Source of the DNA: Rhodococcus sp. KRD197
GTDB taxonomy: Bacteria; Actinomycetota; Actinomycetes; Mycobacteriales; Mycobacteriaceae
NCBI RefSeq assembly: GCF_017168235.1
Contig: NZ_JABFAO010000003.1
Location: forward strand, 1-64,000
Direction of reading: 5' to 3'
DNA: 64,000 bases
Every line of letters starts with the position of its first letter. The stretch's first letter is position 1. Below are positions 1 through 64,000 of this stretch, piece after piece. Below the pieces are notes generated by a model that was given only the letters and a program-made list of their open reading frames with translations, was not told the origin of the DNA and ran no database searches. Made by a program: the position numbers and the translations under genes.

Positions 1-2
1 AC

Positions 3-104
3 CGACTCGTCGGACTACTGCACGGCTGCCTACGACACCGCACCAAATACGACGAACACATCGCCTGGGCACACCGAACGGAACAACAACCCACCGCCGC
101 TTGA
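3..104 (+). CDS. C-terminal end of an IS110-like transposase (partial)
   Basis: Frame 3 is open from the window edge and ends at TGA 102-104. The 33 visible residues include RLVGLLHGCLRHRTKYDEH and then AWAHRT. From memory this resembles the conserved tail of IS110-family transposases (RLVGILHGCL...YDE.TAWAH). The catalytic DEDD and Ser regions lie outside the window, so it cannot be said whether the gene is intact. No terminal repeat is visible between 105 and 141, which fits IS110 elements since most lack inverted repeats. The family call rests on this short tail only. Confidence 0.55.
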   Translation, partial: RLVGLLHGCLRHRTKYDEHIAWAHRTEQQPTAA

Positions 105-141
105 CAAATTACGGCCCTGGGATGTCTAACCGCAGTACAGC

Positions 142-939
142 TCACGCGTCGCGGCGATTGGTGACCAGCAGTGCGGCCCCGAACACGATCGCGGTGAAGA
201 CGATGAAGTAGATCAGACCACCGATGGGACCCCAGTGGAAGTCGACCCCGCCGTCCTGACCGAGGAAGTATCCGGCGTTCATCCAGGGAAGGAACGGTTG
301 GACTGCTCGGCCGAACGAACCGAAGAGCGCGAACAGGCTCTCGATAACCAACGGCCACAGCAACAGTAGCGCGATAGCGCCTGCCGACTGCCGGAGCAGC
401 GCACCGACGCCCACTGCGACGACGATCTGCAGGAAGGCCAGGATCGCGGTGCCGTAGACGACACGCCACGTGCCGTCGACATCGAAGCTGAGCAGCGCGC
501 CCGCTTCGTCGCCGGCGAGTGCTCGCGACAGGTACAGGGCGCCGATCGCCAGGATGAAGGAGAGAACGAAGCCGAATACACCGACCAGCAAGGCCTTTGC
601 GATCAGCACGGAGCTGCGATTCGGAATCGCCTGGAAGGTCGTCCGGATGACTCCGAACCGGTACTCACTGGTGACAGTCAGGGCCGCCAGGATCATGAGA
701 ACCATGACTCCGAAGCCGCCGACACCTGCGCCTATTGCCTCGAAGGCGGACGGAATGAAGGGCTCGAAGTTCGGCGTATTTCCCTGTGCGAGTTCGTCCT
801 TGTAGGAATCGAGGCCCAACTTGGAGGTGAAGCCGACGATCGCTGCCAGGCCCAGCCCGAGCACGATCACGGCGATGGTGCACCACCACGGTGATTTCGT
901 GGAGGTGATCTTGATGCGTTCTGCTGTCAGGACACCCAC
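142..939 (-). CDS. ABC-2 type transporter permease
   Basis: A 265-residue integral membrane protein with about six hydrophobic segments. The first is near residues 19-40, followed by an extracellular loop (residues 41-75) and TM pairs near 75-90, 108-135, 163-205 and 238-258. This is the layout of ABC-2/NatB-like permease subunits that work with a separate ATPase in export. The GTG start overlaps the stop of the ATPase gene (TAGTG), so the two are translationally coupled and form one exporter. The substrate cannot be read from the sequence. Such ATPase-permease pairs in actinobacteria are often linked to envelope stress or peptide resistance (family knowledge). Confidence 0.85.
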   Translation of the reverse strand: MGVLTAERIKITSTKSPWWCTIAVIVLGLGLAAIVGFTSKLGLDSYKDELAQGNTPNFEPFIPSAFEAIGAGVGGFGVMVLMILAALTVTSEYRFGVIRTTFQAIPNRSSVLIAKALLVGVFGFVLSFILAIGALYLSRALAGDEAGALLSFDVDGTWRVVYGTAILAFLQIVVAVGVGALLRQSAGAIALLLLWPLVIESLFALFGSFGRAVQPFLPWMNAGYFLGQDGGVDFHWGPIGGLIYFIVFTAIVFGAALLVTNRRDA

Positions 940-1883
940 TAGAGTGCACCTCCCATTGTCTCGGCGCCTGCGCCGTGGTACTGAACGTCGTCACCGGTGA
1001 GCTTCATGAATGCTTCCTCCAAAGATCCTCTTTGCGAGGACAATTCGTGAAGCACGAGACCTGCTCTACCCGCAATCTCGCCGATCGCATCGGTCGTGGA
1101 GTTGGTGACCACCAGGGTCGGCTGGAGCTCCTCGGTGATTCCCGGCTCTCGGACGGTGAGTCCGGCGGAGGTCAGGGCGCTGCGGAGCGCGTCGAGCTGC
1201 GGACCACGGACCCGCACCGATGCCTCCGACGCGTGATCGATGAACTCCTGCACCGACGAATCGGAGATGAGCTTTCCTCGCCCGATGACGACGAGGTGTT
1301 CGGCCGTCTGCGCCATCTCGGACAGCAGGTGGCTCGAGACAAGAACGGTACGACCCTCAGCTGCCAACCGCTGCATGAACTTTCGGATCCAGACGATACC
1401 CTCGGGGTCGAGGCCGTTGACGGGCTCGTCGAACAGCAACACCTTCGGATCGCCCAGCAGGGCACCGGCCAATCCGAGACGCTGCGACATGCCGAGGGAG
1501 AACCCGCCGGCATTCTTCTTCGCGACATCGGTCAGGCCGACCAGCCGCAGAACCTCGTCGACACGCGATTTCGGGATGTCGTTGGAGGCGGCCATCCACT
1601 CGAGATGTGCCTTCGCCGAACGGTTGGGGTGCACCCACTTGGCGTCGAGGAGTGCTCCGACGGTACGCAGTGGCTGCTTGAGTTGGTTGTACGGCTTGCC
1701 CTCGATCAATGCTGTACCGCTGGTGGGGCGGTCCAATCCGAGGATCATCCGCATGGTCGTCGACTTGCCCGCACCGTTGGGTCCGAGGAAGCCCGTCACT
1801 ATGCCCGGTTTTACCGTGAAGGTGAGGTCCTCGACCGCCTTCGTGGCACCGAACTGTTTAGTCAGTCCCTTTACTTCGATCAT
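939..1883 (-). CDS. ABC transporter ATP-binding protein
   Basis: 314 residues. Walker A (GPNGAGKSTT) is near residue 35, the ABC signature (SLGMSQR) near 130, Walker B plus catalytic Glu (VLLFDEP) near 155, and the switch His (VSSHLLSEM) near 188. The C-terminal 100 residues are the extension typical of drug or bacitracin exporter ATPases (CcmA/BcrA type). I chose ATG 1883 because an AGGGGA ribosome site lies 11 bases upstream; an in-frame GTG at 1892 would sit only 2 bases from it. The partner permease follows with a one-base overlap. A perfect short palindrome at 1942-1959 lies in the upstream region and is a likely operator. Confidence 0.9.
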   Translation of the reverse strand: MIEVKGLTKQFGATKAVEDLTFTVKPGIVTGFLGPNGAGKSTTMRMILGLDRPTSGTALIEGKPYNQLKQPLRTVGALLDAKWVHPNRSAKAHLEWMAASNDIPKSRVDEVLRLVGLTDVAKKNAGGFSLGMSQRLGLAGALLGDPKVLLFDEPVNGLDPEGIVWIRKFMQRLAAEGRTVLVSSHLLSEMAQTAEHLVVIGRGKLISDSSVQEFIDHASEASVRVRGPQLDALRSALTSAGLTVREPGITEELQPTLVVTNSTTDAIGEIAGRAGLVLHELSSQRGSLEEAFMKLTGDDVQYHGAGAETMGGAL

Positions 1884-1941
1884 GGTGCTCACTGTCCCCT
1901 ATGGCAGGGGTTGCGCACATCGCCCGCGAGTCGCGACCTGA

Positions 1942-1959
1942 GTCATCCTTTGGGATGAC
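1942..1959. promoter_or_regulatory. Palindromic operator candidate upstream of the ABC exporter
   Basis: GTCATCC-tttg-GGATGAC is a perfect 7-bp inverted repeat with a 4-bp centre, about 60 bp upstream of the ATPase start at 1883 (minus strand). TCATCC/GGATGA dyads of this kind are bound by NarL/LuxR-type response regulators that control ABC-2 exporters in actinobacteria (general knowledge, recalled). No regulator gene is visible next to it; it may lie elsewhere. It could also act as a small hairpin in the leader RNA. Confidence 0.45.
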
Positions 1960-1970
1960 CCGACCCCTAG

Positions 1971-2013
1971 GTGAGTGGAAATACGTGTCCTGTCATGTAT
2001 TTCCACGCACATG
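1971..2013. repeat. Palindromic intergenic element, copy 1 (variant)
   Basis: Imperfect inverted repeat. Arms GTGAGTGGAAATACGTG and CATGTATTTCCACGCAC pair at 15 of 17 positions around a short centre. It is the same family as copies at 22.5, 27.1, 44.6, 55.2 and 63.2 kb, recognised by the shared GAGTGGAAAT arm. Unlike the others it lies between two genes of the same direction, just downstream of thiG, whose TAG stop (2017-2019) sits four bases beyond the arm. It may end the thi transcript. Confidence 0.8.
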
Positions 2014-2016
2014 CGG

Positions 2017-3000
<984 letters not shown>

Positions 3001-3004
<4 letters not shown>

Positions 3005-4053
3005 GGGTGTGCAACTTTCTCGAATCTCGAAGGGTCGGCGGCTTTTGCTTCGGGGAGTACGTCGCCGGCGAGGAGTGCCGATACCGCGTCTGCGGTGATG
3101 GGTGTCAACAGGATTCCGTTGCGTCCGTGCCCGGAGGCGACGATGACCCGATCGGAGATCCTGCCGATGACGGGCAGTCCGTCGGGACTGGCGGGTCGGA
3201 GCCCGGCCGAGCACTCGTGCAGTTCGTATTCGCCGATGCTGGGCATCAAACGTTCCGCGTCGGCGATCAGATCTCGGACACCCGCGACGGTGACCTGCGT
3301 GTCTCGACCTGTTTCGTGCTGTGTCGCGCCGACGACCAACCCGTCGCCACGCGGGACGAGGTAGATCGGTCGGCCGTGGACGCTGCCCCGGACAGTGCGG
3401 GTCGGCGGCGGCGGTGCGCTGGGTCGGCGACGCAGCCGCAGAATTTCGCCTTTGACCGCTCGAACCGGCATCCCCGCCAGCAGCGAGGCGGTGTTCGCGC
3501 CGGCAGCGACCACGATCTGATCGGCGTTGATGGCCTCGAGATCGGTCACTTCCTCGGCGAGGAACTCCACCTGCGATGCCGCCTCGCGCAGCGCCGTCAC
3601 CAACGCACGATTGTCGACGGCCAGTTCGGTGGGCGCGTGGATGGCGAGGCGTATGTTCTGCGCCAGCGAAGGCTCGAGCTCCCGTATCTGCGCCCGCGAG
3701 AGCATCTCGACCGAAAACCCCTGCTGCCCCAGAAATTCGGCGATGGTGCGAAGATCGGCCGCGTCTGCGGCGTCCAGTGCGACGGTGAGCGACCCGCTCG
3801 CGGTGAACACGTTTGTGCCGAGCGAGCGCCCGAACTCCGGCCACCGCTCCAGTGAGTGCGCGCCGAGCGCGAGCAGTCGATGCTCACCCGGCCATGCCTC
3901 GGACAGTGGGGCAAGCATCCCGCCGGCCACCCATGACGCGCCGGATCCGAGCGCAGGATCGTAGAGCCGTACCGACCAACCCTCACGTGCGGCACGTACG
4001 GCCACGGCGAGCCCGATCACACCGCCTCCGACTACCGCCAATGTCGGCAACAT
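3001..4053 (-). CDS. thiO: Glycine oxidase ThiO
   Basis: 350-residue FAD-dependent amine oxidase of the DAO family. It oxidises glycine to the iminoglycine used by ThiG. The dinucleotide-binding motif VVGGGVIGLAVAVRAAREG starts at residue 7. A GASWVAGGMLAPLSEA segment follows near residue 38, and the FAD-contacting C-terminal motif (GLRPASPDGLPVIG, then SGHGRNGILLTP) is near residues 285-320. First gene after the TPP riboswitch, with the start ATG directly downstream of the aptamer. The stop overlaps thiS by four bases. Confidence 0.96.
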
Positions 4054-4062
4054 CTACACACC

Positions 4063-4155
4063 ACCTCACTCCCTGCGCCGGCATGATCCGGTTCAGGTGT
4101 TGACGGTAAGGACGTAACGCGTCCACTCTCAGCCCCGCGAACCCCAGGACTCCCG
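4063..4155 (-). promoter_or_regulatory. TPP riboswitch (thi box) controlling thiO-thiS-thiG
   Basis: On the minus strand the leader carries the hallmark pieces in order: GGGGCTGAGAGTGG (CTGAGA at 4132-4127), ACCGTCAACACCTGAACCGG and GATCATGCCGGCGCAGGGA. These form the pyrimidine- and pyrophosphate-sensing arms of the TPP aptamer. The aptamer ends about ten bases before the thiO ATG, so control is probably by hiding the ribosome site rather than by a long terminator (inference from spacing). The promoter must lie in the 4160-4200 area, overlapping the start of divergent thiE. Confidence 0.95.
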
Positions 4156-4193
4156 TGTATTCATGAACTCCCCGACAGACTACCGTTTGCAGC

Positions 4194-4892
4194 GTGCAAC
4201 CCACTCAGAGCTCACGTAACGAGTCGGCACGCGAACGTCTGGCGTCGGCTCGGTTGTATCTGTGCACCGACGCCCGGCGCGAGCACGGCGATCTGGCCCA
4301 TTTCGCCGAGGCTGCCCTCTCCGGTGGCGTCGACATCATCCAGCTCCGCGACAAGAATTCGGCAGGCGAGCGCCAGTTCGGTCCGCTCGAAGCCAAGGAC
4401 GAGCTCGCCGCGCTGGCTGTCCTGTCGGCGGCGACGCGACGGCACGGTGCGCTGTTGGCCGTCAACGACCGAGCGGACCTGGCCTTGGCGTCGAACGCTG
4501 ATGTGCTGCATCTCGGGCAGGGCGACCTTCCTGTTCACTACGCCCGCAGGATCCTCGGCCCGGACGTGGTCATCGGCCGTTCGACACAGAACCGCAACCA
4601 GGCGAGTCTTGCGGCCATCGAAGATGGGGTCGACTACTTTGCGACGGGTCCGGTTTGGGCGACGCCCACCAAACCCAATCGGACCGCCGCCGGGCTCGAC
4701 CTGCTGCGCAGCACGGCCGAGGCCGCGCCGACGCGGCCGTGGTTCGCCATCGGGGGTATCGATGCGAGCAATGTCGACGAGGTGCTCGCGGCGGGTGCCG
4801 ATCGAATCGTCGTGGTCAGGGCCATCACGCAGGCCCGTGATCCGCAGGCCGCAGCGCGCGAGTTGGCCGAGATGCTGCGCCCGCGACGCTAA
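4194..4892 (+). CDS. thiE: Thiamine-phosphate synthase ThiE
   Basis: 232 residues. Joins hydroxymethylpyrimidine diphosphate and thiazole phosphate into thiamine phosphate. TIM-barrel landmarks: [17 protein letters not shown] near residue 45 (pyrophosphate/Mg contacts), [20 protein letters not shown] near 87, [20 protein letters not shown] near 127 and [16 protein letters not shown] near 150, where a [10 protein letters not shown] loop closes over the active site. Start is GTG 4194, divergent from the thiO riboswitch. No riboswitch is visible on this strand. It overlaps the convergent NUDIX gene by four bases. Confidence 0.96.
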
Positions 4893-5740
4893 CCGAGCCA
4901 GCTCAGCACTGTGGACGGCGACAGTACCCGAACGTCGGTCGGCAGTCGCTGCTGTAGGCCACGGTCGGCGGTGACGAGGGCGGTGAGGGTGCCGCCGTCG
5001 TGTGCCCGTCGCGCAAGTTCGTCGTCTCCACTGCCCGACGCATGGATCACCGGCACGCGGCCGTCCTCGAATCGGGCATTTCGCGCCTCGCCTTCCAGCA
5101 CTGCTTCCACTTGCGGTAGCCATCCGAAACCGCCGCCGGGTAGTTCGACGGTCCGGGGCAACGCCGCGGCGAGTGAGGACAGCAGGGCTGCGGTGGCACC
5201 GCTTCGATCGCGCCACCACCCGTCGGGCCGCGAGCCCAGCACATTGGCGGTGTCCAGCAGCACACGCAACGTCTCGGTGCGCAGCGTCGGCCAGCTCGCG
5301 GCGAACCCCGGATGCAGGGGCAGCTGATCGACCATGTCCTCGGGAACCCAGCGCAGTTCGACGCTTTCGCCGTTGGGGATCGTATCGAGCTGCACTTCGG
5401 CGTCGGCGAAGACCGTGGTGTAGGACCATCCGCTCTCGACGCGCGAGGTGATCATCTCACCTCGCACCCGCAGGTGTTCGAGGCCGATCCCGGCCTCCTC
5501 GTGTGCCTCCCGAACTGCGGCGTGTGCGCTGCTCTCGTGCGAGTCGCGGGCCCCGCCCGGCAACGCCCAGGTGCCGCCCTGGTGACTCCACAGCGCCCGG
5601 TGCTGCAGCAATACCGTCGGCCCACCATCAGGGGCAGGCGCGCGGAGGAGTAGACCGGCTGCGCCGTGTTTGCCCCAGTGCCGTGTGCCGTTCTCCCCGA
5701 CTACCCACCCGTCACCATCGCCGCGCATACCGACCACCAT
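4889..5740 (-). CDS. NUDIX hydrolase with C-terminal PIN-like domain
   Basis: 283 residues, longer than a plain NUDIX protein. The NUDIX box (GGARDSHE...REAHEEAGI) spans residues 62-84 and binds metal for cleaving nucleoside diphosphate-X substrates. From about residue 160 a second region starts [19 protein letters not shown], and near the end has [19 protein letters not shown] and [14 protein letters not shown]. These Asp-rich blocks look like a PIN/NYN-type nuclease fold (DTANV, DDE, TADRGL). It sits where M. tuberculosis has mutT3, between thiE and glnX. Substrate unknown. Convergent with thiE (four-base overlap). Confidence 0.85.
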
Positions 5741-5773
5741 AGGTGAACCACACGAGAGCGGCGTTCCACGTAC

Positions 5774-7110
5774 GTGCGGCCCGAGAGAACTTATATGCTC
5801 GCACCTGTGAACGTGGTCGGCACTACACCAACTGCTGCCGTCCCTCCCACGACGGCAGCTACGGCTTCGGAGCGTGACCCGCGCCGCGAAGAACTGCGCC
5901 GCGTGGCACGTTCGACTCCTGCTCGCATGATCCTGCTCGGGGCCCTGCTGGCGGTGGTCTCGGTGGTCGCCGGTGTGGTGACCTCGGTGGCCCTCGCCGA
6001 TCGCGCCGAAACGCTCGACACGCTTCTCGTGCAGACCGAACCGTTCGCCAACTCCGCCCAGAATCTCTACGGTTCCCTGTCGGTGGCCGACGCTGCCGCG
6101 TCGACTGCGTTCATCTCGGGCGGTCTCGAACCGCAGGAAGTCCGTGACAGGTACACCCAGGCCATCGGCGAGGCAGGCAGTGAGCTGATCCGCGCATCCG
6201 GGGGTCTCGGCGAAGCGGACGACGGAGCCCTCGTCGCGCTGACGGAGATCGGCGCGGCGTTGCCGGTCTACACCGGATTGATCGAGACCGCGCGTTCGAA
6301 CAACCGCAGCGGCAACCCTGTGGCGTCCTCGTACCTGGGTGAGGCGTCGACACTGATGCAGACCTCACTGCTGCCCCGCGCCGAAGGGCTCTACCAGGAG
6401 CAGGCAGCGCGGGTGTCGGCCGATCAGGAACGGTTCGTCCATCCCCCGGTCTTCTCGATCGCCCTGATCGTGTTGACGCTGGTGCTGCTCGTTCTCGCCC
6501 AGGTGTATCTGTCCCGACGCACCCATCGCACTCTGAATCTGGGCTTCCTGACCGCCACAGGGCTGATCACGATTCTGCTCGGCTGGATGCTCGTGGCCGG
6601 GCTGATCTCGGCGACGGCCACCGATCGAGCGTTGAACAAGGGCGTCGCACCGCTTCAGAATCTGACCACCGGCTTCATTCTCGCGCAGCAGGCTCGATCC
6701 GACGAGACCCTCAACCTGGTTCGGCGCGGAGATACGCGCGAATACAACCTCGAATTCGAGGCCAACACGCAGAGTCTGCGGGAGGTGCTCGACGGCAACA
6801 ATGCGATGACCGATGTGCTGACCATGTGGGAAGACGCGCACGACCGCGTGGAAGACGCATTGGCCATCGGCGATTTCAACACCGCAGTCACCATTGCCAC
6901 CGGTAGCGGTATCGCCGATTCGGGCGTCCAGTTCAGGACGTTGGACAACATGCTCGCCGACGGCATCGATCAGGCCCGAACAGACCTACGTGCCAACGTC
7001 CAGCTCGCCAAGACGGCGTTGACCGGATTGGATTCGGGTGCAGTCATTCTGACCATCACCGCCGCGGGGGCAGTGATCGTCGGACTCATACCGAGGTTGC
7101 GTGAGTACCT

Positions 7111-7114
<4 letters not shown>
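5774..7114 (+). CDS. glnX: GlnX, membrane sensor of the GlnH-GlnX-PknG pathway
   Basis: 446 residues as called from GTG 5774; an ATG at 5795 has a better-placed GAGA purine stretch, so the true start may be there. Hydrophobic segments lie near residues 52-75 (ARMILLGALLAVVSVVAGVV), 226-245, 255-280 and 420-440, with two large soluble regions between them. In mycobacteria GlnX spans the membrane, binds GlnH outside and passes an aspartate/glutamate signal to PknG inside (established). It overlaps glnH by four bases (GTGA), matching the three-gene operon of M. tuberculosis. Confidence 0.9.
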
Positions 7115-11615
<4,501 letters not shown>

Positions 11616-11619
<4 letters not shown>

Positions 11620-13691
11620 TTCGCGATGCCCTGCGCTTGGATGGCGGTGATGGCAACGGTATTGACGATGTCCTCCACCAGCGCACCACGGGAGAGGTCG
11701 TTGACGGGTTTCCGCAAGCCCTGCAGGACCGGGCCGACGGCCACCGCACCAGCGCTCCGTTGGACCGCCTTGTACGTGTTGTTGCCCGTGTTCAGGTCCG
11801 GAAAAATGAACACTGTCGCGCGTCCGGCGACGACGGAGTCGGGCAGCTTCGACTTCGCCACCGACGGCTCGATCGCCGCGTCGTACTGAATAGGCCCGTC
11901 CACCAATAATTCCGGGCTGCGCTCCCGTACCAGCCGGGTCGCCTCGCGGACCTTGTCGACGTCCACGCCGGAACCGGAATCCCCGGTGGAGTAGGACAGC
12001 ATTGCCACGCGTGGCTCGATCCCGAACTGCGCCGACGTGGCCGCCGAGGAGATCGCGATGTCTGCGAGCTGCTCGGCCGTGGGGTCGGGCACTATCGCAC
12101 AGTCCCCGTAGGCGAGAACTCGATCCGACAGACACATCAGGAAGATGCTCGAGACGGTGTTGACGCCATCTGCTGTCTTGATGATCTCGAAGGACGGGCG
12201 AATGGTGTGCGCCGTGGTGTGCGCGGCGCCGGACACCATGCCGTCGGCGATGCCCTTGTGCACCATCATGGTTCCGAAATACGAGATGTCGGACATGACC
12301 TCGCGGGCCCGCTCGATGCGCATGCCCTTGTGCTTGCGAATCTCGGTGTACTCGGCCGCGAACTCCTCGGCATAGTCCGAGGTCTTGGGGTCGAGCACCT
12401 GCGCCCCGTCGAGGTCGACTCCGAGTTCGGCTGCACGCCTGCGGATCGGGCCTTCCTCGCCGAGGATGGTCAACTGCGCCACCTGTCGTTGCAACAGGCG
12501 ACCCGCGGCGCGGAGGATTCTGTCGTCGCCGCCCTCGGGGAGCACGATGTGCTTGCGGTCGGCGCGAGCACGATGAATGAGCTGGTACTCGAACATCTGC
12601 GGAGTGGTGATCGAGGGAATTTCCAGTTCGAGTCGATCGAGGAGTGTCCGGGCGTCGACGCGTTGCTCCATCAGGCTCAGGGCAGTGTCGACCTTGCGCT
12701 GCGAACCCACCGCCACCCGCCCGCGCGCCTTCGCCGCAGCCGAGGCGGTGTCGAAGGTGCCCAGCTCGGTGGTCAGGATCGGCAACCTCGGACCCAGTCC
12801 GGCGACGAGGCGAGCAATTGCCGGATGCGGTTCGATGCCGCCGTTCATGACGATCCCTGCCAGAGAGGGAAAGCCCTCGGCCTCATGGGCGTTGACGAGT
12901 GCCAGCAGAACATCCGACCGATCCGCCGGCACGATGACGACGACGCCCTCGGTGAGCCGTTCGAGAATGTGCTCGGCGGTCATGCCACCGACCATGACGC
13001 GCTGGGCCTCTCGCTGCATCAGTTCCACGTCACCGCTGTAGAGCTTGCCGTGGACCGCCTCGAGCAACTCGGCCATCGTCGGGGCCATGAGCAGCGGGAT
13101 CTCCGGCAGGCTCCAAGCGGGTACACCCAATGGTTCCAGCGCAGCGGTGATCTCGTCCAGGGCCTCCGGATCACACCGATTGGCGACGATAGCAGCGAGG
13201 TGCGCATGATAGTTGTGCAGCTCGGACAGACTCAGCTGCGCCAACTGGAGGACCTCGTCGGCAGTTCTGTCCGCCCCGCGCAGCGCCAGAAGCACCGGTG
13301 CTCCCAGGCTCGCCGCGATGCGCGCGTTGAAGCCCAGTTCGCTCGGACTGCCGACATCGGTGTAGTCGCTGCCGACGATGACCACCGCATCGCACTGCGA
13401 CGCGACGTCGTGGAAGCGAGAGACGATCTCGCCGAGCGCGGCGTCGGGATCGGCATGCACCGCCTCGTAGGAGACACCGAGTGATTGTTCGTAGGACAGA
13501 TCCGCCGTCGTGTGATCGATGAGAAGTTCGAGGATGTAGTCCGTCTCCGTCGAGGACCGCGCGATGGGCCGGAAGACGCCGACCCGGGCGGCAGAGGCGC
13601 ACAACATCTGCAGCACCCCGAGAGCGATGGTCGATTTTCCGGTGTCGCCTTCTGGAGAGGCGATGTAGATGCTCGATGCTGGCTCGGCCAT
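11616..13691 (-). CDS. pta: Phosphate acetyltransferase Pta (long form)
   Basis: 691 residues. The N-terminal half is the BioD-like/DRTGG regulatory part ([19 protein letters not shown] near residue 9). The C-terminal catalytic domain starts near residue 365 ([19 protein letters not shown]), with [16 protein letters not shown] near 495 and [13 protein letters not shown] near 585. It converts acetyl-CoA and phosphate to acetyl phosphate. Coupled to ackA by ATGA. M. tuberculosis has fgd1-pta-ackA in a row; here a small plus-strand gene sits between pta and fgd. Confidence 0.97.
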
Positions 13692-13751
13692 GCCCGTCAG
13701 CGTAGCGGTTCGATGTTGACAGACAGTGATGCGCTGGAGTCAGCTACAACC

Positions 13752-14261
13752 ATGGCCGAATCACCGTTTCCCGACGTCCGCTGGGGCAGCGAATCCAGCT
13801 TCATCCGTAAACCCGCCATCGCATTCGCAGCGACGAAACCCGGATCTTGGGTGATCCGCAACCTGGCAGGCATCGACCGCAAGCTCCTCGAACGTTCGAA
13901 CGGACGCTTCACCGTCCTCGGGCCCATCGCGGCGCCCGTAATACTGCTCACCACGACCGGCCGCAAATCCGGCCAGCCGCGGACATCCCCGTTGCTGTAC
14001 TACCGCGAGAACGATCGGCTCTACGTAGTCGGCAGCAACTTCGGGCAGCAGCATCATCCAGCGTGGACATCGAATCTGCTCGCCGAACCGCGCGCCACCG
14101 TCGCCATCGGGGGCAGAAAGATTCCCGTCACCGCGACCCCGGTGACCGGCGCCGAGAAGGTCCGAATCTACGACGCCTTCAACGAAATGGTGCGCGTGTA
14201 CGGCGAGTACAAGAACCGAACCGACCGCGACATGCGAATGTTCGCCTTGTCCGCGGACTGA
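13752..14261 (+). CDS. Deazaflavin(F420)-dependent nitroreductase-family protein
   Basis: 169 residues from ATG 13752, preceded by GGAG at 12 bases; an ATG at 13713 gives 13 more residues. Landmarks of the DUF385/Ddn family: LERSNGRFTVLGP, VILLTTTGRKSGQPRTSPLL near residue 60, VVGSNFGQQHHPAWTSNLLA near 90 and KIPVTATPVTGAEK. These are the split-barrel regions that bind F420. It stands next to fgd, the enzyme that reduces F420, so use of F420H2 is a reasonable inference. Substrate unknown. Confidence 0.85.
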   Translation: MAESPFPDVRWGSESSFIRKPAIAFAATKPGSWVIRNLAGIDRKLLERSNGRFTVLGPIAAPVILLTTTGRKSGQPRTSPLLYYRENDRLYVVGSNFGQQHHPAWTSNLLAEPRATVAIGGRKIPVTATPVTGAEKVRIYDAFNEMVRVYGEYKNRTDRDMRMFALSAD

Positions 14262-14287
14262 GCCGGGCCTTTTGCATCCTCTTCGCC

Positions 14288-14357
14288 GCATCCCGCTTCC
14301 GGCATCCCGCTTCCGGCATCCCGCTTCCGGCATCCCGCTTCCGGCATCCCGCTTCCG
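14288..14357. repeat. 14-bp tandem repeat, five copies
   Basis: Five perfect head-to-tail copies of GCATCCCGCTTCCG followed by the first three bases of a sixth. It lies between the ends of two convergent genes (14261 and 14418). The unit length is not a multiple of three and no gene covers it. A GCAACCGT-cta-ACCGTTGC hairpin (7 of 8 pairs) follows at about 14374-14392 and may be a weak terminator. Confidence 0.95.
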
Positions 14358-14417
14358 GCATGAATGGGCCATTGCAACCGTCTAACCGTTGCGAGGCGGG
14401 GTACCGGCGGGGCGGGA

Positions 14418-15431
14418 TCAGCCCAGCTTGCGGAGCCTCGGCTCGAGGTCGCGCTGGAACAGTTCGAGGAACCGCCGCTGGTCGTGGCCGGGGGCGTGGA
14501 AGACGAGGTGGTTCAGGCCCGCATCGGTGTACTGCTTGACCTTCTCGACGGCCTCGTCGGGATCCGAGGCGACGATCCAGCGCTTGGCGACCTGTTCGAT
14601 CGGGAGTTCGTCGGCGGCCTTCTCCATCTCGATCGGGTCTTCGATGGAGTGCTTCTGCTCCGGCGTCAGTGACAGCGGGGCCCAGAAGCGGCAGTTCTCC
14701 AACGCGAGTTCTGGATCGGTGTCGTAGGAGATCTTGATTTCGATCATCTTGTCGATCTCGCCGGAGTCGCGTTCGGCCTTGCCTGCCCCCTCTTCGACGG
14801 CGGGCAGGAGTTTGTCGGTGTAGAGCTCCATCCCCTTGCCCGAGGTGCAGATGAATCCGTCACCGGCCCGCCCCGCGTAGCGCGCGACGACGGGACCGCC
14901 GGCCGCGATGTAGACGGGGATGCCGCCGTCGGGAACGTCGTAGATCGATGCGCCCTTGGTGGTGTAGTACTCGCCCTCGAAATCGACGCGGTCCCCGAGC
15001 CACAGCTCACGCATCAACCGCACCGACTCGCGCAGACGGGCGAACCGCTCCTTGAAGTCGGGCCATTCGCCGCTGTATCCGGTGGCGATTTCGTTGAGTG
15101 CCTCACCGGTGCCGACGCCGAGCATGATCCGTCCGGGGTACAGGCAGCCCATGGTTGCGAAGGCCTGCGCGATGACTGCCGGGTTGTAGCGGAAGGTCGG
15201 TGTCATCACCGAGGTGCCGAGCTGGATGTTCTCCGTACGCTCGCCGACGGCCGTCATCCAGGCCAGCGAGAACGGCGCGTGCCCACCCTCGTGGCGCCAT
15301 GGCTGGAAGTGATCGCTGACCGTCGCCGAATCCATGCCGTGTTGTTCGGCGAGTACGCCGAGTTCGACGAGTTCACGCGGACCGAACTGCTCAGCCGACG
15401 CCTTGTACCCGAGCTTCAGAGCCTGTGCCAC
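14418..15431 (-). CDS. fgd: F420-dependent glucose-6-phosphate dehydrogenase
   Basis: 337 residues, the family length. Luciferase-like TIM barrel that oxidises glucose 6-phosphate and reduces F420. It begins [20 protein letters not shown], with [20 protein letters not shown] near residue 34 (the active-site His is in SDHFQPW), [20 protein letters not shown] near 72 and [15 protein letters not shown] near 105. In M. tuberculosis Fgd1 supplies F420H2 and sits beside pta-ackA as here. Start ATG 15431; the stop is 156 bp from the converging Ddn-like gene. Confidence 0.95.
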
Positions 15432-15506
15432 GCGCTACTCCCTCGTTGAAAGTCACTGTTGCTTCGATTGTGCACTCGAGCCCGGCACGCATCTGCACCG
15501 GACCTC

Positions 15507-15854
15507 TCACTCGATACCCAGCACCGTCACGACCGCGGCCAGTACCGCCATACCGCCGATGCCGACCGCGAAAAGCCACAGCTCCTTCGCCTCGGGCATC
15601 GGAGCGCCTGATTGGAGCGCCGTTCGCACCTGAAGCCACCGACGCAACCCGATCATCGATGCCGATGCGGCCATCAGTATCAGGATCAGTCCGAGCGTCG
15701 TCCTGACCCAGCCGGTACTGAAGTCGGGCACCAGATGCAGAACCGCCACGCCGGCGGCCAGTAGACCCAGCGAAGTTCGCATCCATGCGAGGAAGGTTCT
15801 TTCGCTGGCGAGGGTGAACCGCTCGTCCGGGCGAGTGGAAGGATCGTCTGTCAC
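15507..15854 (-). CDS. DUF202 (YidH-like) membrane protein
   Basis: 115 residues from GTG 15854; in-frame starts farther up (GTG 15869, ATG 15908) would overlap the next gene. Landmark ERTFLAWMRTSLGLLAAGVA near residue 15 is the DUF202 signature, followed by three hydrophobic helices (about 25-42, 55-75, 92-112). Function of the family is unknown. It lies directly behind the quinone reductase gene on the same strand. Confidence 0.8.
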   Translation of the reverse strand: MTDDPSTRPDERFTLASERTFLAWMRTSLGLLAAGVAVLHLVPDFSTGWVRTTLGLILILMAASASMIGLRRWLQVRTALQSGAPMPEAKELWLFAVGIGGMAVLAAVVTVLGIE

Positions 15855-15882
15855 TCCACCATGATGCACCGTTGCCCACATC

Positions 15883-16821
15883 TCAGGGCAGCAGGATGAA
15901 CTTGCCACGCGGGTGCTGGGACTGCAGCTCCTGGTGTGCTTGCGCGACCTCGTCGAGCGGGAACGTCTTGGCGATCGGCACGGTGAAATCGCCCGCGCCG
16001 GCGGCCTTCACCAGCTCCAATCGCGCATTCCTGCGACGGACACCGCTCTCGGCGTTCCCACCGACCGACAGGAAGCCGTCGGCCTCCGCGCGGCCGAATG
16101 CCACGATCGTCACGATTCGCGCCTTGTTCGGTACCAATTCGAGCGAGACGTCGACGGCTTCGTCAGTGCCCGCTGTGTCTATCGCGGCGTCGACACCTTC
16201 CGTTGCGAGGGCGCGTACCCGCTCGAGCAGACCGTCACCGTATTCGACCGGCTCGGCGCCGTACGCGCGAAGCGCGTCGTGATTGATCGCCCGCGCGGTG
16301 CCGATGACGTGGGCGCCTCGAGCACGGGCAAGTTGCACGACGATGGACCCGACGCCACCCGCAGCGCCGTGCACGAGCACTGTGTCACCGGCGCTCACCT
16401 GTGTCACGGCAAGGACGTCGAACGCAGTTCCAGCGGCCGCGAACAGGCCGGCGGCAGCCTCCCATGTCAGATCAGAAGGCTTCGGCACGACCGAATCTGC
16501 CGATACCAGCAGTTCCTCGGCGTAGGCACCTTTGACACCCGAGACGATGACCTCGTCCCCCACCGAAATCGGGCCACCCGGCCCCGTTGCCGACGGGCCG
16601 ACCGCGGTGACGACGCCACTTGCTTCGCTGCCCAACGACAGCGGAAGGGTGGATTCGTCCGTCCCGAAGGATCCGCTGTACACCTTGTAGTCGAAGGGAT
16701 TGACGCCGATGGCTCGGACATCGACGAGGACCTGACCGGCCCCGGGACTGCCCACCTCTCGGTCGATGATGCGTAGTACCTCGGGACCTCCGAAAGCTGT
16801 TGCCACCGCTACTCGTGTCAT
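15883..16821 (-). CDS. NADPH:quinone reductase-like oxidoreductase (MDR family)
   Basis: 312 residues from ATG 16821 (MTRVAVATAFGGPEVLRI). GroES-like N-terminal domain with VNPFDYKVYSG and LGSEASGVV near residues 35-65. The Rossmann part has VLVHGAAGGVGSIVVQLARA near residue 145. No structural or catalytic zinc cysteines are visible, placing it in the zinc-free quinone reductase/zeta-crystallin branch. Probable NADPH-dependent reduction of quinones or enals. Divergent from the HAD phosphatase gene across a 96-bp region with a strong palindrome. Confidence 0.88.
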   Translation of the reverse strand: MTRVAVATAFGGPEVLRIIDREVGSPGAGQVLVDVRAIGVNPFDYKVYSGSFGTDESTLPLSLGSEASGVVTAVGPSATGPGGPISVGDEVIVSGVKGAYAEELLVSADSVVPKPSDLTWEAAAGLFAAAGTAFDVLAVTQVSAGDTVLVHGAAGGVGSIVVQLARARGAHVIGTARAINHDALRAYGAEPVEYGDGLLERVRALATEGVDAAIDTAGTDEAVDVSLELVPNKARIVTIVAFGRAEADGFLSVGGNAESGVRRRNARLELVKAAGAGDFTVPIAKTFPLDEVAQAHQELQSQHPRGKFILLP

Positions 16822-16858
16822 GAGCTGCTCAACGGATCCGGCAGATCGGATGTTCCCG

Positions 16859-16903
16859 CTACGTGAGCTCTCACCGGTGCACGACCGGCGAGAGCTCGCG
16901 TAG
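16859..16903. promoter_or_regulatory. 45-bp palindrome in a divergent promoter region
   Basis: Arms of 20 bp (CTACGTGAGCTCTCACCGGT and ACCGGCGAGAGCTCGCGTAG) pair at 18 of 20 positions around a 5-base centre. It lies between the starts of the quinone reductase (16821, minus) and the HAD phosphatase (16918, plus). That position suits an operator read in both directions or a leader hairpin. It is unrelated in sequence to the 74-bp element family elsewhere in the window. Confidence 0.6.
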
Positions 16904-16917
16904 CGCACAATGGTGGC

Positions 16918-17715
16918 GTGAGCTCACCGGACGAACCGCAGCAGTGGACCTACTTGATGGACATGGATGGCGTCCTGGTGCATGAGGACCACCTCATACC
17001 CGGGGCCGACGTGTTTCTCGCCGAGCTCCAGGAAAACGACACGCCGTTCATCGTGCTGACCAACAACTCCATTCGGACCCCACGCGATCTGCGCGCTCGG
17101 CTGGCCTGGACCGGCCTCAACATTCCCGAGAAGTCGATCTGGACCTCTGCACTGGCGACTGCCAACTTCCTGGGCAACCAGCGTCCCGGCGGCAGCGCCT
17201 ACGTCGTCGGCGAATCGGGTCTCACGACGGCCTTGCACGACATCGGCTACACGTTGACCGATTCGAATCCCGACTACGTGGTGCTGGGCGAAACACGGAC
17301 CTATTCGTTCGAGGCGATCACCACCGCCATCCGCCTCGTCGAAAAAGGTGCGCGCTTCATCGCGACCAATCCCGATGCCACCGGACCCTCACGCGAGGGT
17401 TCGCTTCCCGCCACCGGCTCGGTCGCAGCGCTCATCACCAAGGCCACCGGGAAAGAGCCGTACTACGTCGGCAAACCCAATGCACTGATGATGCGGTCGG
17501 CGCTGCGAGCGATCGGCGGCCATTCCGAGAGCACCCTGATGATCGGTGATCGCATGGACACCGACGTGTTGTCCGGACTGGAAGCGGGCCTGCAGACCAT
17601 CCTCGTGCTGACCGGCATCTCCACGATCGAGTCCGTCGAGAACTACCCGTATCGGGCGACGAAGGTGATCAATTCCGTCGCCGACCTCGTCGGGCGCACC
17701 CAGTCGCCTTTCTGA
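16918..17715 (+). CDS. HAD-IIA (NagD-like) phosphatase
   Basis: 265 residues from GTG 16918. All four HAD motifs are visible: YLMDMDGVLVHEDH near residue 12 (nucleophile Asp and acid Asp), VLTNNSIRTPRDL near 47, the lysine in YVGKPNALMMR near 185, and MIGDRMDTDVLSGLEAG near 208. The cap domain between motifs II and III marks subfamily IIA, which dephosphorylates nucleotide or sugar phosphates. The stop overlaps the entC start (TGATG). Confidence 0.92.
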   Translation: MSSPDEPQQWTYLMDMDGVLVHEDHLIPGADVFLAELQENDTPFIVLTNNSIRTPRDLRARLAWTGLNIPEKSIWTSALATANFLGNQRPGGSAYVVGESGLTTALHDIGYTLTDSNPDYVVLGETRTYSFEAITTAIRLVEKGARFIATNPDATGPSREGSLPATGSVAALITKATGKEPYYVGKPNALMMRSALRAIGGHSESTLMIGDRMDTDVLSGLEAGLQTILVLTGISTIESVENYPYRATKVINSVADLVGRTQSPF

Positions 17716-18824
17716 TGCCACGAGCTTTTCCGGTGGACCGCCCGTCGTTCGTACTTTCGCGTGCCGGGTACAGCATCGAGGGGCGCGGCGTCGAATGCAG
17801 ATATCGCTCGCTCCCCGACGCCGTTGCCGCAGTCCGGGCCGGCGGAGTCGTCGTCGGCGCTCTGCCCTTCGACGTGACCGACCCGATTGCGTTGTGGCGG
17901 CCCGTCGAACTGCGTGGGTCCGACGGGCCATGGCAGCCCGATCTGTCTCTACCGCCGCTGCCTCAGGTGCGGATCGGTGATCGGATACCTGCTGGCGCGG
18001 TGCATGTGGAGCGGGTGCGGGCGCTCGTCTCCTCGCTTCGGCGCGGTGACGCGCAGAAGGTCGTGCTCGCGCGGTCACTGCGCCTCGACGCAGACTCGAC
18101 CATCGATCCCCTGTCTCTACTCGAAAAACTGGTGCGCACCGACCCCCTCGGCAACGGTTACGCAGCAGACCTGTCCGCCGCCGGGCCCGACTACGACGGG
18201 AAGTTCCTCGTCGGCTCGAGCCCGGAACTGCTGATCCGAAAACGCGGCACAACGGTGTCCTGCCATCCCTTTGCCGGAACCGCAGCGCGCAGTGACGATC
18301 CGGCCGAGGACGCCGCCATCGCCGACCGACTGGCGGCCAGCGCGAAGGATCAGGCCGAGCACCGCTTCGTCGTCGACGAGATCCGGTCTGCGCTGGGGCC
18401 CATGTGCAACAGAATCGACGTGCCAGACATCCCGCAGCTCAGTAGCACTCCGCAGCTGTGGCACCTCAGCTCTCCGATCACCGGTGAACTCCGCGACCCC
18501 GCCATCACTGCGCTGGACCTCGCACTCGCCGTGCACCCGACCCCGGCGGTAGCGGGCGTGCCCAGGCGCGCCGCCATGGACGCGATCGCCCGGATCGAGG
18601 GGCCTCGGGGTTTCTACGCAGGGGCGGTCGGGTGGACCGATCAGAGCGGTGACGGCGAATGGATGGTGGCGATACGCGGAATCGAACTTGCCGCCGATGG
18701 CCGCACGGGCCTCGCCACAGCGGGCGGGGGCATCGTCGAGGCCTCCGACCCCGACGCAGAACTCGCCGAGACGACAGCGAAGTTCGGCACCATCCTCGCC
18801 GCGTTCGGCTATCCCAGCGCTTGA
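17715..18824 (+). CDS. entC: Isochorismate synthase
   Basis: 369 residues. Chorismate-binding fold: GDAQKVVLARSLRL near residue 112 (catalytic Lys), FLVGSSPELLIRKRG near 162, VSCHPFAGTAARSDDP near 180, HPTPAVAGVPRRAAMDAI near 275, GPRGFYAGAVGWTD near 296 and ATAGGGIVEASDP near 335. It makes isochorismate for menaquinone or siderophore synthesis; no partner genes are nearby, so the pathway is open. The start ATG is coupled to the HAD gene. The 3' end overlaps convergent metZ by 16 bp. Confidence 0.92.
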   Translation: MPRAFPVDRPSFVLSRAGYSIEGRGVECRYRSLPDAVAAVRAGGVVVGALPFDVTDPIALWRPVELRGSDGPWQPDLSLPPLPQVRIGDRIPAGAVHVERVRALVSSLRRGDAQKVVLARSLRLDADSTIDPLSLLEKLVRTDPLGNGYAADLSAAGPDYDGKFLVGSSPELLIRKRGTTVSCHPFAGTAARSDDPAEDAAIADRLAASAKDQAEHRFVVDEIRSALGPMCNRIDVPDIPQLSSTPQLWHLSSPITGELRDPAITALDLALAVHPTPAVAGVPRRAAMDAIARIEGPRGFYAGAVGWTDQSGDGEWMVAIRGIELAADGRTGLATAGGGIVEASDPDAELAETTAKFGTILAAFGYPSA

Positions 18825-20038
18825 ACCAGATCCGCGATGAGGTCCTCGGTGTCTTCCAGGCCGACCGAAATGCGCACCACGCTGTCGGAGAGCCCTACCG
18901 CTGCACGGCCTTCCGGTCCCATGGCGCGGTGTGTGGTGGTGGCCGGGTGGGTGATGAGGGACTTGGCGTCGCCCAGATTGTTGGAGATGTCGATGATGCG
19001 CAGGGCGTCGAGCAGCTCGAAGGCTCGCTTCTTGCCCTCACCCTCCGATGCTTCCAACGCGAAGGTGACGACGGTTCCGCCGCCCTTCATCTGCTTCCTC
19101 GCCAACTCGTGCTGCGGATGTGAGGCCAAGTACGGGTAACGCACCCAGGACACCCCGGGGTGCTGCTCGAGGAATGTCGCGATCTCCAGCGCCGACGCCG
19201 TCGCGTGCCGAACTCGTACGGGCATCGTCTCGAGGCCCTTGAGCAGCGTCCACGCATTGAACGGACTGAGCGCAGGACCGGTGTGGCGCATCAGTGTCTG
19301 AACCGGACCATCGATGTACTCACGGGAGCCCAGAATTGCGCCACCGAGCACCCGGCCCTGACCGTCGATGTGCTTGGTACCGGAATACACCACGACGTCC
19401 GCGCCGAGTGCGAGGCTGCGCTGCAGCAGCGGCGTCGCGAACACGTTGTCCAGCACCACCGTCGCACCCGCAGCGTGGGCCAACTCGGAGACGCGCTCGA
19501 CATCGACGAGGGACTGCATCGGGTTCGACGGCGTCTCGAAGAAGACCGCAGTGGTGGGAACCGACAGCGCTTCCTCCCACTGCGCGTTGTCCTCGCCGTC
19601 GACGAAAACGGTTTCGACGCCCCACCTGGGGAGGATTTCGTTGCACACGACGAAGCACGAACCGAACAGGCTGCGCGCGGCCACCAGACGGTCGCCGGAC
19701 TTCAGTAGCGCACCGAGCGCCGTGAAGACGGCGGACATACCGCTGGAGGTGCCGAAGCACGCCTCCGCGCCCTCGATCAGCCGCAACCGCTCCTCGAACA
19801 TCTTGACCGTCGGATTGCCGTAGCGGGAATAGACGAAGTGGTCGATCTCACCGGTGAACGCCTGCTCAGCGGCCCCGGCGCTCTCGTAGACGAACCCGGA
19901 CGACAGATACAACGCCTCGGCGTTCTCGTCGAAACCGGAACGCATGAGCCCACCGCGAACCCCGAGCGTTCCCTGACCGACGCCCTCGGGCAGCGGCTTC
20001 GAAAAGCCCCCGCCATGCGGAAGTTTCTTCTCGGTCAT
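18809..20038 (-). CDS. metZ: O-succinylhomoserine sulfhydrylase MetZ
   Basis: 409 residues from ATG 20038, overlapping the rhodanese stop (ATGA). Cys/Met-metabolism PLP enzyme: FVYSRYGNPTVKMFEERL near residue 67, TSSGMSAVFTALGALLKSGD near 97, PSNPMQSLVDV near 165, and the PLP lysine in VVYSGTKHIDGQGRVLGG near 215. It makes homocysteine directly from an activated homoserine and sulfide. Pairing with the rhodanese gene matches M. tuberculosis Rv0390-Rv0391. Confidence 0.94.
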   Translation of the reverse strand: MTEKKLPHGGGFSKPLPEGVGQGTLGVRGGLMRSGFDENAEALYLSSGFVYESAGAAEQAFTGEIDHFVYSRYGNPTVKMFEERLRLIEGAEACFGTSSGMSAVFTALGALLKSGDRLVAARSLFGSCFVVCNEILPRWGVETVFVDGEDNAQWEEALSVPTTAVFFETPSNPMQSLVDVERVSELAHAAGATVVLDNVFATPLLQRSLALGADVVVYSGTKHIDGQGRVLGGAILGSREYIDGPVQTLMRHTGPALSPFNAWTLLKGLETMPVRVRHATASALEIATFLEQHPGVSWVRYPYLASHPQHELARKQMKGGGTVVTFALEASEGEGKKRAFELLDALRIIDISNNLGDAKSLITHPATTTHRAMGPEGRAAVGLSDSVVRISVGLEDTEDLIADLVQALG

Positions 20039-20448
20039 GACTGCCTCCAGGGCAAGCCGACCGCCCGCCAGCCGACAGCGCCGCGGTGACCGTCGGCGTC
20101 CGTCGCACCTTCGAACCCGTCGAGAACGTTGTACGACGGCCCGATTCCGGCGGCCGTGGCAGCTTCGGCGGCACCGATGGACCGTTGCCCGGAACGGCAC
20201 AGGAACACCACTGGGCGGTGGCCGTCGACGCCCGCCGCTTTCAACTGGTCGACGAAGTTGTTGTTTCTGGCGCCATCCGGGTAGCGGACCCACTCGATCA
20301 GATGAGTAGGGCGCTCGAGCGACGACGTGTCCGGCACGCCCACGTACTGCCATTCCGCGTGGGTGCGCACGTCCACCAGAACCGCGTCGGGATCGTCGCG
20401 GAGAAGCTCCCACGCCGCCTGCGGCGTTATGTCACCTGCGTAAGTCAC
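20035..20448 (-). CDS. Rhodanese-domain sulfurtransferase
   Basis: 137 residues from GTG 20448. One rhodanese domain: AVLVDVRTHAEWQYVGVPD near residue 22 and the active-site loop FLCRSGQRSIGAAEAATAAG near 82, with Cys as the persulfide carrier. Its overlap with metZ suggests it handles the sulfur given to homocysteine synthesis (inference from operon). A further in-frame ATG at 20532 would overlap the upstream gene, so the GTG was preferred. Confidence 0.9.
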   Translation of the reverse strand: MTYAGDITPQAAWELLRDDPDAVLVDVRTHAEWQYVGVPDTSSLERPTHLIEWVRYPDGARNNNFVDQLKAAGVDGHRPVVFLCRSGQRSIGAAEAATAAGIGPSYNVLDGFEGATDADGHRGAVGWRAVGLPWRQS

Positions 20449-20483
20449 TGCTTCAGCCTTCCACACCCGGCAATATCGACAAC

Positions 20484-21011
20484 TCAGACATTGCACACCA
20501 GCCAGTTCTCGTCGACGCGAACGAATCGCCATTGTTCGGTCGACGTCGCGTCGGTCTCGTCGAATCTCGTGGTAACCGTGACGAGACCGCGGTCACCGTT
20601 CACCTCGTAGCCGGTCGGCACACCGTCGACTTCCATTTTCCCGTTCTCGGCCACCTCGTCCGCCCGCGCCGAGGAGTAATCGGCGTCGCTGCCCGGTATC
20701 AACCGCGCCACCTGCGCCTCGCAAGTGGCCCGGCGCAGTAGATCAGCGTCGCCCTCGTTCTGCGCTCGGACGAAATCGGAGATGCTGTCCGTCAGAAGTT
20801 GAGCCTGGGTGACGTTGTTCTCCGCGGGCGAAACCCTCGACGCTATGACGACAGCGCCGAGCACCAGCACGACGATTGCGACGGCGATCAGGAACGGCCA
20901 CGCGGTGGCCGGGCGTCGCTCCCCTGCTTCGGCAGCCGCTGCGGAAGCGTTGTTCTGCGCTTCCTCACGGCTTTCGATCCACTGCTCTCTTCGCTCCCGC
21001 CACGACGCCAT
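20484..21011 (-). CDS. Membrane-anchored protein with DUF4878/Mce-associated-like domain
   Basis: 175 residues. A charged cytosolic head with an Ala-rich stretch comes first, then one TM near residues 37-60 (FLIAVAIVVLVLGAVVIASR). An extracytoplasmic alpha+beta domain follows (SDFVRAQNEGDADLLRRATC ... EQWRFVRVDENWLVCNV). The ending W..V.....WLVC is shared with the 44025-44621 protein, and both keep two cysteines. Such small cone-shaped domains occur in mycobacterial envelope proteins; function unknown. It lies upstream of the rhodanese gene by 35 bp and may share its transcript. Confidence 0.75.
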   Translation of the reverse strand: MASWRERREQWIESREEAQNNASAAAAEAGERRPATAWPFLIAVAIVVLVLGAVVIASRVSPAENNVTQAQLLTDSISDFVRAQNEGDADLLRRATCEAQVARLIPGSDADYSSARADEVAENGKMEVDGVPTGYEVNGDRGLVTVTTRFDETDATSTEQWRFVRVDENWLVCNV

Positions 21012-21184
21012 GGGTGCAATCTTCCCTCCCGTCCCCGAGGCGCCGCTCGCCGGGGTTGACGGTCTCGGGTCGGCAGGGCACCACGGGCACTAGAGTCAAC
21101 ATTGGCCCGCCAGCCCAGATCAGGTAACACTTAATTTATGCTGGGGTGTCCGCACTTGCCATCGACGAAGGTAGTTCGCTGCAC

Positions 21185-22546
21185 ATGACTGACCAGACTC
21201 GTCCTCTCCGCGTTGCCATCGTCGGCGCCGGACCAGCCGGCATCTATGCCGCCGACGCCCTCATGAAGTCCGACACAGACGTGAGCATCGACCTCTTCGA
21301 ACGCATGCCTGCGCCCTTCGGTCTCATCCGCTACGGCGTTGCCCCCGACCACCCCCGCATCAAGGGCATCATCACCGCCCTGCACAAGGTCCTCGACAAG
21401 CCGCAGGTCCGCCTCCTCGGCAACATCGACTACGGCACCGACATCACCTTGGATGATCTCCGCCGCTTCTACGACGCCGTCATCTTCTCCACCGGTGCAA
21501 ACGCCGACCGCGCACTGAACATCCCTGGCATCGACCTCGATGGCAGCTACGGCGCAGCCGACTTCGTCTCCTGGTACGACGGTCACCCCGACGTTCCCCG
21601 CACCTGGCCACTCGACGCCGAGAAGGTCGCCGTCCTCGGCGTCGGCAACGTCGCGCTCGACGTCGCCCGCGTGCTGGCCAAGACCGGCGACGAACTGCTC
21701 CCCACCGAGATCCCCGCCAACGTCTACGAGGGCCTCAAGACCAACAAGGCCACCGAAGTCCACGTCTTCGGTCGCCGCGGACCGGCACAGGCCAAGTTCA
21801 CCCCCCTCGAACTGCGCGAACTCGACCATTCACCCAACATCGAAGTCATCGTCGCCCCCGAGGACATCGACTACGACGAGGGCTCAGAGCAGGCCCGTCG
21901 CAGCTCCAAGCAGGTCGATATGGTCGCCAACACTTTGCAGGACTGGGCCATTCGCGACGCCGGCAACCGCCCCCACAAACTCTTCCTTCACTTCTTCGAA
22001 TCCCCCACCGAAATCCTCGGCGAGGACGGCAAAGTCACGGGCCTACGCACCGAACGCACCGAACTCGACGGCACCGGCAACGTCAAGGGCACCGGCAACT
22101 ACAACACCTGGGACGTCCAAGCCGTCTACCGCGCCGTCGGCTATCTCTCCCAGAACATCAGCCAACTCCCCTTCGACGAACAAGCCGGCACCATCCCCAA
22201 CGAAGCCGGACGCGTGCAGGAAAACGGTGCGCACGTGCCGGGCACCTACGTCACCGGCTGGATCAAGCGCGGACCTGTCGGCCTCATCGGTCACACCAAG
22301 GGTGACGCCAACGAAACCGTCGCCTGCCTCCTCGAGGACGCACCGACCTTCGAAGGCGCCGCTGAACCCGCCGAGCAGGCTGTCACGGACTTTCTCGAAG
22401 GCAAGCAGGTCCCCTTCACCACCTGGGACGGCTGGTACCGCCTCGACGCCCACGAACGCTCCCTCGGTGAACCCGAAGGCCGCGAACGCGTCAAGGTCGT
22501 CGAACGCCACGACATGCTCAAGGCGTCGGAGCCGGACAAGGCCTAG
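21185..22546 (+). CDS. fprA: NADPH-ferredoxin reductase FprA
   Basis: 453 residues from ATG 21185; GTG 21146 would add 13. Adrenodoxin-reductase-like: FAD motif VAIVGAGPAGIYAADALMKS near residue 9, ERMPAPFGLIRYGVAPDHP near 38, NADP motif VAVLGVGNVALDVARVLAK near 145, HVFGRRGPAQAKFTPLELRE near 190, and the C-terminal TGWIKRGPVGLIGHTKGDA near 355. It passes electrons from NADPH to ferredoxins for P450s or Fe-S proteins. A TATGCT hexamer at 21132-21137 may be the -10 box. The stop TAG abuts palindromic element copy 2. Confidence 0.93.
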   Translation: MTDQTRPLRVAIVGAGPAGIYAADALMKSDTDVSIDLFERMPAPFGLIRYGVAPDHPRIKGIITALHKVLDKPQVRLLGNIDYGTDITLDDLRRFYDAVIFSTGANADRALNIPGIDLDGSYGAADFVSWYDGHPDVPRTWPLDAEKVAVLGVGNVALDVARVLAKTGDELLPTEIPANVYEGLKTNKATEVHVFGRRGPAQAKFTPLELRELDHSPNIEVIVAPEDIDYDEGSEQARRSSKQVDMVANTLQDWAIRDAGNRPHKLFLHFFESPTEILGEDGKVTGLRTERTELDGTGNVKGTGNYNTWDVQAVYRAVGYLSQNISQLPFDEQAGTIPNEAGRVQENGAHVPGTYVTGWIKRGPVGLIGHTKGDANETVACLLEDAPTFEGAAEPAEQAVTDFLEGKQVPFTTWDGWYRLDAHERSLGEPEGRERVKVVERHDMLKASEPDKA

Positions 22547-22617
22547 GCAGCTCCGCTGCATGTGAGTGGTTTTACATAGCGGGCTATGTAAAACCACTCA
22601 CATGCGCGTAGCGCCTA
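22544..22617. repeat. Palindromic intergenic element, copy 2 (TAG to CTA)
   Basis: Full-length 74-bp copy. A perfect 23-bp arm pair at 22558-22605 (arm GCATGTGAGTGGTTTTAC then ATAGC, 2-bp centre) is flanked by a left mini-hairpin GCAGC-TCC-GCTGC and a right one GCGC-GTA-GCGC. The outer TAG is the stop of fprA and the outer CTA is the stop (TAG) of the SMP-30 gene. Its arm reads GGTTTTAC where other copies read GGAAATAC, with the matching change in the other arm. No T-run follows, so it is not a classical terminator. Confidence 0.95.
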
Positions 22618-23484
22618 CACGCGCACAGCCAGCAGTTTTCCCTCGGTCTCGACCTTGCGCTGGTGTTCGTTGAAATCGGGCGCAGCGCAGACGAACAAGG
22701 TGCGTCCGTCGTCACCACCCAATCCGCAGGCGAACACACCGGTGTCGAACTCCAGCTGATCGACGATGCCCTTGCCCGGTTCGACGTGCACGATTCGCTG
22801 GCCCAGGGCGTCGGCCACCCACAGCGATCCATCGGTATCGATGCAGCAGCCGTCGGCCGCGACCACGAGCTGACCGAGCGCCGTTGCCATATCGCTCATA
22901 TCGGGCAGTTCGGCGAACTTCGCCCAATCACGCCGCTCCCCCAGTGATCCGTCGGGACGCACCGCGAAAGCGCTGATGCGGTTGCCTACCGTTTCGTCGA
23001 CCAGAAGCTCACCGTCGCCGGTGAAAGCCATGCCGTTCGGGAAGTACAGATCCTCGGCCACCACTCGCACAGAACCGTCCGGATCGACCCGAATCAGGTC
23101 GGCGGTATCGGGCGTCGCCATGTTCATCAGATCGAAGCCGAAGTTGCCGACGTACGCGCGCCCACGGTCGTCGACGAGCATGTCGTTGAGGTTGGCCTTC
23201 ACGTGGGCGGACAGGTCTGCATGCACGACGAGCGAGCCGTCGTCCTCGCGGCGGAGGATGGTGTGATCGCGCATCGACACCACCAGCAGTCGGCCGTCCG
23301 GCAGCCACCCGAGTCCCGACGGTTGCTGCGGGATCTCGGCTTCGACGCGGACGTCCGATCCGTCTGCCTGCGCCGAGATGACTCGGTGACTGTAGAAGTC
23401 CGACACCCAGATTCGGCCGTCGTGCCAGCGTGGACATTCGAAATATGTGTATCCGTCGAGTACGACGGTGACGTCGGGTTTCAT
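22615..23484 (-). CDS. SMP-30/gluconolactonase-like protein
   Basis: 289 residues from ATG 23484; another ATG at 23493. Six-bladed propeller of the SGL family: YFECPRWHDGRIWVSDFYSH near residue 13 supplies the metal-binding Glu, then LNDMLVDDRGRAYVGNFGFD near 98 (Asn ligand) and DGCCIDTDGSLWVADALGQR near 195 (Asp ligand). Likely a lactone hydrolase; substrate unknown. Divergent from the amidohydrolase gene with 66 bp between. Confidence 0.88.
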   Translation of the reverse strand: MKPDVTVVLDGYTYFECPRWHDGRIWVSDFYSHRVISAQADGSDVRVEAEIPQQPSGLGWLPDGRLLVVSMRDHTILRREDDGSLVVHADLSAHVKANLNDMLVDDRGRAYVGNFGFDLMNMATPDTADLIRVDPDGSVRVVAEDLYFPNGMAFTGDGELLVDETVGNRISAFAVRPDGSLGERRDWAKFAELPDMSDMATALGQLVVAADGCCIDTDGSLWVADALGQRIVHVEPGKGIVDQLEFDTGVFACGLGGDDGRTLFVCAAPDFNEHQRKVETEGKLLAVRV

Positions 23485-23550
23485 GCTTCGCATTCAAACA
23501 TCGGACAGGGCCCCGAGGTGCCGAAACCGCGCAGCTGGCAAACTGTGGGC

Positions 23551-24285
23551 GTGTTCGACGCCCATCGGTACATCCTCGATCCGAGGTTCACGCTCGTGGA
23601 GAACCAGGGATACCAGCCGGAGCCGTACACGATTGCCGACTACGAACGCGACACCGATGGGCTCGGCATCACCGGAGGGGCCATCATCAGCGCGTCCTTC
23701 CACACCACCGACCAGGACTTCCTCCTGTCCGCACTGCAGACCTTGGGGCACGGATGGGTCGGTGTCACGCAACTCGATCCGGCAGTATCCGACGAGGACA
23801 TAATCGGCCTCGACCAGGCGGGTGTCCGGGCGATCCGCCTCAATCTCATGCGCGGCGCCACCGACGTGCAGATGCTCACCTTCTTGGCCCGGCGAGTGCA
23901 CGATCTGGTCGGGTGGCACGCGGAACTGTACGTCGAGGCGTCGATGCTGCTCTCGCTCGAACCGATTCTGTGCAGGTTGCCCGCCGTGAGCGTCGATCAC
24001 CTCGGGATGTCCTCGCAGGGCTTGTCTTACCTACTCGACCTGGTCGACCGCGGAGCGAGGGTCAAAGCTTCCGGCTTCGGCCGGGTGGACATGGACATCG
24101 TCGCGACCATGAAGCACATTCACGCGGTCAATCCGTCGGCGCTCATGTTCGGAACCGACCTGCCCGGTACTCGCTCTCCCCGTCCGTTCCAGGAATCCGA
24201 TCTCGACCTGGTCGCCGAAGCGGTCGGCGGGGATCTGCCCGCAGTGCTCGACGGCAATGCCCGCGCCTGGTATCGCGTCACCTGA
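23551..24285 (+). CDS. Amidohydrolase-2 family metal-dependent hydrolase
   Basis: 244 residues from GTG 23551. TIM-barrel start VFDAHRYIL stands where related enzymes have FDAHxH, so one of the two first metal ligands is replaced by Tyr. GVRAIRLNLMRGATD near residue 91, PAVSVDHLGMS near 145, VKASGFGRVD near 170 and LMFGTDLPGTRSPRPFQESD near 198 (metal Asp) follow the family. It may act with the divergent SMP-30 protein in lactone or sugar-acid breakdown (inference). Overlaps the next gene's end by eight bases. Confidence 0.82.
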   Translation: MFDAHRYILDPRFTLVENQGYQPEPYTIADYERDTDGLGITGGAIISASFHTTDQDFLLSALQTLGHGWVGVTQLDPAVSDEDIIGLDQAGVRAIRLNLMRGATDVQMLTFLARRVHDLVGWHAELYVEASMLLSLEPILCRLPAVSVDHLGMSSQGLSYLLDLVDRGARVKASGFGRVDMDIVATMKHIHAVNPSALMFGTDLPGTRSPRPFQESDLDLVAEAVGGDLPAVLDGNARAWYRVT

Positions 24286-24766
24286 GGAAGAGCGCGGCCC
24301 CCAGCCACACCCCACTCGCCAGCAGCGCGCCGAGTAACTCCACCAGGATCGACAGTCCGACTGCCTTGGTGGCGTGCACTGTCGACCGCCACGCCGCAGC
24401 ATGATTTGCGCGATGCCGGGGCAGTTCGGCGACGTACGTGCCGCCGATGAAGCCGATGAACAACCCGATAATCGGAATCACGAAGAACCCGACGATGCCG
24501 ACGAGCCCGCCGATGACGAGGGAGCGCGTCGGGACTCCGGCGTCCTTCATCCGACGGCCCGGCCAGGTGTACTTGACGACACCGCTGAGCACGAGCAGCA
24601 CGGCCGCGATCGCGAATGTCCCCCAGGCGACGGAGCCGCCGGTGAGAAACGCCCACACACCGATCGCCCCGAGAACGAGGATGGTGCCGGGCAGGATCGG
24701 CACCACGATCCCGACGAGGCCGACAAGAATGGCCAGCGCGACGAGAACCTCGCCCAGCACACTCAC
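24278..24766 (-). CDS. DUF456 membrane protein
   Basis: 162 residues. Hydrophobic helices near 5-25 ([20 protein letters not shown]), 28-45, 48-68, 83-110 and 138-160. The VPILPGT and [15 protein letters not shown] blocks are typical of DUF456. Function unknown. The ATG overlaps the purT stop region by four bases, so it is likely co-translated with purT. Confidence 0.85.
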
Positions 24767-25977
24767 GTGACGGGACGGACTCTGCTCGCGGCCTCGGTCG
24801 CGCGAGCGCGGGCGGTCTCGATGTCCTTCGCCGTCGACACCGCCACCCCCATCCGTCGACGCACAAAGCTCGTCGGCTTGCCGAACAACCGTAGGTCTGT
24901 CTCCGGTACCGCCAGCGCGTCGGCAACGCCTTCGTAGGCAATGCCTTCCGCGTCGAGTCCGCCGTAGATCACCGCGGACGCTCCGGGCGAGATCAGTGTG
25001 GTGTCCACTGGCAGACCGAGGATGGCGCGGGCGTGCAATTCGAACTCCGAGAAGCGTTGCGTCCGTAGCGTGACCAGACCGGTGTCGTGGGGGCGTGGGC
25101 TGACCTCGGAGAAGTAGACGTCATCGCCTTTGACGAACAGTTCGACGCCGAACAGCCCTCGGCCACCGAGTGCGGTGGTGATCTTCTCGGCGACTGCCTG
25201 CGCGGCAGCGAGAGCGGCATCCGACATCGGTTGCGGCTGCCACGATTCCACATAGTCCCCGGATTCCTGACGGTGTCCGACGGGCTCGCAGAACTCGGTC
25301 CCGGAGGCAGATCGAACGGTGAGAAGTGTTATCTCGTAATCGAAGTCGACGAACCCCTCGACGATGACGCGGCCCAGGTCCACACGCCCACCCGTCAGCG
25401 CGTAGTCCCACGCAGCGGAGACGTCCTCGGGGCCGCGGACAACCGACTGACCCTTGCCCGAGGACGACATCACCGGCTTGATGACGGCAGGGAAGCCGAT
25501 GGCGCCGAGGGCGTTCTCCACCTCGATCAACGATTCAGCGAAGGCATACGGCGACGTGGGTAGGCCCAACTCTTCGGCGGCGAGCCGTCGGATTCCCTCT
25601 CGGTTCATCGTCAACTGCGTCGCACGCGCCGTCGGAATGACGACGGTCCGACCCCTCTGCTCGACCTCCGCGAGCGCGTCGGTGGCGATGGCCTCGATCT
25701 CCGGCACGACGAAATCGGGTTGCTGCGCGTCGATCAGCGCCAGAAGCTGCTCCGGGTCGCTCATATCGATGGTGAACGCATGATGGGCGACCTGGTGGCC
25801 AGGGGCGTTGTCGTAGCGATCGACTGCGATCACCTCGACGCCGAGCCGTTGGAAGGCGATTATCACTTCCTTGCCCAACTCGCCGGCGCCGAGCAGCATC
25901 ACTCGCGTAGCCCCCGGGGTCAGTGGTGTACCGATGCGTGCTGGTTCCGTTGCTGCGCTCACCCGCTCATTATCCAT
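24763..25977 (-). CDS. purT: Formate-dependent GAR transformylase PurT
   Basis: 404 residues. ATP-grasp enzyme that uses formate and ATP to formylate glycinamide ribonucleotide in purine synthesis. It starts with a PreATP-grasp block ([20 protein letters not shown] near residue 27) and has [20 protein letters not shown] near 120, [14 protein letters not shown] near 160 and [20 protein letters not shown] near 275, with [10 protein letters not shown] after it. Order purT, rhodanese, metZ in the wider region resembles M. tuberculosis Rv0389-0391. Confidence 0.95.
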
Positions 25978-26064
25978 GCCCCCGTCATGCCCGCTCCCCT
26001 CCGCAAGTTAACCTCGATTCACAACCCGATCTCATCGAAGTCGGCCTGACCGGAACGAGGAAAC

Positions 26065-27141
26065 GTGTCTAGTAGCGGTGGACCACTGACAGGACTGCGC
26101 GTCGTCGAACTAGCGGGCATCGGACCCGGTCCGCACGCAGCGCTACTGCTGGCCGATCTCGGCGCCGATGTGGTCCGCGTTCAGCGTGCCGGTCAGATCT
26201 CTCCGCACGACCAGCAGCTGCGCAGCCGCACCATCGTCGAGGCCAACCTGAAGGACCCGACGGACATCGAGAAGGTGCTCGGGCTCATCGAGCGCGCCGA
26301 TGTTCTCATCGAGGGATTCCGGCCCGGCGTCACCGAGCGTCTCGGCCTCGGACCCGGGGACGCGCTGGCTCGTAATCCACGACTCGTCTACGGGCGCATG
26401 ACCGGCTGGGGCCAGGAAGGGCCATGGGCGTCGGCCGCGGGCCACGACATCAACTACATCTCGGTGACGGGTGTTCTGCACGCCATCGGACGCCAAGGCG
26501 AGCGACCGGTACCCCCGTTGAACATGGTCGGCGACTTCGGTGGCGGTTCGATGTTCCTTGTCTTCGGCATCCTCGCCGCGCTGTTCGAGCGTCAGACCTC
26601 CGGTGAGGGTCAGGTAGTGGACGCCGCCATGGTCGATGGCACGGCGGCGCTCTCGCACATGATCTGGGGCATGCGCGGCGTCGGCGCCTGGTCGGACGAG
26701 CGTGGTGTCAACATGCTCGACACCGGCTGGCCCTACTACGACACCTACGAAAGCGCCGACGGCAAGTACATGGCGGTCGGCGCACTCGAACCCCAGTTCT
26801 TCGCCGAGTTGCTCCGACTCCTCGAACTCGACCCCGCAACCACTCCCGGCCAGGGCGAACGCGAACGCTGGCCCGAGATGCGTGAGCTGTTCACCACCAC
26901 GTTCAAGACCAAGACGCGCGACGAGTGGGCGGCCATCTTCGACGGCACGGATGCCTGCGTCTCGCCGGTACTGACCTTCGCCGAGGCACCCGAGCAGGTG
27001 CACCTGAAGGAGCGCGGCACCCTCATCGAGGTCGGCGGGGTCACCCAGCACCGCCCGGCGCCGCGATTCTCGCGTACGGCCAACGGAACACCCACCGCAC
27101 CGCCGTCGACCGCAGCGGACGCCGAGTCGCTCTGGCGCTAG
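26065..27141 (+). CDS. mcr: Alpha-methylacyl-CoA racemase-type CoA transferase
   Basis: 358 residues from GTG 26065. Family III CoA-transferase fold: [20 protein letters not shown] near residue 11, [20 protein letters not shown] near 103 and the catalytic Asp in [14 protein letters not shown] near 155, preceded by a GHDINYI segment whose His acts in the same step in MCR. It epimerises 2-methyl branched acyl-CoAs for beta-oxidation of methyl-branched fats or sterols. The stop TAG borders palindromic element copy 3. Confidence 0.92.
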
Positions 27142-27198
27142 AGGCGGCTCCGCCGCACGTGAGTGGAAATGCATAGCGGGCTATGCATTTCCACTCAC
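27139..27198. repeat. Palindromic intergenic element, copy 3 (right end shortened)
   Basis: TAG (stop of the racemase gene) followed by mini-hairpin GCGGC-TCC-GCCGC and a perfect 19-bp arm pair at 27159-27198 (GTGAGTGGAAATGCATAGC, 2-bp centre). The right mini-hairpin and outer CTA are missing; the MocR gene ends instead with TGA. The arm has GCATAGC where copies 4 and 5 have ACATAGC, with a matching change in the other arm. Confidence 0.93.
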
Positions 27199-27202
27199 AA
27201 CG

Positions 27203-28681
27203 TCAGAAGACCAGGGCGGGTTGCTCGGCGTCGGTGTTCGGTGCGAGCGCCTGGTACGCACCCGCCGTCGCTGCGACCGCCGCGGTCAACTCGGCGGGCT
27301 CTCGGGTGTAGGGCATACGGAGAAACCGCTCGAAAGCACCTTCGACGCCGAAGCGCGGACCCGCGGCGAGCACTGCCCCGAACGTCGGTGCGGTAGCGGC
27401 CAGTGCGCTCGACACCGGAGCCGGAAGCTGCAGCCACAAGGACATGCCGCCGGTCGACCGACGATACGTCCAGTCCGGAAGATGCTGCGCCAAAGCGCTT
27501 TCCAGTACGTCACGGCGCTCACGTAGCTCGTCGCGCCTGGTGTCGAGGATCGCGTCGGCGTCCTCGAGCAGGAAGCCTGCGGCAAGCTGATCCATCACCG
27601 AGGTTCCCAGATCGTGCCCCGCTCGCGAACCGGCAAGACGGCTGATCAGCGCCGGATTGGCGCGTATCCAGCCGATCCGCAGACCACCCCAGTACGACTT
27701 GGACGCCGACCCGATAGTCACGATATCGGTGCCGGACACTCGCCCGTACGACGCGACCGGGGGCGGTGGCGGCGCGTCGAGCCACAGATCCACCATGGTC
27801 TCGTCGACGATCATCGTCATCGAGGTCTCCCGCGCGATCCTCGCCAGTTCGCTGCGTCCACCGTCGTCGAGGCATCGTCCGGTGGGATTGTGGAAGTCGG
27901 GGATCATGTAGGCAACTTTCGATGCCGTCTGCCGTGCCGCGCTCCGGATTCCGTCGAGATCCCAGGGGTCGCCGACCGGGCGGATCGGCACCGGCACCGG
28001 CCGCGCGCCGATCCGCCGGAGCGCCTCGAGCGCGTTGGGGTACGTCGGGTGGTCGATGAGAACGCGATCGCCCGGTGAGATGAGCGTGCCGAGCAGCAGC
28101 CGCAGGGCCTGCTGGGCGCCGGAGGTGACCATGATCTGGTCGGCCGTCGTCGGCAAGCCACGTTCGACGAAGCGTCGCGCGACGGCTTCACGTAGCACCG
28201 CGATGCCGACGGGTTCCACGCCGTGATTGGACAGGTACGCCGGCAGCGCGTGCATCGCAGACTGGTACGCCGCCATCATCGCCTCGGTGGGGGCGGCCAT
28301 CGCGGCGTGGCTCATGTCGATGATCGGGCCACTGGTGTTGCGCGATTGCACGGCGGGCCGGTTGGCTTCGGCCTTCGTCGGCAGCGCGACAGTGCTCCGT
28401 GCACCCTGCTTGCTGATCAGATAGCCCTCTTCACGCAGCACCGCATACGAGGAGGTGATGGTGGTCCGGCTGAGATCCAGAGCCGCCGACAGATCACGCT
28501 CGCTCGGCAAGCCCACCCCCAGCGGAATTCGACCGTCGTGAATGAGCAGGCGAATCCCGTCGGCGAGCGCTCGGTACGTCGGCCTGGACGTTCGACGCCG
28601 ACCGGACGCATCCTCGACCTCCGGCTGCCAGCGTCCCAGATCGCGTGCCAGCGACGACGCATTGAGTACCCGAGTAGCCAT
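27203..28681 (-). CDS. MocR-type GntR/aminotransferase transcription regulator
   Basis: 492 residues from ATG 28681. An N-terminal winged helix of the GntR type (YRALADGIRLLIHDGRIPLG, then LPSERDLSAALDLSRTTITS, residues 33-75) is joined to a class I aminotransferase-like domain (MVTSGAQQALRLLLGTLISP near 180, PLP lysine in IGSASKSYWGGLRIGW near 335). These proteins sense PLP or an amino compound; the opening ATRVLNASSLARDLG resembles the YczR group. No yczE or pdx gene is beside it. An inexact dyad (GACCACTG/CAGTGGAC) lies upstream at about 28694-28738. Confidence 0.9.
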   Translation of the reverse strand: MATRVLNASSLARDLGRWQPEVEDASGRRRTSRPTYRALADGIRLLIHDGRIPLGVGLPSERDLSAALDLSRTTITSSYAVLREEGYLISKQGARSTVALPTKAEANRPAVQSRNTSGPIIDMSHAAMAAPTEAMMAAYQSAMHALPAYLSNHGVEPVGIAVLREAVARRFVERGLPTTADQIMVTSGAQQALRLLLGTLISPGDRVLIDHPTYPNALEALRRIGARPVPVPIRPVGDPWDLDGIRSAARQTASKVAYMIPDFHNPTGRCLDDGGRSELARIARETSMTMIVDETMVDLWLDAPPPPPVASYGRVSGTDIVTIGSASKSYWGGLRIGWIRANPALISRLAGSRAGHDLGTSVMDQLAAGFLLEDADAILDTRRDELRERRDVLESALAQHLPDWTYRRSTGGMSLWLQLPAPVSSALAATAPTFGAVLAAGPRFGVEGAFERFLRMPYTREPAELTAAVAATAGAYQALAPNTDAEQPALVF

Positions 28682-28851
28682 GGACTTCATTATCCGGACC
28701 ACTGGCACGCTTGACCAAATCCAGTTTCGACTCAGTGGACTTGCTTTGCGGGAGCGCCGTGCTTGGTTGCACACAGGTATGGCTGCACAGGCACATCCGG
28801 CCCTCCGAGGTCGATTTGTGTGCACTCCCGCACGCACTCACCCGCAAACAC
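28682..28851. other. Intergenic region upstream of the MocR gene
   Basis: 170 bp between the MocR start and the end of the secretion locus. It holds the leader of the MocR gene on the minus strand. The spaced inverted pair GACCACTG ... CAGTGGAC (7 of 8, about 29 bp apart) could be the paired direct or inverted sites that MocR regulators use. No gene or clear terminator is seen. Confidence 0.4.
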
Positions 28852-30255
28852 TCACCCCCGCGACGCCACCGAGACCGGCTCAGCGATCCCACCCGGCGTC
28901 AGAACGGGCATCCACACTCCGTCGACGGTCGCAGCCGCAACCGCATCCGGGCTCAGTGCCGAACCGGTCGCGCTGATCGACGAACCGTCACTGCACGTGA
29001 GATCGATTGTGCCCGCGTAGTCCGCGTCCTCCGGCACTGCGCACACGAGGCCATCCTCGAATGTCATGGACTCGACATTTCCCTCGGCTGGTCCAGTGAA
29101 CAATGTCGTAGGGGGTGGAGAGTCGGTGGTCGGTGGGGGTTCGATGGGCTCGGTCGTTGATGTGGGCTCAGTGGTTGTTGTGGGCTCAGTGGTTGTTGTG
29201 GGCTCGGTCGTTGTTGTGGGCTCGGTCGTTGATGTGGGTTCAGTGGTTGATGTGGGCTCAGGAGTCGTCTCTACCTCGGCCGTCTGAGCTTCGGTCAGTT
29301 CTTCCTCCGTCGGCTGGTCGAATGTCCTGGCGGAGACGACAGCGGCCAAAGGCAGCGCGGCGGGAGATCCTGGACCGCATTCGGCCGATACCAGGTTCAA
29401 CGTGAAGCCGAGTTCCAAAACCGGTCCCAACAGACCCAACGCAGTTGCGGTCCCACTCAGCGTCAGCTTGGAGAAGCCCTCGGGTGCACCGGCCGCGGAA
29501 ACGGAACTAGACAGGGTCAGATCGAAGCGAGCCCGACCATTGTTCTCGGTGAACGAGATCGGCGTGACACCACCGGCAGCGGGCACGGCGAACGTCCTGG
29601 TTCCTATCTGCACCAATCCATCTGCCGATGCTGGAGGAGTCGCCGAACTCGTTCCGGCAATCGGATCACACACGACCGATGCAGTCAGTTGCCGAGCTGG
29701 GGTCACGGTGATGACGTCCACATTGAATGCTCCGAGACCGAGCACACCCAGAATCGAGATACGAAGGCGCGCAGCAGTCAGTGCCGACTCGGCAGAAGAA
29801 AGAGGGTTAACCGGCGCGCAGTGGTCCGGAGTTCCACTCGAGAGAAATTGCGCACACGACGACCCGGTGATCGGTGCAGACGGCGCCAGTGGTCCCGTGG
29901 CCGAGGATTCGAATGCAAGGCCGTTAACCGCCAGCAGATTCCCAGTCTGATACGGGCCCGCACTCGTCGACCGCGAGGTGCCGATGTTCGCGTCGCTTCG
30001 TAGAGACTGCATGCCGTTCCAGGGCAGCGGATTACCCAGAAGCCCAATGGAGATGCCGCTGACCCCGGACAACCGGCCCGATATCGAACGTGCATAGCCG
30101 CTGTTCTCCCACGTACCGGAACCGACGGTGCCGGCGACATACTCGGAATCGGTCCATGCGGCCTCGGTCTCGGACACCAGGAGTCGCCCGGGGACCAGTG
30201 CAGCGAACACCAGCAGCGTCAGCATCAGGATCGGCCACCGACGATCGAGGTTCAT
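28852..30255 (-). CDS. Secreted protein with SipW-type signal region and Thr/Pro-rich tail
   Basis: 467 residues from ATG 30255 (ATGA overlap with the signal peptidase gene). The N-terminal hydrophobic stretch (MLTLLVFAALVPGRLL) is followed by ETEAAWTDSEYVAGTVGSG. This AAWTD pattern just past the membrane segment is the SipW-type signal. A large Ser/Gly/Leu-rich middle domain follows, then a tail of TTTEPTTTTEP-like repeats (about 355-400, DNA repeat of 18 bp), then a short Cys-containing C-terminal domain (GLVCAVPEDADYAGTIDLTC). No LPXTG or C-terminal anchor. Last gene of the four-gene operon d-c-b-a; probably released or assembled on the surface. Confidence 0.8.
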   Translation of the reverse strand: MNLDRRWPILMLTLLVFAALVPGRLLVSETEAAWTDSEYVAGTVGSGTWENSGYARSISGRLSGVSGISIGLLGNPLPWNGMQSLRSDANIGTSRSTSAGPYQTGNLLAVNGLAFESSATGPLAPSAPITGSSCAQFLSSGTPDHCAPVNPLSSAESALTAARLRISILGVLGLGAFNVDVITVTPARQLTASVVCDPIAGTSSATPPASADGLVQIGTRTFAVPAAGGVTPISFTENNGRARFDLTLSSSVSAAGAPEGFSKLTLSGTATALGLLGPVLELGFTLNLVSAECGPGSPAALPLAAVVSARTFDQPTEEELTEAQTAEVETTPEPTSTTEPTSTTEPTTTTEPTTTTEPTTTTEPTSTTEPIEPPPTTDSPPPTTLFTGPAEGNVESMTFEDGLVCAVPEDADYAGTIDLTCSDGSSISATGSALSPDAVAAATVDGVWMPVLTPGGIAEPVSVASRG

Positions 30256-30821
30256 GAGCGCGTCTGCGATTCTTCCAGGCTGTCGCTTCCCTTCTCTTCG
30301 CGTGGCCAGAAGACCGCAACCACGAGACCTGCCATGGACAACGTGATCAGCCCCAGGACGTAGGGGTTGGAGAAGTAGACGATCACGCGCGCCAGACCAG
30401 GCATCGACCACAGAACCTTGCGCACCTCGGCGACCTGGTACAAACCAGGGTCCGCCTGTGCGTTGGCGTCGCCCTTGAGCTCGAGCACTGTGATCCCGGA
30501 TTCCTCGATCGACTCCGTCGCAACGACTCGATGGGTCACCGGTAGCGTTCCCTCGCGATCGACGGTGACCACATCGCCGACCACGACGGAGTCCGCCGGA
30601 ACAGCACGCACCACGGCGAGCGAACCCGCGGGAATCGCCGGCGACATCGAGCCGGTCTTGAACATGATGAGCGTGATGTTGAAGACGAACGCGCACGCGA
30701 CGAGGGCAATACAGATGATCCCGCCGACGGCGAGTGTGTTGAGGAAGACATCGCCCGCGATGCCCCACCAGGAGCGTCGCGGCTGCTTCGTGTGATTCGT
30801 CTCGGGAGTCATTGTTCCCAT
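30252..30821 (-). CDS. sipW: SipW/ER-type signal peptidase I (first of three)
   Basis: 189 residues. Membrane helices near 28-52 and 145-170. The nucleophile is Ser 58 (KTGSMSPAIPAGS) and the general base position carries His 97 (PVTHRVV) in place of the Lys of ordinary bacterial SPase I. This is the mark of SipW and eukaryotic/archaeal signal peptidases. The GDAN block (KGDANAQAD) follows near 118. It lies 7 bp behind one candidate substrate gene and overlaps another, so it probably cleaves both. ATG 30812 is an alternative start. Confidence 0.92.
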   Translation of the reverse strand: MGTMTPETNHTKQPRRSWWGIAGDVFLNTLAVGGIICIALVACAFVFNITLIMFKTGSMSPAIPAGSLAVVRAVPADSVVVGDVVTVDREGTLPVTHRVVATESIEESGITVLELKGDANAQADPGLYQVAEVRKVLWSMPGLARVIVYFSNPYVLGLITLSMAGLVVAVFWPREEKGSDSLEESQTRS

Positions 30822-30828
30822 CTCGGTT

Positions 30829-31461
30829 CTAGGACGTGCCCTCGAAGGGCCAGTTGGCGACGAGCGATTTGCTCTGCAGAGTCGCGTCGGTCCAATTCTC
30901 TTGCGTTGCAGGAAGACTGATCTCGAAGCACAGTGGCACCGCCGGCCCGGCAAGGGTGGGGCCGGCCCCTGCAGGCAGCGAGAAGGCGACCGGTGCGGAG
31001 GTGTCCAACGACACCGGTCCACCGCTACCCACCACGTAGTTCGGACTGCCGGTGAACGCTGCAGCATCACAGCTGGCGGACTCGCGCACCACGCGGTACC
31101 GAAGCGCAACGGAGAGACTCCCGACCCCAGATCCCGAGAACGTCGCGCCCTGTAATGTCACCGAAGCTGCGGCCGATCCGGGCTCCGTCCGCAACTCGAC
31201 GGGTGCGAAAACTACACTCCCGGGGATCATTCCAGTGGCTGTTGTCGTAAAATCCAGCGGGTTGGGTGCCCCGATGGGGTGTGAGGACCACATGGAACCG
31301 CCGTCGACGCTGGATTCGATTCCGAACTGCGAACCGGTCGCGAATTCGGTGCTGCCCAGCACTGTGTCGGTCCAGCCGGCAGCGACGAGTACCGCTCCGA
31401 TGCCGAGAACGGTTCCCCCCGCTGCCAGCGCCCTTCTCTGGCGTTGGCGTACCGATGCCAT
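30829..31461 (-). CDS. Secreted protein with SipW-type signal region
   Basis: 210 residues. Basic N-terminus (MASVRQRQRRALAAGG), hydrophobic segment 14-30, then AAGWTDTVLGSTEFATGSQF, which parallels AAWTDNVFGNSDFATG in the next gene upstream; the two proteins are paralogues. The mature part is beta-rich with a Cys pair (SASCDAA, PLCFEISLP) and no membrane anchor. The C-terminal PLCFEISLPA matches LCFAVTLPAG in the paralogue. Member of the d-c-b-a operon directly before the signal peptidase gene. Confidence 0.82.
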   Translation of the reverse strand: MASVRQRQRRALAAGGTVLGIGAVLVAAGWTDTVLGSTEFATGSQFGIESSVDGGSMWSSHPIGAPNPLDFTTTATGMIPGSVVFAPVELRTEPGSAAASVTLQGATFSGSGVGSLSVALRYRVVRESASCDAAAFTGSPNYVVGSGGPVSLDTSAPVAFSLPAGAGPTLAGPAVPLCFEISLPATQENWTDATLQSKSLVANWPFEGTS

Positions 31462-31464
31462 GCG

Positions 31465-32097
31465 CTAAGGCGTGACCGAGGTGCCGACGAATTCCCACAC
31501 GACCTGACCCGTTGCGAGTCCGGACAATGTGTTCGGCGAGCCCGCTGGAAGCGTCACTGCGAAGCACAGATCGACCGGTGTCGCGTCGGCGTCGAGGGTG
31601 ATCGCGTTGGCGACGCTACCTGTGGTGAGCAGCGCATCGGTGACAAGTGCTGTCGGACCCGGCGTTCCCGCGGTGCAGTCTGCCGAGGTGCCGCCCTGGG
31701 TCACCGTGTAGCGCAACGCTGCGGTCAGTGCCGGATCGGTCGTACCACCGGTGGCGCCGTTCAGCGTGACTGCGGCGTCCAACGTCTGACCGGGCTCGAG
31801 CCGAAGCGCAACCGGCGCGTACACGGTGTCTCCCGGTGTGAGGTCCAGTCTCGTGGCGGGGAAGGTGAAGGGTTCACCGGGTGATACATCGGCTTCGATC
31901 CATGTTCCGACCCCGGCAGGTGTGAAGTCTGCCTGGATGTTCCAGGCGTCGTCGCCCGTAGCGAAGTCGGAGTTTCCGAAGACATTGTCGGTCCAGGCGG
32001 CGAGAGTGATGGCCGCTCCGATGCCGAGCACCAGCCCTCCGGCGAGCAGAGCTCGAACCTTGCGTCGTCTGTTGAGATTCTGTGGTTGATCGGTCAT
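31465..32097 (-). CDS. Secreted protein with SipW-type signal region (first gene of operon d-c-b-a)
   Basis: 210 residues from ATG 32097. Signal region: basic NRRRKVRALLAGG, hydrophobic LVLGIGAAITLAAW, then TDNVFGNSDFATG. Mature part is predicted beta-sandwich-like (LDLTPGDTVYAPVALRLEPG, then DAAVTLNGATGG), with two cysteines and a VCF-like end (DLCFAVTLPAGS). The first repeat-like block resembles TasA/camelysin proteins, where a SGETVSAPL-type strand follows the signal. Three bases separate it from the next gene. Its promoter lies in the AT-richer 32098-32341 region. Confidence 0.82.
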   Translation of the reverse strand: MTDQPQNLNRRRKVRALLAGGLVLGIGAAITLAAWTDNVFGNSDFATGDDAWNIQADFTPAGVGTWIEADVSPGEPFTFPATRLDLTPGDTVYAPVALRLEPGQTLDAAVTLNGATGGTTDPALTAALRYTVTQGGTSADCTAGTPGPTALVTDALLTTGSVANAITLDADATPVDLCFAVTLPAGSPNTLSGLATGQVVWEFVGTSVTP

Positions 32098-32341
32098 TGC
32101 CCGACTCTTTTCGCTTGAATGATTCACGGTCGCACCTGTTGCCAACCGAACCGGCCACCGGAGCGTAAAGCGCACTTTTCGCCGGTCAAACCAGAATCAC
32201 CAAAACGTTATCAAAATGACTAAAGCAATTTTTCTTGCATGATTGCCGATATCAGGTCAATGCAGGAAAGGGATCTGATCGACGCAGATTTTGCACACAT
32301 CAATTACGCAATGAGGTCACATACCGAACCGGCGGATTTTT
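32098..32341. other. AT-richer promoter region of operon d-c-b-a
   Basis: 244 bp without a supported gene. It is clearly poorer in G+C than its surroundings (for example CGTTATCAAAATGACTAAAG near 32204-32223 and ATTTTTCTTGCATGATTG near 32227-32244). It must hold the promoter of the minus-strand operon starting at 32097, and the end of the LGFP gene transcript. Low G+C here may make it a silencer (Lsr2-type) target; that is inference. Confidence 0.4.
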
Positions 32342-32752
32342 TCAACCAACCAAAACGGGGCGAGAGTCGTCGGCGGCGCCTTCCGGGGCATCCCCCTCGG
32401 CGACGTGTCCGATCAAGAATGCTCCACTTTCGGGCATCCACCCGATTGCGCCGTGCTGGAAGAGGTTGTAACGCCCGTATCCGGTGGGCGTCGGCTTCTC
32501 GTCGCTGATCGGATAGCCGAGCTCACCGTACGGCCCACCGTGACCTAGATACCAGGCGAGGATCTCTCCGTGTACCTCGTGAGCGCCGCCGTCCGGTAGA
32601 GCGAACACTGTGGCTCGACGGTACTCGAGCATCCCGCCTCCACCCGGACCCAGCATGAATTCACCGACTTGCTCACCGATCCACGAATGTTCGTAAGCAA
32701 AGCGATCGAATTGATATCCGAATACTTCGAGACCGTTGTATGAAGCAGTCAT
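32342..32752 (-). CDS. Small LGFP-repeat protein without signal peptide
   Basis: 136 residues. The segment ILAWYLGHGGPYGELGYPIS then DEKPTPTGYGRYNLFQHGAI and GWMPESGAFLIG fits one LGFP repeat (here LGYP, with SDE and FQ.G.I.W). These repeats occur in envelope-bound actinobacterial hydrolases and mycolyl-transferase-linked proteins and are thought to bind the cell wall. No signal peptide or TM is visible, so it is either cytosolic or exported by another route. It is placed between the two secretion operons with its own upstream gap of 93 bp. Confidence 0.7.
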   Translation of the reverse strand: MTASYNGLEVFGYQFDRFAYEHSWIGEQVGEFMLGPGGGGMLEYRRATVFALPDGGAHEVHGEILAWYLGHGGPYGELGYPISDEKPTPTGYGRYNLFQHGAIGWMPESGAFLIGHVAEGDAPEGAADDSRPVLVG

Positions 32753-32845
32753 CGGAGGACCTTTCGGCGCGTTGTGTGACCACTATTGTCCACAAATCTG
32801 CGATTGCCGCCACGACAATTCATGATAATTGCCCCAAACGTGACC

Positions 32846-34468
32846 TCAATTCAGCAAAGCCGCGATATCGGCCGGAATCTCGTCGGTCGCCGAAGCGTCG
32901 ACGACAGTGCGCGTCCAACTCGACCCTGCTTCGTCCAGCCGCACCAACTGGTCTGGCCCGAGGAGCCAGAGCTGGTCCCCCGAGGCCCACACCACGCCGT
33001 ACCCGTATTCCGGGCTCGACGTGATCGGAGCGCTGTACTGCACGGCACCCGCGCTGTCGATGATTTGCAGGGTCGGCGAACCGCCGACATCGACGACCTG
33101 CGCCACCGAGGACCCTGAGGGTGAGGTCTGCGGAGAGATCAAGTCGGCAGGCGCGGCCTCTGTCGTGTCAGGCAACGCTTCCGGCGCCGGTGCGGCAGGC
33201 GATTCAGTCGTGGATGGCTCGGTCGTTGGCACCTCCGTCGTAGTTGCGGGTGCGGCCGAAGTGCTCGATGGCGCTGGTGTGCTACTCGGAGCCTCGGTGG
33301 CCGTCGACGAGGTAGTCGATGAAGTAGTCGACGAGGTAGTCGATGAGCTCGACAGTTCCTCCGGCGCGAGTCGGGCCGCTACCGGGGCCGAGGCAGGAGC
33401 CAGAGCTCCGCAACGCGCGGCGGGAAACAGGTTGAAGACCGAGGTCGTCAGGGTCATCGTCACTGTGAAACCCCGGCTCGGTGCCGAGACCCAGGTTCCG
33501 GACACCGTTTGTACGGTGAAGGTCCAGGTGCCGGTCAGGGTCTCGAACCAGGTTCCATTGTGCACATCAGCGGATGCAATCGTCACCGTGTGGGGTGGCA
33601 TGCTTGTCCCGAGCCGAGTGATCGTCCATCGATAGGTGTAGCCCGTTCCGGGCGGAGGCGCCCACGACATCGTCACATAGGCGCCCGCAAAGAGGGTGCC
33701 CGCTCTGTCCACGCACGTCGGGTCTCCCGGCACCGGAACCGGCGGCAGGCCAGTGGTGAACGTTCCGCTCGTCGCGGTCGCAGGGTCGTTCCATGCCGCC
33801 AGGGTGGTGGGCGTGTTGGTCCCCGCGAGCCCCAGTGCACCGATCGTCCCGATCGCGAGGATCGCCGTGAGCGAGGCCTTGCTGTGCCCACCAGAGGAAT
33901 CTCGCCCACCAGGCTCGTCCGTACCTCGGTCCTCGCGGTCTCGGTCCTCGTCAGCCCTGGGTCGCCAGGCGATCATGATCAGGACACCGACGAACACCCC
34001 ACCGAGGAAGACGGCTACCGGGCCGCTCAACCACGTCACCGCGTATCCGAGTTTCGGGACGCTGAACACGACGCGGCCGACTTCGTCGACGATGTAGGTT
34101 TCGGCGTCCGCTTCGGTGTTCGCGTCGCCTTGGAGAATGAGCTGGACACTGTCGGTACCGACCGCGCCGATGTCGACGACGCGGTGGGTGATCCCGTCGC
34201 CTGACGCGTTGGTGACGTTGACTATGTCGCCCACCGCGACCTCGGTCGCGGGCGTCTCCTTGCTGATGGCGAGGGCGCCGGTCTCGATCGCCGGCGACAT
34301 CGATCCCGATCGGAAGACGAGCGGTGTGATCCCGAAAATGATTGCCGCCAAGGCGATCAGCACGCAGAGCAAACCCGCGAGAGCCCCAGCGGTGAGGGCG
34401 ATTTCGCGCGCCAGCTTTCGACGACGGTGCCTGGTGTGGGCGACAGTAGGAGATGTGTGGTTCGACAT
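32846..34468 (-). CDS. Fusion of SipW-type signal peptidase with a SipW-type substrate protein
   Basis: 540 residues in one uninterrupted frame from ATG 34468. Residues 1-170 are a complete signal peptidase: TM near 23-48, nucleophile Ser 56 (FRSGSMSPAI), His 95 (DGITHRVVD), GDANTEAD near 114, second TM near 148-167. A charged linker (RADEDRDREDRGTDEPGGRD) follows. At about 200-222 a second hydrophobic stretch leads into TTLAAWNDPATATSGTFTTG, the signal hallmark of SipW substrates. The outer part holds a Trp-rich beta domain, a Ser/Thr-rich stalk (SSTTSSTT-type, 390-450), and a C-terminal domain with short repeats like VVDVGGSPTLQIIDSAG. It follows the preceding gene by two bases. Confidence 0.88.
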   Translation of the reverse strand: MSNHTSPTVAHTRHRRRKLAREIALTAGALAGLLCVLIALAAIIFGITPLVFRSGSMSPAIETGALAISKETPATEVAVGDIVNVTNASGDGITHRVVDIGAVGTDSVQLILQGDANTEADAETYIVDEVGRVVFSVPKLGYAVTWLSGPVAVFLGGVFVGVLIMIAWRPRADEDRDREDRGTDEPGGRDSSGGHSKASLTAILAIGTIGALGLAGTNTPTTLAAWNDPATATSGTFTTGLPPVPVPGDPTCVDRAGTLFAGAYVTMSWAPPPGTGYTYRWTITRLGTSMPPHTVTIASADVHNGTWFETLTGTWTFTVQTVSGTWVSAPSRGFTVTMTLTTSVFNLFPAARCGALAPASAPVAARLAPEELSSSSTTSSTTSSTTSSTATEAPSSTPAPSSTSAAPATTTEVPTTEPSTTESPAAPAPEALPDTTEAAPADLISPQTSPSGSSVAQVVDVGGSPTLQIIDSAGAVQYSAPITSSPEYGYGVVWASGDQLWLLGPDQLVRLDEAGSSWTRTVVDASATDEIPADIAALLN

Positions 34469-34470
34469 GA

Positions 34471-35088
34471 CTACACCGACGTCGCTAGGAGTGAGTAGGT
34501 AACTGTTCCGGTGATCGGTGACGCCGGGGCTGTCGCGGTGCTCGGCATGGTCACCGAGAAGCAAAGATTGTCCGCCGGGTCACCGACACCGATCGGCCTG
34601 GACAGTGCAACCGAGTTGGATTGAAAATTCTGGGTGGCGACGGTCAAGCCCGTGATCGTGCTGAGCGGAGTTCCGGTACATGCAGTACCCGCATACACGG
34701 CGGTGTTCAGCAAGGCGCCGAGTGTGCCGTTGTTCGTCGCAACCGCGATCGTGTAGGTGAAACCCACAGTGCCACTGTTGGTCACCCGCAAGGGTGCACT
34801 CACGGTTTCGCCCGGAAGAATGTCGGTCTTGGTCAAGGTCGTTGCGAAAATGGGCGGATTGTTATCGACCGCCGGCTCGCCCACCTTGATGTCGATTGTC
34901 CCCGTCGTGAATGCGCCCGAGGTTGCCGAGGAGGTATCCGACCACGCGGCAAGCGTTCCCACAGCACCGAGACCGAGAACGATGCCGATCGACATGATGG
35001 CGCGGGCGCGGGCCCCGATGAGCGCGGTCCCGATGCGGCGCAGCATTGTCCTCGGCACGAACGTACCGTCACTACTGTGGCGCGCCAT
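34471..35088 (-). CDS. TasA-like secreted protein with SipW-type signal region
   Basis: 205 residues from ATG 35088, overlapping the preceding stop (ATGA). Signal: GARARAIMSIGIVLGLGAV then GTLAAWSDTSSATSGAFTTG and TIDIKVGEPAV. The AAWSD...F.TGTIDIKVG string is the best match in the window to the TasA/camelysin signature. The mature part has ILPGETVSAPLRVTNSGTVG, a strand pair of TasA-like beta sandwiches, and a late cysteine (NLCFSVTMPSTA). No anchor. It may be a fibre subunit; that is inference from family likeness only. Confidence 0.85.
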   Translation of the reverse strand: MARHSSDGTFVPRTMLRRIGTALIGARARAIMSIGIVLGLGAVGTLAAWSDTSSATSGAFTTGTIDIKVGEPAVDNNPPIFATTLTKTDILPGETVSAPLRVTNSGTVGFTYTIAVATNNGTLGALLNTAVYAGTACTGTPLSTITGLTVATQNFQSNSVALSRPIGVGDPADNLCFSVTMPSTATAPASPITGTVTYSLLATSV

Positions 35089-35594
35089 CAGGGCTGCACT
35101 CCTTCCGTATTGTCGTTCTGGCCGGCACCGATCGAGCACGCGTTCTCGTTGTCCCACTGCACCACGAAATCGAGATCCGCAGAGGAATTCTGAGTGTCGT
35201 TGCCTGCGTTCACGGCCATGGTGACGGTCGTATCGATCCGCCTCTTCTCATGGGGCAGGACCTCGACGAAAGCGCAGGCAACGTTCACCTGGGCCTGGTC
35301 GATGGTCACCTCGAGAGCCTCGACGAAGGCGGGGTTCGAGCTCGTGGCGAATACCTGGACGTTCCCGCCTCGATCGGTCTCGTTGAAGACGTGGAAAGTG
35401 CTGGTTCGGCTGTCGCCGGGCACCCACCTGATCCTTTTGTCGAACAAAGGATTCGGGAGACTCGAAGACCATGTCAGACCGTCACTGCTGAAGCTCACGG
35501 TCGGGGACGGACGCGAGGGTCCGGCACCGATGAGTACCAGTGTCACGATCGCGACGAGCGCGACGATAACAAGAACTGCGGTGTTCCTCTTCAT
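35088..35594 (-). CDS. Secreted protein of the SipW locus, family not recognised
   Basis: 168 residues. One N-terminal hydrophobic segment (NTAVLVIVALVAIVTLVLIG) and then an extracytoplasmic domain with WVPGDSRTSTFHVFNETDRG, NVACAFVEVLPHEKRRID and ENACSIG (two cysteines). It lacks the AAW(T/S)D motif, so it is not an obvious SipW substrate; the segment may stay as an anchor. WVPGD and the FHV.N pattern recall the ILPGETVSAPLRVTN strand of neighbouring TasA-like proteins, suggesting a similar beta sandwich. ATGA overlaps on both sides place it firmly in operon k-j-i-h-g-f. Confidence 0.72.
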   Translation of the reverse strand: MKRNTAVLVIVALVAIVTLVLIGAGPSRPSPTVSFSSDGLTWSSSLPNPLFDKRIRWVPGDSRTSTFHVFNETDRGGNVQVFATSSNPAFVEALEVTIDQAQVNVACAFVEVLPHEKRRIDTTVTMAVNAGNDTQNSSADLDFVVQWDNENACSIGAGQNDNTEGVQP

Positions 35595-36190
35595 GGCGCC
35601 CGCGACTCACGACGCTGCTTCCGGTAGTCGTTGCCGGCGCCAACGAACATGTACAGCGCGTAAGCGCCCAATCCGATGACGATGACGGTGACCGTGATGC
35701 GACGTTGTTCGCCGTTGAGCCAGTTGTTGACATAGCCCAGGTAGGGAATCGAGTACCAGACTTTCCCGCGGATCTGCCCGTATCGAACCGGGTTCTCGTC
35801 GTCGGACCCGTTGTTGTCCCCGCGCGTGATGTAGGTCGTGATGCCATCGCCGCTGAATTGGGTTGCGACGATGCGGTGTGTCACGACCTCGGGTTCACCG
35901 GACCGAATCTGGTAGGTGACGGGAGTGCCGACAGTGAGCTCGGAGCGGTCCGCTGGTTTGACGACGACCAGGGTGCCGGGCGGATATGTGGGCCTCATCG
36001 AACTGGTGAGAATGGTGTAGGGCGTCGAACCGCTCACGCGCGGAATGACGACAGTGGCTGCCAGAATGGTCAGCATCGCAGCCAGCAGGGTGTACGACAC
36101 GATGCGACTGATCCACCACCATGCACCGGTGTGCTCGTCCTCCTCGTCACCCTTGACGACGGGAATCACGTCGGTGTCGTCGGTGCTCAT
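35591..36190 (-). CDS. sipW: SipW/ER-type signal peptidase I (third)
   Basis: 199 residues. Acidic cytosolic head, TM near 25-50 and a C-terminal TM near 165-187. Nucleophile Ser 64 (LTSSMRPTYPPGT), His 105 (VVTHRIVATQ) and a GDNNGSDDENP block near 123. It is more divergent from the other two signal peptidases, which have SMSPAI and GDAN. Overlaps both neighbours by four bases. With two further peptidases in the locus, each may serve its own substrate set. Confidence 0.92.
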   Translation of the reverse strand: MSTDDTDVIPVVKGDEEDEHTGAWWWISRIVSYTLLAAMLTILAATVVIPRVSGSTPYTILTSSMRPTYPPGTLVVVKPADRSELTVGTPVTYQIRSGEPEVVTHRIVATQFSGDGITTYITRGDNNGSDDENPVRYGQIRGKVWYSIPYLGYVNNWLNGEQRRITVTVIVIGLGAYALYMFVGAGNDYRKQRRESRAP

Positions 36191-36738
36191 GCCTGGTCCG
36201 CTCTGAACGAAAAGCTCACTGTCGATGTTTGGTCCTGCGGTGGATCGGCACCAACGGCGACGTGGAAGCACCACACCTCGTTGGCACCGGGGGCAAGCGC
36301 TCTCGTGTCCAGGGTCTGCGCGCCCTGCGCGTTGCCGGTGTAAAGGACGGTCACCGGGCCCGTCGGTGCACCTACTGCTGGACAATCTCCCACCGTGGAC
36401 ACGAGGGTGGCGGTCAGGGTGAGGGGCACCGCACCCGTCACCGTCGAGCCCTGGAGTCGATAGTCGAAGGGAACGTCCCCCGCGTTGCGGATCGATAGGG
36501 GGGCCTGCGAGGAGCCGTTCGGGCCGAGGTTCGTCGAACCGAGCGCCGCAAGCACGTAGTCGTCGACCTCGGCGCCGTCCGGACCCACCTTGATGTCCAG
36601 CGTGCCGGAGTTGAGCGTGCCGCCTGCGACGGCTACGTCGTCGCGCCACAGCGCGCCCGTCGTCTGTGCTGATCCGTAGACCACCACGACGACGGACGCT
36701 GCTGCGAGTGCCCAGTACCGACCATGCCTGATTACCAC
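36187..36738 (-). CDS. Secreted protein with SipW-type signal region
   Basis: 183 residues. Hydrophobic WALAAASVVVVVYGS then TTGALWRDDVAVAGGTLNSG and TLDIKVGPDGAEV. The LW.D...GG..NSGTLDIK string matches the signature of SipW-dependent exported proteins, with Arg in place of the usual Ser/Thr. The mature beta domain has SSQAPLSIRNAGDVPFDYRL near 76 and two cysteines (VGDCPAVG, EVWCFHVAV). The stop overlaps the signal peptidase start. Confidence 0.83.
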   Translation of the reverse strand: MVIRHGRYWALAAASVVVVVYGSAQTTGALWRDDVAVAGGTLNSGTLDIKVGPDGAEVDDYVLAALGSTNLGPNGSSQAPLSIRNAGDVPFDYRLQGSTVTGAVPLTLTATLVSTVGDCPAVGAPTGPVTVLYTGNAQGAQTLDTRALAPGANEVWCFHVAVGADPPQDQTSTVSFSFRADQA

Positions 36739-36744
36739 TTCGAG

Positions 36745-37317
36745 TTACGGAGTGGGTCGAACCTGGTCGAGCGTCAGGGTGAACGCATTCAAATTGACGG
36801 TCTCATTCTGCGCCACCAGATCGGTCGTAGCCTGGTCGAACGTGATGGTGACGGTGACCGCGATGGTCTGTGTGGGCGAGGTCAGCGGAAGCTCCACCGC
36901 AGAACCGTTCGGCAGGGCAGAACCGTTCGGCAGGGCGGCACCGCCGTCGACTGCCACCGTGGTGTTCAGCGCCGCAGCCAGAGCCGGGTCGCCGGTGACC
37001 TGGGAGAAGTCCGCCGTGATTGTGGCCTCGATATTCTCGCCCGCCGAGTTGACGGTGTAGCTGTTGGTGTAGGTCAGGATGTCACCGGGGACGATCAGGT
37101 AGCCGGACGGGTCGGCCCCGATAACGACCGATCCACCCTCGGAAATATCGGTCCAGACGCCGGGCGTACCGGTTGGCTCGAAGTTCAGCTCGCCGGAATT
37201 GATCGCGCCGCCGCCGACGGATTCGGTGTCCTGCCACAGCGCGAGGGATCCCAATCCGCCGAGTAGTAGCACCGCGGCCGCGCCTGCAGCGACGGCGCCC
37301 TTGGTTGCTTTGTTCAT
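36745..37317 (-). CDS. Alternate signal-mediated exported protein (RER_14450-like)
   Basis: 190 residues from ATG 37317 with AGAAGAG six bases upstream; ATG 37323 would sit on that ribosome site. The signal region (GAVAAGAAAVLLLGGLGSLA then LWQDTESVGGGAINSGELNF) matches the RER_14450 family of SipW-exported proteins described by TIGRFAM from Rhodococcus (recalled). No cysteines in the mature part. An 18-bp tandem duplication at 36901-36936 gives two ALPNGS repeats. First gene of operon k-j-i-h-g-f; dyads at 37368-37384 and 37465-37498 lie upstream. Confidence 0.87.
   Translation of the reverse strand: MNKATKGAVAAGAAAVLLLGGLGSLALWQDTESVGGGAINSGELNFEPTGTPGVWTDISEGGSVVIGADPSGYLIVPGDILTYTNSYTVNSAGENIEATITADFSQVTGDPALAAALNTTVAVDGGAALPNGSALPNGSAVELPLTSPTQTIAVTVTITFDQATTDLVAQNETVNLNAFTLTLDQVRPTP
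36901..36936. repeat. 18-bp perfect tandem duplication inside the first operon gene
   Basis: AGAACCGTTCGGCAGGGC occurs twice back to back, adding six residues (ALPNGS twice) in frame. It is a recent slippage-type event in the surface-protein gene. Confidence 0.95.
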
Positions 37318-37367
37318 GAGCATCTCTTCTCTTTGGATTCGTCCCTGCATATCCGGGCCGGGTGTGA

Positions 37368-37384
37368 ACTACCCGACGGGTAGT
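37368..37384. promoter_or_regulatory. Operator candidate before the SipW operon
   Basis: ACTACCCG-A-CGGGTAGT is a perfect 8-bp inverted repeat with a single-base centre, about 51 bp upstream of the start at 37317. The size and position suit a dimeric repressor such as a TetR-type protein. No regulator gene is next to it. Confidence 0.5.
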
Positions 37385-37464
37385 GGGTGGCTTTCGTGGG
37401 CCAACGCAACTGAGTGCGACACACATTGTTTCGGGAAGCGAAAGGAATCCGTTAGCAAAAACAG

Positions 37465-37498
37465 GGTAAAAGTCCAATAGTTCTTTTACCTGGACTTT
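37465..37498. promoter_or_regulatory. Two interleaved inverted repeats upstream of the SipW operon
   Basis: GGTAAAAG (37465-37472) pairs with CTTTTACC (37483-37490). AAAGTCCA (37469-37476) pairs with TGGACTTT (37491-37498). Both are perfect 8-bp pairs and share four bases, so the two stems exclude each other or form a pseudoknot-like overlap. It is about 150 bp before the first gene. It may be an RNA switch in a long leader or a double operator. Confidence 0.5.
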
Positions 37499-37574
37499 AA
37501 CCAACCCAAAGTGACATCCTTTGGCCATCTGTAACGTGCCAAAAGACCCTAGTCAGCCCCTGAGATGGTCCACG

Positions 37575-37618
37575 CAGCACAACGCCCCGAGGCATACGAG
37601 CCTCGGGGCGTTGTGCTG
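37575..37618 (-). terminator. Strong hairpin terminator behind purA
   Basis: Perfect 19-bp stem starting CAGCACAACGCC with loop ATACGA, 16 bp past the purA stop (minus strand). No long T-run follows, as is common in actinobacteria. It also insulates purA from the promoter region of the secretion locus. The rest of the 316-bp gap 37318-37633 holds only the two dyads described and no gene. Confidence 0.88.
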
Positions 37619-37633
37619 TCTACGCTGTGCTAT

Positions 37634-38986
<1,353 letters not shown>

Positions 38987-39127
38987 TCAGGCAGGCCGGG
39001 GCGTCAGTCTAGCCGAGGGGAGAGTGCACCGGTCATGGCGCTACGGTGGTGACGACCGCAAGCACCTATGGGGGAGCACTGTGAGACAGACGCATGAACG
39101 ACGCAGTCGGCACCCGAGGTCGGCCCA

Positions 39128-39793
39128 GTGACACCGTTCGTCCTGCAATGCGGAAACCCGCCGATACCCATCTCACTGACGGACGTTCCGGTCACCCCCG
39201 CCTCCACAGTTCCGACCAACGACGAATGCGATGCCCTGTTCTCCACCGTCGGCACCGTCTCTGATCCGCGGGTCATCGTGCTGGGTGACGACGCGTCCCT
39301 CGCGGCACTGCTGACGCGCCTGATGCGTACCGAGCGCCTGCATATCGAGGTCGCATTCGTGCCCGAGCACTCCACCACGGCAAGCCACATCTACAAGACC
39401 GGGACCGGTTCACGAGCCGCGAAAGTCGCCATGACCGGCACCGCAAAACCCCTACCACTCATTCGGGACGACGCGGGTGTGGCCGTGGTGGGCCGAGCCG
39501 TCGTGAACGGCCCTTCCGGCGCGCCGCTCGAGGGCGAGGCGTACGTGGACGACACGCAGTTGTTCCGTGGCAACGCCACGGGCGTCGAGGTGATGCCGAC
39601 GCCCGAGATGCCAGGTCTCGAAGCGCGCCTGACCGGACGCCGCACGTTGTTCGGTCGTCGATGGACTGCAGGACGGGCGATGCAACTGGGCGCCGTCGCC
39701 GCGCACCTCGTCCGCGACGGAGTTCCCGGCGATCGGGAGGTCAAGCGGTCGACGTTCTACCGACACGATCGGGAATGGCTACTGGTCCGGTGA
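39128..39793 (+). CDS. Conserved protein of unknown function (Rv0358-like)
   Basis: 221 residues from GTG 39128. Divergent neighbour of purA, as Rv0358 is in M. tuberculosis. Visible features are IVLGDDASLAALLTRLMRTE near residue 51, HIEVAFVPEHSTTASHIYKT near 72 and a C-terminal block RRTLFGRRWTAGRAMQLGAV, ending STFYRHDREWLLVR. No TM or signal. A nucleotide- or lipid-kinase-like fold is possible from the regular beta-alpha spacing, but no motif proves it. Confidence 0.8.
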   Translation: MTPFVLQCGNPPIPISLTDVPVTPASTVPTNDECDALFSTVGTVSDPRVIVLGDDASLAALLTRLMRTERLHIEVAFVPEHSTTASHIYKTGTGSRAAKVAMTGTAKPLPLIRDDAGVAVVGRAVVNGPSGAPLEGEAYVDDTQLFRGNATGVEVMPTPEMPGLEARLTGRRTLFGRRWTAGRAMQLGAVAAHLVRDGVPGDREVKRSTFYRHDREWLLVR

Positions 39794-39814
39794 AGGAAAG
39801 CCGATACTGATTCC

Positions 39815-40282
39815 ATGGCTACCTGGACAGAATTCGCTACTGCGGCGCCCGCCATGTCAGCGGCTGTGGCTGCACGCTTGAAAGCACACAAGCATCACGT
39901 GCTGGCAACGCTTCGCAAGGATGGATCTCCCCGCGTCAGCGGTACCGAGGTGGAGTTCACCGACAACGGCCTGCTGCGGCTCGGTTCGATGCCGAACGCA
40001 CTCAAGGCCGTTGACCTGCAGCGCGATCCACGCTTTGCCTTGCACAGCAATCCTGGCCACCACACCATGGACGGCGGCGACGCGAAGCTCTCCGGCACTG
40101 CCGTCGAGCTGACCGATCCCGACGAACTACAGCGGATTTTCGACGCCGCTCCGCCCGAGTTGACCCCGTACCACGTGTTCGATCTCGACATCGCCGAAGT
40201 CGTGCTGACGACGCTCGTCGACGATCACATGCAGATCGAACTGTGGCGGCCGGGGGCGCAGGTGCAGTCCTTCACCAGGTGA
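39815..40282 (+). CDS. Pyridoxamine 5'-phosphate oxidase-family flavin/F420-binding protein
   Basis: 155 residues. Split beta-barrel protein: KHHVLATLRKDGSPRVSGTE near residue 27, LGSMPNALKAVDLQRDPRFA near 56 and SGTAVELTDPDEL near 92. This family binds FMN or F420 and includes F420-dependent reductases and stress proteins. The substrate is unknown. Follows the Rv0358-like gene by 21 bp on the same strand. Confidence 0.85.
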   Translation: MATWTEFATAAPAMSAAVAARLKAHKHHVLATLRKDGSPRVSGTEVEFTDNGLLRLGSMPNALKAVDLQRDPRFALHSNPGHHTMDGGDAKLSGTAVELTDPDELQRIFDAAPPELTPYHVFDLDIAEVVLTTLVDDHMQIELWRPGAQVQSFTR

Positions 40283-40345
40283 GCATCGGAAAGATCACTC
40301 CGACCTGGCGAGGACAGGGAAGGCTAACCCTGGAAGGGTGAACGT

Positions 40346-41335
40346 ATGCGCCTGTTCGACAAAGTTCTGCACCCGGGATCGGTGCACGGTATCGCTGGGC
40401 TCAGAACACGGCTTCTGATGCAGTTTCTTTGTGCGACGACGTTCCTGTACGGAGCAGGAGTGGTGGCGACGGTCCTGCCTCACGGCGACAGAGTCACTGC
40501 CGACATCACCGGCGGGGTGATCGCGCTGTGCCTGGGTGTCATCGGTGTCCTCATGTTGTGGATGCGTCCCCGCACGACCGCCGGGCACGGCGTCGCGTTG
40601 GCCGCAGCGATGCTGGCGACGCCGGCTGTGATGGCGTTCCATGTACTCACGGCAGCGCAATTCCCGTGCCTGATCGCGGCGATGTTTCTGGCGATGTACA
40701 TCCGCGCCTTTCATCGCGACCGCGATGCCCGCATCCTGGTCGGGATCCTCGTGGCGCTGGTGCTGCTCGCGGTGCTGCGGTCACCGGCGCCCGTCTATCC
40801 GATCACCTACCTGATCTTCGCGGTCGCTGTCTTCGCAGCGGCGGAAACGTTCGGCACCGTCACGAAAGCGCTGATCGCAGCGTCGTGCACCGATCCGCTG
40901 ACAGGAGTGTTCAACCGCGCCGGGTGGGAGATCGCCACCGCAGATGCGGTCACGGGCCTGCGCGCTCGACGTGAGGATGCGTCGACTGTTCCGGTGACGG
41001 TGGCGATCGTCGACGTAGACGATTTCAAGACGGTGAACGACACCGACGGTCATCGCGCCGGGGACGAGTTGCTGGTGGGGTTGGCGGCGACCTGGGCGCA
41101 ATCGGCCCCAGAGGGCGCTGTCATCGCACGAGTCGGCGGCGACGAGTTCGCCGCCCTTCTGACCGAGCAGTCGACGGCGGAAGTGGACGAGTTCGTTCGC
41201 GCCACCGTCGCGTCGTTGCCCTACGCGAGCATCGGGGTGGCGACGTCGACGGACGTCGAGGAGCCGATCTCCGATGTCCTCGCCCGCGCGGACGCGGAGC
41301 TGTACCGCGCCAAACGCGCTCGATTCACCAGGTGA
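40346..41335 (+). CDS. Membrane-bound diguanylate cyclase
   Basis: 329 residues. Six or so hydrophobic helices cover residues 20-175. A cytosolic GGDEF domain follows: DPLTGVFNRAGWEIATADAV near 183, AIVDVDDFKTVNDTDGHRAG near 224 and RVGGDEFAALL near 263 with the intact active motif. It should make cyclic di-GMP. No RxxD inhibitory site is obvious. Its end overlaps the convergent CDF gene by 11 bp. Confidence 0.92.
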   Translation: MRLFDKVLHPGSVHGIAGLRTRLLMQFLCATTFLYGAGVVATVLPHGDRVTADITGGVIALCLGVIGVLMLWMRPRTTAGHGVALAAAMLATPAVMAFHVLTAAQFPCLIAAMFLAMYIRAFHRDRDARILVGILVALVLLAVLRSPAPVYPITYLIFAVAVFAAAETFGTVTKALIAASCTDPLTGVFNRAGWEIATADAVTGLRARREDASTVPVTVAIVDVDDFKTVNDTDGHRAGDELLVGLAATWAQSAPEGAVIARVGGDEFAALLTEQSTAEVDEFVRATVASLPYASIGVATSTDVEEPISDVLARADAELYRAKRARFTR

Positions 41336-42251
41336 GCTCGTCCCTGCACGTTGCCCCCTCAGCGGTCGGTTCCACCTGAACGGTCGCGTGATCGAGGCCG
41401 TAGGTGGCGAGCACCGCCTTGGCCCGTGCCAGCAGTACCGAGCCGGCTCCGTCGCATTCGAGATGAACTGTCGCGACGTCCATTCCGGTGGTGAGCGTCC
41501 AGATGTGCAGGTCGTGTACACCGACCACGCCGGGGAGGGCGGCGAGGTCTGCGCGGACAGCCTCGACATCGACATGATCAGGGCTGGCCTGCGTGAGAAT
41601 GCGCAGCGCCGATCCGGCGAGCTTGATCGCCCGGGGGACGACCCACAGCGAGATCAGGACGCCGACGACGATGTCCGCCCAGGTCCAGCCGAAAACGAGC
41701 ATCGCGATCCCGGCGACGAGCACTCCCACGCTGCTGACCGCGTCGGCCAGCACCTCCATGTAAGCACCGCGCACTGCGATGCTGTCCTTCGCGTCGCCAC
41801 GAATGAGCAGGATGACAACGAGATTGGCGAGCAGTCCCGCGGTGGCGGTGAGGATCAGCGCGAGACCTGGGATGTCCGGAGCGTCGCCGATCCGGTCGAT
41901 CGCCTCGTACATGATGAAGGCCGCGATACCGAGGAGCAGAACGGCATTTGCGATGGCAGTGAGCACCTCGGCGCGATGCCATCCGAACGTGCGAGCAGCC
42001 GCGGCGCTCCCCCGTCGGGCGAGCAGCAACGCGATGAGTCCCATCGACATTCCGAGCACGTCGGTGAGCATGTGGCCGGCGTCGGCAAGCAAGCCGAGCG
42101 AGTTGATCCACAACGCCACCGTGGCTTCGAGCACCAGGAAGGCGATGAGTATCGCCAGCGCGATCACCATGTTGCGGATGCGTTTGGTCGACGCCTGCGC
42201 CGCGCCGCCTGCACCCGTCATTCCATGACTGTGCCCGTGCCCCGCGCCCAT
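41325..42251 (-). CDS. Cation diffusion facilitator (zinc-type exporter)
   Basis: 308 residues from ATG 42251, starting with a His-rich GHGHSHGM metal-binding tip. Six TMs; TM2 has LLADAGHMLTDVLGMSMGLI (HxxxD zinc site) and TM5 has YMEVLADAVSSVGVLVAG (HxxxD pattern changed to E/D). The C-terminal cytosolic domain (VGVHDLHIWTLTTGMDVATV) is typical of CzcD/ZitB. A palindrome at 42287-42308 lies in the promoter, suggesting metal-dependent control. Confidence 0.93.
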   Translation of the reverse strand: MGAGHGHSHGMTGAGGAAQASTKRIRNMVIALAILIAFLVLEATVALWINSLGLLADAGHMLTDVLGMSMGLIALLLARRGSAAAARTFGWHRAEVLTAIANAVLLLGIAAFIMYEAIDRIGDAPDIPGLALILTATAGLLANLVVILLIRGDAKDSIAVRGAYMEVLADAVSSVGVLVAGIAMLVFGWTWADIVVGVLISLWVVPRAIKLAGSALRILTQASPDHVDVEAVRADLAALPGVVGVHDLHIWTLTTGMDVATVHLECDGAGSVLLARAKAVLATYGLDHATVQVEPTAEGATCRDELTW

Positions 42252-42286
42252 GACTCCCCTTCGTTCGGTCGAATGCCGAGCTTCAC

Positions 42287-42308
42287 CATATGCGTACATG
42301 CGCATGTG
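42287..42308. promoter_or_regulatory. Metal-regulator-like operator before the CDF gene
   Basis: CATATGCG-tacatg-CGCATGTG pairs at 7 of 8 positions, and its inner part ACATGCGCATGT (42296-42307) is a perfect 12-bp palindrome. The layout is like the 8-6-8 sites of ArsR/SmtB metal repressors (recalled). It lies 36 bp before the CDF start. No arsR-type gene is adjacent. Confidence 0.5.
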
Positions 42309-42323
42309 TGCAATGGAAGGGGG

Positions 42324-43421
42324 TCAGAACAGGTCCGGTTCCACACTCGGCTTCTCGACGGTCGGCGGCAGCGTCGCCAACGCCGAGATCCTCTTCAACC
42401 CCGCCACCTGGAGCAGGTCGACGATGATGGAGCGAATCTGCGCGAGCACCACCGTCGCCGACAGCCCCGAGTTGGTGATCAACTCCGCCTTGGCCCCGGA
42501 CGCTACCGACCGAAGCACCCGGGCGGCCTCAGCCGCATCTGGTTGCTCCCCCGGATCCGCGAGAACCATGCGACGCAGCACCTCCATCGCCTGCGCCAGC
42601 TTCTCCACTTCGTCGACCAATCGCGGATCGAGAATCTCGTCGTCACGCACCAGCGTCAGCGACCTACGCGCGAGTACCCGGATATTTCGGATGGCGTTGT
42701 CGATGGGATCGGCAGTCTTCGCCAAGCCCGCCAAGCGGTTGCGGTGACCCCAGTACAACGGCGAGATTCGGGCGATCTCGTGGCCACCCTTGAGATCGGT
42801 CCGCAACGTGTCGATATCGGACTGTGTCGCACGGGCTTTCCGCAGCGCCTCCTCGATCGGCTTGGGATCGTTGGCGACGAGCCCGTCGGCGACCTTCTGC
42901 AGCACCTCCGAAGCCGTTCCGATCACGTTCGCCGCGTCCTTGCGAGCCCGCCACACCGGATGCGTCGGGATCAGAGCGACGATCGCGATCCCGACGAGAC
43001 CGCCGATCAGAGCGTCGACCATGCGGTCGAAGCCACCCGAATCCCCCGGCGGTATCAGCGTTGCCACGAGCACAGCAGATGAACCTGCCTGCATCGCGAT
43101 GATCGGACCACCATCGAGAAAGACCGCCGTCGCCATCGCCAGCACGACGACCAGCGCGATCTGCCACGGCCCACTGCCGATGGCGGAGATGATCAGGTCG
43201 CCGACGCCGATTCCCACGGTGACGCCCGCCACCAACTCCGCCGAGCGACGCGTCCGGGCACCCAGAGACACCCCGAGCGAGACAACCGCTGCAATCGGAG
43301 CGAAGAACGGCCGCTCGTGACCGACGAGATCGGTGGCGACGAACCATGCGACACCGGCCGCGAGCGCACACTGAATGATCGGCAACAACGACAGTTGCAG
43401 ACGGGCGCGGCCGGCGCGCAT
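42324..43421 (-). CDS. FUSC-family membrane protein
   Basis: 365 residues from ATG 43421. About six N-terminal TMs in the first 160 residues (LSLLPIIQCALAAGVAWFVA, then HERPFFAPIAAVVSLGVSLG, VGDLIISAIGSGPWQIALVV and GGLVGIAIVALIPTHPVWRA). A helical cytosolic domain follows (DPKPIEEALRKARATQSDID and so on). The layout fits FUSC/aromatic acid exporter relatives. Substrate unknown. It follows the DUF3151 gene closely on the same strand. Confidence 0.85.
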   Translation of the reverse strand: MRAGRARLQLSLLPIIQCALAAGVAWFVATDLVGHERPFFAPIAAVVSLGVSLGARTRRSAELVAGVTVGIGVGDLIISAIGSGPWQIALVVVLAMATAVFLDGGPIIAMQAGSSAVLVATLIPPGDSGGFDRMVDALIGGLVGIAIVALIPTHPVWRARKDAANVIGTASEVLQKVADGLVANDPKPIEEALRKARATQSDIDTLRTDLKGGHEIARISPLYWGHRNRLAGLAKTADPIDNAIRNIRVLARRSLTLVRDDEILDPRLVDEVEKLAQAMEVLRRMVLADPGEQPDAAEAARVLRSVASGAKAELITNSGLSATVVLAQIRSIIVDLLQVAGLKRISALATLPPTVEKPSVEPDLF

Positions 43422-43473
43422 ACGTGCTCGTCCACGCCGGGCGGTCGGGCGAAGCCCCTCCGCGAGAGACCGA

Positions 43474-43890
43474 TCAGCCGAGGCCGAGCGCTTCCGCAGC
43501 CTTGGGATCGCTGTCTTCCAGGAGGTCGAGGCATCGGGCGTACTCGTCGTTCTCCCCGATGTCCCGCGCGGCTTTGGCGAGGACGGCGACGCAGCGGAGG
43601 AATCCTCGGTTGGGCTCATGGCTGTACGGGACCGGCCCGAATCCCTTCCATCCATTGCGACGCAGCTGATCGAGTCCCCGGTGGTATCCGGTCCGGGCGT
43701 ACGCGTACGCCGTGATTGTCCGACCGGCCTCGAGCGCCGCCTCTGCCAAGTACGCCCAGGCAATGGACGCAGTCGGGTAGTCCGCAGCCACCGCTGCTGG
43801 ATCCTTGTGATCCAGCAGCGCGGACTCCGCTTCCTCGTCACCGGGCAGCAGCGTCGGCTGTGGTCCGAGCAGGTCTCCGAAAGATGTCAT
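43474..43890 (-). CDS. DUF3151 protein (Rv0360c-like)
   Basis: 138 residues from ATG 43890 (MTSFGDLLGPQPTLLPGDEE); ATG 43899 would add three. All-helical soluble protein with YPTASIAWAYLAEAALEAGR and TAYAYARTGYHRGLDQLRRN near residues 40-75, resembling a single TPR-like bundle. Family limited to actinobacteria; function unknown. It keeps the same place relative to the next gene and fba as in M. tuberculosis. Confidence 0.9.
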   Translation of the reverse strand: MTSFGDLLGPQPTLLPGDEEAESALLDHKDPAAVAADYPTASIAWAYLAEAALEAGRTITAYAYARTGYHRGLDQLRRNGWKGFGPVPYSHEPNRGFLRCVAVLAKAARDIGENDEYARCLDLLEDSDPKAAEALGLG

Positions 43891-44024
43891 GTCGACCATT
43901 GTGCCCCGTCGCCCGCGCGCCGCGACACCGACGCACGGGTGCGACGAGAGACCTCGGTCCTGCCGTTAGGCTCGGTGCTTCGCAGAGCTGTACCAGGACG
44001 TCTCGTCCAGTTGGGAGCACAAGG

Positions 44025-44621
44025 GTGTCGGATAAGCAGGACAAGCCGGACTCGGCGTCGAAACAGCCTGTCAGCGGGGCGAAGCCGAAGCAGCCCGTCG
44101 GCCCCCAGCGCATTCCGGCGCGAGGCGAGGCAGCTCGTTCGCAGTCTGCCTCCTCAGCAGCGTCACCGCAGCGGGTCGGCGCTCCCGAGCAGGGGAAGGT
44201 CAGCCGTCGTTGGCTCGGCGGGGTTCTCGCCGCTCTGATGGTTTTCGCTGCCGTGGGTGTCGCAGGCTTGGTCTATCTTTCCGGCGACCGCGCCGAGGAC
44301 ACGACGCAGGATCAGATCAGGACGTCGATAGAGTCCTTCACCGAGGCGCTGAGCTCAGGGGATCTGGAGACGTTGCGTACGTCTTCGTGCGGGGATCTCC
44401 AAACCTATTACCGGGAAATTTCCGACGCCGATTTCGCGGAGGTCCATCGCGCTGCGGTTGAGCAGGGAAACATCCCGATCGTCGAGGCAGTGGAAGCCGT
44501 GCAGATCAATGGCGAGAGCGCAATCGCCCAGGTTGAGGCGTATACCGAGGCGAATCCAGGCGAGAAGTCGCCGCGCACCTTCGACCTGCGGTTGGTCGAT
44601 GAGGAGTGGAAGGTCTGTTGA
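44025..44621 (+). CDS. Membrane-anchored protein (Rv0361-like)
   Basis: 198 residues from GTG 44025. A disordered Ser/Pro/Ala-rich cytosolic head of about 70 residues is followed by a TM (WLGGVLAALMVFAAVGVAGL) and an extracytoplasmic domain, IESFTEALSSGDLETLRTSS, ending RTFDLRLVDEEWKVC. The pattern SFTEAL.SGDLETLRTSSC and WKVC end parallels the 20484-21011 protein. Its likely fold is the Mce-associated/NTF2-like domain. Stop TGA abuts palindromic element copy 4. Confidence 0.82.
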   Translation: MSDKQDKPDSASKQPVSGAKPKQPVGPQRIPARGEAARSQSASSAASPQRVGAPEQGKVSRRWLGGVLAALMVFAAVGVAGLVYLSGDRAEDTTQDQIRTSIESFTEALSSGDLETLRTSSCGDLQTYYREISDADFAEVHRAAVEQGNIPIVEAVEAVQINGESAIAQVEAYTEANPGEKSPRTFDLRLVDEEWKVC

Positions 44622-44693
44622 GGCGGCTCCGCCGCATGTGAGTGAAAATACATAGCCCGCTATGTATTTCCACTCACATGCGCGTAGCGCCTA
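44619..44693. repeat. Palindromic intergenic element, copy 4 (TGA to CTA)
   Basis: Left mini-hairpin GCGGC-TCC-GCCGC, main arms at 44634-44681 (23 bp, one mismatch, GTGAGTGAAAATACATAGC in the left arm) and right mini-hairpin GCGC-GTA-GCGC. The outer CTA is the stop (TAG) of fba. The left outer triplet has changed to TGA, the stop of the upstream gene. Confidence 0.95.
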
Positions 44694-45731
44694 ACCTGCG
44701 GAAACGCTGCGTCCAGCCGACTTCAGGTCGTTGCATGCCTCGATGACACGCGCCGTCATCCCGGCCTCGGCCTTCTTGAGGTAGCTGCGGGGGTCGTAGG
44801 CCTTCTTGTTGCCCACCTCGCCGTCGATCTTGAGCACGCCGTCGTAGTTGCTGAAGAAGTGCCCGGCGATCGGCCGACTGAATGCGTACTGGGTGTCGGT
44901 GTCGACATTCATCTTCACAGTGCCGTACTCGAGCGCTTCTTCGATCTCGCTCTTCGCCGAGCCCGATCCGCCGTGGAAGACGAAGTCGAACGGCTTGGAT
45001 CCGGCAGCAAGCCCGAGCTTCTCGCTGGCGACCTTCTGGCCGTCGGCGAGCACGGACGGCTTGAGCTTGACGTTGCCCGGCTTGTAGACGCCGTGCACAT
45101 TGCCGAACGTGGCCGCGAGCAGGTAACGCGACCCGGCATCGCCTGCACCCAGGGCCTCGACGGTCTTGAGGAAGTCCTCGTTGGAGGTGTAGAGCTTGTC
45201 GTTGATCTCCGCCTCGACACCGTCCTCCTCGCCGCCGACGACACCGATCTCGATCTCGAGGATGATCCGAGCCGCTGCAGCCTTGGCCAGCAGGTCCTTG
45301 GCGATCTCGAGGTTCTCGTCGATCGGTACCGCAGAGCCGTCCCACATGTGCGACTGGAAAAGCGGATTCTGGCCTGCATCGACGCGGGCCTGCGAGATCG
45401 CGAGAAGCGGACGTACATAGGTGTCCAGCTTGTCCTTGGGGCAATGGTCGGTGTGCAGGGCGATCGTGACGTCGTACTCGGCGGCGACGACGTGTGCGAA
45501 CTCGGCCAGCGCCACCGCACCCGTCACCATGCTCTTGATGCCCAGACCGGAGCCGAACTCGGCACCGCCGGTCGAGAACTGAATGATGCCGTCACTCTTC
45601 GCGTCGGCGAAGCCCTTGATGGCGGCGTTGATGGACTCCGAGCCAACGCAGTTGATAGCAGGGAACGCGAATTTGTGTTCCTTGGCCCGGCCAAGCATCT
45701 CGGCGTAGACCTCGGGAGTTGCGATCGGCAC
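44691..45731 (-). CDS. fba: Class II fructose-bisphosphate aldolase
   Basis: 346 residues from GTG 45731, with a GGAGGA ribosome site eight bases upstream; longer frames upstream lack one. Zinc-dependent: HTDHCPKDKLDTYVRPLLAI near residue 94 (Asp and His ligands), EIEIGVVGGEEDGVEAEIND near 160, YLLAATFGNVHGVYKPGNVK near 195 (His ligand) and FVFHGGSGSAKSEIEEALEY near 245 (His ligand). Glycolysis/gluconeogenesis. Same neighbours (Rv0361-like and DedA genes) as in M. tuberculosis. Confidence 0.97.
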   Translation of the reverse strand: MPIATPEVYAEMLGRAKEHKFAFPAINCVGSESINAAIKGFADAKSDGIIQFSTGGAEFGSGLGIKSMVTGAVALAEFAHVVAAEYDVTIALHTDHCPKDKLDTYVRPLLAISQARVDAGQNPLFQSHMWDGSAVPIDENLEIAKDLLAKAAAARIILEIEIGVVGGEEDGVEAEINDKLYTSNEDFLKTVEALGAGDAGSRYLLAATFGNVHGVYKPGNVKLKPSVLADGQKVASEKLGLAAGSKPFDFVFHGGSGSAKSEIEEALEYGTVKMNVDTDTQYAFSRPIAGHFFSNYDGVLKIDGEVGNKKAYDPRSYLKKAEAGMTARVIEACNDLKSAGRSVSAG

Positions 45732-45924
45732 GGCGGCATTCCTCCATCTGAAGCGTTTGTTTGTCCAGAGCAGTATGGCAAGCCATCGCGCTACGTGTCG
45801 CCGGTACCCGTGGGGTTCCCCGTCCCCCAATTGCGACAGACTGTGACAAATCGGCCATTCGCTCGCCCCAGTTTGGACGTCTCCTGTTCGGGTTGTCCCA
45901 GGATTGGGCGGTAGTGTGGGCGCC

Positions 45925-46653
45925 GTGAGTCTCCTTGCCGCATCCGACCCCGTGACGACAAACCTGGCTTTGCTGCCCGGGTTTCTCGATCCGGTGAACT
46001 TGCTCAACTCGTTCGGCACCTGGGTGCTGGTCGGGCTGCTGCTGGTTGTCTTCATCGAGTCGGGGCTGCTCTTTCCACTTCTCCCGGGCGACTCACTACT
46101 GTTCACGGCCGGCCTCATCGCAGCCTCCAAGTCTGAAGAGATTCCGCCGTTCGCGCCCATCGGCGTGCTACTGATCACGATTCCGATAGCGGCGATCCTC
46201 GGTGATCAGGTCGGGTATTTCATCGGCACCAAGGGCGGCGCCGCCCTCTTCAAGTCGAACGATGCACGCTTCTTCAAGAAGAAATACATAGACGAATCCC
46301 ACGCCTTCTTCGAAAAGCACGGCCCGATCACGATCGTGCTGGCGAGATTCGTGCCCATAGTTCGTACCTTCGCACCCGTCGTCGCTGGCGCATCGAAGAT
46401 GAAGTACTCGATCTTCCTCACCTACAATGTCGTCGGTGGAGTCCTCTGGGGAGCGGGCGTGACGATGCTGGGCTACATGCTCGGCCAGATTCAATTCATC
46501 CGCGACAACGTCGACTACATCTTCATCGGCATCGTTCTGCTGTCGGTGCTTCCTATCGCCGTCGAGGTGGGAAAACGCATGATCAAAGCCCGCACGACTC
46601 CGCTGTCGGAGGCGACTGACGCCATCGACGCACAGCAGGATCAAACCCCCTGA
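45925..46653 (+). CDS. DedA-family membrane protein
   Basis: 242 residues from GTG 45925; TTG 45904 is also in frame. Landmarks VLVGLLLVVFIESGLLFPLL then PGDSLLFTAGLIAASK near 45-75, LGDQVGYFIGTKGGAALFKS near 95, and FVPIVRTFAPVVAGASKMKY near 145. DedA proteins act as lipid-carrier (undecaprenyl phosphate) or phospholipid flippases (recent family knowledge). A second DedA gene follows 19 bp on. The 193-bp region before it holds the promoters of this gene and fba. Confidence 0.92.
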   Translation: MSLLAASDPVTTNLALLPGFLDPVNLLNSFGTWVLVGLLLVVFIESGLLFPLLPGDSLLFTAGLIAASKSEEIPPFAPIGVLLITIPIAAILGDQVGYFIGTKGGAALFKSNDARFFKKKYIDESHAFFEKHGPITIVLARFVPIVRTFAPVVAGASKMKYSIFLTYNVVGGVLWGAGVTMLGYMLGQIQFIRDNVDYIFIGIVLLSVLPIAVEVGKRMIKARTTPLSEATDAIDAQQDQTP

Positions 46654-46672
46654 TTCCCGAGAGTCGGCAACA

Positions 46673-47335
46673 GTGATTCATTCGATGGGCCAATTCGGGC
46701 CCTTTCAGACCGCTGGACCATTGGTTGTGTGGCTCGTGGTGGTCACGTTCGTCTTCATCGAATGCGCCGTCATCATCGGTCTTTTCCTGCCAGGCGACTC
46801 CATGCTGCTCACCGCGGGGATCGTCATGGCCACGCACTCGTCGGGCACCGGCCACATCTGGGCGCTGTCGGTAGGGGCAATGGTTGCGGCAATTGCGGGC
46901 AATCAGGTCGGCTACGTCATCGGGCAACGCACAGGGTCGACCCTCATTGCGCGCAAGAACGGCAAGTATCTCAACACCGCGAATCTGCACAAGGTGAATG
47001 TGCTGCTCGAGAAGTACGGTTTCTGGGCCGTGTTGGTGGCGCGCTGGATTCCGTGGGTACGCACGCTGTGCCCACTCGTTGCGGGCGCCGCGAAGATGAA
47101 CCACCGCCGCTACACCATCGCCAGCACACTCGGTGCCGTCATCTGGGCGCCGGTGCTGCTGCTGGCCGGGTTTTACTTCGGCAGCTTCCTCGAGAGGGTG
47201 CCGTGGCTGCTACCGGCAGTCCTCGTCGCGATGGTGGTGCTCCTCGTCGGCGGTACGGGCGCCGGAATCTGGCAGTACCGCAAAGAAATGGCCAGACCTG
47301 TCGAGGTCATCGAGGTCGAGGAAGTCCTCGAATAG
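46673..47335 (+). CDS. DedA-family membrane protein (second copy)
   Basis: 220 residues from GTG 46673. FVFIECAVIIGLFLPGDSML near residue 25, AGNQVGYVIGQRTGSTLIAR near 80 and RWIPWVRTLCPLVAGAAKMN near 123 parallel the preceding protein, so the two arose by duplication. It ends with an acidic tail (EVIEVEEVLE). Probably shares a transcript with the first. Ends two bases before the convergent GH76 gene. Confidence 0.92.
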   Translation: MIHSMGQFGPFQTAGPLVVWLVVVTFVFIECAVIIGLFLPGDSMLLTAGIVMATHSSGTGHIWALSVGAMVAAIAGNQVGYVIGQRTGSTLIARKNGKYLNTANLHKVNVLLEKYGFWAVLVARWIPWVRTLCPLVAGAAKMNHRRYTIASTLGAVIWAPVLLLAGFYFGSFLERVPWLLPAVLVAMVVLLVGGTGAGIWQYRKEMARPVEVIEVEEVLE

Positions 47336-47337
47336 CC

Positions 47338-48471
47338 CTACCTCGATCTCGCGTTCGATACGGACCAGGCAGCCTCCATCAGCATCCAGCCACCGAGCTG
47401 CACCGATAGGTCCCGCTCGGGTACTGCCGAGGACCGAACGGTGCCACCGCTGAAGGCGGCGACACTGTGGCTCGGACCGGGTAGACGTGCCTGCGACTCC
47501 CACGCTGCACCGAATAGTGGATGATCCTCCACTTCGAGGCGGTTGTGCCAAGCTGCTCCGGCGGACGCGAGAACGATCGACGCAGCCATCTCGCGCGCCT
47601 CGCGGTCCTCGTCGGAGTCGCCGGGGAGAGTCGTTGCCACCAACGCCAGATAGCGGGCAAGAATGCCATTGAACAGACCACCGTCACCGCCGCCTCCCCC
47701 GACGACGACGAGGTCGCGGGTCAAGCGTGCCTCGACGGTGGCGACGAGCGCGTGGACCCGTTTGTTGTGCCGCACGTCGCCGAGGTGCACCGCGAGTTCG
47801 GTCTCGAGGCCCAGAACGACACCCTGGCAGTAGGTGTACACGGCGCGATCGAGCACCCCTGAGCGTCCCCGGATGCCGTCGAGAATCAACCCGCTTCCAG
47901 GATCCGCGAGTGTCGAGTCGATCCAGTCGGCCATGGCCTGCGCACGCCAGAGACGTCCGGTGCGGGCGAGCAGGATCGCAGCCGGACCGTTGGCGGGAGC
48001 ATTGAAGAAGTCATCGCCCTTGCGCCATGGAATTCCGCCGCCCGCCTTGGGCACCCAGGCATCGACCAGCTCGGTCTCGATGCTTTGGAGAGCGTTTCGG
48101 TGATCGAGTGAATGGAGGCGTTGCGCACGTTCGAGCGCCAGTCCGAGCCAGGCCATGTCGTCGTAATAGTTGTTGGTCCACCCAGTGATGTTCCGAATGC
48201 GATGCGAGCGTGAAATCTTGGCCAGTCTCCGTCGCCGCTTCGCGGTCGGTTCACGTTCGGCGGCGTCGACGGCGCAGTCGAGGAGATGGGCTTGCCACCA
48301 GTAGTGCCACCGGAAAAACAACCGTTCACGACGCACCGGCGGCCACGCCACAACGCCGAGGGCGGTGCCGGGAAGGCCAACCAAGCGGCGCACATGACGG
48401 GCCATGACAGCTCCCTCCGCAGCATCCGCTCGCTGCGCCCACACCTGAGACATGTCTTCAGATACTGCCAT
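47338..48471 (-). CDS. Glycoside hydrolase family 76-like protein (Rv0365c-like)
   Basis: 377 residues from ATG 48471, close to the length of Rv0365c. The (alpha/alpha)6 family has GWTNNYYDDMAWLGLALERA near residue 120, KGDDFFNAPANGPAAILLAR near 175 and AVYTYCQGVVLGLETELAVH near 235. GH76 enzymes cut alpha-1,6-mannan, as in mycobacterial lipomannan backbones. No signal peptide is visible, so the target may be cytosolic or the role changed. ATG 48453 is the alternative start. Confidence 0.82.
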   Translation of the reverse strand: MAVSEDMSQVWAQRADAAEGAVMARHVRRLVGLPGTALGVVAWPPVRRERLFFRWHYWWQAHLLDCAVDAAEREPTAKRRRRLAKISRSHRIRNITGWTNNYYDDMAWLGLALERAQRLHSLDHRNALQSIETELVDAWVPKAGGGIPWRKGDDFFNAPANGPAAILLARTGRLWRAQAMADWIDSTLADPGSGLILDGIRGRSGVLDRAVYTYCQGVVLGLETELAVHLGDVRHNKRVHALVATVEARLTRDLVVVGGGGGDGGLFNGILARYLALVATTLPGDSDEDREAREMAASIVLASAGAAWHNRLEVEDHPLFGAAWESQARLPGPSHSVAAFSGGTVRSSAVPERDLSVQLGGWMLMEAAWSVSNARSR

Positions 48472-48493
48472 CTCGCTCCGACACCTCTTGCCG

Positions 48494-49168
48494 TCAGTTC
48501 CAGGCCTGGGAGATGTCTGCATGGCGACGAACCCACGAGTGCATGGCGATTCCCGCGGCCACCCCCGCATTGATGCTCCGGGTCGAGCCGAATTGCGCGA
48601 TGGACACAGTCATCGACGCGCCCGCCCGCGCGGCCTCGGTGACTCCCGGTCCCTCCTGCCCGAACAGCAGCAGGCAGCGCCGCGGCAGCACGGCGGTCTC
48701 GATGGGGACCGACCCGGGCGTGTTGTCGACGGCGACGACCGTCAAGTTCTCGCTGCTCGCGTAGTCGAGGAGGTCGGCGACGGATTCGTGATGGTGAATG
48801 TGCTGGTACCGATCGGTCACCATCGCGCCTCGGCGGTTCCATCTCTTTCGCCCGACGATGTGAACTGCCTGCGCGGCAAAGGCGTTGGCCGTGCGGACAA
48901 CGGTGCCGATGTTGGCGTCGTTGGCGAAGTTCTCGATCGCCACGTGCAACGGATGGCGGCGGGTATCGATGTCTGCAACGATCGCTTCCCTGGTCCAGTA
49001 CCGATAGGCGTCCACCACATTGCGACGGTCTCCGCCGTCGAGCAGCTCGGGATCGTACTGCGGTCCGGTCGGTCGTGGCGCGTCGAACATCTCACTCCAC
49101 GGGCCGACGCCGTTTGGATTCTCACCCCACTCCGTCGGACCCGCAGCGCTATCGGCCTCGTCGCTCAA
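48494..49168 (-). CDS. TrmH/SpoU-family RNA methyltransferase
   Basis: 224 residues from TTG 49168, which overlaps the stop of the preceding lipoprotein gene (TTGA). SPOUT knot motifs: NFANDANIGTVVRTANAFAA near residue 83 (motif 1), CLLLFGQEGPGVTEAARAGA near 168 (motif 2) and QFGSTRSINAGVAAGIAMHS near 195 (motif 3). It methylates the 2'-O of a tRNA or rRNA ribose. Target unknown; Rv0380c looks like the equivalent. Confidence 0.92.
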   Translation of the reverse strand: MSDEADSAAGPTEWGENPNGVGPWSEMFDAPRPTGPQYDPELLDGGDRRNVVDAYRYWTREAIVADIDTRRHPLHVAIENFANDANIGTVVRTANAFAAQAVHIVGRKRWNRRGAMVTDRYQHIHHHESVADLLDYASSENLTVVAVDNTPGSVPIETAVLPRRCLLLFGQEGPGVTEAARAGASMTVSIAQFGSTRSINAGVAAGIAMHSWVRRHADISQAWN

Positions 49169-49794
49169 AATGTCTCGTTGCTGTCCGGGGCGATCCGGAA
49201 ACCGTGGCCGGTCGAGTCGTTGGCGCAGGCTATTCCGTCGGGTGTCGATTTGCACGTGTAACCGTCGGCCTGAATCTGCTGGCCCACCCCGAGCGGAGGA
49301 TCGATGGTGTCGCCGCCGGAGGTGTACACCGCACCTCCGGCGCACATGAACTGCGCGGCATCGTTGTTGGTGACGCGGATGCCGTTGCCCCAGTTGATCA
49401 TGCACTCCTCTGGGCGCGGCGGCACCGGCGTCGTGACTCCCTGGCACCCAGCCTCGGTTCGGCTGGCCAGCGTCACGATCCCACATTGGAATCGTCCGTC
49501 GGGCGAACTGAAGTAGTGCGCGGCGTCCAGCGCGGCATATGTGGTCTGCGGCGCCGGGACGACCTCGGGTTCGGTCGCCTGCGGCAGGGGCGGCGGCACG
49601 TCCTCGGTGGTGAGAACTGGCGCCGGTATCGACGGCGGCGGCGCAAGGGTAGTCGTCGTCATGCTGGTGGTCGACTGCGGCGCGGCAGCGGCGGCGGAGA
49701 CATTCGCCCCCGACTCACCCCCGCAGCCCGCGAGGAGAGCCACCGCCGCCACCGCCGACGCCACCAGCACAACATTGTTCGACTTCACATTCAC
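49165..49794 (-). CDS. Lipoprotein with C-terminal actinobacterial secreted domain
   Basis: 209 residues from GTG 49794; GTG 49809 or GTG 49788 are also possible. Lipoprotein signal (VASAVAAVALLAGC). After a Thr/Pro-rich linker comes a Cys-rich domain: YFSSPDGRFQCGIVTLASRT, EAGCQG, EECMINWGN, QFMCAGG, GYTCKSTPDGIACAN. The SSPDG.FQC...G...C layout with paired cysteines is common in small mycobacterial lipoproteins. Function unknown. Coupled to the methyltransferase by a four-base overlap. Confidence 0.8.
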   Translation of the reverse strand: MNVKSNNVVLVASAVAAVALLAGCGGESGANVSAAAAAPQSTTSMTTTTLAPPPSIPAPVLTTEDVPPPLPQATEPEVVPAPQTTYAALDAAHYFSSPDGRFQCGIVTLASRTEAGCQGVTTPVPPRPEECMINWGNGIRVTNNDAAQFMCAGGAVYTSGGDTIDPPLGVGQQIQADGYTCKSTPDGIACANDSTGHGFRIAPDSNETF

Positions 49795-49875
49795 GAACCC
49801 GACCCCCACTTCCGATGACGCGTATCACCGAGCGACCCTACCGGCGATCCACCGCATCCGGCGTCGGGCGGGCTT

Positions 49876-50664
49876 CTAGTTGTGGCTGAGGCGCCGGTTG
49901 ACCTCGCGGGTGAGCCATGCGGGGGAGAATCTCGATCCCAACGACAGCGCCTTCGACTGCAGACCGACCGGGAAGTGCACCTTGTGCAGCACCCGCTTCG
50001 ACGGCCTGGTGGCTTTGAAGATGGCCTCGGAAACGTCGTCAGCGGTGAGCCGGATGCCGAGGGAGTTGGTGGTGCCCGTGGACACGCCCTCGGTCATCGC
50101 GGTTTGCACGAAGAGCGGCCACATGGCCTTGACCGAGATGTCGTGCTCGGCCCACTCGAGGTCGAGGGCCTCGGTGACTCCGCGCACTGCGAACTTGGTC
50201 GCGCCGTAGGTGACGAGCTCGGGTTGGCCGTAGATCGCCGACGCCGAACACAGATTGATCACCTGGGCTCCGCTGGTGGCCTTGAGGTAGGGGAACGCGG
50301 CCAGAGTGCCGTAGACGACGCCGTTGAAGTTGATGTCGATCTGAAGCTTGTGCACCTCGAGCGGCATCTCTTCGAAACGACCCGCACGTAGGATTCCGGC
50401 GTTATTGACCAGTACGTCGAGTCGACCGCCGGCCTCGGCGTCGAACTCCTCGAGACGTTGCTTCCACTGTTGCGGATCGGTGACGTCGAGGACTCCGGTG
50501 ACGACACGTCCACCGGCGGCGGTGATCGCCTTGCTCAACGATGCGAGTCCGGTCTCGTCGATATCGTATGCACCGACGAGGTAACCCGACCGAGCAAATT
50601 TCAGGGCAGTTGATCGTCCGATCCCGGCTGCGGCGCCGGTGATGAACACAGTAGGTGAGGACAC
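49876..50664 (-). CDS. Short-chain dehydrogenase/reductase
   Basis: 262 residues from GTG 50664; GTG 50667 is equally possible. Classical SDR: NAD(P) motif TVFITGAAAGIGRSTALKFA near residue 5, DVLVNNAGILRAGR near 82, catalytic Ser in VINLCSASAIYGQPELVTYG near 133 with YGATKFAVRG (YxxxK). The C-terminal third includes RLSHN and a hydrophobic patch seen in mycobacterial SDRs acting on lipids. Substrate unknown. Confidence 0.9.
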   Translation of the reverse strand: MSSPTVFITGAAAGIGRSTALKFARSGYLVGAYDIDETGLASLSKAITAAGGRVVTGVLDVTDPQQWKQRLEEFDAEAGGRLDVLVNNAGILRAGRFEEMPLEVHKLQIDINFNGVVYGTLAAFPYLKATSGAQVINLCSASAIYGQPELVTYGATKFAVRGVTEALDLEWAEHDISVKAMWPLFVQTAMTEGVSTGTTNSLGIRLTADDVSEAIFKATRPSKRVLHKVHFPVGLQSKALSLGSRFSPAWLTREVNRRLSHN

Positions 50665-50751
50665 CACGACAGGATAGGCGTTACGGCGGATATCGGTAAG
50701 TACCCGCATCACATTTGGGTCTACTCTGGACACGCATCGAGGAGATACCGG

Positions 50752-51204
50752 GTGAACCACAATCGAACTGTTCGTGCAGTTGCTGTCGTCACGGTCGCCT
50801 ACATCGTCGTGTTGGCGATCTGGATCGGCTGGCTCCGCGACCGCACGCCGCCAGGCACACTGCCCTATCAGCTTGCGGCGCTTGTGGCCGGCTTCGGTTG
50901 CGCGCTGGGCTTGGCGATGATGTTCGCCGGTCGGGGCACCGCCGAGCAACGCCGACTCGAGGCCCACGGTGTCGAAGGATGGGCGACGATCGAGGATGCC
51001 CGGCGGATCGATGCGAACTCGACCGAGCTGCATCTGCAGTTCACCATTCCGGGTGCGGAATCCTTTGCGGGTCGCATCGTCTACACGATTCCCCCATCGG
51101 AGTCCGCGCGGTTCGCCACCGGCTCCATCGTTCCGGTTCTGGTCGACCCCGCGGACCACCACCGCGTCCTACTGCTCCCGAGACAGACCTTCGACGAGAA
51201 GTAG
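50752..51204 (+). CDS. DUF3592-like membrane protein
   Basis: 150 residues from GTG 50752 with GGAGA seven bases upstream. Two TMs near 9-25 and 42-60. An extracytoplasmic or cytosolic domain of four strands follows: GWATIEDARRIDANSTELHL, FTIPGAESFAGRIVYTIPPS and VPVLVDPADHHRVLLL. The (G)xVPVxVDPxDHxRxxL ending is typical of DUF3592-type proteins. Function unknown. Its last 36 bp overlap the converging YhhN gene. Confidence 0.75.
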   Translation: MNHNRTVRAVAVVTVAYIVVLAIWIGWLRDRTPPGTLPYQLAALVAGFGCALGLAMMFAGRGTAEQRRLEAHGVEGWATIEDARRIDANSTELHLQFTIPGAESFAGRIVYTIPPSESARFATGSIVPVLVDPADHHRVLLLPRQTFDEK

Positions 51205-51807
51205 CTGCGCTCCGGCGTAGGTCGCCAATATCGCTCCCTCCGCATAGCGCCGGGGTGCATCCGCGTGCAGGAACAGTCTTCGCCACACGATCAACCCATC
51301 GGAGACGGTGAAGAGAATCCCGCCCAGCGCCAACCTGCGTCGAGTTCCGCGATCAGGTGCCGCAGCCGGAGCCGCCGCGAGCGTGGCCATCGTGGCAAGC
51401 GTGAGCCCGTATCCCGCCAGGCCGGGGGCAACAGCCGCGGAACGACGCGCCAGCAGCGTCGCGGCCACCGCCCATCCCCCATACCGGGGGACCGCCTCGA
51501 TAACGGTCGGTCTCGCGCCACGCGAGATCAGCATCGAGCTGTAGCAACCCTGCATGATGGCGAACGCGGCGGCCCCGCGCAGGATCCGACGGTCGTCGTC
51601 CGGATCGATCAGCAGCACATCGCCGATCGTCGCCGCGGCGAGCGCGGTACCGAGGGTAGGTGTCATCCGCGGCACACCTGCGGCGAGGGCGGGGACCATC
51701 AGCGGCTTGGCCAGACGGTGCATTCTGTCGGCTCCGGTCACGGCGCCAACGACGGTGACGGCGACAGCGGCAGTGAACGTCAGGCGGGACCAGTTCGAAC
51801 GCTTCAT
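51169..51807 (-). CDS. YhhN/TMEM86-family membrane protein (lysoplasmalogenase-like)
   Basis: 212 residues with about seven to eight hydrophobic helices. Family markers: LAKPLMVPALAAG near residue 32, ATIGDVLLIDPDDD near 58 (GD..LL) and GGILFTVSDGLIVWRRL near 165 (G..LF..SD..I). Eukaryotic TMEM86B hydrolyses the vinyl-ether of lysoplasmalogens; the bacterial role is not established. No partner gene is linked. Confidence 0.85.
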   Translation of the reverse strand: MKRSNWSRLTFTAAVAVTVVGAVTGADRMHRLAKPLMVPALAAGVPRMTPTLGTALAAATIGDVLLIDPDDDRRILRGAAAFAIMQGCYSSMLISRGARPTVIEAVPRYGGWAVAATLLARRSAAVAPGLAGYGLTLATMATLAAAPAAAPDRGTRRRLALGGILFTVSDGLIVWRRLFLHADAPRRYAEGAILATYAGAQLLLVEGLSREQ

Positions 51808-51928
51808 TCACATCTCCTCGGGGTGAACCTGGCGAGCGAGTGTGATGCTCGCCCGTTCTCCTTGAAGTGGACCCCGCACCTTGTCATCGTGGAAGGATAG
51901 ACACTGGAGACGACAGGTTGGGACCGCC

Positions 51929-52528
51929 ATGCGCCGGAAGCACACAGACCACTCCGGGTCGTCCGACGTCGATGCCCAACGTAGCCGCAATCCTCTGCTT
52001 CGTCGGTCGGACAGGATCCAGTCGAGGGTGCGCGCGATGACCTTCACGCTCCTGGCGCTCATGCTTCCGCTGTCGGTGTGGCTCGCGGCGTCCACCATGT
52101 CCGCCCAACAGGATCGCGTCGCGGAACAGCAACTCTCGCGACACTCTGTCACCGCAGTCACAACCACCGAGGCGCGGGCCGATGCCGCAGCCGCGCCGAC
52201 CGAGTTCGGGGCGCAGACCGTCGCGTCGGTCGACGCCACCTGGACCTTCCGAGGTGACCACGACGGGCAGGTCACCGCCGAAGTCGGCACGCCCGCCGGG
52301 ACCGAAATCGCGATCTGGGTCGACGACAGCGGTGAGCGTTCACTACCGCCGATCACGAGCACCGACGTGCTCGTCGCCACGACCTTCATCGGTTTCGGCA
52401 GCTTTTTCGCCGTCGGCACCCTCTTGATGGGAACGTACGCAGCCGTGAGATTCCGACTCGATGCCGAACGCGAAGCCGAGTGGGACCGGGCGATCAAGAA
52501 CTTCTTGGACGAGAACAGCCTGAGCTGA
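51929..52528 (+). CDS. Two-TM membrane protein (Rv1733c-like)
   Basis: 199 residues from ATG 51929. Cytosolic RNPLLRRSDRIQSRVRAMTF, TM near 38-58 (TLLALMLPLSVWLAA), an extracytoplasmic part with TVASVDATWTFRGDHDGQVT, then a second TM near 143-165 and a short cytosolic end (RAIKNFLDEN). RNPLxRRSDRxxxR...L is the hallmark of the actinobacterial Rv1733c family. Function unknown. Confidence 0.88.
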   Translation: MRRKHTDHSGSSDVDAQRSRNPLLRRSDRIQSRVRAMTFTLLALMLPLSVWLAASTMSAQQDRVAEQQLSRHSVTAVTTTEARADAAAAPTEFGAQTVASVDATWTFRGDHDGQVTAEVGTPAGTEIAIWVDDSGERSLPPITSTDVLVATTFIGFGSFFAVGTLLMGTYAAVRFRLDAEREAEWDRAIKNFLDENSLS

Positions 52529-52566
52529 CGTCCGTGGGGTTGTCCCACTTGTCACAGATGCCACAT

Positions 52567-52590
52567 ATGCAACATCAGTAACAGTTGCAT
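52567..52590. promoter_or_regulatory. Inverted repeat upstream of the surface-protein gene
   Basis: ATGCAAC-N10-GTTGCAT is a perfect 7-bp inverted pair about 148 bp before the surface-protein start at 52738. A shorter pair GCACA/TGTGC lies at 52645-52660. The 209-bp gap 52529-52737 holds no gene. These may be operator sites for a repressor or a leader fold. Confidence 0.35.
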
Positions 52591-52737
52591 AAATGTTTGC
52601 TGTGCAAAACATGAGAGACCTATCGGTCCGTTATGGTCCTGGAAGCACAAGTACGTGTGCCTCACTAAGTGCATTTCCGGATCGGGACGGAGGTGTCGGC
52701 GGCTTCGGCCGCCACCGACCGAAGGGCCAAAAGTTCC

Positions 52738-53106
52738 ATGTCACAGAAGTCGATAGCCAGATCTCGCCGGACTCGTCTGGCTGCAGCCGGTGCCGCGATC
52801 GCGCTCTCCGTCGCGGTCGCAGGACCCGGTACCGCTCTGGCGCAAGACAACGAAGCACCGTCCGGTACCTCTGTCGAGCAACAACCGGCGACCGAGTCCA
52901 CCGCCCCGAGCGACGGCCCCGCCGAGAACGGTGAAGGACCCACCGGCGACGGCGCAGGCGTCGAGGCCGGTGGCGCGATCGGCGCCGAGGGCGAGATAAC
53001 CGCACCCAACCCGATGGTGACCGAGGGCGGCGAAGCTGCCATTCCGGCCCGGGCCTTATCGTCGGCAGCGTCAGAGGTGTATAAGAGGCAGCTCTCCCCC
53101 AGGTGA
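52738..53106 (+). CDS. Alanine-rich surface protein, 5' part (broken by adapter sequence)
   Basis: ATG 52738 with GAAGGG upstream. A Sec signal peptide (SIARSRRTRLAAAGAAIALS, ending TALAQ|DN) is followed by a Glu/Gly/Pro/Thr-rich mature region. Translation stays sensible to about residue 106, then runs into an adapter-derived stretch (53059-53091) and stops at 53104-53106. The last residues (SSAASEVYKRQ) are the known translation of the Nextera adapter and are not real protein. The gene continues in another frame at 53100. Confidence 0.85.
   Translation: MSQKSIARSRRTRLAAAGAAIALSVAVAGPGTALAQDNEAPSGTSVEQQPATESTAPSDGPAENGEGPTGDGAGVEAGGAIGAEGEITAPNPMVTEGGEAAIPARALSSAASEVYKRQLSPR
53059..53091 (+). 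other. Sequencing adapter contamination (Nextera read 1)
   Basis: This 33-bp stretch matches the Illumina Nextera transposase adapter at 31 of 33 positions. It is built from the two known parts TCGTCGGCAGCGTC and a mosaic-end part that begins AGA and ends with GTGTATAAGAG and CAG; the differences are at 53076 and 53088. It splits the surface-protein gene and shifts the frame, so a misassembly or unremoved adapter is the explanation. Bases on either side may be missing. Confidence 0.93.
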
Positions 53107-54596
53107 CCGGCGGGGTCGTCGTCAACGCCGACGGCAGTGTGACGGTCAACCTCGACATCGTCCCGCAGCTCTCCGACGCTGAGAAGCAGGAACTCGTCGA
53201 CGCCGAGTCGGCAACGAAGGCGGCTGCAGAGGAAGCGTCGGCAGCGCAGGCACGCTACGACGAAGCGGTAGCCAAGGCCGCCGAATCCGACGACGCTGCG
53301 GACGCCGCCGAGGTCGAAGCGGCAGCGGCAACGCTCGAGGCAAGCAAGGCGAAGCAGGCCGCGGAGACGGCGAAGGTCGACAGCCTCGCCGCTGCCGGGC
53401 TGGCTACCGAAGCAAAGGCGGTGGCTGCCGCCGCCGACGAGGCAGCCACCGCAGCCCAGGCTGAAGCCGAGGCTGCCGCAGCGGCAGCGGCCACCGCCGA
53501 CGAGAACGCAACCCAGCTCGAAGCCGAGGCTCAGGCCAGCGGTTCCCCCGAGGCCGTCACGGCAGCCACGCAAGCGCGCGCCGACGCTACAGCGAAGGCC
53601 GAGATAGCGGCAACAGCCCAGGCTGATTCCGACGCCGCGGCACAGGCAGCGAGGGAAGCCGCCGACGCACTGCCCGCTGCATTCGAAACACTCAACGCCG
53701 CGAAGATCAACAAGGCGGTTCGCGCCGCCGCTGCAACTGCAGCACGTGCACTGTCGGCCTTCGTCGAGGCACAGACCTCCGCGCGGATCGCCGCAACCGC
53801 CGAGGCCACGGCCGGCGAGCTCGAGGCTGCCGCAGCCTCGTCCACCGAAGCGGCAATAGCCGCGACCGCCGCTGCCGAGGAGGCTCGTACCGCAGCAGAT
53901 GCTGCCGCCACCGAGGCAGCCGAGAAGGCAACGGCAGCAACCGAATCCACTGCTGCTGCGACGGCAGCCGGAGCGGAAGCGACACAGGCACAAGCGGATG
54001 CGGACGCCGCGGCAACAGCAGCCGTCGACGCCCAGACTGCCGCCGACTCAGCAGCAGCACGAGCCGAGGAACTGACCGCGGCTGCGGACGTGGCTCGGAC
54101 CGAGGCCGACGCCGCAACAGTGACTGCCGACGGAGCCAAAGCCAGCGCCGACGCCGCACAGGCCGACGCCGACGCAGCAGCTGGAGCCGAGCAAGAACTG
54201 AAGGACAACGCGGCCGAGCTGGCCGCGAGCGGACCGAAGTTCTCGCTCACCATCAATCTCGGTGAGGCCGTTCGCGAGGACGTCGACGTCACCGAGGTCG
54301 ACGCCAACAACGTCGTCGTGGACGAGACCGGCGTGCAGTTGGTGGGCGTTTCCAACGAGGACGGTTCGTTCACCGTGGTGGACTACTTCACCCAGAACGA
54401 CGACGGAGTCACCGTCAATGCAGGTGAGCTACCGGCCGTCGATCTCGCGCTGGGAGACTCGGCGACATCGGCAGCGGCCGACAGCGGGTCGAGCAACCTG
54501 CCCGTGATCCTGCTGGGCGTTGGGGTCGTCGGCGCTGCCGCCGTGGGCACCACGGTGTACCTGCGCCGTCGCAACTCGACAGATGCATCGGCATAG
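53103..54596 (+). CDS. Alanine-rich surface protein, 3' part (coiled coil, C-terminal membrane segment)
   Basis: Continuation of the broken gene; the real frame enters at about 53100 and the GTG at 53103 is not a true start. The 497 residues open with a beta-hairpin-like GGVVVNADGSVTVNLDIVPQ. Roughly 330 residues of Ala/Glu/Thr-rich heptad sequence follow (an antiparallel coiled-coil rod). A small domain VDVTEVDANNVVVDETGVQL then leads to a C-terminal membrane helix after SGSSNLP, ending YLRRRNSTDASA. No LPXTG is present; NLPVILLG sits at the boundary. The gene overlaps the sortase start by 14 bp. Confidence 0.82.
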   Translation: MTGGVVVNADGSVTVNLDIVPQLSDAEKQELVDAESATKAAAEEASAAQARYDEAVAKAAESDDAADAAEVEAAAATLEASKAKQAAETAKVDSLAAAGLATEAKAVAAAADEAATAAQAEAEAAAAAAATADENATQLEAEAQASGSPEAVTAATQARADATAKAEIAATAQADSDAAAQAAREAADALPAAFETLNAAKINKAVRAAAATAARALSAFVEAQTSARIAATAEATAGELEAAAASSTEAAIAATAAAEEARTAADAAATEAAEKATAATESTAAATAAGAEATQAQADADAAATAAVDAQTAADSAAARAEELTAAADVARTEADAATVTADGAKASADAAQADADAAAGAEQELKDNAAELAASGPKFSLTINLGEAVREDVDVTEVDANNVVVDETGVQLVGVSNEDGSFTVVDYFTQNDDGVTVNAGELPAVDLALGDSATSAAADSGSSNLPVILLGVGVVGAAAVGTTVYLRRRNSTDASA

Positions 54597-55179
54597 GTTT
54601 GCCGTTGCTCTGACGACGGTCCTGCTGGTATCGGGTTGTGCGAGCGAGGAACCTACACCGGCACCACCGGACCGCTCGGCGGTGGAATCACGGATCTCCG
54701 TGGCCCCACCGCCGGACGTCGTCGTCACTGCGGCGCAACCGAACTGGATAGAGCTCCGGGCCGCGGACGGAGTGACGTACATGAGCAGCACGATCAACCC
54801 CAACGGTCTCTTCCGCGGCGGTGCGAGCGGCCAGGTGCTCGATCCGGTCGACGAGCGGCCCGCATGGTGGGCCGAGAGCGGTCTCCCCGGAACCGATGCG
54901 CAGCAGACTGTGGTGGTCGTGGGACACAACTACTCGCAGCGGGAAGCCCCTTTTCGCGCCCTCGGTGTCACTCAGCCCGGCGACGTGGTCGTACTCGACA
55001 CCGCCAACGGAATTCTCACCTACATAGTCGAGTCCGTCGGCCCGCTCCCCAAGGGGTCGCTACTGGGCGAGAACGAGCTACGACGAGCGGTGCCCGGCAG
55101 GCTCATTCTCGCCAACTGCGACGTCCGGGACGGCGAGCCGACCGAGAACAACTTCATCGTCGTCGCGCAATTGCAGTAG
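54583..55179 (+). CDS. Class F-like sortase with lipoprotein signal
   Basis: 198 residues from ATG 54583. Lipoprotein signal with TTVLLVSGC (lipobox Cys). Sortase barrel: VVVVGHNYSQREAPFRALGV near residue 110 supplies the active His, LILANCDVRDGEPTENNFIV near 172 the active Cys. The usual Arg of the last strand is not seen; the matching place in ENNFIVVAQ reads Asn. It directly follows the surface-protein gene and may join it to the wall, although no LPXTG is visible there. The stop TAG lies at the edge of element copy 5. Confidence 0.85.
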   Translation: MHRHRFAVALTTVLLVSGCASEEPTPAPPDRSAVESRISVAPPPDVVVTAAQPNWIELRAADGVTYMSSTINPNGLFRGGASGQVLDPVDERPAWWAESGLPGTDAQQTVVVVGHNYSQREAPFRALGVTQPGDVVVLDTANGILTYIVESVGPLPKGSLLGENELRRAVPGRLILANCDVRDGEPTENNFIVVAQLQ

Positions 55180-55401
55180 GCGCTTCGCGCATGTGCGCGG
55201 AAATACATAGCCCTCGGGCTGTTCCGTTTTGCAGCGATCCGGTTCTGAGGACCGCTAACTAACGGTCTCAGATCGACGGAGACGGTCTGAGGGTTCAAAT
55301 CACTCTCCGCCGATCGGCCAACAATCGCGATCTTTCGGCCCGATTGTCATTTTGAAACAGCCCGCCCTCTATGTATTTCCGCGCACATGCGAAGTCGCCT
55401 A
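55177..55401. repeat. Palindromic intergenic element, copy 5, split by an insertion
   Basis: Left half 55177-55215 (TAG, mini-hairpin GCGC-TTC-GCGC, arm ATGTGCGCGGAAATACATAG) and right half 55364-55401 (CTCTATGTATTTCCGCGCAC then mini-hairpin GCGA-AG-TCGC and CTA). Removing bases 55216-55363 and one GCCCTC restores a continuous copy with a CATAGCCCTCTATG centre. The outer TAG and CTA are the stops of the sortase and pyrE genes. In this copy the arm has GTGCGCGG in place of GTGAGTGG, changed in both arms. Confidence 0.93.
55216..55363. mobile_element. 148-bp MITE-like insertion with 8-bp ends and 6-bp target duplication
   Basis: Begins GGGCTGTT and ends AACAGCCC, a perfect 8-bp terminal inverted repeat, and is flanked on both sides by GCCCTC (55210-55215 and 55364-55369). 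It has no coding capacity. Inside are a stem-loop at 55245-55271, a 10-bp arm pair at 55273-55282/55304-55313 (one mismatch) and ACAATCG/CGATTGT at 55321-55347. The middle contains a GAGGGTTCAAATC string like a tRNA T-arm. The transposase family that moved it cannot be told. Confidence 0.8.
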
Positions 55402-55938
55402 GAGCCCCAGGTCGGTCAGGCCGAGAAGTGAGCGGTACTCGAGGCCTTCGGCGCCGATGACGTCGTCGGCGCCGGTGGCTCGGTCGACAACCGTCGCCAC
55501 GCCAACGACTGTGGCCCCGGCTTCACGGAGCGCGGCGACAGCGGTGAGCGGTGAGTTGCCAGTGGTGGTGGTGTCCTCGACCACGAGAACCCGCTTGCCG
55601 ACGATGTCCGGCCCTTCGATCTGCCGCTGCATCCCGTGTGCCTTCGCGGCCTTGCGCACGACGAACGCATCGATCGGCCGTCCCGGCGCATGCATGATCG
55701 CCATGGCCACGGGGTCCGCGCCCATCGTCAGTCCCCCGACAGAGGCGAAGTCCCAATCGGCGACCAGGTCGCGCATCAGGGAGCCGATCAACGCTCCGGC
55801 ACGGTGGTGCAGCGTCGCTCGACGCAAGTCGACGTAGTAATCGGCTTCCTTACCCGACGACAACGTCACCCTGCCGTGTACGACGGCGAGTTCACGAACC
55901 AGCTCGGCCAGTTCGGCGCGCTGGGCACTGTCGGCCAT
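55399..55938 (-). CDS. pyrE: Orotate phosphoribosyltransferase
   Basis: 179 residues. Converts orotate and PRPP to OMP in pyrimidine synthesis. PRPP loop VLVVEDTTTTGNSPLTAVAA near residue 112, KEADYYVDLRRATLHHRAGA near 25, and DAFVVRKAAKAHGMQRQIEG near 80 (catalytic Lys). M. tuberculosis Rv0382c is the equivalent. The stop TAG is provided by palindromic element copy 5. Confidence 0.96.
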   Translation of the reverse strand: MADSAQRAELAELVRELAVVHGRVTLSSGKEADYYVDLRRATLHHRAGALIGSLMRDLVADWDFASVGGLTMGADPVAMAIMHAPGRPIDAFVVRKAAKAHGMQRQIEGPDIVGKRVLVVEDTTTTGNSPLTAVAALREAGATVVGVATVVDRATGADDVIGAEGLEYRSLLGLTDLGL

Positions 55939-56008
55939 TGCGGTTCCCTTCGGTCGATTGCGCCCATGAATCTACCGACCGGAATCTACCGACCGCGTTT
56001 CGGTCGAT

Positions 56009-56581
56009 CTATGCCGGCACATCCTGCGGTTGCGTGTTCGCGACGAGGGGGATGTGCTCGACGAAGGGATCGGGTGCGGTGACCTTCATGGCCTTGGCTA
56101 CCAGCTTGGTGGGAAACGTGCTCCGAAGCGAGGCCAACCGGTACGCGTTGTCGTTGTACACGCGAACCGCTCCGGCAATGCGCTGCTCGGTTGTGCCGAG
56201 CTCGCCCGCCGGGCCCTGAATGGCCCAGTTCGACTTCAGGTTCGGACGGGTGTCGGCTTCCGACAGCACCGCGTGCACCGCCGCCGACAGTGCATTCTCC
56301 GCCGCTGCCTGCACCGGCAGACCGAGTTCGCGCTCACGTACGGCCTTGGACCAGGACCGGGCGCCGACGAGTTGGCGTACGAGCTCGGAGTTCAGACCCG
56401 ATGGCTCCACCGCAGCGATGAGCGGCTCGAGCTGGACGAACCGCCGCTCCAACTCCACGGTGAGCAGCGTCAAGCTGGCCGCCGTGCTCGCCCTGTACCG
56501 GCGTACGCGTCGTTCGACACTCGCGGCAAAGCCGAGAATTACAACCACTACCAGGATCGCGGCGATCACGAAAACAGTCAC
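56009..56581 (-). CDS. LemA-family protein
   Basis: 190 residues from GTG 56581. An N-terminal TM (FVIAAILVVVVILGFAA) is followed by a long helical domain and the LemA end RVYNDNAYRLASLRSTFPTK near residue 153. LemA proteins are membrane-tethered helical bundles linked to envelope or signalling functions. Here it follows pyrE by 70 bp on the same strand; no TPM-type partner is seen. Confidence 0.88.
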   Translation of the reverse strand: MTVFVIAAILVVVVILGFAASVERRVRRYRASTAASLTLLTVELERRFVQLEPLIAAVEPSGLNSELVRQLVGARSWSKAVRERELGLPVQAAAENALSAAVHAVLSEADTRPNLKSNWAIQGPAGELGTTEQRIAGAVRVYNDNAYRLASLRSTFPTKLVAKAMKVTAPDPFVEHIPLVANTQPQDVPA

Positions 56582-56656
56582 AAGGTTTGAATTTAGTGGT
56601 TGGTCCGCACCTACTGCAGGAGGCTCGCCCGAGCAGGTACGAGTTCGACGGCGAAA

Positions 56657-57469
56657 TCAGGTGCGGCCGCGGCCCCGACCGACGACGTTGGTCAGCTTGC
56701 GCGTCAGACTCTTGGGCACCTTGGTACCGAGTGCGGTAAGCACCTTGTACTGAACACCGGGCACGCTGATGACCTTGCCCTTGCCCAGATCCCGCATCGA
56801 TTCGCGCACGACCCGCTCGACGCTCAGCCACATGAATCGGGGAATGCTCGACATTTCGATACCCGCACGCTGGTGAAATTCCGTCCGTACGAAGCCCGGG
56901 CACAACGCCTGCACCTGAACTCCAGTACCCGCGAGCCCCCCGGACAGTCCTTCGGAGAACGAGATCACGTAGGCCTTCGACGCCGAGTACGTGGACCCGC
57001 GACCGGACAGGAGGCCGGCGACGCTCGCCACGTTGATCACCGTGCCCTTCGCGGCTGCGATCATCGACGGGAGCGCCGCGCGGGTCAGCTGCATCACCGC
57101 AGTCACGTTCACATCCAGCTGAGACTGAAGCAGCTCGGGGTCGGCCGTCCAGAACTCCCCCGAGGTACCGAATCCCGCGTTGTTGACCAGGATCTCCACT
57201 CCCGCGCCCAGGCGTTCGGCCACCGCGTCGCGGCCCTGCTGTGTCGCAAGGTCGACTGCCATGGTCTCGGAGTCGGCTCCGAATCTGGTCTTCAAGTCGT
57301 CGGCGAGCGCCCGCAACTTCAACTCGTTGCGTGCCACCAGAACCAGGTCGTAGCCACGGGCAGCGAGGTGCGTGGCGAATCCGGCACCCAAGCCGGAGGT
57401 GGGGCCTGTGACGAGAGCAACCGGGCGGACGGTGACGGGGGACGTTGGTTGGATCGGTTCGGCGGTCAT
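56657..57469 (-). CDS. Short-chain dehydrogenase/reductase
   Basis: 270 residues. NADP motif ALVTGPTSGLGAGFATHLAA near residue 18, EILVNNAGFGTSGEFWTADP near 93, catalytic GTVINVASVAGLLSGRGSTY near 138 with YSASKAYVISFSEGLSGGLA. The C-terminal end is basic (RKLTNVVGRGRGRT). Resembles acyl-chain SDRs of mycobacteria; substrate unknown. Lies between lemA and the Rv0383c-like gene, as an addition to the M. tuberculosis order. Confidence 0.9.
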   Translation of the reverse strand: MTAEPIQPTSPVTVRPVALVTGPTSGLGAGFATHLAARGYDLVLVARNELKLRALADDLKTRFGADSETMAVDLATQQGRDAVAERLGAGVEILVNNAGFGTSGEFWTADPELLQSQLDVNVTAVMQLTRAALPSMIAAAKGTVINVASVAGLLSGRGSTYSASKAYVISFSEGLSGGLAGTGVQVQALCPGFVRTEFHQRAGIEMSSIPRFMWLSVERVVRESMRDLGKGKVISVPGVQYKVLTALGTKVPKSLTRKLTNVVGRGRGRT

Positions 57470-57535
57470 GAAAACGAGGCTATAGGGCCTCTGGAGAAAA
57501 CTGCAGGCTCCACGCTCGTCCTGCCGCGAACACGA

Positions 57536-58231
57536 TCAGTATTCGGTCTCGGATCGCGCGGCCGGCGTTTCTGGACGACGCCGCTGCGCCGACGGCTCGG
57601 TACGGGCGACGACAGTCGATTCGAGCGCCGGCGGCAGCACGTGCAGCATCCCGGACAAGCGAGCGACGGCGTCGATGGCGGCATCCCAGTCGCGGCCGGT
57701 ACTGCCTAGCGGTAGCGCGCCCAGCGTCCAGTCGTTTTCGCTCCACAGCAGCGTCAGATTAGAGGGCGCCGATTCCGTGAACGCAGCCATACGCTGGTCG
57801 CAGACGCGCCTGGCGACGTCGACATCGGTGGCGAAGACGACCCGCGGGCCGATGGACCCGATGAGTTCCATATCGTTCTCGCGCGGCGGCGGCGTCGACT
57901 TGGGTCGCAGTTCGATATCGACATCGGAGCCCACCGGCCGTTGCACGGCGACTATCGTCGCTATCTCTTCGACGTCGAAAAGCACGAACTTCTCGCCGCG
58001 CCGCACGCCACGCACCAGGTCGATTGCGGTGGTGTGTTCGGGCTTGGCGAGCAGAGAGCGCCGAAACTGCAATACGAACTTTTCGTCCAGCGGGGTGTAC
58101 GTGTAACCCTGCGCCTTCGACCACATCTGGCGGACCCGGCCGAGCTGGTCCCGCCGCGACCGATCGACGTAGAGAAGGGCGACCGCACCCACGAGGGCGA
58201 TCGCTGCAAGTCCGAACCACATAGCCGTCAT
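57536..58231 (-). CDS. Membrane-anchored protein (Rv0383c-like)
   Basis: 231 residues. N-terminal TM (FGLAAIALVGAVALLYV) followed by a soluble domain with YTPLDEKFVLQFRRSLLAKP near 45 and VVFATDVDVARRVCDQRMAA near 128. A disordered Arg/Ala-rich end follows (SAQRRRPETPAARSETEY). The position between pyrE and clpB is the one Rv0383c has. Function unknown. Confidence 0.85.
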   Translation of the reverse strand: MTAMWFGLAAIALVGAVALLYVDRSRRDQLGRVRQMWSKAQGYTYTPLDEKFVLQFRRSLLAKPEHTTAIDLVRGVRRGEKFVLFDVEEIATIVAVQRPVGSDVDIELRPKSTPPPRENDMELIGSIGPRVVFATDVDVARRVCDQRMAAFTESAPSNLTLLWSENDWTLGALPLGSTGRDWDAAIDAVARLSGMLHVLPPALESTVVARTEPSAQRRRPETPAARSETEY

Positions 58232-58249
58232 CGTGGACCAGCTTATAGC

Positions 58250-58333
58250 GTCAGGAGTGGAGCCCGCGGAACGACCCGAGGGGGTCAGGAGTGGAGCCCG
58301 CGGAACGACCCGAGGGGGTCAGGAGTGGAGCCC
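58250..58333. repeat. 34-bp tandem repeat, two and a half copies
   Basis: Two perfect copies of a 34-bp unit (starts GTCAGGAGTGGAGCCCGCGG, ends GACCCGAGGGG) and a 16-bp third. The third copy ends at the stop of the DUF5666 gene, and the array reaches nearly to the start of the Rv0383c-like gene. It could influence that gene's promoter. A related single copy lies at 2780-2802. Confidence 0.95.
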
Positions 58334-59256
58334 TATCCGCCGAGATCCGGGGTTTCGATGATGAGATCCGCGGTGATAGTGCCGTCCTCCATCGGGGTGC
58401 CGTTGACGACCACAAGCGAGCCCACGGTCAACGAGGATGCGTCGAATCCGGAGAGGGACAGCACCGTCGTTTGGGGCGTGACGAGGATGGTGACGGGTGC
58501 TCCGTCGATACCGTCGAGCAACAGCGTCGAGCCGTCGATGGCAGTGACGGTGCCGATGGCGGCTCCGGCGTCACCCAGTATCTCGGGTATTCCACCGGGC
58601 ACCAGACCGCCCGGACCCGGGTCGGGCACCAGCGGTGCCTGACTCGGGGAAAGGGTGGGTAGCGGTACGAAACTCGTGGATGGTGCTCGGCTCGTGTTCG
58701 GTGCAGCGGTCGTGTTGGTCTCCGACCTCTGATTGGTCAGGACCAGAACGCCGGCGAGAACGATCACGGCGAGCGCGGCGAGGGCGACCATCGCCGGAAT
58801 CCACTTCCTCGGCCCATTGCCGCCGGCGCCGGACGCGGCTATCGGCTGCTCACCCGTGTACGGCGGCGGGCCGTAGCCCTGGCCGGTCGCATAACCCTGG
58901 CCGGTCGCATAGCCCTGGCCGGTGGGATAGCCCTGGCCGGTGGGATAGCCCTGACCTGCCGCGAACTGCTCGTTTGCCGCGTATCGCTGGTCTGGGTCGT
59001 ACGGAGGTAGCGCTTGCGTGGGATTCGGTTGTTGGGCGTACGGCTGCTGCTGTGGATAGCCGTACTGCTGAGTGGGGTACTGCTGGGTCGGCTGGTCCGG
59101 GTACGGCTGTGAATCCGGGTACGGCTGCGAATCCGGGTATTGCTGCCATGCCTCGGTGGGCTGGTCGTCCTCCGGCCGCGTGGGTGGCGGATCCGCAGTG
59201 CCGTCTTCCCACGGGTTGTCCGACGGCCTATCACGCGGATCATCCGGATGCGTCAT
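58333..59256 (-). CDS. Proline/glutamine-rich membrane protein with DUF5666-like domain
   Basis: 307 residues from ATG 59256. The cytosolic half is Pro/Gln/Tyr-rich, with GQGYPTG-type hexapeptide repeats (about residues 100-130) that suggest a flexible low-complexity domain. One TM follows near 155-178 (MVALAALAVIVLAGVLVL). Outside is a Thr/Ser/Pro linker and a small beta domain (GTVTAIDGSTLLLDGIDGAP, TTVLSLSGFDASSLTVGSLV, VVNGTPMEDG) of the DUF5666 type. Function unknown. The stop lies in the last repeat copy. Confidence 0.8.
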   Translation of the reverse strand: MTHPDDPRDRPSDNPWEDGTADPPPTRPEDDQPTEAWQQYPDSQPYPDSQPYPDQPTQQYPTQQYGYPQQQPYAQQPNPTQALPPYDPDQRYAANEQFAAGQGYPTGQGYPTGQGYATGQGYATGQGYGPPPYTGEQPIAASGAGGNGPRKWIPAMVALAALAVIVLAGVLVLTNQRSETNTTAAPNTSRAPSTSFVPLPTLSPSQAPLVPDPGPGGLVPGGIPEILGDAGAAIGTVTAIDGSTLLLDGIDGAPVTILVTPQTTVLSLSGFDASSLTVGSLVVVNGTPMEDGTITADLIIETPDLGG

Positions 59257-59273
59257 GTATTCGAGGGTACGTA

Positions 59274-59317
59274 AGCAGCTCGGGTCCTCCGGCCGTGGCC
59301 GGTGGACCCGAGCTGCT
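59274..59317 (-). terminator. Hairpin terminator behind clpB
   Basis: AGCAGCTCGGGTCC pairs perfectly with GGACCCGAGCTGCT, and the 16-base inside (TCCGGCCGTGGCCGGT) folds further through CCGGCC/GGCCGG. It starts 20 bp past the clpB stop on the minus strand and separates clpB from the DUF5666 gene. No T-run is seen. Confidence 0.85.
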
Positions 59318-59336
59318 AACCGCTGACGACGTGCTC

Positions 59337-61883
59337 CTAGCCGAGGGCGAGGCCCTCCCCGTCCGGGGAGACATTGACCGAGACGGTGTCGCCGTCGCGC
59401 ACCTCGCCGGCCAGCAGTAGCTTCGCGAGTTGATCGCCGATCGCCTGCTGAATCAACCTGCGGAGCGGCCGCGCACCGTACATCGGATCGTATCCACGGA
59501 CCGCGAGCCACATTTTCGCCGGCGCCGACACGTCCAGTGTGAGCCTGCGCGCCGCAAGCCGCGTGGAGAGCAGCCCCAGCTGGATGTCGACGATCGATTC
59601 CAACTGATCCTCGGAGAGCGAGTCGAACACCACGACGTCGTCGAGGCGGTTGACGAACTCGGGCTTGAACGCCCTGCGCACCGCATCCATCACCTCGTCC
59701 TTGGTGCCACCGGAACCGAGGTTGGAGGTCAGGATCAAGATGGTGTTTCGGAAGTCGACCGTGCGACCCTGACCGTCGGTCAGCCTGCCTTCGTCGAGCA
59801 CCGCGAGCAGGATGTCGAAAACGTCGGGGTGCGCCTTCTCCACCTCGTCGAACAGCACCACGGTGTACGGACGACGACGCACGGCCTCGGTGAGCTGGCC
59901 GCCCGCCTCGTAGCCGACGTAGCCCGGAGGGGCACCGACCAGCCTGGCGACGGCATGCTTCTCGCTGTACTCGCTCATGTCGATGCGCACCATGGCGCGC
60001 TCGTCGTCGAACAGGAAGTCCGCGAGCGATTTCGCGAGTTCCGTCTTTCCGACGCCGGTGGGACCGAGGAACAGGAACGAGCCTGTCGGGCGATTCGGAT
60101 CGGCGACGCCGGCGCGGGCCCGCCGCACGGCATCGGACACCGCTTGCACGGCGTCGCGTTGCCCGATGACTCGCTTGCCCAGCTCGTCTTCCATGCGAAG
60201 CAACTTGGCGGTTTCGCCTTCGAGCATTCGACCCGCCGGAATACCTGTCCAGGCCGCCACTACATCGGCGACGTCGTCCGGTCCGACTTCCTCCTTGAGC
60301 ATCACCTCGCCCTGTGCGGAGCTGTCGTCGGTCTTCTGCGCCAGTTCTTTCTCCAGCGCAGGGATGCGGCCGTACCTGAGTTCGGCTGCCTTGCCGAGAT
60401 CGCCGTCGCGCTCTGCCCGCTCGGATTCACCCCTCAGGTTCTCGAGCTGCTCCTTGAGGACACGCACCGAGTCGATGGCGTTCTTCTCGTTCTGCCAGCG
60501 AGTGCTCAGTTGCGCGAGCTTCTCCTGACCATCGGCCAACTCTGCGCGAAGCTTGTCCAGGCGTGCTTTCGACGCGTCATCGGTTTCCTTCTGGAGCGCC
60601 ATCTCCTCGATCTCGAGGCGTCGAACCGCACGCTCGACCTCGTCTACCTCCACCGGACGTGAGTCGATTTCCATGCGCAGCCGCGACGCAGCCTCGTCGA
60701 CGAGGTCGATTGCCTTGTCCGGCAGGAAACGCGAGGTGATGTAGCGGTCGGACAGGGTGGCCGCCGACACCAGAGCAGAGTCGGTGATCCGGACGCCGTG
60801 GTGGACCTCGTAACGCTCCTTGAGCCCGCGCAGGATGCCGACGGTGTCCTCGACCGACGGTTCACCGACGTAGACCTGCTGGAACCGACGCTCGAGTGCC
60901 GCATCCTTCTCGATGTACTTGCGGTACTCCTCCAGCGTGGTGGCACCGACGAGCCGCAGCTCCCCGCGCGCCAGCATCGGCTTGATCATGTTGCCCGCGT
61001 CCATCGCGGACTCACCTGTGGCACCGGCACCGACGATGGTGTGCACCTCGTCGATGAATGTGATGACCTGCCCAGCGGAGTTCTTGATGTCGTCCAGGAC
61101 GGCCTTGAGGCGTTCTTCGAACTCGCCCCGATACTTCGCACCGGCGACCATCGAACCGAGGTCGAGGGAGATCACGGTCTTCCCACGCAGGCTCTCCGGC
61201 ACGTCACCGGCGATGATGCGTTGCGCAAGACCCTCGACGATGGCAGTTTTGCCGACGCCGGGCTCACCGATGAGCACAGGGTTGTTCTTGGTTCGCCGTG
61301 ACAGGACCTGCACCACGCGACGAATTTCGGTGTCGCGGCCGATCACTGGGTCGAGCTCGCCCTCGCGAGCACGGGCAGTCAAGTCGGTGCTGTACTTCTC
61401 GAGGGCTTGATACGTGCTCTCGGGATCGGCACTGGTGACGCGGGCGCTGCCACGCACCGTCTGGAAGGCGTCACGTAGATCGTTGGGGCCGGCGCCACGG
61501 GAGGTCAAGAGCTTGGCGACGTCACTGTCTCCAGTCGCGAGGCCGACCATGAGGTGTTCGGTGGAGACGTACTCGTCATCGAGTTCGGTGGCGAGACTCT
61601 GCGCTGCAGTGATGGCCGCGAGCGCCTCTCGGCCGAGCTGTGGAGTGGTGGTCGATCCAGTAGCAGAAGGTAGGCGGTCGACCAGGGACTGCGCTTCACC
61701 GCGAATCGTCGCCGGATCGACGCCGACCGCCTTCAGCAGGGGGGAGGCGATGCCGTCGGTCTGATCGAGCAACGCCACCAACAAGTGCGCCGGACGGATG
61801 TCCGGGTTTCCGGCCGAGGATGCGGCCTGCAGGGCTGCGCTGAGCGCCGCCTGCGTCTTCGTGGTGGGGGTGAAACTGTCCAC
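59337..61883 (-). CDS. clpB: Chaperone ClpB
   Basis: 848 residues from GTG 61883, the normal length. Hsp100 disaggregase that works with DnaK. N-domain, then AAA-1 with [20 protein letters not shown] near residue 205 (Walker A). A coiled-coil middle domain lies at about 405-525 and AAA-2 has [20 protein letters not shown] near 605 and [20 protein letters not shown] near 670. A HAIR site upstream (61943-61963) fits HspR control. A strong hairpin follows the stop. Confidence 0.97.
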
Positions 61884-61942
61884 CGTTCACCTACTTTCTG
61901 TTCGAGTTTCTGTGAACTGTCACTCCATGCAACGATACTGAA

Positions 61943-61963
61943 GTTGAGTCTGTTCCGCTCAAC
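61943..61963. promoter_or_regulatory. HAIR site (HspR operator) of clpB
   Basis: GTTGAGT-CTGTTCC-GCTCAAC matches the HspR consensus CTTGAGT-N7-ACTCAAG at 11 of 14 arm positions and is itself a perfect 7-7-7 inverted repeat. It is 60 bp upstream of the clpB start on the minus strand, the position where HspR represses clpB in actinobacteria (established for M. tuberculosis and Streptomyces). Confidence 0.85.
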
Positions 61964-62062
61964 TTGAACAAAAGGAAAATTCTTCGGTGGCCAGCGTCAA
62001 GCAAACGGGATACTCTCGGACGGTCTACTTTGGAACCGTCTAGCCGCGGCGGAGGCTGATTC

Positions 62063-63226
62063 ATGCTCGATGAGCGAACAATCTCCCTGGTTCGTGCGGG
62101 TTTCAAGTCCGTCCTGGCAGCCGAAGATGGACCGGCAATTCTCGCGCGATCGTTCTACGCGCACCTCTTCGTCGAGCATCCCGAGTTCCGCACCCTCTTT
62201 CCGGCTTCGATGGATCAGCAGCGCGAGCACTTCGTACGAGCACTCGCGTACGTCTTCGACAACCTGAACAACGACGATCGGGTCGAACCGTTCCTGCAGC
62301 AACTGGGCCGTGATCACCGAAAGCACGGCGTGAACGGCTCGCATTTCCGAGCCGGTGGTTCCGCGCTGATCTCTGCGTTCCGCAATTTCGCGGGCAACGA
62401 ACTGTGGACGGACGAGGTCGAGGCTGCATGGCACGAGACTCTGGCATGCATCACCGACAACATGGCTGTCGCAGCCGACTCCGACGAACTGCCGCCGTAC
62501 TGGGGTGCGACCATCGTCGAGCATCACCGCGTCCTCGACGACCTGGCGATCATCAGGCTGCAACTCGACGAGGGCATCCACTATTTCCCGGGCCAGTACG
62601 TCAGTGTGCAGATTCCACAACGACCCAAGTTGTGGCGGTACCTCTCACCCGCCATCCCGTGCAACGCGCAAGGTGAGATCGAGTTTCACGTCCGACGCGT
62701 GTCGGGCGGTTGGGTCAGTCCAGCGATGGTCGCAGAATCCGTGGTCGGTGATCGCTGGGCGATCAGTCCCCCGCTGGGCGGGCTGCATATCGACCGGAAC
62801 ATCTCCGAGGACGTGCTCATGATCGCCAGTGGCACGGGGTTGGCACCGCTGCGGGCACAGATCATGGACATGGCCCGACGCAGTAGGAACCCCCGGGTGC
62901 ATCTGTTCATGAGCGGCACCTACCCATGCGATCTGTACGACGCGCACACACTGTGGCAACTGTCGCTGTCGAATCCATGGCTGACGGTGGTTCCGGTCAC
63001 CGACGAGGATGAAAACCCTTGGTGGCACACGGACCCGACGCCCGAGCTGCCGTACGGAATGCACCAACGACTGCACGGGTCCGTCGGAAAGGTTGTCACG
63101 AGATTCGGATCGTGGGCGGACCGACAGATTCAGATCTGCGGATCACCGTCGATGGTGCGGACGACGCTGTACGCCCTGCGCAAGGTGGGGACGCCGATGT
63201 CGCACGTACAACACGATCCACTGTAG
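62063..63226 (+). CDS. Type II flavohemoglobin (Rv0385-like)
   Basis: 387 residues. Globin domain 1-140: FYAHLFVEHPEFRTLFPASM near 31 (Tyr B10 region) and QLGRDHRKHGVNGSHFRAGG near 80 with the proximal His. FAD/NAD reductase domain follows: FPGQYVSVQIPQRPKLWRYL then SPAIP near 175 (an RYLS variant of the usual RxYS flavin motif), EDVLMIASGTGLAPLRAQIM near 250 and FGSWADRQIQICGSPSMVRT near 350. Type II flavohemoglobins lack several residues of nitric-oxide dioxygenases; Rv0385 has been described as a D-lactate-linked enzyme. It diverges from clpB. Confidence 0.88.
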   Translation: MLDERTISLVRAGFKSVLAAEDGPAILARSFYAHLFVEHPEFRTLFPASMDQQREHFVRALAYVFDNLNNDDRVEPFLQQLGRDHRKHGVNGSHFRAGGSALISAFRNFAGNELWTDEVEAAWHETLACITDNMAVAADSDELPPYWGATIVEHHRVLDDLAIIRLQLDEGIHYFPGQYVSVQIPQRPKLWRYLSPAIPCNAQGEIEFHVRRVSGGWVSPAMVAESVVGDRWAISPPLGGLHIDRNISEDVLMIASGTGLAPLRAQIMDMARRSRNPRVHLFMSGTYPCDLYDAHTLWQLSLSNPWLTVVPVTDEDENPWWHTDPTPELPYGMHQRLHGSVGKVVTRFGSWADRQIQICGSPSMVRTTLYALRKVGTPMSHVQHDPL

Positions 63227-63298
63227 GCAGCTCCGCTGCATGTGAGTGGAAATACGTGTCCCACTATGCATTTCCACTCACATGCGCGTCAGCGCCTA
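63224..63298. repeat. Palindromic intergenic element, copy 6 (TAG to CTA)
   Basis: Left mini-hairpin GCAGC-TCC-GCTGC, arms at 63238-63285 (GCATGTGAGTGGAAAT perfect with its partner; inner part less regular, ACGTGTCCCACTATGC) and right mini-hairpin GCGC-GTCA-GCGC. The outer TAG and CTA are the stops of the flavohemoglobin and acyl-CoA synthetase genes. Confidence 0.94.
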
Positions 63299-64000
63299 AA
63301 TATTCGCGCGACCCTGCCAGTACGGGTCGCGGAGCTTGCGCTTGTACAGTTTTCCGTTGGGATCGCGCGGAAGCTCGTCGACGTACTCCACCGATCTCGG
63401 GAGCTTGAACTTCGCCAGCCGCTCGCGGGCGAATGCGAGGAGCTCCTCGGTGAGGGCCTCGGACGGCTCGATCCCCACCTCCGGTTGCACGACCGCCTTG
63501 ATCTCCTCGCCCCAATCGACATGCGGCACACCGAAGACCGCCACATCGGCGACTTTCGGGTGCGTGACCAGCTCGCCCTCGATCTCTGCCGGATAGATGT
63601 TGACGCCGCCGGAGATGATCATGTCCGATTTGCGATCGCAGAGGAACAGATAGCCGTCCTCGTCGAGATAGCCGATGTCACCGAGGGTGAACATATCTCC
63701 GACGCGTGACTCCTCCGTCTTCTTCTTGTCGTGGTGATACTCGAAACTCGATCCGCCCATACGCATGTACACCTGGCCGGGTTCACCGACCGGAAGTTCG
63801 TTCCCGTCGTCGCCGAGCACGGTGACGACCGAATTGGGCCACGCGGTGCCGACCGAACCGGGTTTGCGTAGCCACTCCTCGCCGGAGATCACGGTGCCGC
63901 CGCCCTCGGTTGCCGCGTAGTACTCGGTGACAACCGGACCCCACCAGTGAAGCATTCGTCGTTTGACTTCCTTCGGACACGGAGCTGCACCGTGAATCAT
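63296..64000 (-). CDS. Acyl-CoA synthetase, FadD type (3' part)
   Basis: C-terminal 234 residues; the gene runs past 64000. Adenylating-enzyme motifs: VVTEYYAATEGGGTVISGEE near the visible start (A5), TLGDIGYLDEDGYLFLCDRK then SDMIISGGVNIYPAEIE (A7-A8), and LPRDPNGKLYKRKLRDPY (A10, catalytic Lys). It activates a fatty or carboxylic acid as CoA ester. It resembles FadD4-type proteins; the substrate cannot be told. The stop TAG lies at the edge of element copy 6. Confidence 0.93.
   Translation of the reverse strand: MIHGAAPCPKEVKRRMLHWWGPVVTEYYAATEGGGTVISGEEWLRKPGSVGTAWPNSVVTVLGDDGNELPVGEPGQVYMRMGGSSFEYHHDKKKTEESRVGDMFTLGDIGYLDEDGYLFLCDRKSDMIISGGVNIYPAEIEGELVTHPKVADVAVFGVPHVDWGEEIKAVVQPEVGIEPSEALTEELLAFARERLAKFKLPRSVEYVDELPRDPNGKLYKRKLRDPYWQGRANI

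Follow-up and report, generated by a model that had tools for sequence, protein, structure and literature searches.

A Rhodococcus-group soil bacterium probably carries, at one locus, two export cassettes of the SipW/TasA kind that are independent of each other and in which dedicated signal peptidases would mature fibre subunits and a stalk adaptor. This reading is drawn from sequence comparison of the window (the whole stretch of 64,000 nucleotides that was analysed) with related genomes. The locus encodes three ER/SipW-type signal peptidases, seven proteins with SipW-type signals and one small secreted protein, arranged as two tight operons on the minus strand.

The TasA-like subunits of cassette A (g1, g2 and g5) and cassette B (g7 and g8) carry signals predicted to leave a mature end of the form X-Trp. 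They would be cut by dedicated ER-type peptidases, g3 and g6 in cassette A and g9 in cassette B, and the N-terminus exposed in this way may then act as a donor strand, building a surface fibre in the manner of TasA. One further protein per cassette, the g6 cargo in A and g10 in B, has a stalk and a signal of the same type and would probably serve as an anchor or a tip adaptor.

Organization of the locus

All eleven genes were confirmed as open frames at the positions given by an earlier note on this DNA (28852-37317; Table 1), with the starts of g5 (35088, ATG) and g7 (32097) corrected. That note described two tight operons with overlapping or near-touching neighbours, and the measured junctions agree. 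In cassette A, g1 and g2 lie 6 bp apart, g2-g3 and g3-g4 each overlap by 4 bp, g4-g5 overlap by 1 bp, and g5 and g6 are separated by 2 bp. The cassette B junctions are 3 bp (g7-g8), 7 bp (g8-g9) and a 4-bp overlap (g9-g10). Between the operons, 93 bp separate g6 from the LGFP gene and 244 bp separate the LGFP gene from g7. The small secreted protein g4 has an ordinary hydrophobic segment at its N-terminus, without a SipW-type site.

Table 1. Features of the locus, with the basis for each assignment
Feature	Position	Strand	Basis
g1, TasA/camelysin-superfamily subunit, TIGR04089 (exp_by_SipW_III)	36745..37317	-	inferred cut SLA/LWQD
g2, TasA/camelysin-superfamily subunit	36187..36738	-	profile comparison; inferred cut TGA/LWRD
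g3, free ER/SipW-type signal peptidase, cassette A	35591..36190	-	TIGR02228, 86.2 bits; Ser/His/Asp
g4, small secreted protein, borderline TasA-like	35088..35594	-	profile comparison, alignment
g5, TasA/camelysin-superfamily subunit	34471..35088	-	PF12389 in homologues; inferred cut TLA/AWSD
g6 N-terminal part (residues 1-224), ER/SipW-type signal peptidase	33797..34468	-	TIGR02228, 55.3 bits
g6 C-terminal cargo, from residue 225	32846..33796	-	inferred cut TLA/AWND; split homologue
LGFP-repeat protein, core gene between cassettes, probably part of neither	32342..32752	-	PF08310, 64.1 bits
g7, TasA/camelysin-superfamily subunit, cassette B	31465..32097	-	TIGR04088, profile comparison; inferred cut TLA/AWTD
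g8, TasA/camelysin-superfamily subunit, cassette B	30829..31461	-	profile comparison; inferred cut VAA/GWTD
g9, free ER/SipW-type signal peptidase, cassette B	30252..30821	-	TIGR02228, 53.8 bits
g10, stalk protein, cassette B	28852..30255	-	alignment; inferred cut TEA/AWTD
Upstream region, cassette A	37318..37564	-	sequence blocks common to A loci of the same slot

A riboswitch or other known RNA was rejected for positions 28600-37900, where no Rfam family reached its gathering score; four miRNA models matched, all far below theirs (best E 0.0095). Promoter and terminator scans gave 3 against 1.2 (sd 1.2) and 3 against 5.2 (sd 2.7), respectively, within two standard deviations of shuffled sequences.

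Signal peptidases

Signal peptidases I of the ER/archaeal type use a Ser-His pair (with Asp) in place of Ser-Lys. The catalytic Ser, His and Asp are kept in all 56 aligned peptidases, and g3, g6 and g9 all score above the cut-off of the NCBIfam model TIGR02228 (51.85 bits; scores in Table 1), as expected from the earlier claim of three SipW-type peptidases with dyad residues. These are the only three matches above the cut-off in the whole genome; two others elsewhere fall far below it (28 and 27 bits). Among PDB chains, SEC11A and SEC11C come closest to the g6 profile. None of the three reaches the model for Bacillus SipW proper (NF046067, cut-off 190 bits), with g3 at 72.5, g6 at 49 and g9 at 36.1 bits. 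In the peptidase tree g3, g6 and g9 belong to three separate lineages. The g3 lineage stands on its own (support 100/98), and the g9 rows group together (98/97; 100/99 with locus L065). The g9 peptidase is nearest to the g6 lineage, the two being joined at 100/97.

Signals and cut sites

The signal model TIGR04088 (cut-off 19 bits) is passed by g1 (24.3 bits), g5 (36.1) and g7 (21.9) and by no other protein of the window; all nine members of the g7 family match it at E<=0.1. The whole genome holds three matches to this model, all above the cut-off and all at this locus, and the co-location of TIGR02228 and TIGR04088 matches exceeds chance. Among 31 genomes of the genus, all 27 with TIGR02228 above cut-off also have TIGR04088 above cut-off, and none of the 4 without it does. 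For g2, g8, g10 and the signal inside g6, which fall short of TIGR04088, the assignment rests on a conserved cut-site pattern. Across 110 aligned sequences from the seven substrate families, Ala occupies position -1 and a small residue (S, T, A, G or V) position -3 in every case, with Trp at +2 in 91 and Asp at +4 in 89. Taken together, the model and the pattern uphold the seven substrate-like proteins proposed earlier. The internal signal of g6 is a poorer fit to the SipW-type pattern, with Trp at +2 in just 6 of 23 sequences (Trp or Phe in 11). Locus L016 is absent from the family alignments (contig end), and the g2 set is without L027, L031 (distant) and L044. In the L044 record, g2 is spread over two frames.

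E. coli LepB was reported to be inefficient at sites with an aromatic P2' residue, and SipW cuts TasA, which has Phe there; in the same report, the block to LepB in TasA is put mainly on Trp at P2, directly before the cut (PMC10269814). The X-Trp mature end of the proteins at this locus would be a site that the housekeeping signal peptidase cuts badly, although these proteins lack the P2 Trp of TasA.

Relation to TasA and camelysin

Five of the seven substrates (g1, g2, g5, g7 and g8) very probably relate to the TasA/camelysin superfamily. Profiles of the mature parts, from which the signal and the next residues had been removed, were compared with a mature profile of PF12389 (M73), with reversed profiles as controls. 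The match was 98.9% for g5 (E 1e-17; reversed 0.5%), 98.2% for g2 (reversed 0.3%), 95.1% for g7 (0.1%), 93.4% for g1 (0.2%) and 89.9% for g8 (0.3%). The small protein g4 was borderline at 57% (reversed 0.3%), and its profile matched every other part compared at no more than 0.3%. Pairwise comparisons linked g2 with g5 (99.3%), g7 with g5 (98%) and g8 with g7 (99.8%); a direct comparison of g1 with g5 gave 0.0%.

For the PF12389 profile, Actinomycetota proteins that match this family were combined, because single mature g5 sequences matched too weakly on their own, PF12389 being listed for 6 of 10 with a best E of 0.046. Of 30 loci fetched, 23 were considered and 22 used (L092 and L097-L102 were left out, and L076 was skipped by the length rule). 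The g5 protein of the window narrowly missed the Pfam gathering score for PF12389 (22.1 against 22.5 bits), and 19 of 20 g5 homologues matched at E<=0.1; at that threshold, no PF12389 match was listed for the other six substrates. By TIGR04089 (cut-off 60 bits), g1 is a full member at 150.9 bits, and g2 (17.2) and g5 (17.8) fall below. Profiles of g1, g5, g2 and g7 found no convincing match among PDB sequences (E 0.03 or worse).

The g6 cargo and g10 were rejected as TasA relatives at profile level, with matches to the mature PF12389 profile of at most 0.2%. The TasA/camelysin link suggested earlier thus extends to five substrates and fails for these two, and one fold shared by all substrates is not borne out. 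A TIGRFAM search, also proposed earlier, placed g1 in TIGR04089 and g1, g5 and g7 in TIGR04088, and left g2, g8 and g10 unmatched above cut-off.

It is quite unlikely that the substrates are separate secreted adhesins or enzymes that merely share a signal type, with the peptidases as general helpers for that signal. Such an arrangement would fit g10, g4 and the g6 cargo, which match neither one another nor the other substrates (at most 0.7%). It is harder to reconcile with the superfamily shared by the mature parts of the other five and TasA, or with the distribution of TIGR04088 matches above cut-off, which in the 31 genomes are confined to cassette A and B loci save for one on another contig of G008.

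Two cassettes across the genus

The genes occupy one chromosomal slot in the order purA-[A: g1-g6]-LGFP-[B: g7-g10]-MocR (the names MocR and CaiB come from sequence reading). Among the 31 genus genomes, to which all slot counts refer and with which the named L loci overlap, the slot holds A in 16, B in 3, both in 2 and neither in 10; a short g10-like fragment in G015 was left out of the B count. The parts of the locus thus recur in relatives, as the earlier note had proposed to examine, and they do so as two cassettes. Judged by this distribution, A and B are independent cassettes with separate gain and loss, and the single locus envisaged earlier is not borne out.

A single integrated machine, in which the three peptidases and seven substrates build one multi-part surface structure and each peptidase serves its own subset, is very unlikely. 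All the genes do lie side by side and point the same way, both in the window and in L044. Against this, counting any location, cassette A stands alone in 18 of the 31 genomes and cassette B in 3, and of the six genomes that carry both, four have them at separate places.

The more restricted idea of paired specificities fared better. Dedicated peptidase-substrate sets are supported circumstantially, because the peptidases form separate lineages, A and B are mutually independent, g5 adjoins a g6-type peptidase in all 24 A loci of the genus sample, and a second pair of g5 plus g6-type peptidase is present in three genomes (G029 from the locus map). In this genetically clean family, with several subunits and several dedicated peptidases per genome, deleting genes could show how a dedicated signal peptidase recognises its substrates.

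The LGFP gene is a core gene that probably belongs to neither cassette. Its membership in the system was thought unlikely because every one of the 31 genomes has a match and the gene is present in the slot even where both cassettes are missing. The matches include an internal stop in G005 and G015 and two pieces in G022.

The peptidase-cargo fusion

The peptidase part of g6 has two membrane segments, followed by a charged linker and an internal signal segment that ends at residue 224 (hydrophobic segments at 29-47, 149-167 and 198-216). The cargo consists of an Fn3-like segment, for which designed Fn3 chains gave weak matches (E 0.029 and 0.11), a stalk that is 64% Ser, Thr or Pro, and a conserved C-terminal domain of ~100 aa. 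A similar plan is seen in g10, with a large N-terminal region, a Ser/Thr/Pro stalk (68%) and a conserved C-terminal domain. The cassette A adaptor would thus be made as one chain, with the peptidase at the N-terminus, an internal signal re-entering the membrane and the cargo outside.

Judged by alignment, the fusion is conserved among relatives. The peptidase lies within an open frame of at least 500 aa in 23 of the 31 genomes, a length measured from stop to stop that by itself is no proof of cargo in each genome, and fusions were also aligned from Arthrobacter and Nocardioides. In L103 the fusion is split into two genes with a 4-bp ATGA overlap, and the free cargo, taken together with its hydrophobic segment and cut site, aligns with residues 237-401 of the fusion in R. 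erythropolis (E 1.4e-15). On this comparison the internal segment of g6 is the cargo's own N-terminal signal. Fusion and splitting seem to have happened more than once: besides the L103 split, L065 and a Pseudarthrobacter plasmid apparently have fused versions of the g9-type peptidase, which is free in cassette B. The 20 regions from the phylum were chosen mostly for long frames and not as a fair sample.

The peptidase part of g6 most likely cuts the internal signal, acting either in cis or between neighbouring copies. A bolder proposal, with slightly less than an even chance of being right, is that g6 and its Actinomycetota relatives are self-processing polyproteins, in which the ER-type peptidase cuts the internal signal and either frees the adaptor or deliberately holds it at the base of a TasA-like fibre. 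If so, g6 would join subunit cutting and the start of the fibre on one molecule.

Alternatively, g6 could stay uncut as an anchored assembly platform, with the internal segment as a third membrane span and fresh subunits passed to a tethered adaptor. This is rather unlikely, despite the long peptidase frames and wider fusions described above, the retention of the fusion where a free adaptor is possible (g9-g10, L103) and the lack of Trp at +2 in 17 of 23 sequences. Ala at -1 and +1 and a small residue at -3 are invariant in all 23, as expected for a working cut site, and in the split L103 homologue this segment serves as an N-terminal signal. Both observations favour cutting of g6. The fusion and its natural split version offer a direct test of an ER-type signal peptidase acting on a signal in its own chain.

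Comparison with known systems

The protein families themselves are already known; a literature search of limited depth found no description of the two-cassette layout or of the peptidase-cargo fusion. The models TIGR04089 (alternate-type signal peptide domain-containing protein) and TIGR04088 name single proteins and say nothing of cassette structure; among the proteins of the window, g8, g10 and the fused cargo are beyond their reach and g2 scores far below cut-off.

TasA-like fibres were reported for archaeal bundling pili (cited in PMC9674648). The sequence relation of the pilus proteins AbpA/AbpX to this locus is not significant, although the archaeal pilus protein AbpX is the best PDB chain for the g5 profile (E 0.82). 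Donor-strand fibres of the TasA kind have been worked out in Bacillus and some archaea, whereas the family described here is actinobacterial, with a different outer envelope.

As in the tapA-sipW-tasA operon of B. subtilis, an ER-type peptidase adjoins a TasA-superfamily protein with an aromatic second mature residue (PMC9674648, PMC10151520, PMC10269814), and in TasA this residue, Phe29, is a donor-strand residue (PMC9674648). The accessory protein TapA loses its signal to the same peptidase as TasA (PMC9674648, PMC10151520), and each cassette here has a stalk protein that may be comparable. The B. subtilis operon, as described in those reports, has one peptidase and one main subunit, whereas the present locus has two cassettes, three peptidases and five TasA-like proteins, and its accessory proteins, the g6 cargo and g10, have Ser/Thr/Pro stalks, one of them being fused to a peptidase. 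The B. cereus sipW-tasA/calY system with CapP likewise combines two TasA-type paralogues with a partner protein (PMC13082335). There, one shared SipW is reported to process all of them and the available part of the report describes no fusion (PMC13082335), whereas here the paralogues go with several peptidase lineages.

Results

An earlier note had described the region as one locus of three SipW-type signal peptidases and seven putative substrates in two tight operons. Its placement of all eleven genes, which lie on the minus strand and of which g1 to g10 are numbered in order of transcription (see table), was right, as was the tight packing: neighbors within g1–g6 (cassette A) and within g7–g10 (cassette B) overlap by at most 4 bp or sit at most 7 bp apart, and the gaps either side of the LGFP gene are 93 bp and 244 bp. 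The peptidases were borne out by the NCBI models. In the whole genome only g3, the N-terminal part of g6 and g9 exceed the cut-off of TIGR02228, the ER/SipW-type signal peptidase model, with two further matches elsewhere falling below it at 28 and 27 bits, and the catalytic Ser, His and Asp are retained in 56/56 aligned peptidases. Genome-wide, the model for SipW-dependent signals (TIGR04088) finds only those of g1, g5 and g7.

Coordinates of the eleven genes and their matches to NCBI models
Gene	Position	Strand	Model match
g1	36745-37317	minus	TIGR04089, strong
g2	36187-36738	minus	
g3	35591-36190	minus	TIGR02228 over cut-off
g4	35088-35594	minus	
g5	34471-35088	minus	
g6	32846-34468	minus	TIGR02228 over cut-off (N-terminal part)
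LGFP	32342-32752	minus	
g7	31465-32097	minus	
g8	30829-31461	minus	
g9	30252-30821	minus	TIGR02228 over cut-off
g10	28852-30255	minus	

The single-locus picture did not survive comparison across the genus; cassettes A and B are separately inherited. The eleven genes were mapped, together with purA and two neighboring genes whose sequences suggested the names MocR and CaiB, on loci of named genomes and on loci from 30 further genus genomes (G handles denote genomes of this sample, L handles loci fetched for comparison). Wherever both slot ends are in view, the LGFP gene, matched in 31/31 genomes, lies between purA and MocR; cassette A, if it occupies the slot, sits on the purA side of LGFP, and cassette B on the MocR side. 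Among the 31 genomes including the window, 16 have only A in the slot (in one, G008, the purA side lies beyond the contig), three have only B (G003, G014, G018), two have both (G006 and the window) and 10 have neither cassette there. Six of these 10 carry A or B elsewhere and four (G007, G017, G022, G030) carry neither. By whole genome, with a short g10-like fragment of G015 left out, A is present in 24 and B in nine: both in six, A without B in 18, B without A in three and none in four.

The empty slot occurs twice, in opposite orientation, on contig C1 of G007 (L118, L119), either through a true duplication with inversion or as an artefact of assembly. The g2 gene of L044, the nearest relative with A and B, is split over two frames (15608-16158), by a frameshift or a sequencing error. 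A weakly g1-like gene after g6 and a convergent, weakly g4-like gene are found in L024 (R. erythropolis; 13913-14689 and 14788-15723) and L028 (Rhodococcus sp. P-2; 13886-14662 and 14762-15556).

Pairwise hhalign was applied to mature parts only, where the best of 15 reversed controls reached 0.6%. The relations are strongest for g7-g8 (99.8%), g2-g5 (99.3%), g5-g7 (98.0%) and g5-g8 (97.2%), followed by g2-g8 (81.9%), g1-g7 (60.1%), g1-g2 (38.3%) and g2-g7 (22.9%); no g1-g5 (0.0%) or g1-g8 (0.1%) relation was detected, and g4, g10 and both g6 cargo parts stayed at or below 0.7% in every comparison. A TasA profile was built from 22 Actinomycetota proteins matching PF12389 (camelysin/TasA), with the signal and next few residues removed. 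Against it g5 gave 98.9%, g2 98.2%, g7 95.1%, g1 93.4% and g8 89.9%, the small secreted protein g4 57.0%, and g10 and both g6 cargo parts at most 0.2% (reversed controls ≤0.5%). On the strength of these profile relations of the mature parts, five of the seven substrates are assigned to the TasA superfamily. The TasA/camelysin link drawn in the earlier note holds for these five and fails for g10 and the g6 cargo, which by the same comparison are something other than TasA-superfamily proteins. It is possible that g4 is a TasA-superfamily protein without a SipW-type signal. PF12389 is matched at E up to 0.1 by 19/20 full-length g5 homologues and weakly by 6/10 single mature ones (best E 0.046); the window's g5 falls narrowly below the Pfam cut-off. 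PDB sequence searches with g1, g5, g2 and g7 profiles gave no convincing match.

Both g10 and the g6 cargo consist of an N-terminal region (weakly Fn3-like in g6), a stalk of 64–68% Ser/Thr/Pro and a conserved end domain, which for g6 is absent from the two Arthrobacter rows. Within g1, two identical 18-bp units in tandem (36901-36936; units 36919-36936 and 36901-36918) encode ALPNGS twice, a duplication that none of the 20 aligned relatives has.

The cut position was placed by reference to TasA, which has Phe at P2' (PMC10269814). An alignment of 110 sequences from the seven substrate families shows Ala at -1 and a small residue (S, T, A, G or V) at -3 in all 110, Trp at +2 in 91 and Asp at +4 in 89. 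Sites with an aromatic P2' are reported to be inefficiently cut by E. coli LepB, and the block in TasA is attributed mainly to Trp at P2 (PMC10269814), a residue that the substrates here do not have. Position +1 is Leu in 32/40 of g1 and g2, Ala in g5 (19/20), the g6 internal site (23/23), g7 (8/9) and g10 (5/9), and Ser in 7/9 of g8. This pattern would fit g3 serving g1 and g2, and the g6 peptidase serving g5 and itself. TIGR04088 is over cut-off in 27/27 genomes with an over-cut-off TIGR02228 match and in 0/4 without (hypergeometric 3e-5, kinship ignored); apart from one on another G008 contig, every such signal belongs to an A or B locus.

Three hydrophobic segments are present in g6. Those at 29-47 and 149-167 are the segments of a signal peptidase; the third (198-216) follows a charged linker and runs into a complete cut site, TLA|AWND, whose Ala-Ala pair is invariant in 23 aligned rows (Trp in 6/23). 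In 23/31 genus genomes a g6-type peptidase lies in a frame that stays open for 500 aa or longer. Direct sequence evidence indicates that the internal segment originated as a signal peptide. The L103 locus of G001 has a peptidase of 186 aa, and a cargo gene overlapping its stop by ATGA has its own N-terminal signal, ending TSA|ALTD. Residues 16-178 of this free cargo align to 237-401 of the R. erythropolis fusion (33% identity, E 1.4e-15), a stretch that begins shortly ahead of the third hydrophobic segment and extends across the cut site into the cargo, and the L103 peptidase falls among fused ones in a quick tree (93 SH-aLRT, group of six). G020 and G026 have, after a free g6-type peptidase, another g5-like gene and then another g6-like gene, which is fused; the G029 map shows this order too. 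The unfused equivalent in cassette B is g9 then g10, with an ATGA overlap. In L065, which comes from a different genus of the class, the g9-type peptidase belongs to a longer frame that also encodes a third hydrophobic segment. In at least five of 11 long peptidase frames from other Actinomycetota, a chosen sample judged by eye, such a segment is followed by an Ala-or-Ser plus aromatic site (L054, L060, L062, L067, L070). Four other Actinomycetota loci (L058, L061, L063, L064) encode an ER-type peptidase with a long in-frame C-terminal region of a different kind, containing one or two additional membrane segments.

In a tree of 76 peptidase domains, its root for drawing only, the g3 lineage is set apart (24 rows plus the ungrouped L072, 100/98). 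The g9 lineage (9 rows, 98/97) is joined by L065 (100/99), the g6 lineage is less firm (23 rows, 80/83), and one branch (100/97) holds g6, g9 and L065; several ungrouped rows have long branches and placements rated unsure by the program. Because g3 and g6 are both found in Rhodococcus, Arthrobacter and Nocardioides relatives, the two-peptidase arrangement is old. TIGR02228 is over cut-off in 81/296 sampled genomes of the phylum. Four actinobacterial plasmids carry relatives of the g9 peptidase; the match on a Pseudarthrobacter plasmid lies within a 1848-bp CDS adjoining a SipW-signal gene, and that on a Curtobacterium plasmid likewise adjoins one.

Discussion

According to PMC9674648 and PMC10151520, SipW strips the signals from TasA and TapA, the freed N-terminal strand of TasA completes the subunit that follows, and TapA is the presumed starter of the TasA fiber. 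Here, g1, g2 and g5 may form one fiber, or one major and two minor subunits, and g7 and g8 may form another; the stalk proteins would anchor or cap the fibers, and g6 would cut its own internal signal. We consider this working as a whole reasonably probable, and any single enzyme-substrate pairing less so. The protein kinds are already known and named by NCBI; the literature matches listed (titles and abstract openings, with few subscription papers and no preprints) include no description of the locus, the two-cassette layout or the fusion.

Blocks 5' of g1 (37318-37564; around GGACTTTTAC, GAAACAATG and CAGTTGCG) align across the A loci of the purA slot, and a GAAACA pattern was found upstream of g1 in 12/20 loci, each of them a slot locus, and in none of the remaining eight. 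The blocks could represent a promoter, a regulator site or a leader common to these loci. Beyond purA, about 3 kb from cassette A, lies a GGDEF diguanylate cyclase gene (40346-41335); that it might be linked to surface-fiber control is only a thought.
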